Below, piece by piece: positions 1 through 39,343 of a stretch of 39,343 nucleotides of DNA (its first letter is position 1; each line of letters begins with the position of its first letter). Source of the DNA: an uncultured Clostridia bacterium (GTDB taxonomy: Bacteria; Bacillota; Clostridia; Christensenellales; Borkfalkiaceae); NCBI GenBank assembly GCA_947629345.1, contig CANRDK010000003.1:1-39343 (forward strand), written 5' to 3'. The notes beneath the pieces are model-generated. The model did not search any database, had not been told where the DNA came from, and saw only the letters and a program-made list of their open reading frames with translations. The position numbers and the translations under genes are program-made.

Positions 1-20
1 GGGTAGGGGGGTGGGCAACG
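1..20 (-). repeat. Partial copy of dispersed repeat family 1, truncated by the window start
   Basis: GGGTAGGGGGGTGGGCAACG is the reverse complement of CGTTGCCCACCCCCCTACCC, matching GTTGCCCACCCCCTACCC at 38188 and 39207. Confidence 0.7.
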
Positions 21-209
21 ACCGCAATCTGTATGCCCCCCCCCGCGAGATTCTTCGGGTTAAGTCCCGTCCTTTCGTCCTTCTCACGTTCTCAGAATGA
101 CGCGGGGCTGGGCGGACTTCGTTTGAGGGCGGACCCCCACCCCTACCCCGCCCCCTGACGCAGGGGGCAGGCAAGAGAAAGCTCAGAATGAGCGGGCGGG
201 GGATCTTGC

Positions 210-695
210 TTACGGCAGTTCGGCTACTTCCAATTTATCCTCAAAATGTTCATAGGTTAGGCCTACAAAGTCGCCCAAATACTTGCGGATCTCTCCGTTG
301 TCCAAGACGAAGTAGCCATTTTTGACGCCATACTCGTAAAATGTGAACGTGTATCCCGCCTCGCCGTCCTTCCAAAACGTGATGACCACTTTGCTCGAAT
401 AGTTTTCCGTGTCGATCTTGTCGTACGTCTCCTCGCTGTACGAAAGGCCGTTTATGCTTTGATAGACTTCGTTTATGATCTCCCGATTTGCCGATGTGCC
501 ATAGTAATCCTTATCGACATCGAGCGGCATCCGATCGGAATGCTTGGAGATATGATGATATTCGAGTGAAACTTCATCGTAATTTTCGATATCCAAACCC
601 AATTCGAGCTTCGGCCAATCTTTCATATCCCCACCGCAGGCGCATAGGAGCACCAAAAGAAACGGGAGCAAAAGACAAAAAACTTTCTTCCTCAT
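210..695 (-). CDS. Small predicted lipoprotein (161 aa)
   Basis: Signal peptide with lipobox-like MRKKVFCLLLPFLLVLLCACGG; SD AGGAGG just upstream of the ATG. Confidence 0.8.
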   Translation of the reverse strand: MRKKVFCLLLPFLLVLLCACGGDMKDWPKLELGLDIENYDEVSLEYHHISKHSDRMPLDVDKDYYGTSANREIINEVYQSINGLSYSEETYDKIDTENYSSKVVITFWKDGEAGYTFTFYEYGVKNGYFVLDNGEIRKYLGDFVGLTYEHFEDKLEVAELP

Positions 696-967
696 AAGTA
701 CCTCCTACTGATATAACGTATGAAAGGCAAAAATGTCCCGCAAATCAATGAATTTTTATAAATTTATGATAGCGGAATTCGTGGGCGGAATGAGGCGGCT
801 GCGTCACCATATCCCGACATTCTAATTGCGTCACCCTGCCCCGCGCGCATTCTTATTGCACTAAGCGCAGCACGAGGAGCGTAGCGACGAAGTAGCGAAG
901 CGAGGGGATCTCGTAAACTTACGGACTTCCGTTCTTAGAGCGAGATTCTCTCGCCCCTTCGGGGCTC

Positions 968-1046
968 GGAATGAGGGGAAAAACTCCCGTTAGTTTAACG
1001 GGATCCTTCGCTGCGCTCAGGATGAGCGCGCGGGGCAGAATGAGCG
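968..1046. repeat. Dispersed repeat family 2 (GTTTAACGGGATCCTTC...CTCAGGATGAGCGCG)
   Basis: Shares GTTTAACGGGATCCTTC and CTCAGGATGAGCGCG-GGGGCAG-ATGAGC with 38400-38485. Confidence 0.7.
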
Positions 1047-1066
1047 GTGGGAGGCCAAATAAAGCC

Positions 1067-2002
1067 TTATTCTTCCCTCTTCCCCCTCTTTCGTGCAAAG
1101 TAGACGAGGGTAAACGAGAGCGCCGCGCCGACGAGGAAGAGCGCCGCAGCCGCCACAAAGTACCACGGATCGGTCATCAGCATGTTCCCCGTCTCACGAA
1201 TGACAGAGGTATACACGGCGGGAATGCTCCCCACAATGAAGCCGATGATTGCAAAATACGTCCCTTTCGGAAACTTTTTGAGCAGAAATTTCATCAGGAC
1301 GGAGATGCCGAAAAAGCCTGCGATCACCCCGATCCCCGCACACGCAAAGACGAGGAGGCTGACCCCGACGTCCATTCCCTGCAAGAGATGCCCCGTTAAG
1401 AGCTCGACGAGCGGAGTATAGTACCCGAAGATGAGGAGGAGCATCGACCCCGAGATCCCGGGGACGACGAGCGCACATGCTCCCACGGCTCCGATGAGGA
1501 CGAGGAGCAGATAGCCCCCGAAATTCAGGTTGAGGAGGTCCTTCTCCCCCGCATTCGGCAGAAAACACAGGAAAATCGCAAAGGCAAGCGGGACGAGGAG
1601 AGCCGCGATGTGTGTCCATTTCGGCCTGCCCTTCACCTTCTCCGTCACAGAGGGAAGTCCGCCGAGGGCCAGCCCAACGAAGAGGGAGACGGTTGGGATG
1701 GGAAAGTGTGCAAGCCCCCATTGTATGGGTAAAATGAGCGCCGCAACTCCCAAAACAAGCCCGATGAGGATGGGGAGAAGGAATAAAATGCTCGATTTGA
1801 AGTGTTTGAAGAGGTCGGCAACGCTTCCGACAAGTTTTTCGTAGATACCCAAGATCGCCGCCACCGACCCGCCCGAAAAGCCGGGAATGATGAAGGCGAC
1901 GCCGATGGCCGCCCCTCTCAGGATGTTGAGAAGGAATTCGACGATCGGATTGTTCTGTTTTTCGCCTTGAGGCTCCGCCGCGGGCAAACCATTTTCTTCC
2001 AT
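1067..2002 (-). CDS. DUF368 family polytopic membrane protein (family implicated in undecaprenyl-phosphate translocation)
   Basis: 311 aa multi-TM; family-like motif LRGAAIGVAFIIPGFSGGSVAAILGIYEKL and a second internal-repeat motif CALVVPGISGSMLLLIFGYY. Confidence 0.85.
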   Translation of the reverse strand: MEENGLPAAEPQGEKQNNPIVEFLLNILRGAAIGVAFIIPGFSGGSVAAILGIYEKLVGSVADLFKHFKSSILFLLPILIGLVLGVAALILPIQWGLAHFPIPTVSLFVGLALGGLPSVTEKVKGRPKWTHIAALLVPLAFAIFLCFLPNAGEKDLLNLNFGGYLLLVLIGAVGACALVVPGISGSMLLLIFGYYTPLVELLTGHLLQGMDVGVSLLVFACAGIGVIAGFFGISVLMKFLLKKFPKGTYFAIIGFIVGSIPAVYTSVIRETGNMLMTDPWYFVAAAALFLVGAALSFTLVYFARKRGKREE

Positions 2003-2009
2003 TTACTTC

Positions 2010-2038
2010 AGTATATCATAGCGGCCGTGAAAATACAA
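2010..2038 (-). promoter_or_regulatory. Predicted sigma-A-like promoter for the DUF368 gene
   Basis: Minus strand TTGTAT (2038-2033), 17-bp spacer, TATACT (2015-2010); start codon only 7 nt beyond the -10. Confidence 0.5.
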
Positions 2039-2069
2039 CCGATAAAACGTGAAAGTGCCCGAAAAACAC

Positions 2070-2098
2070 TTGCTTTTTTACATTCGATGGTGTACAAT
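2070..2098 (+). promoter_or_regulatory. Predicted promoter for tRNA-Arg
   Basis: TTGCTT (2070-2075), 17-bp spacer, TACAAT (2093-2098); predicted +1 about 3 nt before the mature tRNA. Confidence 0.65.
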
Positions 2099-2107
2099 AG
2101 AGAAAAT

Positions 2108-2182
2108 GCTTCCTTAGTTAAATGGATATAACAGCCCCCTCCTAAGGGGCCGTTGTGGGTTCGATTCCCGCAGGGAGTACCA
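2108..2182 (+). tRNA. tRNA-Arg (anticodon CCT), CCA encoded
   Basis: GCTTCCT...AGGGAGT acceptor pairing (with G-U pairs), anticodon arm GCCCC-CTCCTAA-GGGGC, T-loop GTTCGATTC, discriminator A plus CCA. Confidence 0.93.
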
Positions 2183-2221
2183 AAAGAGAGACAGGTTTTG
2201 GGCCTGTCTCTCTTTTGGTAC
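2177..2221 (+). terminator. Intrinsic terminator-like hairpin; perfect 19-bp inverted repeat overlapping the tRNA 3' end
   Basis: GTACCAAAAGAGAGACAGG (2177-2195) / CCTGTCTCTCTTTTGGTAC (2203-2221), 7-nt loop TTTTGGG. Confidence 0.8.
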
Positions 2222-2276
2222 ATTTTGTGTCGCTCGAATGCGACGGGTTCGGATCTATCATTTTCTTCAAGAAAGA

Positions 2277-2305
2277 TCAATGAGGCCGACGATCGGCCCC
2301 ATTGA
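2277..2305 (-). terminator. Possible terminator for the leftward GH3/lipoprotein operon
   Basis: TCAATG-A-GGCCGA CGA TCGGCC-C-CATTGA hairpin; T-rich TCTTTCTT follows on the minus strand. Confidence 0.4.
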
Positions 2306-2380
2306 TTTAAAGGAGGAAAATAAATTAAAGCTTGTTGTGTAGGTTAGTTTTGATGAGCCGCGGCTCTGCGGCCGCAAAAG

Positions 2381-3808
2381 TTAAGCCTGAAACTTCATAG
2401 CCTGCAGTTCTTCAGCGGTCTTGTCCTTTGCATCGTCCGTCACCAACGGAAGCCAGCATCCGAACTCGGTCACCCACAACGCGCTGTTATCGATCTTTTC
2501 ATAAGTGATCGACACGTCGGAGGGCGTGAGCATGGCGATCTTGTCGAGGTGGACTTCAGCTCCTCCGTTATACTGGTAGAATTCGATGGTGTTTTCGCCC
2601 TCCTCGAGATGGATGCACCCCATCGTATTCCAGACGAAACTGCACTTACTGTCATCCGAGTCGGGTTGGGCAAGCACGCTCTTCGTGGCAAATTCTTCCC
2701 CGTTGACATAGAGCGTTGCCCTTTCGGTGAATTTGCCGCGTTTGCCGCAATGGAGCTTGAGCGTCACGTCGCACGCCTTGCTCACGTTGAATGTGAATTT
2801 CACATTGCCGTAGCTGGGGTGCACACAGCCGCGCCCATCGTTGACATAATTGAGAACAGAGGGGGTACCTCCCTGCGGGTCAGAGAGTTCGGCGTCCTCT
2901 GCCTCGATCTCAATGGTCTTTGCGTTCTCGATATGATCGCCGCAGAACTTATGGTCCTCTTCGCTCGAATGGACGCAATAGGTCTTGATGCACCCGCCGC
3001 AGATCTCGCAGATGATGCACTCGCCGTCGTAATTATCCCATTTCCCGTTGAAACCGCAAACCGTGCAGGTAAAGTTGTCGTCAAACGTGTGCTCCGCCAT
3101 ATTCTTTTTCCGCGGGAGATTTTCGTTCAATCCCTTATCGCAGGAACGGTAGTCCTGTACCTTGTTGCGGGAGCAGACAAGCTTCTGCCAGTGATGGGTC
3201 GCAGACGTTTGGTATTTATAGGTATCCTCGTGCGGTTTGTAATGGCAGACAGAACAGGTGCCGTCGGGGCCGTTCGTGTCATGGTCCGCAATGTCGATCT
3301 TCTCCGTCGTGTGCTCGCAGGACGCCATATGGAAATGCTGTGTGGTGCTGACGCCCCAGTAGTCCGTCCTGTAGGTGTGCTTGTGCTGGGTCTCCGGCTT
3401 ATATCCGCACACGGAGCATGCCCCGTCCGCACCTTTCTGATCGTGCGCAGCCACGTCCTTCTTTTCCGTATCATGCACACAGGTCGCCGCGTGCCAGTGA
3501 TTCGTTTCGTCGTAGGTCCACGTTTCGGCAAAGGTATGCTCGTGCTGGGTCACAGGCTTGTATCCGCAGACGGAACATGCGCCGTCCGCACCCTTCTGAT
3601 CGTGCGCGGCCACGTCCTTCTTTTCCGTATCATGCCCGCAGGTCGCCGCATGCCAGTGATTCGTTTCGTCGTGGCTCCACGCTTCGGCAAAGGTGTGCTC
3701 GTGCTCGGAAGGACCCGTTCCCTCCTGCCCGCAAGCAGCAAAGGCAAGGCTACAGAGCCCCATTGCAACGGCCAGCAATACGCTGAACAGTTTAGTTACT
3801 TTCTTCAT
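2381..3808 (-). CDS. Lipoprotein with tandem His/Cys-rich repeats and a C-terminal CBM6/35-like domain (475 aa)
   Basis: Lipobox LAFAACG; repeats HTFAEAW..DETNHWHAATC.H..KKDVAAHDQKGADGACSVCGYKP; IEIEAEDAEL...NTIEFYQYNGGAEVHLDKIAML CBM-like signature. Confidence 0.8.
   Translation of the reverse strand: MKKVTKLFSVLLAVAMGLCSLAFAACGQEGTGPSEHEHTFAEAWSHDETNHWHAATCGHDTEKKDVAAHDQKGADGACSVCGYKPVTQHEHTFAETWTYDETNHWHAATCVHDTEKKDVAAHDQKGADGACSVCGYKPETQHKHTYRTDYWGVSTTQHFHMASCEHTTEKIDIADHDTNGPDGTCSVCHYKPHEDTYKYQTSATHHWQKLVCSRNKVQDYRSCDKGLNENLPRKKNMAEHTFDDNFTCTVCGFNGKWDNYDGECIICEICGGCIKTYCVHSSEEDHKFCGDHIENAKTIEIEAEDAELSDPQGGTPSVLNYVNDGRGCVHPSYGNVKFTFNVSKACDVTLKLHCGKRGKFTERATLYVNGEEFATKSVLAQPDSDDSKCSFVWNTMGCIHLEEGENTIEFYQYNGGAEVHLDKIAMLTPSDVSITYEKIDNSALWVTEFGCWLPLVTDDAKDKTAEELQAMKFQA
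3224..3703 (-). repeat. Intragenic tandem repeats (~52 aa / ~156 nt units, three clear copies plus a degenerate fourth beyond)
   Basis: CACGTCCTTCTTTTCCGTATCATG...GCCAGTGATTCGTTTCGTCG recurs near 3450 and 3610; a diverged copy lies near 3290. Confidence 0.85.
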
Positions 3809-3823
3809 GATGTTACCTCCATA

Positions 3824-6800
3824 TCATTTTTTGATTTTGCTTTTTTTGTCACGGACCCACACGACCCACGAGGTGGCCGTCATGATCAGGCAGACCCCTG
3901 TGAGCGTCGCGAATACCGCGATCATTGCCGTAATTGCAGTTTCCCACGCGGGAGTGATATCGATGAAGCTGGTGTCGGTAGAAACACCGTTCATCATCAA
4001 AGAATTGAGCTGGGTGTAGAGGATCCTGTGCGCGGATTCCCGCACCGAATTGCACACTGTGGCATTCTTTGCCTCGTAATAGGGTTTGAGCGCCCCCACC
4101 GCAAAGTTGCCCATCCATGCATCCTGTCCCGCGAGATTCGCAAAGGCGTGCACACTGGACTCGCCGCCCATATAAGCGTTGGTGCCGCAGGCGTCGGTGA
4201 TCGTGATCCCTGTGAAGCCCCACTCGTCGCGGCAGACCTTGTTGAGCAGGCTGTCATTTGCGCCCGCCCACACGGGACCGATGCTGTTGAACGAAGTCAT
4301 GAGCCCGTTGCACCAGCCGTCGACGATGGAAGTCTCAAAGGCCTTCAGATAGATCTCGCGGAGAGCCTGCTCATTTGACCAAGTGTGCACAGCTACGCCG
4401 CGATTGGTATCCTGATCATTGAGGGCGAAGTGCTTCGTGAAGAGGATCACGCCCATGCTGCGCATACCCTTGCTCTCGTAAGAACTGATCGTCCCCGCCA
4501 AAAATCCGTCCTCGCTGTAATACTCATTGACCCGTCCGCCATAGGCGCTGCGGTGAGTGTTGCAACCGACGCCGTAGATCCCCGCAATATTGCAGGTGAA
4601 CATTTCGGTGCCGAACACAACGCCGAGTTCCTCAATGAGCTCCTTGTTGAAGGTGCATGCGAGGATGGGCTCGCTGGGAAGCGCAAATCTACTGCTGCGA
4701 TTGCCGTTGGGACCGTCCTGTTGGGTAATGCCAGGCGCCGCAATGCTCGTGAGACCCGCGCTCGCACAGGAGCGCATCAGCGTTTCCTGTTCGTCAAAGG
4801 AGAGCTGGTTCAGAAGATCATCCCAGAGCGGATGGTCGTAGGGAAGACCGCGCAGCTGGATGAGCATCAGCTTTCCGTACTCGGAAGTCACCGTTTCATA
4901 GAGCGGCATCGTGTCTTCGGAATTGTTCGGGATCTCCTTTTCGTACTTCGACATGCTCGCATTCCACGCGCCCTTCAGGGCAAGGCTCACGCCGTTCGGA
5001 TAAGTCCCCGCCCAATCATTCCGCGAGAGGTAGGTGACGGTCTGGTCCATCTCTTCGTTGCAATTGACGTCCGCATAGTCAAAGCGGTTCACGATCTTCG
5101 TGCCGTTCTTGCTGACGGAATAGGTGGTGTAATCGTTGTTTCTGTAATTGATCTTATAGGCAAGCGCGGAGTTTCCGTCTGCGTCCATGCCGTCCGCCGT
5201 GGTCTTCCCCTTTGCGGCGAGAATGTTATTGACCGCATTGTGGGAATCCTGCCCGACCGCAAGATAGTAATCGCCTTTTTCGAGGATATATGTCCCCTGT
5301 CCGTATGCGTCGTAACTCTTAAACTCATACTCGGGGATCGTGCTCGTGACGGTCACGGTGCTGCCGGGCTCTATCTCAGGCGTCTTTTCGAAACCGACAA
5401 GTTCCACGGCAGACTTTTCGATTTTGTTTGCGATATCGTAGTCGGTGTACGGCTTCTGCAGATAGAACTGGACGGCGTCCTTGCCCGCACGGGAGCCCGT
5501 GTTGGTCACGTCCACGCTCACAATGTAATCGGAATCGGACTTGGTCACTTTGTAATTCGAATAGGAGAAACTTGTGTAACCTGCGCCGTATCCGAAGGGA
5601 TAGGCAACTTCCGCGCCGTAGCTCCATGCGCCGCCCGTGCTCATCTGGGAGCCCGTGGGGTCGCTCGCGTTGCCGCGGCCCAAGACGACGTCTTCATAGC
5701 GGGTCTCAAAATAACGGTAGCCGACATAGATCCCCTCTTGATAGACAACGTACTTGTTCAAAGTGGCAGGCGCTTCGTTCGGCATGCTCGTGTAAGTGAA
5801 ATCGCCGAAGTTGCGGTTTGCGGGCGCGGAGAATGCGTCGTAAAGCCATGTGTCCGTGGTGTGGCCGGAGGGCTCTGCGTTTCCGACAAGAACGTCCGCA
5901 AGCGCCTCGACGCCCATGCTGCCGCCCCAGTTGACCCAGAGGCAAGCGTCAACGTCATATTCATCCACCCATTTCAGGTTCATGGGAGTCGGGACGTTGA
6001 TGGCAAGAATGACTTTTTTGAGCGTGCCCTTGTCTTTGAGCTCTTTGAGGCTCCCGAGCAGACTGCGTTCATTCTTCGTGAGGGAGAGACGGGAACCGTC
6101 CTCCGCCGCCGGATAATAGGTATTTATGTCGCCGCCTTCACCGTAATAGCGGGAGAAGATGACGAGCGCCGCGTCGCCGTATTCTGCGATCGCATTTTTT
6201 GCGGCGGTGGAATAGTTGGAATAGGGCATCTCGTTTGTGCCTGCGAGCGTCACACCATAGCCGCGCTTGCCCGCATTCTCGATGGAAGTGAGGCAATCGG
6301 GATTGAGCTGGAATCCGACGTTCTCGGCAGTCAGCGCGCGCACGACGTCGATCAGATAGGCGTTTTCGTCGAGTTCGACTTGGCCGCTGCCGATCCCGTG
6401 ATAGACGTAATTTTTCGTCGCCACGCCGAAATTGGAGATCTTGGCGCCCTTTTTCAACGGGAGAGCTTTGCTGCCATCCGAACAGTCTTTATTCCAGAGA
6501 AGCACCATGCCCTCTTCGCAGACTTGCCGTGCGATCGCCTCGCTGTGGGCACGCATCGTTTCTTGGTTGATCTTCTGGTTGCGTATGCCTTTTCTGTCAT
6601 TGATCAAGTAGTTTCCGTTTTCATCCTTCATCGAGTACTCGGAGGTGAAATATTGGAAATCGTTGGGATTCTCAGTCTCCACTGCCACGGGAACGGTCCT
6701 CGTCACGCCGAAGAACTGATCGACAAACGTGTAGTACTGCTGTGCGATCGGATCGATGATGAGAAAGATGCTCATCAAAAGTGCAAAAAAGATGGTGAGC

Positions 6801-6850
6801 AGGGTCCACGCGGAACGCTTGAAGATGCGGCTTTTCATTGTCTCTTTCAT
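3824..6850 (-). CDS. GH3-family beta-glucosidase-like protein, domain-inverted (circularly permuted), TM helix at both ends (1008 aa)
   Basis: Order: N-TM, GH3 alpha/beta-sandwich (GMVLLWNKD..), Fn3-like (YPFGYGAGYTSFSYSNY...), then TIM-barrel motifs (TKHFALNDQDTNR; GFTGITITDACG), C-TM ITAMIAVFATLTGVCLIMTATSWVVWV; SD AGGAGGAGG. Confidence 0.85.
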   Translation of the reverse strand: MKETMKSRIFKRSAWTLLTIFFALLMSIFLIIDPIAQQYYTFVDQFFGVTRTVPVAVETENPNDFQYFTSEYSMKDENGNYLINDRKGIRNQKINQETMRAHSEAIARQVCEEGMVLLWNKDCSDGSKALPLKKGAKISNFGVATKNYVYHGIGSGQVELDENAYLIDVVRALTAENVGFQLNPDCLTSIENAGKRGYGVTLAGTNEMPYSNYSTAAKNAIAEYGDAALVIFSRYYGEGGDINTYYPAAEDGSRLSLTKNERSLLGSLKELKDKGTLKKVILAINVPTPMNLKWVDEYDVDACLWVNWGGSMGVEALADVLVGNAEPSGHTTDTWLYDAFSAPANRNFGDFTYTSMPNEAPATLNKYVVYQEGIYVGYRYFETRYEDVVLGRGNASDPTGSQMSTGGAWSYGAEVAYPFGYGAGYTSFSYSNYKVTKSDSDYIVSVDVTNTGSRAGKDAVQFYLQKPYTDYDIANKIEKSAVELVGFEKTPEIEPGSTVTVTSTIPEYEFKSYDAYGQGTYILEKGDYYLAVGQDSHNAVNNILAAKGKTTADGMDADGNSALAYKINYRNNDYTTYSVSKNGTKIVNRFDYADVNCNEEMDQTVTYLSRNDWAGTYPNGVSLALKGAWNASMSKYEKEIPNNSEDTMPLYETVTSEYGKLMLIQLRGLPYDHPLWDDLLNQLSFDEQETLMRSCASAGLTSIAAPGITQQDGPNGNRSSRFALPSEPILACTFNKELIEELGVVFGTEMFTCNIAGIYGVGCNTHRSAYGGRVNEYYSEDGFLAGTISSYESKGMRSMGVILFTKHFALNDQDTNRGVAVHTWSNEQALREIYLKAFETSIVDGWCNGLMTSFNSIGPVWAGANDSLLNKVCRDEWGFTGITITDACGTNAYMGGESSVHAFANLAGQDAWMGNFAVGALKPYYEAKNATVCNSVRESAHRILYTQLNSLMMNGVSTDTSFIDITPAWETAITAMIAVFATLTGVCLIMTATSWVVWVRDKKSKIKK

Positions 6851-7107
6851 TCGGACACCTCCTCCTTATCGAGTTTTCCCGTTTCCCTGAGCACATATAG
6901 GACGACAGATCCCACAAAACCCAAGAAAAACAAAATGTCGAATACGAACATTACCACTTGATACCATTCCCCAAAGAAGGACGCGACCTCGTTGGTCTGG
7001 GCCGCAATGCCATTCAGGAGGATATACACGGCGATCACGCCGACCGTCAGAAAAAAGACGAACATCGCGCACACGCCCATGATGATACCCCAAGGAATTT
7101 TCTTCAT
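6847..7107 (-). CDS. Small membrane protein (86 aa), translationally coupled to the downstream GH3 gene
   Basis: MKKIPWGIIMGVCAMFVFFLTVGVIAVYIL..., two predicted TM helices; 4-nt ATGA overlap with the GH3 start at 6850. The track start at 7122 contains the SD (AAGGAG) for the ATG at 7107, so 7107 is preferred. Confidence 0.75.
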   Translation of the reverse strand: MKKIPWGIIMGVCAMFVFFLTVGVIAVYILLNGIAAQTNEVASFFGEWYQVVMFVFDILFFLGFVGSVVLYVLRETGKLDKEEVSE

Positions 7108-7270
7108 GATTATCTCCTTCATACAGAATTTTCATAGCGCCTGCGCTACGCGTTTGGCAAGCGCTTCGGGAGGCGACTGCGCATTCGCCGTTCCCGAACC
7201 CGACAGGCAGAAGGAACGTCCGCGCCAAGCGCATGCGGTCCGTCTGCGAAGCCATCTTATTGGTGATTTG

Positions 7271-7299
7271 ATTATAGCAAAAAAAATTTTTTTGTTTCA
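7271..7299 (-). promoter_or_regulatory. Candidate promoter of the leftward GH3 operon (perfect -10, poor -35)
   Basis: Minus strand TATAAT (7276-7271); 17-bp spacer is essentially A8T7; -35 position is TGAAAC. Confidence 0.5.
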
Positions 7300-7315
7300 T
7301 AAACAGCCTAAAATC

Positions 7316-7347
7316 GAAAAAAATAATCCTATTCTGTCAAATAGGAT
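7316..7347 (-). terminator. Intrinsic terminator after the two-component system genes
   Basis: ATCCTATT (7326-7333) / AATAGGAT (7340-7347) hairpin followed on the minus strand by TATTTTTTTCG. Confidence 0.65.
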
Positions 7348-7410
7348 CATTTTTACGAGAAAAAAATTGCCGATTCGATCATTTTTGATAACTTTTGATA
7401 AAAACAGCGC

Positions 7411-8754
7411 TCATTTACCTGCAGCTTGGTTCGCGGGAAGCAACACGTTCAATACAAACTTGTTGTCGGCGACGGACACCGAACACACGCCGCCGTATTT
7501 TTCGGCAACATTCCGCATGGAACGGATCCCGAATCCGTGAAAATCCCGACTTCCCTTGCTGGTAACGGGGTAGCCCTCTCCATCGAGCCCGATCGTCCCC
7601 TCGTAGGGGTTCGTCACGTTGACGGATACCATCTCCCCCACCTTGTGCACGACAATTGAAATGTTGCGTTTCTTTTCGTCGAGCTGCATGACGGCGTCCA
7701 TCGCATTTTCCAAAGCGTTTCCGAAGAGCGAGTAGATATCCGCCGTATCCATAAAGTCAAGCGCATGTCCGTCCACAACGCAGGTGAGAGAAACACCGTC
7801 GCGGTGGCATTTGAGGCTCTTTTCCGTCAAAATCGTGTCGAGCACTTCGTTTTCGGTGCGCACTTCCGCATCATAGATAGAAATAGCCCGCTCGATCTCC
7901 CTCACGGCGTCGTCCGTCAGAGCATTCTTTGCACTGATCGACCGAATCTGATGTCTGAGATCGTGGCATTTCAGATTGATGAGTTCGATATTGTCCTTGG
8001 AGAGCTTGTATTGCCGCTCCTTTTCGCGCAAGAGATACTGCGTGATATCAAGTTCATTCCTTAGAGTTCCCGTCTTGATGAGATTGAACTGGATATACAA
8101 CAGAAAACTGCAGCAGAGCGTCTCGTAGACCGTGTTCATGATCGTATCGAAGATACTGCGGTCCTCGCTATAATAGATGATGACGGAGTTCAGAAGAATG
8201 TCCACAATGAGTGCAACGCCCACGAGAATAAGGATGCCCGTGCGCTGGACGCGGAACTCCTCATCGGGTTTGATCTTGCGGATATACAGATAATAGAATA
8301 TCGTATAAGAAGAAAAGTATGCGAGAATGTAGAGAAACACAATGAGCAGAGTGCTCAGGTCCATCTTCGAAAAGTCGAAAGTGCCCTCGAAATACATGCC
8401 GAAAATGGGGCTGTTCCCCCTCTGCACGATCATCATCAGCAGATTGGAGATGCTATATGCAAGATGCTGCATGGTATACGCCACAATTCCGCAAAAGATC
8501 ACGTTCGTCCAGCTCTCTTTGCAGCAAAACTTCATCATGGGCACGGTGACCGCAAACAGCACGAAGAATGTGAACGTCGTATAAAAGGCGTCGTAAATGG
8601 GCGGCAAGATGAGGGCAAGCCCCTCCGCCACGACAAAACAAGCGCAGAAACGGAGCGCAAAATAGCTCCGTCTGCGGAGCCGCATTTCAAACAAAAATTC
8701 TACGACGAAAAGCTCCAGAACAACGAGCATTCGGTAGAAAAGGAGCATTTGCAC
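7411..8754 (-). CDS. Sensor histidine kinase, GHKL/AgrC-like, polytopic N-terminus (447 aa)
   Basis: Multi-TM N-terminal half; H-box-like NLKCHDLRHQIRSI; ATPase motifs LFGNALENAMDAV and GFGIRSMRNVAEKYGG. Confidence 0.88.
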   Translation of the reverse strand: MQMLLFYRMLVVLELFVVEFLFEMRLRRRSYFALRFCACFVVAEGLALILPPIYDAFYTTFTFFVLFAVTVPMMKFCCKESWTNVIFCGIVAYTMQHLAYSISNLLMMIVQRGNSPIFGMYFEGTFDFSKMDLSTLLIVFLYILAYFSSYTIFYYLYIRKIKPDEEFRVQRTGILILVGVALIVDILLNSVIIYYSEDRSIFDTIMNTVYETLCCSFLLYIQFNLIKTGTLRNELDITQYLLREKERQYKLSKDNIELINLKCHDLRHQIRSISAKNALTDDAVREIERAISIYDAEVRTENEVLDTILTEKSLKCHRDGVSLTCVVDGHALDFMDTADIYSLFGNALENAMDAVMQLDEKKRNISIVVHKVGEMVSVNVTNPYEGTIGLDGEGYPVTSKGSRDFHGFGIRSMRNVAEKYGGVCSVSVADNKFVLNVLLPANQAAGK

Positions 8755-8756
8755 GG

Positions 8757-9473
8757 CTATTTTCCCCCGAGAAACTCGTTAAGGCTCATCAGAAAGCTCT
8801 TCTTTTTGTTGCGTGAGATCTGGAGCGATTCGCCCGCCACGGTGACGGACATTGCTTCAATGGCGGTGACATGTTTCAGATTGACGAGAAAACAGCGGTT
8901 GCAGAGCGCAAACGGCGCGTCCTCCAGTTCCTTACAGACATTATAGAGTTGGTCGTAGGTCGTAAAATTTCCCTCAAAGGTGTGATAGATGCAACAGTGG
9001 TGCGCGACCTCGACATATTTGATATCCCGCACCCGAAGCCGCCGTTTGTTGTTGCGTTCGGTGATCCATATCTCTTTGCTCTGCGTGCTCTTGTATTTGT
9101 TGATCGCGCGGTCCATTTTCATCGCAAAGCTCTCGTACCAAACGGGCTTGACGATAAAATCGAGCGCATTTACCTCATATCCCTTTACGGCATACTGCGC
9201 CATATTGGTCACAAACACGACGATAACATTTTCATCTTTCTCGCGGATATGCCGCACCGCCTCCATCCCATTCATGTGCGGGAGCTCAATATCCATGAAA
9301 ATGAAATCGTAATTTCCGCTGAATTCGTCGAGAAAGGTGATCGCATCCGAAAAACAAGTTACATTAAAGGTATATTTCAAATCACAGTGATCTTGCTCAT
9401 ATTCTTTCATGAGCGCACATAGCTGCTCGCATGTTTCCCGATTGTCCTCTACAATGCATATTCTGAAATTCAT
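8757..9473 (-). CDS. LytTR-family response regulator (238 aa)
   Basis: Receiver CIVEDNRETCEQL..YDFIFMDIELPHMNGMEAVRHIR..VFVTN..VNALDFIVKP; LytTR domain IKYVEVAHHCCIYHT...LCNRCFLVNLKHVTAI; 2-nt gap to the kinase gene. Confidence 0.92.
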   Translation of the reverse strand: MNFRICIVEDNRETCEQLCALMKEYEQDHCDLKYTFNVTCFSDAITFLDEFSGNYDFIFMDIELPHMNGMEAVRHIREKDENVIVVFVTNMAQYAVKGYEVNALDFIVKPVWYESFAMKMDRAINKYKSTQSKEIWITERNNKRRLRVRDIKYVEVAHHCCIYHTFEGNFTTYDQLYNVCKELEDAPFALCNRCFLVNLKHVTAIEAMSVTVAGESLQISRNKKKSFLMSLNEFLGGK

Positions 9474-9503
9474 TTCTCCCCTTTGCTCCTATCCATCACT
9501 TTA

Positions 9504-9532
9504 ACAGTAACACACATTCGGGGAAATGTCAA
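9504..9532 (-). promoter_or_regulatory. Predicted promoter for the TCS operon
   Basis: Minus strand TTGACA (9532-9527), 17-bp spacer, TACTGT (9509-9504). Confidence 0.5.
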
Positions 9533-9630
9533 GATTAAATTTAGTGAAAATTCTGTAAAACCGAAACGGAGGCGGCCACAAAAATGGTATGCTTTTCCAA
9601 TCGGTTCACAGCGCTTTTTCGGGCGCCGTA

Positions 9631-9660
9631 TTGACTTCCGTCTAATAAGCATGGTATAAT
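9631..9660 (+). promoter_or_regulatory. Predicted promoter for the rightward GH3 gene
   Basis: TTGACT (9631-9636), 18-bp spacer, TATAAT (9655-9660); 31 bp upstream of the ATG. Confidence 0.75.
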
Positions 9661-9691
9661 AAGCTACAGATCCCCAAAAAAAGGAGGAAAT

Positions 9692-12600
9692 ATGAAACCC
9701 AAAAAAAACTTGATCCTGCGGATCGCAAGCATTGCAACGACGGCGGCCGTCGGCTGCGGTCTGATCGTAGGGAACTACTACGCGTTTGAAAACGAGAGCA
9801 ACCTCAATCAGATCCTCTGCCCGCCCGTTGTGAATGAGAAGACGCTGGAAAAGACACAGCAACAGGCGCAGGAGATGTCCAAACAGATCGTCTCCGAGGG
9901 CTCCGTTCTTCTCAAAAACAATGACGGGGCACTGCCCCTCGACGTTGTTGAGGACAGCAGGGTCAATATCTTCGGCTGGGCAAGCATCGACTGGGCCTAC
10001 GGCGCGAACAGCAGCTCCTGTTCGGGACGGGTGATGACGGAGGACGGTTCCGACGCCTCCCTCATCGACCTCTATGACGCGCTGACGGAGTACGAAATCG
10101 AGTACAATCCCGACCTCGAGGCGATGTACCGCCGCTATTCCGCCCCCTATCTGTACGCGATGAAAGCTCCGAACAATGTCAACAACGACAACGTGATCAC
10201 CCTGCACGAGCCGAATATCGACGACAAGAACTATTACACGGATGAATTGCTCAGCCGAGCGCTTTCCTATTCGCAGACGGCGCTCGTTGTGATCACCCGC
10301 AACGCAGGCGAGGACATTCCCGCAGACAGGCCGATGAGAAAGGCAGGCAGCGGCGCAACGACGGAGAGCGACAAGATCTATCTCGACGTCTCGGCCGAAG
10401 AGCTGGCCCTGCTCGAATATGTGGGTGCGGCCTACGAAAAGGTGGTGGTCATCATCAACTGCCCCGTGGCGATGGATCTCGGCTTCCTCGACACCATCCC
10501 CGGGCTCGACGCCGCACTGCAGGTCGGCTTTACGGGAACGCACGGCGCCGCCGCCATTCCCAAACTGCTCTACGGAGAGGTCTCCCCCTCAGGCCGCCTC
10601 GTCGATACATACGCATACGACAGGAACACCTCCTTTGCCATGAAGACCAAGAGCGGAGCGCAGTGGTCGAGCGGCGGAAACGGCAAATACTTCTTTGAAT
10701 ACCTCGAAAATATCTACGTCGGCTACCGTTGGTACGAAACGGCGGATGCGGAGAACTATTGGGATGAATACACGCGCGAACTGCTCGACGAGACGGATGC
10801 GTTTTCGGATGTGTTCGGATATGACGCCGTTGTACAGTATCCCTTCGGCTACGGCCTCTCCTACACCGAATTCACTTGGGACGTTCTGAGCTATGAGCTC
10901 ACGATAGACGGCAAACCCACAAACGAGCTCACGCCCGAATGCGAGATCGTCTTTAAGGTCAACGTGACCAATGTCGGCGACTATGCAGGCAAGGATGTTG
11001 TAGAAGTCTTCCTGAATGCCCCCTACTACGACGGGGAGATCGAGAAGGCCTATGTCAGCCTCGTCGGGTACGAAAAGACCATCTTGCTCCAACCGGGTGA
11101 AAACCAGATTTTGGAGGTCAGGGTCGATGCGGACGACTGTTTGAGCTACGACTGTTACGACCGCAACGACGACGGCCACAGCGGATACGAACTCGACCGC
11201 GGCACCTACCGCTTCCAGCTGATGAAGAACTCCCACGAGATCAAGACTGCCAACTTCCCGAATGACAATCTCAAAAACGTGGACGCAGTCGTTGCATATG
11301 AAGTGGAGGAAACAATTCCCGTAGATGAGGACAAATATACGGGTGCGACGGTGGAAAATCTCTTTACGGGCAGCGACGCCGTGGACGGATACCCCATCGA
11401 CGCCGTGGAGAACGGATACTCCCCCGCCTATCTCGAACGCGACTCCTTCGCCGATATCCAGACCTTTGAAGGGCTCAAATCGCGTCCCGCAAGTTCCCTC
11501 CTCAATGCAACTTACAGCTTCACGCAGGAAAAGTGCAATGAATGGGACAATGCCAAAGTCGATGTCTTTGGCGAGCCGACCTTCCAAGGGACGGTGGAAT
11601 GGGGCGCACAGAACGGTCTCAAGGTGTATGAGGCGAATGAGGTGACAGAGCTCGGCTATGACCTCGGCGCCGACTACGACGATCCCATGTGGGAGGACGT
11701 CCTCGCGCAGGTCACGGTCAGCGAATGCCTGAACGTCATCAATAAGTCGTACGGAACGCCTGCGATCCCCTCCGTCGGCAAGCCGAGCTGCCCCGAACTC
11801 GACGGTCCCGCGCAGATCAAGTGCTACTATCAGGATGCGCCCCGCGGCACGGGGTACCCCTCCGCCGTCGTCATTGCGCAGACATGGAACAAGGAGCTTG
11901 CGGAGGACTTCGGCCTCTCCTTTGCCCAAGATATGGCTTCGGTCGGCATCAACGGGCTGTGGGGCTGGGGGACAAACATCCACCGCACGCCCGTCGGCGG
12001 CAGAAACTGGGAATACTATTCCGAAGATCCCTTCATCTCGGGCAGCGTGCTCGCAAACGCGGTGAAAGGACTCAACAAGGGCGGAAGGTACTGCTATATC
12101 AAGCACTTCTGCCTCAACGAATCGGAGAGCAACAAGGTGGAAGGGTTCACGTTTACCACCGAACAGGCCCTCCGCGAGATCTATCTCAAGCCCTTCCGCA
12201 TGGCCATTGAACAGGGCGGCGCACTCGGCATCATGACCTCCTTCAACCGCATCGGTGCGGTGTACAGCGGCGGCAGTCAGGCTGCCATTGCGGGCGTCGT
12301 GCGCGGCGAATGGGGCTTCCGCGGCAGCATCATCACCGACTGGGCCAACACGGGCGGCTACATGTCCATCGACCATCAGCTCCGTGCGGGCGGCGACCTC
12401 GGCATGAATACCAACCTCAACGCGGGCGTCAGAGCAGAGTACAGCGAAAAGGGAACTCCCCGTCTGCAGTATCAGATGAAGGAAGCCGTCCACCACGTTC
12501 TCTATACATGGCTCCGCAGTCAATATCTCAACAAGGAATACAACGAAAACCCCGAAACGACGGAGCAGGTCATTCAGACGGCGTCCATCGAATCGTGGAA

Positions 12601-12715
12601 ATGGTGGAAGACACTGCTCATCGACGTAGACGTCGCACTCAGCGGCCTGTGTGTGCTTTGGGTGGTCATGTCCTTCCTGCCCGACAAAAAATCAGAACAA
12701 AAGGAGGAGCTCTGA
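9692..12715 (+). CDS. GH3-family beta-glucosidase-like protein, domain-inverted (circularly permuted), TM helix at both ends (1007 aa)
   Basis: N-TM LILRIASIATTAAVGCGLIVGNYY; EGSVLLKNNDGALPL; YPFGYGLSYTEFTW; then barrel motifs YIKHFCLNESESN and GFRGSIITDWANTGG; C-TM TLLIDVDVALSGLCVLWVVMSFL; SD AAGGAGG. Confidence 0.87.
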   Translation: MKPKKNLILRIASIATTAAVGCGLIVGNYYAFENESNLNQILCPPVVNEKTLEKTQQQAQEMSKQIVSEGSVLLKNNDGALPLDVVEDSRVNIFGWASIDWAYGANSSSCSGRVMTEDGSDASLIDLYDALTEYEIEYNPDLEAMYRRYSAPYLYAMKAPNNVNNDNVITLHEPNIDDKNYYTDELLSRALSYSQTALVVITRNAGEDIPADRPMRKAGSGATTESDKIYLDVSAEELALLEYVGAAYEKVVVIINCPVAMDLGFLDTIPGLDAALQVGFTGTHGAAAIPKLLYGEVSPSGRLVDTYAYDRNTSFAMKTKSGAQWSSGGNGKYFFEYLENIYVGYRWYETADAENYWDEYTRELLDETDAFSDVFGYDAVVQYPFGYGLSYTEFTWDVLSYELTIDGKPTNELTPECEIVFKVNVTNVGDYAGKDVVEVFLNAPYYDGEIEKAYVSLVGYEKTILLQPGENQILEVRVDADDCLSYDCYDRNDDGHSGYELDRGTYRFQLMKNSHEIKTANFPNDNLKNVDAVVAYEVEETIPVDEDKYTGATVENLFTGSDAVDGYPIDAVENGYSPAYLERDSFADIQTFEGLKSRPASSLLNATYSFTQEKCNEWDNAKVDVFGEPTFQGTVEWGAQNGLKVYEANEVTELGYDLGADYDDPMWEDVLAQVTVSECLNVINKSYGTPAIPSVGKPSCPELDGPAQIKCYYQDAPRGTGYPSAVVIAQTWNKELAEDFGLSFAQDMASVGINGLWGWGTNIHRTPVGGRNWEYYSEDPFISGSVLANAVKGLNKGGRYCYIKHFCLNESESNKVEGFTFTTEQALREIYLKPFRMAIEQGGALGIMTSFNRIGAVYSGGSQAAIAGVVRGEWGFRGSIITDWANTGGYMSIDHQLRAGGDLGMNTNLNAGVRAEYSEKGTPRLQYQMKEAVHHVLYTWLRSQYLNKEYNENPETTEQVIQTASIESWKWWKTLLIDVDVALSGLCVLWVVMSFLPDKKSEQKEEL

Positions 12716-12716
12716 T

Positions 12717-12875
12717 ATGAGTAAATTGAAAAAAATCGTCCTCTTTGCGGGACTCGGTGCGATCGCCCTCGCGGTCATTCTCATCACTTCCATCTCCTAT
12801 ATCAAATATCAGATCTACAGAAGCCAATTCAAAGATACCGACCCCGAAGCGCAGGTTGTATTCATGCTTGAATAG
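12717..12875 (+). CDS. 52-aa single-TM protein immediately after the GH3 gene
   Basis: MSKLKKIVLFAGLGAIALAVILITSISYIKYQIYRSQFKDTDPEAQVVFMLE; SD AAGGAGGAG inside the GH3 3' end; ATG 1 nt after the GH3 stop. The track start at 12651 is too early. Confidence 0.72.
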   Translation: MSKLKKIVLFAGLGAIALAVILITSISYIKYQIYRSQFKDTDPEAQVVFMLE

Positions 12876-12895
12876 TTCTCATTCCGTCCCCTTTC

Positions 12896-12935
12896 GCTCC
12901 CTCCGCACAGCTCTTGCGGGGGGAGCTTGTTTTTT
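12896..12935 (+). terminator. Intrinsic terminator
   Basis: GCTCCCTCCGCA / TGCGGGGGGAGC stem (one G-U) followed by TTGTTTTTT. Confidence 0.8.
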
Positions 12936-13002
12936 ATGCCGACGGGGAATGATCGAATTTTAAAAGTGCACACTTTTTTGAACTCTTTCTCAATCGGGGT
13001 AA

Positions 13003-13030
13003 TTGACACTCCCTATCATTATTATATAAT
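13003..13030 (+). promoter_or_regulatory. Perfect-consensus sigma-A promoter
   Basis: TTGACA (13003-13008), 16-bp spacer, TATAAT (13025-13030). Confidence 0.8.
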
Positions 13031-13096
13031 AAAATTACTAATATTCTTATACAGGCGCCGCCTCGCGCAGGTATCAAGATCAAAAGGAGAAAAATT

Positions 13097-15466
13097 ATGA
13101 GGAAAACAGGCAGAAATGTTGTTTCCGTGCTCACGGGGCTCCTGCTCATCGTCACGATGCTGTTCGCGTGTATCGCGTGCGGCTCGAGCGGTAAGGAGAT
13201 CAAGAGCATTGAAATAACCACTCCCCCCACCAAGACCGACTATATCAAGGGCGAAAAATTCGATCCCGCGGGCATGGTCATCAGTTTGATCTACAAGGAA
13301 GAGGGCGCAGAGAAGGAAGTTCTCCCGTCAGACGCCTATCAAATTTCCCCCGACGCATCCACACCTCTTGATACCAACAACAGAACGGTCACCGTGACCT
13401 ACGAAAAGGACGGCAAGAAATACACCGCCAAGCAGGTCATCACGGTACACAACAATGCAACGGCCGTAACGATCAAGAGCCGGCCGACAAAGACGGAATA
13501 CATGGCAGGCGAAAGATTCGATCCCACGGGTATGGTCGTCAATGCCACGTTTGAGGACGGCACCACCGCAGAAGTTGAGATCACCTCCTCGAACGCACAG
13601 TACAAGACCGATCCTCTGAGCGATGCAGATTCCGAATTCGTCATCAAGTACAGCGGCTTCGAAATCAAATTGCAGCTCACCATTGCGACGGGTGTTTTCA
13701 TCGAGGCAGAAAACGCCAACATCAACGCAAAATCTTATCAGACCAATACCGACTCGGAGAAGGCTTCAGGCGGCGCTTACATCGGCAATATGTTTGCGGG
13801 CGACAGCATCACGTTCAAATTTATCGCAGAAAGCGCAGGCAAGGCAGATATCGCCTTTATCCTCTCCTCCGTGTATCTGAAAGAGGGCACAGGTGACGGC
13901 GGCTGGACCCCCGTGGAGATGGGCGACTGCCAGTTCAACAAGATCGTTGAATTCACCGTGAACGGCACGAAATACGACATTCCCGACTCGGCCGTGCTCC
14001 CCGGCGGCGTTGCCGCGGACAAAACGGCAGGCGACCAGACCCTTTGGTTCAACTGGAAGGAAGTCACATTCAAAGATGTGGACCTCAAAGCGGGCTCCAA
14101 TGCCATCAAACTTACCTTTATCGAGCACGACTACGTCTCCAGCCAGAGCGGTTGGACGGGTACGTTCGGCGCCAATATCGACTGCCTCCGCGTCAACAGC
14201 AGCGTCAAGTGCTCGCAGCAGACCTATGACATCACCGTGACCGATTCCTATGTGGAAAAGAGCGGCGACAATGTCATGCTCAACATTTCGGGGACTGCGG
14301 TCGGATACGATCAGAGCGACATCTCCGTCACATTCGGCAGCGGCGCGACCCTTCCGCTCTCTGAATACGCGCTCGACGAGTCCAAGGGGACCTTCACGGC
14401 AAAGGTTGCTCTCAGCGGCCTCAGCGCAGGCCAGTACACCAGCATCCTCGTTGTGACGCGCGACACCAGCGTTCCGCTGAAGACGACAAAAGACGGCGGG
14501 GAATTCTCCGACTCTGTCTCCAGCTATACCGTTTCTAAGTCTGAAAGCGGCCTTTTGACCATTGAAGTTGTGGGCGGCTCCATGTACAAGGTCACGAAAG
14601 TCGAACTCAAGGAGATCGACGGCAAGCCTTGCTACGTCATCACAGGCGAAGTTGCGGGATACACAAGCGATCTGTTCTCGCTCGATATGCAGGAAAACAA
14701 CACTTGGGCAGGGAATAATCCCGCATTCACGATGGACATCGATACATCCGCAAAGACCTTTACGGTCGCGGTCGATCTCTCCTCCCTGAAAGCATCCGAA
14801 AACGTCTATATCCCCCACTTCAAACTTGCGATGGAGTCGGGAGAAGGCGCGGGCGACATCAAAGTTGCAAACGGCGTAGAGGCGACGATCGGTCAAAGCA
14901 TCACCGTCGGCAGTATGGTCTATACGCTCGATGATTCGGCGTTCTCATGCGTCTGCGTCAAGATCGTCTCGACGAAGAATTACGAGAACAAGTCGGTCTC
15001 CCTCGAAACCAAGGACAACAAGGCCTACCTCGTCATCAACGGGACCTATTCCCAATATGAAAAGGATGAACTCACAGCCGAGCTCACCAAGTCCATCTAT
15101 GCCGACACGCAGAATATGCCCAAGGTGGACGGAGACGAGAGCAGCGAGTCTTGGGACGACAACACGAAAGTCGTTCTTACGCTCAACGATACCCTTCTTG
15201 TGGAAGTCAACGACGACGGCACCTACAAGATCTATCTCGACCTCTCTGCAGGGCAGAACGGTCAGGCGCTCTTCTCCCATTTCAACTTTAACGGGGCAAC
15301 AAACAGCAATCTTGCAAACCTTCCCCACAAGGAGGGCACGCCCGAATCCATCACCGTCGGCAATCAAAAATACAGCTTTGTAGATATGTCGTCGATGAGC
15401 ACCATGGGTGACGCTTGGAGTTGGGCGACGACGCTCATCGTTGTCAAGGTCGAAGCAGCAAACTGA
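13097..15466 (+). CDS. Large lipoprotein with tandem Big_3-like Ig domains and a CBM6/35-like domain (789 aa)
   Basis: Lipobox LFACIACG; repeats PTKTDYIKGEKFDPAGMVI... / PTKTEYMAGERFDPTGMVV...; IEAENANINAKSYQTNTDSEKASGGAYIGNMFAGDSITF...; SD AAGGAG. Confidence 0.8.
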   Translation: MRKTGRNVVSVLTGLLLIVTMLFACIACGSSGKEIKSIEITTPPTKTDYIKGEKFDPAGMVISLIYKEEGAEKEVLPSDAYQISPDASTPLDTNNRTVTVTYEKDGKKYTAKQVITVHNNATAVTIKSRPTKTEYMAGERFDPTGMVVNATFEDGTTAEVEITSSNAQYKTDPLSDADSEFVIKYSGFEIKLQLTIATGVFIEAENANINAKSYQTNTDSEKASGGAYIGNMFAGDSITFKFIAESAGKADIAFILSSVYLKEGTGDGGWTPVEMGDCQFNKIVEFTVNGTKYDIPDSAVLPGGVAADKTAGDQTLWFNWKEVTFKDVDLKAGSNAIKLTFIEHDYVSSQSGWTGTFGANIDCLRVNSSVKCSQQTYDITVTDSYVEKSGDNVMLNISGTAVGYDQSDISVTFGSGATLPLSEYALDESKGTFTAKVALSGLSAGQYTSILVVTRDTSVPLKTTKDGGEFSDSVSSYTVSKSESGLLTIEVVGGSMYKVTKVELKEIDGKPCYVITGEVAGYTSDLFSLDMQENNTWAGNNPAFTMDIDTSAKTFTVAVDLSSLKASENVYIPHFKLAMESGEGAGDIKVANGVEATIGQSITVGSMVYTLDDSAFSCVCVKIVSTKNYENKSVSLETKDNKAYLVINGTYSQYEKDELTAELTKSIYADTQNMPKVDGDESSESWDDNTKVVLTLNDTLLVEVNDDGTYKIYLDLSAGQNGQALFSHFNFNGATNSNLANLPHKEGTPESITVGNQKYSFVDMSSMSTMGDAWSWATTLIVVKVEAAN

Positions 15467-15481
15467 CATTCCCAAAGCCAT

Positions 15482-15515
15482 AAAAGACAGCACGGCTGAG
15501 CCGTGCTGTCTTTTT
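15482..15515 (+). terminator. Intrinsic terminator
   Basis: AAAAGACAGCACGGC TGA GCCGTGCTGTCTTTT(T). Confidence 0.9.
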
Positions 15516-15553
15516 ACCCTCCTCTCGGTCACAAAAAAATCGTGCGATTCCGC

Positions 15554-15582
15554 TTTACTTTTGGGGCACGATTTTTTATAAT
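15554..15582 (+). promoter_or_regulatory. Predicted promoter, likely producing a leaderless mRNA
   Basis: TTTACT (15554-15559), 17-bp spacer, TATAAT (15577-15582); predicted +1 coincides with A of ATG (15589). Confidence 0.65.
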
Positions 15583-15588
15583 ATTGCT

Positions 15589-16752
15589 ATGAGCTATGAA
15601 ATTTTCTTGAAAAAGGGCGAAGAAAAGCGCATTGCCGCGGGGCATCCGTGGGTGTATGCCAACGAGGTCGCCCGCATCGAGGGCAAGGATAAAAACGGGT
15701 CGCTCGCCACCGTCAAGAGCTTCGACGGCCGCTATCTCGGCAAGGGATATATCAACCACGCATCCAAGATCCTCGTCCGCATCTTCATCCGCGGAAATGA
15801 GGAGGACGGAAAGGCTCTCTATCTCGAGCGCATCCATGCGGCGAACAGCTATCGCACGTCGCTTGGGCTCAGAGACGCCTACCGTGCCGTGTTTGCCGAG
15901 GCAGACGATCTCCCCGCCCTCATCGTCGATAAATACGGGGACTATCTCTCCGTGCAGTTCCTCTCTCTCGGCGTGGACCAGCGCAAAAAACTCATTGTGG
16001 AGGCCCTCGTCGAGGAGTTCTCCCCCAAGGGCATCTATGAGCGTTCAGACGTTGCCGTGCGCAAAAAGGAAGGGCTCGGGGAGACAGCGGGCGTCCTCTA
16101 CGGCGAGGTGCCCGATGAGATCGTCTTCACCGAAAACAGCCTCAAGATGGCTGTGGACGTAAAAAACGGCCAAAAGACGGGCTATTTTCTCGACCAAAGG
16201 GAGAACCGCCTCGCCGTGCGCCGATACGCAAGCGGAGAAGTGCTCGACTGCTTCTGCAACAGCGGCGGATTCTCCATGAACTGCGCCCTCTCTGCAGAGC
16301 ATGTCACCTCGCTCGACGCCTCCGCCCGTGCGCTTGAGAGCGTGAAGCGGAACGCCGAGCTCAACGGATTTCACAATATCGAAACGGTGTGCGGGGACGC
16401 GTTCGACCTCCTCCGCGCCTATCATGCGGAAGGGAGAAAGTTCGACCTCGTCATTTTAGACCCGCCCGCGTTCTGCAAGTCTGCGGCGGAAGTGAAGGAT
16501 GCCCTCAAGGGGTACCTCGACATCAACCTGCTCGGGCTCAAACTCGTGAAAAAGGGCGGATTTCTCGTCAGCTCGTCCTGCTCCCACTATGTGACGCTGC
16601 CCCTCTTCCAAAAGATGCTCACAGAGGCGGCGGTGCGCTCCAAGCGGCGGGTGCAAATTGCGGAACTGCGGGCACAGGCTCCCGATCACCCCGCCCTGCT
16701 CGCCGACGATGAGACAATGTATTTAAAGTTCTTCGTCCTGCATGTGGACTGA
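15589..16752 (+). CDS. Class I SAM-dependent rRNA methyltransferase, RlmI/PUA-MTase-like (387 aa)
   Basis: PUA-like N-terminus LKKGEEKRIAAGHPWVYANEV; YFLDQRENR; LDCFCNSGGFSMNC; FDLVILDPPAFCKS; LVSSSCSHYV. Confidence 0.9.
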   Translation: MSYEIFLKKGEEKRIAAGHPWVYANEVARIEGKDKNGSLATVKSFDGRYLGKGYINHASKILVRIFIRGNEEDGKALYLERIHAANSYRTSLGLRDAYRAVFAEADDLPALIVDKYGDYLSVQFLSLGVDQRKKLIVEALVEEFSPKGIYERSDVAVRKKEGLGETAGVLYGEVPDEIVFTENSLKMAVDVKNGQKTGYFLDQRENRLAVRRYASGEVLDCFCNSGGFSMNCALSAEHVTSLDASARALESVKRNAELNGFHNIETVCGDAFDLLRAYHAEGRKFDLVILDPPAFCKSAAEVKDALKGYLDINLLGLKLVKKGGFLVSSSCSHYVTLPLFQKMLTEAAVRSKRRVQIAELRAQAPDHPALLADDETMYLKFFVLHVD

Positions 16753-16754
16753 AG

Positions 16755-17918
16755 TTACAGGCTCGCCTTTAAGATCTCCACGATCTCGGGGCGGGTGAGG
16801 ACATGGTAGCCGCCCTTCTGGATGCGGGTGGCGTCGGCGATCCCCTCGATCATATCGGGCGTGGCGCCGAGGTCGGAAATGTTAAGTGTCAGCCCCAAAT
16901 CTTTCATCCAATTCTCCATGGCGGAGAGGCCCCTTTCGGCGATCTCCTCGTCGCTCCCCTTCTCCTTCACGTTCCAGACTTCAATGGCGAAGCGCTTGAA
17001 TTTTTGCAACCCATAGCGCAAAATATAGCGATAGTAGGGAAGGGAAACGGCGGCGAGCGTCATGCCGTGCGTGGCGTCTGTGTATGCGCCTACGGCTTGG
17101 CCAAGCATGTGGACTTCCCAATCCGTCGTCTTACCTTTGTCAAGTAAAGTATTCAATGCCCATGTGGCTGCCCACATGATATTGCTCCGCGCCTCATAGT
17201 CGCGCGGATTCTTTTTTGCCCTGTAGGAGGCGGAGATAACGGACTTCATGAGTCCCTCGCAGAGGTAATCGGTGACGTTGTCGTCCTCGCCCGAGAAGTA
17301 CTGCTCGCAGATGTGGTTGAAGATGTCGTAAATGCCCGACACCATCTGCCGTTCGGGAAGGGTGTAGGTGAATTCGGGGTTGAGAATGGAGAACTTGGGC
17401 ATGACGTCGCTTCCGAACACATGGCCGATCTTGAGCTTCTGCTTGCGGTTGGTGATGACGGAGCCGCCGTTCATCTCGCTCCCCGTGCCCGCCATGGTGA
17501 GCACGCAGCCCACGGGAAGAATTTTGCAGGTCGGGTCCTCGAAACGGATATAGTACTTCTCCCAAAAGTCCTCTTCGCAGTAGGCAGAGACGGCAACGGC
17601 CTTGGCATAGTCGCACACCGACCCGCCGCCGACGGCAAGGAGCAGGTCGACCTTATTCTCCCTCGCCCGCTTTGCGCCGAGCTCGACGCGCTCGCTGGTG
17701 GGGTTTGGCATGACGCCGCCGTCCTCAACGACTTCCTTCCCGCAGGCGAGAAGGATCTCCATGATCTCCTGATAGATGCCGTTCTTCTTGATGGAACCGC
17801 CGCCGTAGATGAGCTGGACGGTCTTGCCGTAGTGCTGAAGCTCGTCGCCCAAGTACTCGAGGGCGTCCTTGCCGAAATAGAGCTTTGTGGGATTGTGGTA
17901 GCTGAAATTTCCTAACAT
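16755..17918 (-). CDS. Iron-containing alcohol dehydrogenase (butanol dehydrogenase-like), 387 aa
   Basis: FSYHNPTKLYFGKDAL, LLAVGGGSVCDYAKAVA, MAGTGSEMNGGSVITN, and the metal-binding His region HICEQYF...AVGAYTDATHGMTLA; SD AAAGGAG. Confidence 0.92.
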   Translation of the reverse strand: MLGNFSYHNPTKLYFGKDALEYLGDELQHYGKTVQLIYGGGSIKKNGIYQEIMEILLACGKEVVEDGGVMPNPTSERVELGAKRARENKVDLLLAVGGGSVCDYAKAVAVSAYCEEDFWEKYYIRFEDPTCKILPVGCVLTMAGTGSEMNGGSVITNRKQKLKIGHVFGSDVMPKFSILNPEFTYTLPERQMVSGIYDIFNHICEQYFSGEDDNVTDYLCEGLMKSVISASYRAKKNPRDYEARSNIMWAATWALNTLLDKGKTTDWEVHMLGQAVGAYTDATHGMTLAAVSLPYYRYILRYGLQKFKRFAIEVWNVKEKGSDEEIAERGLSAMENWMKDLGLTLNISDLGATPDMIEGIADATRIQKGGYHVLTRPEIVEILKASL

Positions 17919-17958
17919 TGTATTCTCCTTTTTTTGGTTTTAGAATTGATGGGGTCTT

Positions 17959-18098
17959 GGCTCACCTCTTAGGGGAGCTGTCACGCTGTCCTTGCGTGAC
18001 TGAGGGGTTTCGAACCCCTTCCCCCCTTCGGGGTACTTCCCCTAAAAGGGGCAGCGAGACGGCCCTCCGACTCCCCTCGTTGGGACAACGGGGGGAGA
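17959..18098. repeat. Dispersed repeat family 1 (diverged copy)
   Basis: GGCTCACCTCTTAGGGGAGCTGTCACG...GACTGAGGGGTTT...TTCGGGGTACTTCCCCTAAAAGGGG matches 38223-38340. Confidence 0.85.
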
Positions 18099-18099
18099 G

Positions 18100-18128
18100 A
18101 AAAACAGACGCCGAGGCGTCTGTTTTTT
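18100..18128. terminator. Bidirectional-looking intrinsic terminator after the giant subtilase gene
   Basis: AAAAACAGACGCC GA GGCGTCTGTTTTT(TT). Confidence 0.88.
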
Positions 18129-18132
18129 TGAA

Positions 18133-21100
18133 TCAGTCTTTCCTCTTCATGAGGACGAATGCCGCCGCACCGATGAGAGTGACGAGCGCGATCACACCGC
18201 CGCCGATCCCAATGACGGAACCGCAGCCGCCGTCATCTTCCTTGGGCTGATCACAGGGAGTTTCGCCGCCGGGCGTCTCCCCACCGGGGCCTGGGGTATC
18301 TCCGCCGGGGCCGGGGATGTCGGGGTTCGTAGGATGTGCCGCCTGATAGGCCGCGAGGAGCTTCGTATACTTATCCTGCACGAGGAGGCTCCTGTCGTCC
18401 GTTTCGAGGTCGCCGATGGCCGCCTCGAGCGCAAGGATCTCCGCATTCTGCTCCTCCGTGTTGCTGTAGGTATCGGAAAGCGCATCGATGCGGGCTTGAA
18501 TGTCGCGGATGACTTTCTTGGCATACTCGATCTTGAGGCGGACGATCTTCTCGCGCGCGCCCGTCACGGCCGTGCGGAGCTCATTCCACTCATTCATATC
18601 GATGCCGAAAGTCTCGGGTTTCTGCTTGATGGCGTTGAGCGCAATGACTGCCTGCGAGACGAGGGCTTCGTCGTCGAGGGTGAGCGTCGCGATCTCGGCA
18701 ACCTTTCTGCCGTATTCGAGGAAGTTCTTCATGGACTGCTCCATTGCAACGTATTCGCTACGCTGAGCATTCGCAACTGTCCCGAAGTAGACGAGGTAGA
18801 TGACGTTGTCGTAGCCCGAGATATCCGAATTGCTCGGAAGGATCATCTCGATGGGCTGTCTCTTGCCGACAAGATCGACGAAGTTGAAGTAGCACTGCTT
18901 CTCGAACCGATACATGCTGAACTGGTTGCAGAGGATGTTGTACCCGGGATCGGTTTCGGCGAGGCTGGGTGCATTTTCATCGTAGCTGCATTCGAGCGAG
19001 GGAGCATTGACCGAACGGAATTCCACACTCGCAAGGGCAGTGTAGCCATAGAAAGCGTATTCGCCGATGCTCTCGAGGGAATCAGGCAGAACGATCGAGG
19101 TGATTTTCTTGTTCTCGTTCCCCGCATAGGCGGCGATGTACGTCGTCCCCTCTTCCACCGTCAAGGTGGTACCCGTCATGCCTGCGGGAACTGCCGCAAG
19201 CTGCTGTTTGCCGTTTTCGAGATCCAGATAGAGCACGCCGTCCTTGATGTGCGCATGCGCATTCTCTGCGCCGTTCACCATGGTGAATGCCGTAATGGAG
19301 GTGCAGCCGCGGAAGGCCTGTTCACCGACATAGGTGAGTGCACTGCCGAAGCTGAAGCCCGTGAGAGCGGTGTTTCCATAGAATGCCCCATCGCCGATGG
19401 TTGCAAGGGCGGGTGCGTTGAACGCCGTGAACTTTGCGTTGCGGAAAGCATAACTGCCTGCAAACACATAGTCGCCGAGGTCGATGTCATTTTCGTCGAT
19501 AATCTCGGGCATGATGATCGCGATTTCGGGCATGACGATCTCCGCATAGCTGAGGCTGACGATATTTCTGTCGAGAGAGGTCTGAGCAAGCGAAACAAGT
19601 TCGGGGGCATTGACCGTGCCTGTAAGACCTGTGTCCGCAAAGGCGAGGCTTCCGATCGTCTTGGCCTTTGCGAGGTCAACCGTCGTAAGTTTTCCCGCCA
19701 AATAGAATGCTGCGGCGCCGATCTCCGTGACCTTTCCGAGGTTCACCGTCTTTAAGGACGTGCAGTTCATAAAGGCAAAGTTGCCGATCTTGGTGACGTC
19801 TGCAAGCTCCACGGTCTGCAGAGCGGTACAGCAGGCAAACACGTTGTCGGGAAGTTCCGTGATCCCGCCGGGGATCGTCACGCTTGTAAGGCCTGCACAG
19901 CCATAAAACGCGGCCTCGCCGATCTCAGTGACATGGGAAAGGTCGATGGACGTGAAGGTCGGGCCGTGGTTTGCCCTGCCGCCGCGCGTGAAGTAGGTGT
20001 AATCCATGAATGCGCCCGTGCCGATCTCGGTGAGGTCGTTGCCGAGAGTGACGCTTGCAAGGCGGGAGCAATCGGCAAATGCAAGTGTGCCGATCTTCGT
20101 CACATTCGTGAGAGTCGCCGCCGTAAGATTGCTGCAGCCGTAGAAGGCCGCCTCTGCAATCTCGCCCTTGACTTTGGAGAGATCGATGGAATTCAACGCA
20201 GTGTCGCCATAGAACGCATACGAGCCGATCGCAGTGTCGCCGCTGAGCGTGACCGTTGCAAGTTTTGTGCATTCGCGGAAGGCCGCCGAGCCGATCGTGG
20301 CTCCGCCTTGGAAGGTGACGCTCGTAAGCCCGCTCTGGAAGAAGCTCGCATCCCCGAGCGTGACGCCGTCTGCAAAGGTCACTTGCGAGAGGGCCGTATC
20401 GCCGTTGAAAGCCAGATTTCCGACCGTGGAGACCTTTTCGAGGTTGACGGAATTGAGCTTGGTGCAGCCCGCAAAGGCGCCGTTGCCGATCGTGTTGGTT
20501 CCCTCTGCAAAGGTCACAGTGAGGAGCTGTTTACAGTCCGCAAAGGCATATTCGCCGAGCGAAACGGGCCCTGCAAAGGTGACAGAGGTGAGCTTTGCGC
20601 CCGAGAACGCACCCGCACGCACGGACTTGACGCTCGCGGGAACGGTGACGCTGTCCGTGCAGGCATTGACTGCCACGAGGACGATCTCCTCCCCATTCTT
20701 TGTGAGAAGCTGAGTATTGTTCTCGTTGAGTTGATAGTTCGCGTCGGCACCCGTTGCGAGTTCAAACTTGTTGAGACCGCAACCGTTGAAGATGGAGCCC
20801 TGTGCGGAAGAGATCTGCGTATTCGCCTGAACCGCGACCGTTGCAAGGTTCGTACAGCCGTTGAACACCTTCTCGCCGAGCGCAAAGCCGCTGTTGGGAA
20901 GGGTGATCTTGGTGAGGTTGGTGTCGCCCGCAAAGGCATAGTCGCCGATGGAAGCGAGCCCGTTCTCGCTTGCAAACGTGAAGGACGTCAAGCTCTTGTT
21001 GTTCGCAAAGGCGTAGGCGGGAATGACGTTGGTTTCGTAGCAAGTGACATCTTTGAGCCCGCAGCCGTCAAACATATGCGCGGAGAGCTTGGTGAGGCCA

Positions 21101-24100
21101 TTCTCATCAAAGACGACATTTGCAAGCTTGGTGCAGCCCGCAAAGGCAGATTCGCCCGTGTTGCGGAGGTGCGTGAGGTCGAGAGACGTGAGCGAAGTGC
21201 AATTTCTGAAAGCGCGTGTGCCGATCGCATAGCAGGAATTCAGCTTGAGAGGATTCCCATCCGTAGCAACGCCGTCGCCGAAGTCGTTGAGCTTGGTGCA
21301 GCCCTCGAATGCGGACGCGCCGATGACTTCCACGTCCTTGCTCAGATTGATCTTCTGAAGGGAGGTGTCCCCCATAAAGGCGTACTGGCGGATGAACTGG
21401 ATGGTTTCGGGCAGTTCTACCGTCTTGAGCGCCGTACAGTTGTAGAAAGCGGTCTGCTGGATCTCCATGACGCCGTTGGGGATCTTCACAGAGGTGACGG
21501 TATCGTTGCCGAGTGCGATACGGTTGGCGTAGATATCGTCGGAGGGAAGTTTCTGGAGATAGTCCTCGTCGTCCAAATAGAGGCTGAAAGCGAAGGGTCC
21601 GATATAGAGGATGCCCTCGTCGTCGGGAATGACAACGTCCCCGCCGAGGCCCTTGTAGGCAACGAGCGTACGCGCATCGTCGATGACGAATTCGCTGAGG
21701 ACGGTGATACGGAGGGAGGCCATGAGGTTGGAGCCCGCAACGGTCAGCGTGACCGTGGCGTTCCCCTTCTTCAGCGCCTTGATGACGCCGTTGCTGTCAA
21801 CCGTCAGAACTTCGGGACGGTCGCTCTTGAAGGTGAACTGATAGGTATCCTTCACATACCACGGTTCAACATCGTAGAAGAGCTGGATACTCTCGCCGGG
21901 GAACATTTCGATGCCCCCGCGGTAGGCCGTCAAAAAGGTGGTATCGTTGACGTCGCCGATGTCGCTCGGGTCGCCCGCCACCTGCGAATAGGCCTTTAGG
22001 GTCTTGAAGTAGGCAAAGCGCACGTCTGTGATCTTGGCATCCTTATAGTTCCCGACGTCTTGGGCGGCAAGGAGGGAGATCCCGTTGTTGCCCTCAACGG
22101 AGAGAGACTGCGCAGCGCCCTGATCGGTACTCTTATTGACGACCTGAATGTTGATCGTCGTCCTGTTGCTGTAAACGGGGTCGGACACGGTGATCGTGAC
22201 CTTGCCGGCCTTGAGGCCGCGGACCTGACCGTATTGCACGTCCGCAGTGGCCTTATTGGAGGAATTCCAAGAGAGGTGCCTGAGATAATCGGTCACATCC
22301 TCCACCGTGGAGGCCGTTGCATCCGCAGAGTAGAGATACTGCGTGAGATCCAAAACTTCGCCGATCCCCACTGTCTTGCTCGTGAGCGTTTTCCCGTTCG
22401 CAGTGCCGTCCTCGGTGAACTTGAAGTTGCCGCGGGTGCCGGGAAGCTGGCAGATGAACATGTTCTCGTTGAGCGCATAGTCCATCACCGCAAAGACGAG
22501 AGAATTGGGCACCATCGAATCGTATTGGAGATTGGGAAGAAGGTCCGTGATCTCGTAACGGAAGGTGTAGTCCTGTCCCCTCTCGCCGTAGAGCGGGATG
22601 GGATAGTTGTTGACAGAGGTAAACTGGATCTGCGGCTCACCCGAATTGGGGCCCGTGTAGTCGGGATTCGGCGTGAAGATGCCGGGGATGAGCGCCATTG
22701 CATAGGCGTTATCGTAGACGGTGAGGTTGACGTAGTAGCGGTCCTTCTTGAGCGTCTTGTCGTACTTCTTCTCGTAGGTCGCGCTCTTGATGATGGGAGC
22801 CTCCGTATCGAAGGTGAAATCGAACGTGAAGGTGTTCCGCGCGTTGGTGTACTCGCCGCCGTCCTTGCCGTAGTCGAGGAGGCCAACCATCTTGAATTCG
22901 TACTGGCGGTTGTTGATGAGGTTGTAGTCGCTCGATCTGAAATCGAACGTCTCATCGTAACCGGGGATGGGTGAACCGCCCTGCGAATATGCCTTGCGGG
23001 CGTTGTAGTCGTAGTGGTCGAAGATGACTTCCCCCGTCACCTTGTCGGTAATGGTGTAGTGCATCGTCTTGCAGCCGCGGAGGAGCCCCTCGTAGACTGC
23101 GCTGATCCCGTCGAGCGTGTTGAGCGTGTTGGAGATCGCGGCATGCTCCGAAGTTGCGGGGATGGGGTCAAAGCTCGATTCGTCCATCGTATAGAGATAG
23201 GTCCCGAGCGGGATGATATAGTTGTATCTGTAGGAACCGTAGGGCGTGGTGGCGTAGTAATCGGCCTTGATCTTATCTTCCTCGTCGATGCCTGCGTTGT
23301 GGGCCTCCGTTTCCACTTCAAAATAGGTCTTGTCGAACACGGGAGCCTGCGTCCAGTCGCCGTAGAAGGCAAGGAAGGGAACGTTGAGATCGACTTCCCC
23401 CTCTGCCTTGAGGGTGACAAAGCCCTCAACAAACATGCCGTAAGGGAAGGAATTTTCGATGAGGTCCTTATCTGCCTGCGAGAGCGTATAGGTGACCTTG
23501 AGTTTGAGGACGTTGGGGGTGGCCCCTGCGCCCGACTTTCCGTTCACCGTGACGATGTTGCCGCTGACGCTGCCGTTGTTCGCCGAGAGAGCTTCCACCT
23601 TGACGCTACCGTTGAGGAGCTGGGAACGCTCTGCAACGAAGTCGTCGTCTGCCGTGGAGACGCTCTCCGTCATGCCGAGAACGTCAAGCGTGTATTTGAG
23701 AGAATTGGTGGAGGTGTTGACGACGTTGAGGTACATTTCGTACACGCCCGTCTTCTTTGCGTCGTCGCCGAGCTCGAGCTTGGTGCGATCCTGCACCTTG
23801 CCGTCCTTTTCGACCTCGATATATGCCTTTGTGGTGACTGCGTTCTTGAGGCTTGCAAGGCCTGCGCCCTGCTTTCTCGGCGAATACGGATTGCCCTGCT
23901 CGTTGAGAACGATGCCCGCCGTGGACATGAGGAGCTTGTTCGTCAGATTCTTGACGTCCTTCATGTAGGTGGCGTTGGTTTCTGCATCTTCGGTGGGCTT
24001 TTCGTTGCCCGTGAGGTCCTTATAGTTGTCTCTCACATACTGACGGATGAGAAGGACGATGCCGCAGAGGTTGGGGCAGGCCATGGAGGTACCGCTGATG

Positions 24101-26055
24101 GTGCCGTAGCCGCCGCCCGGGAAGGAGGAAGTGATATTCCCGCCGTGCGCCGTGATCTCGGGCTTCAATGTGAGGTCGGGAAGAGGACCCCAGCAGGAGA
24201 AATCGGACATGAAGGGCCCTGCCTGCTGGTCGTAGCTGAAGGTGAGCGTGCCGTTCCGCTTTTGGGCGAGCTGAACGCCGTCCTCCTTGGAGATGGAGAC
24301 CGTGGGGATATGGTCGCTCTTGCCCATCGACATGCGGATGTCGCCCTCGATGTTGTTGTAGATGATACATGCGATCGCGCCTGCGAGCTTGGCCTGCAAG
24401 GCCTTATCCTCGAAGGTGTTGTCGCCGCGGCTGACGAGAGCGATCTTGCCCTCGACGTTGATCGTTGTATAGTTTGCACGGTAGCCATAGCCGGGGACCG
24501 TGACGTATTCAAGCGTATGTTCTGTACTGTCCTTCGCCCACTTCATGTCCTCATAGAGTTCGGCGAAGAAGTCGTTCTCCTCGCCCGAGATGGAGCTGGA
24601 CTCTATGAAGAAGAGGTACTGGGAATCGTTCCCGACGAGGTATTTGCTCTTTACGCCGCTGATGGAGGCGACGGAGAGAGAGGCGGGATAGGATGCGGGC
24701 GAGCCGATGGTGCCCGAATCGGGGTTGGTGACGCGGTTGGTGTTGCCCTGTGCGCCGCCGTAGCCCGAGCTGTACTCATTGCCCGCGGCGATGATGAGGC
24801 TGGTGCCGCTCTCGTTGATCTTGTCGTAGATTTCGTTGACGGTCTCCTTGTCCTCTTCGCGCGTGAAGCCGCAGGCGGAGCCGAGGGACATGTTGATGGC
24901 GTCGACGCCGAGCACGACCGCGTCCTCAAGGGCGGCGAGAATATCGGGCGTCTGTGCGCCCGACTGAAGATCGGGGAACACTTTCATGAGGACGAGCTGG
25001 GTATCGATGGCGATGCCCTTGAACGTCTTCGTTGTGACTCCGTCATCTTCGTAAACGGTGTTGTGGTCCTTATCCTGATAGGAATTGGCATAGCCGCCGA
25101 TGATGCCCGCGACGTGGGTGCCGTGTTCGGAATCGTAAGGGAACACGTCGGAGTCCTTATCGGCATAGTCGTATTTATAGGGGATCTTCTCGCTGTAGTA
25201 AACGTCGGTGACGGAGAGGCCCGCGGTCGTCTGCGCCGCGTTGAGTGCGAACGTTCCGTCCTCTTTCAAATTCACCTTATCGTTGATCTCATCGCGGGAG
25301 AACATGGGCGTTCCCTCGATCTGATGGGTGTTGTATGCAGGGTGGGAGAGGTCGAAGCCGGAGTCGAGCACGGCGACAGAGGTCCCCTTCCCCGTGTAAG
25401 GATTTCCGTCGGGATCCTTTGCGCTCTCGGAGTTGAAGATACCTGTCTCGTACACGTCAACGTCGTTGACGATCGCGGAGACATCCGTCGTCCCCTCCGC
25501 CTCCTGCGGGTGGGAATAGGTCTCCGCAAGGGAGACGCTCTTGCAGTAGCCTGCCCTCTCGAGCGTGAGGAAGTTGCCGTAGGTCATGGTGACTGCCACG
25601 GCATTTGCGATCGTGTTATAGCGGTATTCGACCCCCTTGATGAGCCCCTCGGACTGAAGCCTGCGGATGAGGTCGGTCTGCTCGAAGTTGATGCCCGCCT
25701 GCTTCTGCGAAGCCGCGGGGCTTGCGGCGTATTCGGCAAGGGAATACTTTGCAGAGAGTTCTTCGTCCGCAAGATAGCTGTCGATCAAAGCGTCCCCGTT
25801 GAGGGAGAGAATGGCGACGACCTCGTCCCCGTCCCGATAGCCTTGGTTCTCGATGAGATATTCCGCCTTGATGCGGGACATCTTCTCGTCGGCGGGAATG
25901 GAGTAGTCGCTCTTGAGGATCTCGAGCTCGCCGCTCTCGTAGGCGGTGTCATTCCCCTCCGTCTGCGTGTCGGAGGAATCGGGTGCACACGCCGTTGCGG
26001 CACCCGCTCCCATCACACAAACCATAAGTATAGATAATAGTTTCTTGAGTTTCAC
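18133..26055 (-). CDS. Giant cell-surface S8 subtilisin-like protease with BspA-type LRR_5 repeats, lipobox and C-terminal TM (2640 aa)
   Basis: GTG start with SD GAGGAAAC; lipobox-like ATACAPDSS; catalytic motifs VAVLDSGFDLSH, HGTHVAGIIGG, GTSMACPN; PA-like insert; Big_2-like segments; many LRR_5 units (IG..AF.GCT.L..V.L); Pro/Gly linker; GCGSVIGIGGGVIALVTLIGAAAFVLMKRKD. Confidence 0.92.
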   Translation of the reverse strand: MKLKKLLSILMVCVMGAGAATACAPDSSDTQTEGNDTAYESGELEILKSDYSIPADEKMSRIKAEYLIENQGYRDGDEVVAILSLNGDALIDSYLADEELSAKYSLAEYAASPAASQKQAGINFEQTDLIRRLQSEGLIKGVEYRYNTIANAVAVTMTYGNFLTLERAGYCKSVSLAETYSHPQEAEGTTDVSAIVNDVDVYETGIFNSESAKDPDGNPYTGKGTSVAVLDSGFDLSHPAYNTHQIEGTPMFSRDEINDKVNLKEDGTFALNAAQTTAGLSVTDVYYSEKIPYKYDYADKDSDVFPYDSEHGTHVAGIIGGYANSYQDKDHNTVYEDDGVTTKTFKGIAIDTQLVLMKVFPDLQSGAQTPDILAALEDAVVLGVDAINMSLGSACGFTREEDKETVNEIYDKINESGTSLIIAAGNEYSSGYGGAQGNTNRVTNPDSGTIGSPASYPASLSVASISGVKSKYLVGNDSQYLFFIESSSISGEENDFFAELYEDMKWAKDSTEHTLEYVTVPGYGYRANYTTINVEGKIALVSRGDNTFEDKALQAKLAGAIACIIYNNIEGDIRMSMGKSDHIPTVSISKEDGVQLAQKRNGTLTFSYDQQAGPFMSDFSCWGPLPDLTLKPEITAHGGNITSSFPGGGYGTISGTSMACPNLCGIVLLIRQYVRDNYKDLTGNEKPTEDAETNATYMKDVKNLTNKLLMSTAGIVLNEQGNPYSPRKQGAGLASLKNAVTTKAYIEVEKDGKVQDRTKLELGDDAKKTGVYEMYLNVVNTSTNSLKYTLDVLGMTESVSTADDDFVAERSQLLNGSVKVEALSANNGSVSGNIVTVNGKSGAGATPNVLKLKVTYTLSQADKDLIENSFPYGMFVEGFVTLKAEGEVDLNVPFLAFYGDWTQAPVFDKTYFEVETEAHNAGIDEEDKIKADYYATTPYGSYRYNYIIPLGTYLYTMDESSFDPIPATSEHAAISNTLNTLDGISAVYEGLLRGCKTMHYTITDKVTGEVIFDHYDYNARKAYSQGGSPIPGYDETFDFRSSDYNLINNRQYEFKMVGLLDYGKDGGEYTNARNTFTFDFTFDTEAPIIKSATYEKKYDKTLKKDRYYVNLTVYDNAYAMALIPGIFTPNPDYTGPNSGEPQIQFTSVNNYPIPLYGERGQDYTFRYEITDLLPNLQYDSMVPNSLVFAVMDYALNENMFICQLPGTRGNFKFTEDGTANGKTLTSKTVGIGEVLDLTQYLYSADATASTVEDVTDYLRHLSWNSSNKATADVQYGQVRGLKAGKVTITVSDPVYSNRTTINIQVVNKSTDQGAAQSLSVEGNNGISLLAAQDVGNYKDAKITDVRFAYFKTLKAYSQVAGDPSDIGDVNDTTFLTAYRGGIEMFPGESIQLFYDVEPWYVKDTYQFTFKSDRPEVLTVDSNGVIKALKKGNATVTLTVAGSNLMASLRITVLSEFVIDDARTLVAYKGLGGDVVIPDDEGILYIGPFAFSLYLDDEDYLQKLPSDDIYANRIALGNDTVTSVKIPNGVMEIQQTAFYNCTALKTVELPETIQFIRQYAFMGDTSLQKINLSKDVEVIGASAFEGCTKLNDFGDGVATDGNPLKLNSCYAIGTRAFRNCTSLTSLDLTHLRNTGESAFAGCTKLANVVFDENGLTKLSAHMFDGCGLKDVTCYETNVIPAYAFANNKSLTSFTFASENGLASIGDYAFAGDTNLTKITLPNSGFALGEKVFNGCTNLATVAVQANTQISSAQGSIFNGCGLNKFELATGADANYQLNENNTQLLTKNGEEIVLVAVNACTDSVTVPASVKSVRAGAFSGAKLTSVTFAGPVSLGEYAFADCKQLLTVTFAEGTNTIGNGAFAGCTKLNSVNLEKVSTVGNLAFNGDTALSQVTFADGVTLGDASFFQSGLTSVTFQGGATIGSAAFRECTKLATVTLSGDTAIGSYAFYGDTALNSIDLSKVKGEIAEAAFYGCSNLTAATLTNVTKIGTLAFADCSRLASVTLGNDLTEIGTGAFMDYTYFTRGGRANHGPTFTSIDLSHVTEIGEAAFYGCAGLTSVTIPGGITELPDNVFACCTALQTVELADVTKIGNFAFMNCTSLKTVNLGKVTEIGAAAFYLAGKLTTVDLAKAKTIGSLAFADTGLTGTVNAPELVSLAQTSLDRNIVSLSYAEIVMPEIAIIMPEIIDENDIDLGDYVFAGSYAFRNAKFTAFNAPALATIGDGAFYGNTALTGFSFGSALTYVGEQAFRGCTSITAFTMVNGAENAHAHIKDGVLYLDLENGKQQLAAVPAGMTGTTLTVEEGTTYIAAYAGNENKKITSIVLPDSLESIGEYAFYGYTALASVEFRSVNAPSLECSYDENAPSLAETDPGYNILCNQFSMYRFEKQCYFNFVDLVGKRQPIEMILPSNSDISGYDNVIYLVYFGTVANAQRSEYVAMEQSMKNFLEYGRKVAEIATLTLDDEALVSQAVIALNAIKQKPETFGIDMNEWNELRTAVTGAREKIVRLKIEYAKKVIRDIQARIDALSDTYSNTEEQNAEILALEAAIGDLETDDRSLLVQDKYTKLLAAYQAAHPTNPDIPGPGGDTPGPGGETPGGETPCDQPKEDDGGCGSVIGIGGGVIALVTLIGAAAFVLMKRKD
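19050..21500 (-). repeat. Intragenic LRR_5 (BspA-like) repeat region
   Basis: Repeated IGxxAFxxCTxLxxVxLxxx-type units of about 23 aa; boundaries approximate. Confidence 0.8.
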
Positions 26056-26082
26056 GGTCGTTTCCTCTTTGTTTTTTATTTG

Positions 26083-26403
26083 TTACATGAGCCAAAAGTA
26101 CATGAGCAGGGCCACGAGCGAAAAGCTCGCAAGCACGATGAGCACGGGCGGCAGATAGTGGCCGAACGCGGCGCGGATGAGCGCCCAACGCTCCTTTCCC
26201 GTCATCTGCGGACGGTCTTTCTCCTCGGGGAGCTTCCCCGTCAGAGCCTCCATGCTGTACACCGTGTGCCCGTCGTCCACATACTTTACCTTAGGCTTCT
26301 TCCTTTTCTTCTTTTTGGGCTCCGTCTGCTGCGGGGGCTCCGTCGGTTGATTGGGCTCCGTCGGCATCGCTGTGTTTTCTTCTCTTTCCGTGGTGTCTTG
26401 CAT
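26083..26403 (-). CDS. Small charged protein with C-terminal TM (106 aa from the preferred start)
   Basis: ATG at 26403 preceded by AAGGAAGCGGAGGAAA; PTEP repeats, KKKKRKKPK, TM LPPVLIVLASFSLVALLMYFW; overlaps the oppF 3' end out of frame; 27 nt before the giant protease gene. Confidence 0.65.
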   Translation of the reverse strand: MQDTTEREENTAMPTEPNQPTEPPQQTEPKKKKRKKPKVKYVDDGHTVYSMEALTGKLPEEKDRPQMTGKERWALIRAAFGHYLPPVLIVLASFSLVALLMYFWLM

Positions 26404-27667
26404 TTTCCTCCGCTTCCTTTTCCGCCTGTATGCGGAGCTCTTCCTCATACATTGCGTCGTACTTGCCGAGATCGGAGATGATCTCCTGATTGTAGAGGTG
26501 GCATGCGACGAAGTGATTTTCCTCCGCCTCGAGATATTCGGGCTGGATCATGCGGCAAACGTTCATACATTTGCTGCAACGGGTGTGGAACTTACAGCCG
26601 CGGGGAGGATTTGCGGGCGAGGGAATGTCCCCCTCGAGAATGATGCGGTTCATCTTTGCATCGGGATCGGGCACGGGGACTGCCGAGAAGAGCGCCTGCG
26701 TGTACGGATGCAGGGGGCTTCTGAAGATATCCTCCGTCTTGCCGTGTTCCATGACGTTGCCGAGGTACATGACCACGATCTGGTCGGTAATGTACTTGAC
26801 GACGGAGAGGTCGTGCGAGATGAACACATAGGTGAGCCCCATTCTCTCCTGCAGGTCCTTGAGAAGGTTGATGATCTGTGCCTGAATGGAGACGTCGAGG
26901 GCGGAGACGGGCTCGTCGCAGATGACGAGCTTGGGCTTTACCGCGAGCGCCCTTGCGATACAGATACGCTGGCGCTGGCCCCCCGAGAACTCATGGGGAT
27001 ATCTGTCGTAATATTGGGGCTGGAGGCCGCACTGCTTCATCACGCCGAGGACGTAGTCGTGCACTTGCTCCTTCGGGACGATATGATGGACTTTGACGGC
27101 CTCTGCAATGATGGAACCGACGGTCATGCGGGGCGGAAGGCTGGAATAAGGGTCCTGAAAGATGAGCTGGATATCCGTTCTGTACTTTCTGAGCTCCTTC
27201 TTCTTGAGCTTGGAGAGCTCTGCGCCCTCGAACCAGACGTCGCCGCCGTCCACATCGTAGAGACGGAGGATCGTTCTGCCGAGCGTCGTCTTGCCGCAGC
27301 CCGATTCCCCCACCACGCCGATGGCGGTGCCCCGTTCGACTTCGAAACTGACATCATCCACGGCATGGAGGAACTTTACGGGCTTTCCGAAGAAATTCCT
27401 CTTGATCGGGAAGTACTTTTTGAGATGGGAGACACGAAGGATGACGGGATCCTGTTCCTCGGGCTCCGCCGCCGCAACTTCGGCAAGCGGGAGCGCTTGG
27501 GGTTCCTCTTTGGGCTCCTCTTTGTCCTCCGAGATCTCCTTTTTGGACCAGAGCGCAAACACGACCGCACCTGCGATGATGACGGCGAGCGCGATGGCCA
27601 TGACGGTGATACAGGCGATGACAGAGCCGCCCGCAAAACCGGATAGAATCAAATTCTGGAATGTCAT
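26291..27667 (-). CDS. oppF: Oligopeptide ABC transporter ATPase (OppF-like) with an N-terminal transmembrane helix
   Basis: Walker A GESGCGKTTLGR, signature FSGGQRQRICIARAL, Walker B LVICDEPVSALD, C-terminal CKFHTRCSKCMNVC; N-terminal GGSVIACITVMAIALAVIIAGAVVFALW. ATG 27667 with SD AAAGGAG; alternative GTG at 27679 overlaps the oppD stop. Confidence 0.88.
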   Translation of the reverse strand: MTFQNLILSGFAGGSVIACITVMAIALAVIIAGAVVFALWSKKEISEDKEEPKEEPQALPLAEVAAAEPEEQDPVILRVSHLKKYFPIKRNFFGKPVKFLHAVDDVSFEVERGTAIGVVGESGCGKTTLGRTILRLYDVDGGDVWFEGAELSKLKKKELRKYRTDIQLIFQDPYSSLPPRMTVGSIIAEAVKVHHIVPKEQVHDYVLGVMKQCGLQPQYYDRYPHEFSGGQRQRICIARALAVKPKLVICDEPVSALDVSIQAQIINLLKDLQERMGLTYVFISHDLSVVKYITDQIVVMYLGNVMEHGKTEDIFRSPLHPYTQALFSAVPVPDPDAKMNRIILEGDIPSPANPPRGCKFHTRCSKCMNVCRMIQPEYLEAEENHFVACHLYNQEIISDLGKYDAMYEEELRIQAEKEAEENARHHGKRRKHSDADGAQSTDGAPAADGAQKEEKEEA

Positions 27668-27675
27668 ATTTGCCG

Positions 27676-28833
27676 TCACTCCTTTGCGTAGAGGTAGCAG
27701 GCCACGGAATGTGTTTCGCTCACCTTGAATTCTTCGGGATATTCACCGTCGCAGCACGCCATGCACTTTGTACAGCGGTTGCGGAAATAGCAGTGATTGG
27801 GAAGATTGATGGGATTGGGGACCTGCCCCGGAATGGAATAGAGCGGCTCTTTCGTGTTGGAATCGATGAGCGGCTTGCTCTTCTGAAGCCCGACGGTGTA
27901 CGGGTGGAGCGGGTTTTTGAAGATCTCCCGCACCGTTCCCCTCTCGATGACCCTGCCCGCGTACATGACGACGACTTCGTCTGCCATTTCGGCGATGACG
28001 CCGAGGTCATGGGTGATGAGCATGATGGAGCACCCCTCTTGCTTCTGCAATTCACGAAGAAGCTCCAAGATCTGCGCCTGAATGGTGACGTCGAGCGCCG
28101 TCGTAGGTTCGTCGGCGATGATGAGCTTGGGCTCCCCCGCGAGGGCCATTGCGATCATGACGCGCTGGCGCATGCCGCCCGAGAGTTCGTGCGGGTAGCT
28201 CTCGTAGCAGTGCTCGGGCATGGAAATGCCTACCTTTTTGAGCATTTCGATACTGTAGGCCTTGGCGTCCTCTTTCTTGATCTGAGGATTTTTGAGGAAG
28301 GACACCTCGTCGAGCTGGTAGCCGATCGTAAACACGGGGTTGAGGCTCGTCATGGGCTCCTGAAAGATCATTGTGATATCTTTCCCGCGGATGTTATACA
28401 TTTCCTTGGTGGGAGTCTTGGCGATGTCGTAGGCGAGCTTGCGCCCCTCTTCGTCGTAGCCGAGCTGATCGGAGTTGAAGCGGATCTGCCCGCCGACGAC
28501 CTGACCCTGCGGAGCCTGCACGAGCTGCATGATGGAGAGAGATGTGACGCTCTTGCCGCAGCCCGATTCGCCGACGATGCCGATGACCTTGTTCTTCGGG
28601 ACGTTGAAGGAGACGCCGTTCACCGATTTGACCGTGCCCGTATCGGTAAAGAAGAAAGTCTCCAAGTTTTCGACCTCGATGAGGTTGTTTTCGTCCTTCA
28701 TCGGGACGGTGTATTCGCTGATGTCCTTTTTCTGCCGCTTGAGCTTTTCGTAGTACTTCATCTGCTTGAGATTGTACTTGATGATCTTGCGGCTCTCCTT
28801 CATGGAGATATAATTGGAATATTTCTGTGCCAT
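27676..28833 (-). CDS. oppD: Oligopeptide ABC transporter ATPase (OppD-like), 385 aa
   Basis: [61 protein letters not shown]. Confidence 0.93.
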
Positions 28834-28836
28834 TGT

Positions 28837-30027
28837 CTATTTCCTCGCCTTGGGGTCCATTGCGTCTCTGAGACCGTCCCCGATAAAGTTGAAGCCCAGC
28901 ACGGCGATGACGATGAGGATACCTGCGGGAAGCCATACGTTCATGTGGTAGATGAGGACTTCGCGCGTCTTTGCGAGTGCGATCATCGTCCCCCATGCGG
29001 CCTTGGGAAGCTGGACGCCGAGGCCGAGATAGCTCAATGTGGACTCATACAGAATGACGGAGCCGAGGCCCAAGGTCATGGAGACGATGAGCTGGGGCAT
29101 GACGTTCGGAATGAGGTGCTTGAAGATGCGCCGCCACGGCGAGAAGCCCATGACTTCCGTCGCGGTGATGTACTCCTGTTCCCTGAGCCCCAAGATCTGC
29201 CCGCGGACGAGCCTTGCCGTCCCGCTCCAGCCGAACAGCGTGATGATGACCATCAACACATAGATCTGTTGGTCCGGCTGCAGCCCCCACGAGTCGATGA
29301 CGAAGGAGCCTATGAGGAGGATGGGGAGCGTAGGGATACAGTTGAAGATGTCGACGACACGCATGAGGATATTGTCGATCCATCCGCCGAAGTAGCCCGA
29401 GATGCCGCCGATGACGATGCCGATGAGCGTTTCGAGAATGACGACGATGAAGCCGATGATGAGCGAGATCCTCCCGCCGTACATGAGACGCACAAAGACG
29501 TCCATGCCCTTGTCGTCCGTGCCGAGAAGGTGGCCCTCACCGGGGTCCATCAGCTTGTTCGCGTCGCCCGTGTTGTTCTCGAGCTCCACGACTTCGGTCA
29601 CGGTGAAGGTGTTCCCGTCGAGGTCGGTCATCGTTTGGGGGGTGGGCGGAGCGAGTTCCACATGGTAGCTCCTGTCCACCGCCTCCTCCAGCGTAAGGTT
29701 CTGCTCATGCGCCTCGTGGATCCAAGGCACATTGTCGAATGCGTTGTAGATGATGGGACCGAGGAAGGAGAAGAGGAAGAGTGCGACGATCATGACGAGA
29801 CCGACGATGGAGAGCTTGGAGCGGAAGAACCGCCTGAGGATGAGCCGCAGCGGGCTCATTTCCTTATACGTCTCCTCCGCAACGCCGAGTTCCCTTTCCT
29901 CGCCGCCCTGCCGTTCGGCCGCTTCCGCCGCCTCTGCCGTTTCCGCCGCCATGGTTGCCTCCGTGCTCACGTTGTCAAGCCCGACGGTTTCCCCGATTTC
30001 GAGATTGTTGTCTTGTTGTTCTTTCAT
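28837..30027 (-). CDS. oppC: Oligopeptide ABC transporter permease (OppC-like), 396 aa
   Basis: LGTDDKGMDVFVRLMYGGRISL and C-terminal LGFNFIGDGLRDAMDPKARK motifs; multi-TM. Confidence 0.92.
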   Translation of the reverse strand: MKEQQDNNLEIGETVGLDNVSTEATMAAETAEAAEAAERQGGEERELGVAEETYKEMSPLRLILRRFFRSKLSIVGLVMIVALFLFSFLGPIIYNAFDNVPWIHEAHEQNLTLEEAVDRSYHVELAPPTPQTMTDLDGNTFTVTEVVELENNTGDANKLMDPGEGHLLGTDDKGMDVFVRLMYGGRISLIIGFIVVILETLIGIVIGGISGYFGGWIDNILMRVVDIFNCIPTLPILLIGSFVIDSWGLQPDQQIYVLMVIITLFGWSGTARLVRGQILGLREQEYITATEVMGFSPWRRIFKHLIPNVMPQLIVSMTLGLGSVILYESTLSYLGLGVQLPKAAWGTMIALAKTREVLIYHMNVWLPAGILIVIAVLGFNFIGDGLRDAMDPKARK

Positions 30028-30042
30028 TTGAGATCCTGCCTG

Positions 30043-31053
30043 TTATTGTAGCTTGACCCGAGGGTCTACGATGGAATACATGATATCCGACAGCAACGTT
30101 CCTATGACCGTGAGCACGGCGAGGAACATATTGTAGCCCATGACGAACGGGATATCCCCCTGCCGCAGTGCATTGTAGGCGAGGTTCCCGATCCCGTCGA
30201 TGGAGAACACCTGCTCGGTGATCATCATGCCGCCGAAGAGGGACGGCAGGATCCCCGCAAGAAGGGTCGCCAAGGGAATGAGGGTGTTGCGGAATGCGTG
30301 CTTGTAGATGACCTTCTTCTCGCTCAGGCCCTTCGCACGGGCCGTCCTGATATAGTCTGCGCTCAGCACCTCGAGGGTGTTCGTCCTCGTATAGCGCATG
30401 AGACCGCCGATGGACAGGATGACCGTGACGAAGATGGGCAGGATGAGGTGGACGAGAATGTCGCCGAACTTTTCCATCTGCCCGCCGAATGTATCGGCAT
30501 AGTTTTTGGAGAGGTCGATGAGGCCCGAGTTCGGCAGCCAGCCGAGCTCGACCGAGAAAAACCTGATCGCAATGTACGCAAAGAAGTATGTCGGCAGAGA
30601 GATACCGATCATGGTGAGCACCGTCGTGACATAGTCGCGGACGGAGTACTGGTGCGTTGCGCTCGTGATGCCGAGCGGGATCGCGATGAGGAATTGCAGA
30701 ACGGTCGCAACAAGCGCGATCGCAAATGAGATCCACATGTTCTCCGCAATGACCTGCCCTACGGGTTTCATATAGATAAAGGAATTCCCGAGATCCCCCC
30801 GCACGAGGTTGCCGAGCCAGCTGAAGTACCCCCTCAAAATGCCCATGAAGGAGTTATCGTCCAGCCCGTACAGCTTCTTGAACTCCAATATGGTCTCCTC
30901 ATTGATACCGCTGTTGGGGTTCTGCAACTGCGAGGCGAAACGGTTATCGATATAGTCCGCCGGCATGAGTCTCACCAAGAAATAGATGATGATCGAGACG
31001 CCGAGCAGGATCACGATGGATATTAAGAGCCGTTTTACAATGTATTTGAACAT
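30043..31053 (-). CDS. oppB: Oligopeptide ABC transporter permease (OppB-like), 336 aa
   Basis: MFKYIVKRLLISIVILLGVSIIIYFLVRLMPAD, EAA-like loop YIRTARAKGLSEKKVIYKHAFRN, DIMYSIVDPRVKL. Confidence 0.93.
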   Translation of the reverse strand: MFKYIVKRLLISIVILLGVSIIIYFLVRLMPADYIDNRFASQLQNPNSGINEETILEFKKLYGLDDNSFMGILRGYFSWLGNLVRGDLGNSFIYMKPVGQVIAENMWISFAIALVATVLQFLIAIPLGITSATHQYSVRDYVTTVLTMIGISLPTYFFAYIAIRFFSVELGWLPNSGLIDLSKNYADTFGGQMEKFGDILVHLILPIFVTVILSIGGLMRYTRTNTLEVLSADYIRTARAKGLSEKKVIYKHAFRNTLIPLATLLAGILPSLFGGMMITEQVFSIDGIGNLAYNALRQGDIPFVMGYNMFLAVLTVIGTLLSDIMYSIVDPRVKLQ

Positions 31054-31105
31054 GGTTTCACCGATTTAGCGCTTGTTGTTTGTGTATTACCTTATTTATA
31101 ATAGA

Positions 31106-33787
31106 TTATTTTGCCACGTTGAGCGAGATGAGATGCATATTGGACGTCAGGCCCTTGAAAGCGGAGAGCTCGGAGTCGGGCGTGAAGGTGCTCACATCGA
31201 TCTTATTGGTGTTGTAGGCAAAGAGGTCGTCCCTCTGATAGGTGGGAAGCTCAACGGCGAGTTCCATAACGAGGTCGAGCGCGGACTTGTAGATATTCGC
31301 ACGCGTGATCTTGCCGTTGTCCGTTGAATCGTCGACCTTGCGGCCCTCTTCGATCAGCTCGGAGAGCTCATCGATGATATCCCTCTCTGTCTGATACTTG
31401 CTTGTCGTGTCGCGGAGGATCTGCTTGTATCCCCAGTTGTTGACGGAGGTCGCCGTGGAATCCTTGTGGTAGACCTGATACATATCGGGGTCGATCGTGG
31501 AGCCCCACGCTGCCGCCCAAACGGTGAGGTCGCCCGTGGAGAGCTTCTGGAGGCCGTAGGTATCCGTTTTGACTTCGATTTCGAAGCCCCAGTTGTTGAG
31601 GAGTTCCTTCGCGTGCCAGAGGGCTGCCCATGCGGGGTGGTCGCTCTCATCGCCGACGACGGTGAAGGTATATTTGCAGGTGTCGCTGCCCTTAAAGTAG
31701 ACTTGGTCGGAGTTGAGCGTGTAGCCGCCGAGATCGCCGACGAGGTGACGGATGAAGTCCTCCTGCTCCTGCGAGGTCAGGGTGTCCCCCGCTTTCTTGT
31801 TGAGACGGGTCACATAATCCCTGTAGTCGGGATCGACGACGTTGAGGTTGGAGGGAACGGGACCGTTGATATAGGGATAATAGCTCGTGACGTTCTGCAG
31901 TGCGAGGGTGGAGACCCAGCTCGAGAGGGACATGGAGCGGTAGATGGGCTTCGCCGTCGTGCCGTAGTAGTTGACCGTCTCCTGCGTGTTGATGCAGTAC
32001 ATAATGGCGCGGCGGACATAGATGCTGGGCACTTTGCCCGCGTTGATGCCGATATAGCCGTAACCTGAAGTCTGGACGTTCTTGTTGCCGATGCCCTCAT
32101 CCCTCTTTCCGTTGAGTTCGGTGATGGTGCCGGGCTTTGCATTGGGTTCGACGAAGTCGATGGAGCCCGTGTAGAGGGAGTCGACCATCTGGTTCTCCGC
32201 AACGACGCTGAAGCGAACCTTCTTGATCTTTGCGGGGCCCTTTCCGTCGGGATTGAAGTAAGGGTTGCGCTCGAAATAGACGCCGCCGAGGTCATAGAAC
32301 TGCCCTGCGGTGATGTTGTCGATCCCGCCCGACGCCTTACTTGCGGCATAGGCACCCGCACCGACGGGAACGCCGACCTTTTCGGTGGAGTTGACGACGT
32401 TGTTCATGAAGGACTGCGAGCGGTATTCCACGCCGAAGTTGCTCTCATAGTCGAACGCGGCGATATGCTCCGCATCCGAATAGTAGTACATGGGTGCGAC
32501 GGAGAAAGCGAAGTTCCAGATGGCCTTGGGGTCGATCTCCTTGATGGTGATGGAGAGGACTTCGTTGTAGCCGTCCTTTACATGGGTGTGTGCGTCGTCC
32601 TCATACTGGGGAACGTCGTACTCTTTGTTGTTGACGGTGACCTTTTGGTCCTTGTTGGCAAACTTGATACCTGAGACGTTGGGGAATTGCAGCGACCCTT
32701 CGGTGTTGTCCTTCTCCATTTCGTCGCCCTCGAGGTAGGTGCGGAACTCCTCCGACGTCTTCCAATATTGAACGACCTCGTTGAGCTTGTCGGGAATGTT
32801 GTTCTCATAGACGTAATTGATCGCCTGTTCCTTGGTCCAATTGCGGAAATCTTCGGGCTTGCTCGAGCCGCTCGTCAGCTCGCCGTCTCCCCCGTTCGCT
32901 TTCTTGTTCCAAGTGATCACGCCCTCGTTGTAGAGGAACTGTTCGGCGTCGGAACCGAGAAGGTTCTCCACCGTCTCCCCCTTTCCGTTGGTGAACTTGG
33001 TGTCCTGATAGGTGCCTGTCGAAGTCGTCCAGTCGTTCTCGAGTTCCTTATTGAAGAATTCGATGACCTTGTCGAAATCCTCTACGATATTGGGATAGGA
33101 GGAAGGGTTCTTAAGTTTTTCGAGCTCAGCTCTGAACCCTGCCGTATCCAACGCCTGATTGTCGTCGTTGTCGTAAATTTCGTTGAAGGCGGAGAGGAGC
33201 GCGTCGATACGGGTCTGTGCCCTCTGCCTGTACTTGTCGCGGAAGGAATCCTGCTCCGTTTCGCTCGCTTCCTGCGTGCGGTATTCCTGCAGGCCGAGGA
33301 TCTCCGTCGAATAGATGGTGCTCGAGCCCGTGTAGGCGGGGTCGAGATAGACATAGAGATTGAAGAGCACGTCCTTCATCGAGAGATAGCTGCCGTTCGA
33401 GTAGCGGATATTGTTCTTGAGGACGAACTTGTACTCCGTCTGGATGGGATCGGTCTTGTTGACGGGATCCTGATAGGTCGTATTGATCTCGAGGTCCTTG
33501 ACGACAACTGCCTCGTCGTCGCCCCAGATGGGGTTGCCCTTGGAATCGTTGGCGAGCATGCCGATCTGCGTCATGCCGACGATGTTGCCGTCCGTTGCGG
33601 AGGTCGAGAAGAAGGGATTGAATACCTTGTCGAGTGCGAGCGTTGAGAACACGAGCGGGTCGTTCTCGTTGTCAAAGTTGCCCTTGCCGCCCGTGCCGCC
33701 CTCGTCTCCGTCGCCGCAGGCGGCAAAGAGGCCGAGCGAAAGCACGCATGCAAGCCCTGTTGCCAAATAACGAAATACCTTTTTCAT
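31106..33787 (-). CDS. oppA: Enlarged oligopeptide-binding lipoprotein (OppA/SBP_bac_5-like), 893 aa
   Basis: Lipobox LGLFAACGDG; SBP-like LNPFFS-type start, GAYAASKASGGIDN..., VRRAIMYCINTQETVNYY, WAALWHAKELLNNWGFEIEVKT; operon context. Confidence 0.85.
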   Translation of the reverse strand: MKKVFRYLATGLACVLSLGLFAACGDGDEGGTGGKGNFDNENDPLVFSTLALDKVFNPFFSTSATDGNIVGMTQIGMLANDSKGNPIWGDDEAVVVKDLEINTTYQDPVNKTDPIQTEYKFVLKNNIRYSNGSYLSMKDVLFNLYVYLDPAYTGSSTIYSTEILGLQEYRTQEASETEQDSFRDKYRQRAQTRIDALLSAFNEIYDNDDNQALDTAGFRAELEKLKNPSSYPNIVEDFDKVIEFFNKELENDWTTSTGTYQDTKFTNGKGETVENLLGSDAEQFLYNEGVITWNKKANGGDGELTSGSSKPEDFRNWTKEQAINYVYENNIPDKLNEVVQYWKTSEEFRTYLEGDEMEKDNTEGSLQFPNVSGIKFANKDQKVTVNNKEYDVPQYEDDAHTHVKDGYNEVLSITIKEIDPKAIWNFAFSVAPMYYYSDAEHIAAFDYESNFGVEYRSQSFMNNVVNSTEKVGVPVGAGAYAASKASGGIDNITAGQFYDLGGVYFERNPYFNPDGKGPAKIKKVRFSVVAENQMVDSLYTGSIDFVEPNAKPGTITELNGKRDEGIGNKNVQTSGYGYIGINAGKVPSIYVRRAIMYCINTQETVNYYGTTAKPIYRSMSLSSWVSTLALQNVTSYYPYINGPVPSNLNVVDPDYRDYVTRLNKKAGDTLTSQEQEDFIRHLVGDLGGYTLNSDQVYFKGSDTCKYTFTVVGDESDHPAWAALWHAKELLNNWGFEIEVKTDTYGLQKLSTGDLTVWAAAWGSTIDPDMYQVYHKDSTATSVNNWGYKQILRDTTSKYQTERDIIDELSELIEEGRKVDDSTDNGKITRANIYKSALDLVMELAVELPTYQRDDLFAYNTNKIDVSTFTPDSELSAFKGLTSNMHLISLNVAK

Positions 33788-33825
33788 GCTATTTACTCCT
33801 TAAAACTGATTTTCTGTGTGAAATT

Positions 33826-35133
33826 TTATTCCGTAACGGAATCGGTCAGTGTGACCGTTGAAGCGGAAACCGTGTTCGTCGTCCCCACGCCGAGATGGAT
33901 GACCTCTTCCCTCTCGACATAGAGATTGCTCTCGGAGAAGCCGCGGGGGAGCCTTGTGCAGCTGTAGGTGCCGTTGAATGTGACATTCTCAAAGACGGAA
34001 TTCGTTGCCATGACGGCGAGCGGTGCAACGTAGATGCTGCCGATACGGGAGTTATCCGCCGAGAGATCGATCGTGACGTTCTCAAAGGAGATATCGGATA
34101 CCTTCACGTTGTCGAGAATGCCGAAGAGGCTGATGATGAGGCTGTTGCTGAATGTTTCGTCCGAAACGAGGTTGGCGTTCGCCGCAGAGTAGCCGAGCTT
34201 GAAGTTCTTGATCGAGAATCCCTTGCCGTCGATATAGAGCTGCAGGGGGGATCCGTCGATATCCTTCTTGCCGCCGTACTTCCTCGTCTCCCCGTCGGCA
34301 AAGCCCGAGAAGGTGTTGCCGCCGAAGTCGATGTCGCACATGAGGACGATGTTCTCCGACCTCGCGATCGCGGAGTTGAGCTCGGACGATGTAGAGACAT
34401 AGGTGAACCTTCCCTCTACGAACTCCACAAAGATCCGCACCGCATATGCCTTGGAGCCGTCCTCGTTGACGATGACGTGGGTCGTTTCCTCATCTTCGCC
34501 GGGATGGACGAAGTCGGGATCCCAAGGCTCCTTGCTCTCGCTGTAAAAGACGGGACTGCTCTTGCCGTCCACAAGTTCCTTTTTGAGCGTGCAGCCCAAG
34601 GTAGATGCAACGGACGATGCGTCACGGTCGGCGCTGTTGATGTTGAACGCGGAGAACTTGGAGCCCTCTGCCACCTGATAGGTGGTGATGGACTGCACTT
34701 CGCCGTTTTCGTCCCAATAGCAGAGCTCGTACGTGCAGACATAGCTCTCCTTCCAAACGGCATAGAGCGTCAGGCTCTCCGTTTCGGAATCGATCGTGTC
34801 CCTGTCGAAATCCCAAGGGTCGGAATAGGACACTTCGCCCGTGGCCTCGTTCACCGTCTTGGTTCTGCACCAGCTGTCGATCCTGTAGCCCGAATAGGTC
34901 ACGGAGTCGCTGCCGTAGTTGTCGGGCGAGACGATCTTGCAGGAAGCCCCGGGGGCGAGATCGTAGTAATAGGTGGGCGCGCGGGTGCTGTTCTTGTATC
35001 TGCCGCCCTCGAGCTCGAACACGACCTTGACCCCCTCGAAGGAATCCTCTCCGCCGCAAGCTGTAAGAGTTCCTGCAAATATGCAGGCAATGCACGCGCA
35101 GATGAGGAGAATGATTGCTCTTTTTCTTTTCAT
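33826..35133 (-). CDS. Lipoprotein with InlB/Flg_new-type repeat and a C-terminal region possibly of beta-helix type (435 aa)
   Basis: Lipobox AGTLTACGG; VVFELEGGRYKNST...LTLYAVWKE; C-terminal STSSELNSAIARSENIVLMCDIDFGGNTFSGF...FENVTIDLSADN. 38 nt upstream of oppA. Confidence 0.75.
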   Translation of the reverse strand: MKRKRAIILLICACIACIFAGTLTACGGEDSFEGVKVVFELEGGRYKNSTRAPTYYYDLAPGASCKIVSPDNYGSDSVTYSGYRIDSWCRTKTVNEATGEVSYSDPWDFDRDTIDSETESLTLYAVWKESYVCTYELCYWDENGEVQSITTYQVAEGSKFSAFNINSADRDASSVASTLGCTLKKELVDGKSSPVFYSESKEPWDPDFVHPGEDEETTHVIVNEDGSKAYAVRIFVEFVEGRFTYVSTSSELNSAIARSENIVLMCDIDFGGNTFSGFADGETRKYGGKKDIDGSPLQLYIDGKGFSIKNFKLGYSAANANLVSDETFSNSLIISLFGILDNVKVSDISFENVTIDLSADNSRIGSIYVAPLAVMATNSVFENVTFNGTYSCTRLPRGFSESNLYVEREEVIHLGVGTTNTVSASTVTLTDSVTE

Positions 35134-35220
35134 GAATACCTCGCTTTGCCGCCTTTGGTATTAAAATTCAGGAAGTGAATGAGGCGGAAAGTCCAATATG
35201 ACATAATATTACAATATAAC

Positions 35221-35249
35221 ATTATACCCAAAACCTCCCCTTTCGTCAA
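35221..35249 (-). promoter_or_regulatory. Predicted promoter for the lipoprotein-opp-protease cluster
   Basis: Minus strand TTGACG (35249-35244), 17-bp spacer, TATAAT (35226-35221). Confidence 0.75.
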
Positions 35250-35383
35250 GGAAAAAGCGTGATATCTGCGTGAATTATTTATAAAATAATCTTATATTTG
35301 CAAAAAGTTTGGCTTATACGGGAAAATTATGCAAATATTCAACAAAAAATGTAAAATTTGGCGTAGAAGACCCCTCTGCACGG

Positions 35384-35407
35384 AAAAGGCGGAGCCGAGC
35401 TCCGCCT
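35384..35407 (-). terminator. Intrinsic terminator after the P-type ATPase gene
   Basis: AGGCGGAGC-TCG-GCTCCGCCT followed by TTTT on the minus strand. Confidence 0.7.
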
Positions 35408-35416
35408 CATTTCACT

Positions 35417-38080
35417 TTATTTTTTGTTTTTTCTCTCCGCACGCCGCAGGAAAATTTTGGATATTTCAACACCCAAGAGCGGCACAAGGCACAGCCCCGC
35501 GACGATGAGATACTGCAAAGGATTCAAGATGGTGAATCCGAAGAACGCTTCCCCGCCCGGGATGAAGGGGGTGACGAAGAGCAGGAAGAGCACGATCGCA
35601 AAGGAACCCGCCATCGCGGCATACAGGGCCTTGTTGTGCCCGCTCCCCCTTGCAAAGGCGGAGGCGGTGTCCGACCGCTGGTTGGCAACGTGGACGAGCT
35701 GGGAGACGGAGATCGTGGCAAACGTCATCGTCATGGCATCGGCCGCGCTTCCGAAGCCGTAAAGGCCGATAAAGTATGCGCCGAGCGAGACGGCGGAGAG
35801 CAGGAACCCGTGGAAGAGCACGCGCATCACGAGCCCCTTCTCAAACAGCGTTCCCGACCTCACGGGCGGATGCTCCATGATATCGGGTGCGGCGGGATCG
35901 ACGCCGAGGCCCAAGGCAGGCAGTGTATCCGTCACGAGATTGATGATGAGCACATGCACGGCGAGGAGCGGCGCAGGCAGGTTGAAGAGAGTGGCGACGA
36001 TGAGGGTCAGGATCTCCGCAATGTTGCCCGCGAGAAGGAACTGGATGACCTTGCGGATGTTGGCATACACCCGCCGTCCCTCCCGCACCGCGCTCTCGAT
36101 GGTGGTGAAATTGTTGTCGAGGAGAATGATGTCCGAGGCGTCCTTGGCAACATCCGTTCCCGCCCCCATCGCGACGCCGATGTCCGCCGCCTTGAGCGCG
36201 GGAGAATCGTTGACGCCGTCCCCCGTCATGGAGGCGACCTCCCCCGTCCGCCGGAGGGACTTGACAATACGGAGCTTGTCGGAGGGAGAAACGCGGGCGT
36301 AGACGGAGGTCTTTCCGACAACTTTGTCGAGCTCCTCGTCCGTCATGGCGGCAAGTTCGGCGCCCGTGAATGCGGCGTCCCCTTCCCTGTAGATGCCGAG
36401 TTCCTTCGCAATGGCCACAGCCGTCGTCTTGTGGTCGCCCGTGATCATGACGACGCGGATCCCCGCCGAATGGCAAGAGCTGACCGCCCCGATGACTTCC
36501 TTCCGCGGCGGGTCGATCATGCAGGTGAAGCCGAGGAAGACGAGATCGTTTTCGACGTCGTCCCCCTCCTTCGGAATGAAATCGATCTCCCGTGCCCCGA
36601 AGCCGAGCACGCGGAGCGCCTCGGCGGACATCTCCTCCGCCCTTTCGAGGAGAAACTTTCTATCCTCCTCCGTGATGGGACGCACGCCGTCCTCCGTCAG
36701 AATGGAGGAACAGAGGGGCAGGAGCCCGTCGATCGCGCCCTTGGTGTATACTTTTTTGGTCTCCCCCTCCTTGACGACGACGGACATGCGCTTTCTGTCC
36801 GAATCGAAGGGCTGTTCAAAGAGGCGGGGCTCCTCTGTCTTCAGTTTCCCGCAGTCGATGCCGTAGGCCTCTGCAAAGTCGATGAGAGCCCCCTCTGTCG
36901 GGTCGCCGAGCCATTCACCGGGGCGCTCGGGATCCCTTGCGGCGTCGTTGCAGAGCGCAGAGGCAATGAGAAGCGGTCTTGCCGTTCCGATCTCCTCCCC
37001 CTTCTTCACGTCAGTGAGGCCGCCGCACGCGAGGTAGCGGGTAACGGTCATGCGGTTGAGGGTCAAGGTCCCCGTCTTATCACAGCAGATGACGGTGGCG
37101 GAGCCGAGCGTCTCCACGGCGGGCAGACTTCGCACCAACGCCTGCTGTTTGGCCATGCGCTGGACGCCGAGCGCCATGACGACGGTCGCCGTCGCGGGAA
37201 GCCCCTCGGGAATGACGGAGATCGCGAGCGAGATCGCCATCAAGAGCGGCTGGACCCAGTTGTTTCTTACGCTCCAATCGTCGATGCGCAGGTAGCTGAT
37301 CCCGAGCATCACGAGGGCGACGATGATGCCGACGAGGGAGAGAACTTTCCCCACATGGTTGAGTTTGCGCTTCATGGGAGTGGCGAGCTCGTCCGTCTCA
37401 TCGAGCATGCCTGCGATCGAGCCGACCTGCGTGCGCATGCCCGTCTCCACCACGACGCCGACGCCCGTTCCCGCCGTGCAGACGGAGGACGAAAATGCCA
37501 TGTTGATGCGGTCGCCCAAGGGAGCGTCCTCTTTCAGAACGGTGGGAGCGTCCTTTTCAACGGGAACGCTCTCCCCCGTCAGGGCAGATTCCTGCACCGC
37601 CAAATTCGCCTCTTCGAGAAGCCGCAGGTCGGCGGGAATGACACAGCCGTCCGCCAAGATGACGACGTCGCCGGGGACGAGCTCTTCGGCGGAGATGGTG
37701 CTCTCCTTGCCGTCGCGCAGCACTCTTGCCGTCGGGGCGGTGAGCGTCGCAAGGGAGGCGAGAGCGTCGGCCGCTTTCTTCTCCTGTACCACGCCGATGA
37801 CGGCGTTCACGATGACGATGACGAAGATGACCGCTGCCTCAGCCCAATCGTGAAAGACGAGGGATAAGACCACCGCAAGGAGCAGGATGATGACCATGAC
37901 GTCCAAAACCTGCTCGAGGAGCATCTTCCAGATGCTCTTTTTCTTGCGTTCCTTGAGGGCGTTTTTGCCGTAGAGCTCTCTGCGCCGCGCGGCTTCTTCG
38001 GTGGTGAGCCCTGATATTGTTGCCGAGAGTGCGGAAAGGACCTCCTCCGTCCCCATCGCATGCCAATTTTTTTGTTCCAT
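35417..38080 (-). CDS. Cation-translocating P-type ATPase, calcium-transporting type IIA-like (887 aa)
   Basis: [68 protein letters not shown] 38080 with SD GGAG. The track start at 38365 reads through a repeat and is rejected. Confidence 0.93.
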
Positions 38081-38107
38081 ATTCTTACTCCAAAGTCCGT
38101 ATGTTCT

Positions 38108-38136
38108 ATTATAACACAAAATCTTCGGAATAAAAA
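38108..38136 (-). promoter_or_regulatory. Candidate promoter for the P-type ATPase gene
   Basis: Minus strand TATAAT (38113-38108), weak -35 TTTTTA at 17 bp. Confidence 0.45.
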
Positions 38137-38186
38137 CCATTTCTCGGATTGAAAATAAAAAATGTGGCGGGACATGATTTTGGACC

Positions 38187-38349
38187 GTTGCCCACCCCCT
38201 ACCCCCCTCCTCAGGAGGGGGCTTCTCGGCTCCCCTCTTAGGGGAGCTGGCGAGCGTAGCGAGACTGAGGGGTTCAACCCTATCCCCCTTCGGGGTACTT
38301 CCCCTAAGAGGGGAAGCTGTCACGAAGTGACTGAGGGGGTGTCGCTCTA
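38187..38349. repeat. Dispersed repeat family 1 (most complete copy)
   Basis: GTTGCCCACCCCCTACCCCCCTCCTCAGGAGGGGG...GGCTCCCCTCTTAGGGGAGCTGGCGAGCGTAGCGAGACTGAGGGG...CCCTTCGGGGTACTTCCCCTAAGAGGGGAAGCTGTCACGAAGTGACTGAGGGGG. Confidence 0.9.
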
Positions 38350-38365
38350 AATATGCCCCCGCCAC

Positions 38366-38393
38366 AATTTTTAATTTTTAATTTTTAATTTTT
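38366..38393. repeat. Tandem 7-mer AATTTTT x4
   Basis: AATTTTTAATTTTTAATTTTTAATTTTTAATTA, read directly. Confidence 0.97.
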
Positions 38394-38399
38394 AATTAC

Positions 38400-38485
38400 T
38401 TCCGTGCGTTTAACGGGATCCTTCCCCTTCGGCTACGCTCAGGGTCAGGATGAGCGCGAGGGGCAGGATGAGCACGAGACGGCGG
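38400..38485. repeat. Dispersed repeat family 2, second copy
   Basis: GTTTAACGGGATCCTTC...CTCAGGGTCAGGATGAGCGCGAGGGGCAGGATGAGC, compare 998-1046. Confidence 0.75.
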
Positions 38486-38645
38486 GGACGCACTCGACTC
38501 GGATGCGGAAAACCTGACCGTTTGTAAACGTCAAAAGCAGCGCATCCTCTTCCCTTACACTTTCGGCCTCAAAGATCCCCTCCGTCAGCGCCTCCAGATC
38601 GTTCAAGATCTTCCCTGTTGTCACTACGTACTTCGTTTGTTCCAT
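38445..38645 (-). CDS. Small hypothetical protein (66 aa), C-terminus encoded by repeat family 2
   Basis: MEQTKYVVTTGKILNDLEALTEGIFEAESVREEDALLLTFTNGQVFRIRVE...; SD AGGAG upstream; divergent to the XRE regulator. Confidence 0.6.
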   Translation of the reverse strand: MEQTKYVVTTGKILNDLEALTEGIFEAESVREEDALLLTFTNGQVFRIRVECVPAVSCSSCPSRSS

Positions 38646-38654
38646 AAAACTTTT

Positions 38655-38729
38655 CTCCTATTGCGGTATGTGTTTCTTTGTTACCCGCAAATCTATTGTA
38701 CACAAAACAGGACATAATTGCAATAGGAG
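38655..38729. promoter_or_regulatory. 10-bp perfect inverted repeat flanking a divergent promoter region
   Basis: CTCCTATTGC (38655-38664) and GCAATAGGAG (38720-38729); each arm carries the SD of one divergent gene. Confidence 0.6.
38695..38723 (-). promoter_or_regulatory. Candidate promoter for the small divergent ORF
   Basis: Minus strand TTGCAA (38723-38718), 17-bp spacer, TACAAT (38700-38695). Confidence 0.5.
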
Positions 38730-38743
38730 GTTTTGTCGTTTTT

Positions 38744-39184
38744 ATGGACGTTTTGTCGAATTTTGCCGAAAAGCTCGATGAGTTAATGTTTGATGAAAAT
38801 ATCAACGGAAAAGAACTGGCAGATATCTTGGGGATCTCAAAACAGCAAATTTATTATGTCTTGAATCACAAACGCATGCCAAGCCTCGATGTACTCATTC
38901 GTGTTGCGAATCACTTTTCGTGCACAACGGACTTTCTGTTGGGGCGGGAGCCCGAAAGCAAGGCAAAGACCTTTCGCCCTGTTCCGCCTTTCCCGCAACA
39001 GCTTGCCTTTCTCTTGGACTATTTCCATGTCAAGAAATATCGGCTCTGCAAGGAAGTCCCCATCACCCACTCCGTCATCTATAACTGGCAACGCGGGAAG
39101 TTTGCGCCGAGCCTCGATTATATCATCAAACTTGCCGATTATTTCGGCTGCTCCGTCGATTTCGTCATCGGTAGAGAGAATTGA
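38744..39184 (+). CDS. Transcriptional regulator with two tandem XRE-type HTH domains (146 aa)
   Basis: HTH1 NGKELADILGISKQQIYYVLNHKRMPSLDVLIRVANHFSCTTDFLLGRE; HTH2 YRLCKEVPITHSVIYNWQRGKFAPSLDYIIKLADYFGCSVDFVIGRE; AGGAGG upstream of the ATG. Confidence 0.88.
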   Translation: MDVLSNFAEKLDELMFDENINGKELADILGISKQQIYYVLNHKRMPSLDVLIRVANHFSCTTDFLLGREPESKAKTFRPVPPFPQQLAFLLDYFHVKKYRLCKEVPITHSVIYNWQRGKFAPSLDYIIKLADYFGCSVDFVIGREN

Positions 39185-39206
39185 AGCGGATGACGTGATT
39201 CAGAAC

Positions 39207-39343
39207 GTTGCCCACCCCCTACCCCCTCCTCAGGAGGGGGCATGAAGCGTTGGGGCGAAGACGGACCCTCGGCTCCCCTCTTAGGGGAGCTGGCGAGCGT
39301 AGCGAGACTGAGGGGTTTTTGAACCCTATCCCCCGCTGCGCGG
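39207..39343. repeat. Dispersed repeat family 1, truncated at the window end
   Basis: GTTGCCCACCCCCTACCCCCTCCTCAGGAGGGGGC...GGCTCCCCTCTTAGGGGAGCTGGCGAGCGTAGCGAGACTGAGGGG, near-identical to 38188-38270. Confidence 0.9.

Follow-up and report, generated by a model that had tools for sequence, protein, structure and literature searches.

A membrane-anchored GH3 enzyme, a small membrane protein and a CBM-like lipoprotein under predicted GHKL/LytTR control in an uncultured Clostridia bacterium

The detection of particular glycans by Gram-positive gut bacteria is poorly understood. In the 39,343-nucleotide stretch of DNA from an uncultured Clostridia bacterium that was analyzed here (hereafter, the window), a GHKL kinase/LytTR regulator pair, a combination best known from peptide signalling, lies between two gene sets that each encode a GH3 enzyme, a small membrane protein and a lipoprotein, which raises the question of what the pair controls. 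The initial annotation described two mirrored cassettes, possibly produced by duplication with inversion, and proposed a glycan-sensing or -processing surface system around the central pair; this view is retained for the left half but not for the right. As a whole, the left five genes are best explained, at the level of sequence, as an inducible surface glycan-processing module under GHKL/LytTR control, a reading that is considered reasonably likely. The right trio (GH3R, a 52-aa protein and LPR) is proposed to be a neighbouring module that is expressed independently, and GH3R is probably not part of the left unit.

Table 1. Coordinates of genes and candidate regulatory sites in the window.
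Feature	Position	Strand	Basis or remark
LPL, lipoprotein, Cys/His-rich repeats and C-terminal CBM35/6-like domain (2501-2920)	2381..3808	-	profile, fold
GH3L, permuted GH3, TM anchors at N- and C-terminus	3824..6850	-	acid/base E238, nucleophile D886
2TM, 86-aa two-helix membrane protein	6847..7107	-	overlaps GH3L start
Extended -10 TGCTATAAT of the 2TM-GH3L-LPL operon, -35 poor	7271..7279	-	sequence
Putative LytTR-type operator, ACAGAATAGG-N11-CGATTTTAGGCTG, direct repeat 21 bp start to start	7304..7337	-	comparison of the window with G187/G254
HK, polytopic GHKL histidine kinase	7411..8754	-	PF14501 1e-20
RR, response regulator, receiver and LytTR DNA-binding domain	8757..9473	-	PF00072 1.3e-16, PF04397 7.3e-13; first gene of left unit
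GH3R promoter-like site, TTGACT ... TATAAT	9631..9660	+	no LytTR-type repeat upstream
GH3R, permuted GH3 with two membrane anchors, from a distant clade	9692..12715	+	domain matches, GH3 tree
52-aa single-TM protein	12717..12875	+	directly behind GH3R
LPR own strong promoter	13003-13030	+	sequence
LPR, lipoprotein, two Big_3 domains and CBM35/6-like domain (13688-14218)	13097..15466	+	domain matches

The left unit spans 2381-9473 on the minus strand in the order RR-HK-2TM-GH3L-LPL, and the identical five-gene order is present in two genomes from another family of the order (G187 and G254). The annotated GHKL kinase and LytTR regulator at 7411-9473 are borne out by matches to PF14501 and to PF00072 with PF04397, and a receiver-LytTR regulator adjoining a GHKL kinase constitutes a GHKL/LytTR two-component system. 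The kinase carries an HD-type motif, CHDLRHQ, and short loops only, with no extracytoplasmic sensor domain (motif and loop lengths read by eye); kinases related to it have 5-7 TM helices. In the window's genus, 36/39 LytTR response regulators are located near a GH3 (p = 3e-22 at 20% chance), and a regulator and kinase are present at 30/38 named loci with good flanks. One genome contains eight different regulator/kinase pairs, most of which adjoin different GH3s. Distances between GH3s and between kinases correlate weakly across deep paralogs (all pairs) and not at all within genomes, so the enzyme and its sensor have not been inherited strictly together.

When the window is compared with G187/G254, the putative operator at 7304-7337 is the one intergenic block that is strongly conserved, with the shared pattern ACAGAATAGG-N11-CGATTTTAGG. 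This pattern has one exact match per genome and none in a reversed-pattern control, and the best 44-mer is identical at 38/44 positions, compared with <=27 in shuffles; the window repeat alone is imperfect (5/9 identity), and its weight comes only from the comparison. LytTR regulators are reported to act at direct repeats arranged 9-12-9 immediately ahead of the -35 (PMC6193735), and the window operator shows this layout. Computational footprinting reveals that in three other ortholog groups the GH3 operon is preceded by direct repeats that are spaced at 21 bp and particular to the group; in one group the lipoprotein is preceded by them as well. Putative binding sites with a 12-bp gap near the -35 are seen at 7304-7337 and in all three groups. 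Among spacings of 12-40, 21 is the most enriched. A scan with a rigid LytTR consensus shows no enrichment because the operators differ between paralogs. The conserved operator, the ortholog-group repeats and the 36/39 regulators near a GH3 together make two-component control of the left unit well supported by sequence; the regulator presumably binds 7304-7337 directly and would switch the left operon on rather than off.

Both GH3s have the domain order PF01915, Fn3-like (PF14310), PF00933, and hydrophobic helices lie at residues 14/972 in GH3L and 8/975 in GH3R, in agreement with the unusual shared architecture recognized at the outset. This permuted order, (a/b)6 sandwich - FnIII - (a/b)8 barrel, is that of GlyA1 (PMC5104943, PDB 5K6L-5K6O), the closest solved fold, and 5K6M is the top Foldseek match (E 7e-52) of a homolog in which 2TM and GH3 are fused. 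D886 and E238 of GH3L align with the motifs of the GlyA1 nucleophile Asp and acid/base Glu. However, GlyA1 is a soluble construct with another C-terminal domain, whereas both ends of GH3L bear TM anchors and the enzyme comes with its own small membrane partner. Across the GH3 family, the catalytic Asp is conserved in 157/157 members and the Glu in 155/157, which rules out a dead-enzyme receptor; GH3L is a predicted glycosidase that would cut terminal sugars. CBM-like domains are fused to GH3 at three loci (L038, L064 and L068).

An EAE-type domain is present in both lipoproteins, consistent with the IEAE(D/N)A-type CBM6/35-like domain annotated in each. LPL has orthologs at L200 (473 bits) and L201 (336 bits). 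A profile of 10 such domains matches CBM35-bearing structures to 7e-15, and the top PDB matches of the LPL domain model (pTM 0.74) are CBM35/CBM6; with this beta-sandwich fold and family profile, the domain is predicted to bind sugar. A homolog of LPR lies in another GH3 cluster of genome G025 (L043:2185-4059, 686 bits).

Both small ORFs are real, conserved genes, with a dN/dS of about 0.1 for the 86-aa ORF and 0.33 (dN 0.25, dS 0.74) for the 52-aa ORF; a 51-aa ortholog of the latter lies directly behind the GH3R ortholog in G025 (L040:8184-8339). 2TM adjoins a GH3, just upstream of it, in 17/17 strong matches and is fused to GH3 in two genomes (G002 and G216). This fixed synteny and the two natural fusions favor the suggestion that the small TM protein is a GH3 partner, and the 2TM helices resemble the GH3's own anchors. 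An alignment with 2TM-only rows was discarded because MAFFT divided these rows, aligning them partly with the N-terminus and partly with the C-terminal helix of GH3. In an AF2 model of the fusion, the placement of 2TM has low confidence (pLDDT about 60). Synteny and fusions suggest that 2TM contacts GH3L in the membrane. Besides 2TM there is a second family of small membrane partners, 4TM.

The physical symmetry of the locus, with a permuted GH3, a small TM protein and a CBM lipoprotein on both sides, would be expected if the two halves were one regulon born of duplication and inversion around the two-component system. All of the genes are real, but the symmetry is superficial. Counted from the center, the left genes run 2TM-GH3-lipoprotein and the right genes GH3-TM-lipoprotein; the small proteins, of two helices and one, are unrelated; the lipoproteins differ in architecture, with Cys/His-rich repeats plus a CBM in LPL and two Big_3 domains plus a CBM in LPR; and LPR has a strong promoter of its own. 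GH3L and GH3R are distant paralogs that the deepest split in the GH3 tree separates (support 99), each with its nearest kin in other genomes, and duplication with inversion is therefore rejected. Joint control is likewise unsupported: the regions before GH3R and LPR show no LytTR-type site, and in G025 the ortholog of GH3R stands without an adjacent two-component system. Additionally, G187 and G254 possess the left unit with no GH3R ortholog in the mirror position. A single regulon is thus extremely improbable.

A kinase that senses a secreted peptide, as AgrC/ComD do, would make the GH3 operon a quorum- or competitor-induced output, directed, for example, against the wall glycans of a rival or of the cell itself. 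The usual role of GHKL/LytTR pairs and the lack of a sugar-binding ectodomain in the kinase speak for this, and Agr/Com-type systems share the kinase and regulator families and the 9-12-9 direct repeats before the promoter. In contrast to those systems, the window unit has no AgrB, AgrD or peptide exporter and its output is a glycosidase. As the initial annotation anticipated, neither AgrB nor C39-type processing/export peptidases are found in ten cassette-bearing genomes; no peptide gene is found in the conserved unit, its partners are CBM-type glycan binders, and eight distinct pairs in one genome, mostly beside different GH3s, suit a range of substrates better than quorum sensing. Peptide sensing is accordingly regarded as rather unlikely. 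2TM might instead be an HdrM/BrsM-like membrane inhibitor of the LytTR regulator, since such inhibitors are encoded beside the regulator in LytTR Regulatory Systems and 2TM is nearly always directly downstream of the kinase. HdrRM/BrsRM (PMC6193735) resemble the window in their LytTR regulator, direct-repeat operator and nearby small membrane protein, but they have a regulator without receiver or kinase, whereas that of the window has both. 2TM is confined to one GH3 clade, and its fusions are to GH3 and never to the regulator, which assigns the small protein to the enzyme and makes an inhibitor very unlikely.

For the glycan-processing module, gene order, conservation, fusions, catalytic residues and operator architecture are read from the sequence, and the following account of regulation, membrane contacts, substrate and signal is inferred from them. 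The membrane-embedded kinase would respond to a cue derived from glycan, or to how the enzyme complex stands, by phosphorylating the LytTR regulator, which would bind the 7304-7337 repeat and activate the weak 2TM-GH3L-LPL promoter. LPL, a lipid-anchored CBM35/6-like binder, would hold glycan at the cell face, and GH3L, membrane-held at both ends, would cut terminal sugars from it. 2TM, which resembles the GH3 anchor pair without the enzyme, would pack against GH3L within the membrane and perhaps connect it to the kinase. A bolder and doubtful proposal makes the membrane GH3 a component of the sensor: the ectodomain-less kinase would monitor the working enzyme, by its occupancy with substrate or by the sugar it releases, through helix contacts with 2TM and the anchors of the GH3. 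If true, this would be a hydrolase-coupled two-component receptor with many insulated copies per genome, in which the GH3 permutation puts both ends where anchoring is possible.

The clustering of a regulator with a glycoside hydrolase, whose induction is predicted, resembles a gpPUL (PMC5320581). However, no sugar transporter is encoded among the genes at 2381-15466, the regulation is of the LytTR/GHKL rather than the LacI/AraC type, and there is a single, membrane-anchored exo-enzyme. Genes at 26-34 kb of the window read as an Opp-like ABC set. A LytTR regulator beside a membrane GH3, as in the window, was described in one sentence in 2010 for Butyrivibrio proteoclasticus B316, in which all three LytTR regulators of the genome are near a secreted GH3 with a C-terminal TM helix (PMC2914790); that account suggests general carbohydrate sensing and does not include an operator, small TM partner, permutation, fusion or breadth. 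LytTR genes adjoining GH3 and permuted GH3s are thus already known, whereas the small partner 2TM, its GH3 fusions, the paralog-specific operators and the breadth appear to be new.

Units of this kind are widespread among gut bacteria and have relatives in Bacillota and Actinomycetota; genomes of 1.3-1.9 Mb contain as many as nine sensor-enzyme-binder units that run in parallel and appear insulated from one another. If confirmed, GHKL/LytTR signalling would gain a broad role beyond peptide sensing, the GH3 permutation would gain a plausible reason in the anchoring of both ends, and 2TM and 4TM, as new families of small membrane partners, would gain a function.

The LytTR response regulator, the GHKL kinase, the 86-aa two-helix membrane protein (2TM), the left GH3 (GH3L) and the left lipoprotein (LPL) form, at the sequence level, a conserved five-gene unit; its genes recur in unchanged order in two genomes from another family of the order (G187 and G254), and the unit is also found in G002 (locus L065). 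At loci L200 and L201, the matches to the regulator, kinase, GH3L and LPL score 379, 581, 1521 and 473 bits and 394, 595, 1308 and 336 bits, respectively, and a 2TM is present at both. The nearest relatives of the window's kinase are the kinases of other 2TM units. When 297 genomes of the order were searched with a profile, 17 strong 2TM matches emerged; these lie directly upstream of a permuted GH3 in 17/17 cases and directly downstream of a kinase in 16/17. The two small ORFs of the window are genuine genes because dN is well under dS both for the 2TM (0.20 vs 1.88, window vs G187) and for the 52-aa protein on the right (0.25 vs 0.74, window vs G025).

Features of the left unit, the right trio and their surroundings in the window
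Feature	Position	Strand	Remark
tRNA-Arg (CCT)	2108-2182		adjoins end of left unit
LPL lipoprotein	2381-3808	minus	
GH3L	3824-6850	minus	
2TM, 86-aa two-helix protein	6847-7107	minus	
Extended -10	7271-7279		TGCTATAAT
LytTR-type direct repeat (putative operator)	7304-7337		ACAGAATAGG-N11-CGATTTTAGGCTG; conserved block, window/L200/L201
GHKL kinase	7411-8754	minus	
LytTR response regulator	8757-9473	minus	
GH3R	9692-12715	plus	
52-aa one-helix protein	12717-12875	plus	
LPR lipoprotein	13097-15466	plus	
2640-aa protein	18133-26055	minus	protease-like
Oligopeptide ABC transporter set	26291-33787		

The tRNA gene is a possible insertion point. By eye, the 2640-aa protein looks like a subtilisin-like protease that is secreted, contains leucine-rich-type repeats and has an anchor at its C-terminus; the transporter set comes after its gene.

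The initial annotation regarded the two halves as mirrored cassettes that could have arisen by duplication with inversion of one of them. This origin is rejected, since GH3L and the right GH3 (GH3R) are separated by the deepest split (support 99) of a tree of 72 GH3s, in which GH3L falls within the 2TM clade and GH3R within a clade of mostly solitary GH3s. In G025, the GH3R ortholog precedes a 51-aa counterpart of the 52-aa protein, no sensor is present upstream of that ortholog, and a homolog of the right lipoprotein (LPR) is located in a different GH3 cluster. The idea that this two-component system controls the right trio is unsupported: the regions upstream of GH3R in the window's genome and G025 exhibit neither conservation nor a LytTR-type repeat, no further copy of the left operator occurs in the window, and GH3R and LPR have separate consensus-like promoters.

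Both GH3L and GH3R have the permuted order PF01915, Fn3-like, PF00933, with a hydrophobic helix at each end, and their best solved-structure matches are the permuted rumen GlyA1 (5K6L) and a Paenibacillus enzyme (5WUG); 5K6M is the top fold match for the predicted model of a related fusion protein. Among 158 permuted GH3s, end helices are present on both sides in 138, the nucleophile (GH3L D886) is conserved in 157/157 rows having a residue at that position, and 155/157 keep the acid/base (E238); the GlyA1 counterparts are Asp-709 and Glu-143 (PMC5104943). GH3L and GH3R should be active beta-glycosidases. The window's 1.9-Mb genome holds 13 permuted membrane-type GH3 genes (L031-L038 and the window), scattered across the entire GH3 tree and not a recent amplification. 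In long GH3s of 1150-1450 aa (L034, L041, L044, L082 and L086), often paired with a lipoprotein plus a short GH3 of the permuted type, an extension, Ig-type by eye in L034, precedes the C-terminal anchor.

Pfam gave no domain call on LPL by itself. A profile built from 10 related CBM-like domains, 2 from the window and 8 from GH3 fusions, reaches CBM35-bearing structures (best 7e-15), and the first matches of the predicted LPL domain model (pLDDT 77, pTM 0.74) are CBM35/CBM6 folds. LPR contains two Big_3 domains and a CBM35/6-like domain as in LPL. Additionally, LPL carries repeats rich in Cys and His (HTFAEAWSHDETNHWHAATC...CSVCGYKP type) that may bind metal, and similar repeats occur in sister-locus lipoproteins.

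Single-protein fusions of 2TM and GH3 are present in G002 (L064, 1927 aa) and G216 (L203, 1628 aa); the L064 fusion has four CBM-like domains past an additional helix, while L068 and L038 have two. Such naturally occurring fusions indicate that the 2TM, GH3 and CBM-type lipoprotein of the left unit work together. In profile-profile comparisons, the first 2TM helix resembles the N-terminal anchor found in its own clade of GH3s (P 2e-8); the second resembles the C-terminal anchor that other GH3s carry (P 9e-11), with reversed sequences and kinase helices as controls at 3e-4 or worse; the 2TM looks like the anchor pair of the enzyme minus the enzyme, by descent or by packing likeness. In other GH3 clades, a four-helix protein (4TM) of ~130-150 aa, matching no Pfam or NCBIfam family, occupies a similar position and constitutes a second type of small GH3 partner. 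It lies directly behind or before the permuted GH3 at L061, L062, L070, L087, L098, L112, L115, L117, L120, L124, L130, L133, L146, L150, L165 and others. A GtrA-like small membrane protein adjoins the permuted GH3 in Streptococcus suis (PF04138) and, by eye, Fusibacter (loci L116 and L154).

The kinase-2TM gap, ~300 bp in the window, contains one strong block common to the window, L200 and L201, with a best 44-base match of 38/44 between the window and L200 (at most 27 in shuffles). Each of the three genomes contains a single mismatch-free occurrence of the pattern ACAGAATAGG-N17-TAGGCTG, and its backward reading is absent from all three. The repeat, 21 bp from start to start, stands immediately ahead of a weak -35 and the extended -10, an arrangement described for LytTR regulators (PMC6193735). 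An independent ortholog group of eight loci has RCARTTTRTG-N11-RCARTTTRNG ahead of the GH3 and, in four loci, ahead of the lipoprotein too; L035 and L079 have their own 21-bp type, TTTTRTAAG-N12-TTTTGCAAG. Across 58 upstream regions, mean self-identity peaks at a spacing of 21 among spacings of 12-40, and 10 of the 58 reach at least 8/9 identity there, against ~2 at other spacings. The repeat sequences differ between ortholog groups, which suggests that the two-component systems run parallel and insulated.

The 37 genomes from the window's genus contain 39 full-length LytTR regulators; counted by hand, 36 of these have a GH3 within ~10 kb on their own contig (chance ~3e-22 even at a generous 20% GH3-proximity rate, a figure that ignores orthology). 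Of the three exceptions, one is in G001; the other two come from the window's genome, where they lie at contig ends, and one of these has a GH3 as its neighbour in orthologous loci. The genomes with permuted GH3s and those with full-length LytTR regulators are the same eleven, plus G001. Beyond the genus, a regulator and kinase are present at 50 of 80 named permuted-GH3 loci, and at 30 of the 38 with at least 5 kb on both sides; these include Lachnospiraceae, Oscillospiraceae, Bacilli, Coriobacteria and Bifidobacteria. For Butyrivibrio proteoclasticus, the association is mentioned in one sentence (PMC2914790). The link extends past the permuted type, since a LytTR/GHKL pair adjoins a canonical, non-permuted, anchor-free GH3 at L071, L077 and L080, where a strongly conserved 21-bp direct repeat of its own type (GCAATTTATG-N11-ACAGATTACG) precedes the GH3.

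Permuted GH3s (PMC5104943), LytTR near a membrane GH3 (PMC2914790) and LytTR operators (PMC6193735) were already known; in the open-access literature searched, no description was found of the unit of five genes, of the small partners or the fusions, or of the operators specific to each paralog. The sequence itself establishes the unit, the operator's architecture, the catalytic residues and the fusions; the mechanism that follows is inferred. The kinase, which has no ectodomain, may detect a glycan product or the state of the enzyme, or it may sense a glycan that the surface complex has bound. Sensing of a peptide is less likely because AgrB and the C39 peptidase are absent in ten genomes with such units. 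The LytTR regulator would activate the operon, LPL would hold the glycan at the membrane, and GH3L, with the 2TM packed against it, would trim the glycan there. As no transporter belongs to the unit, the released sugars would enter via general uptake.
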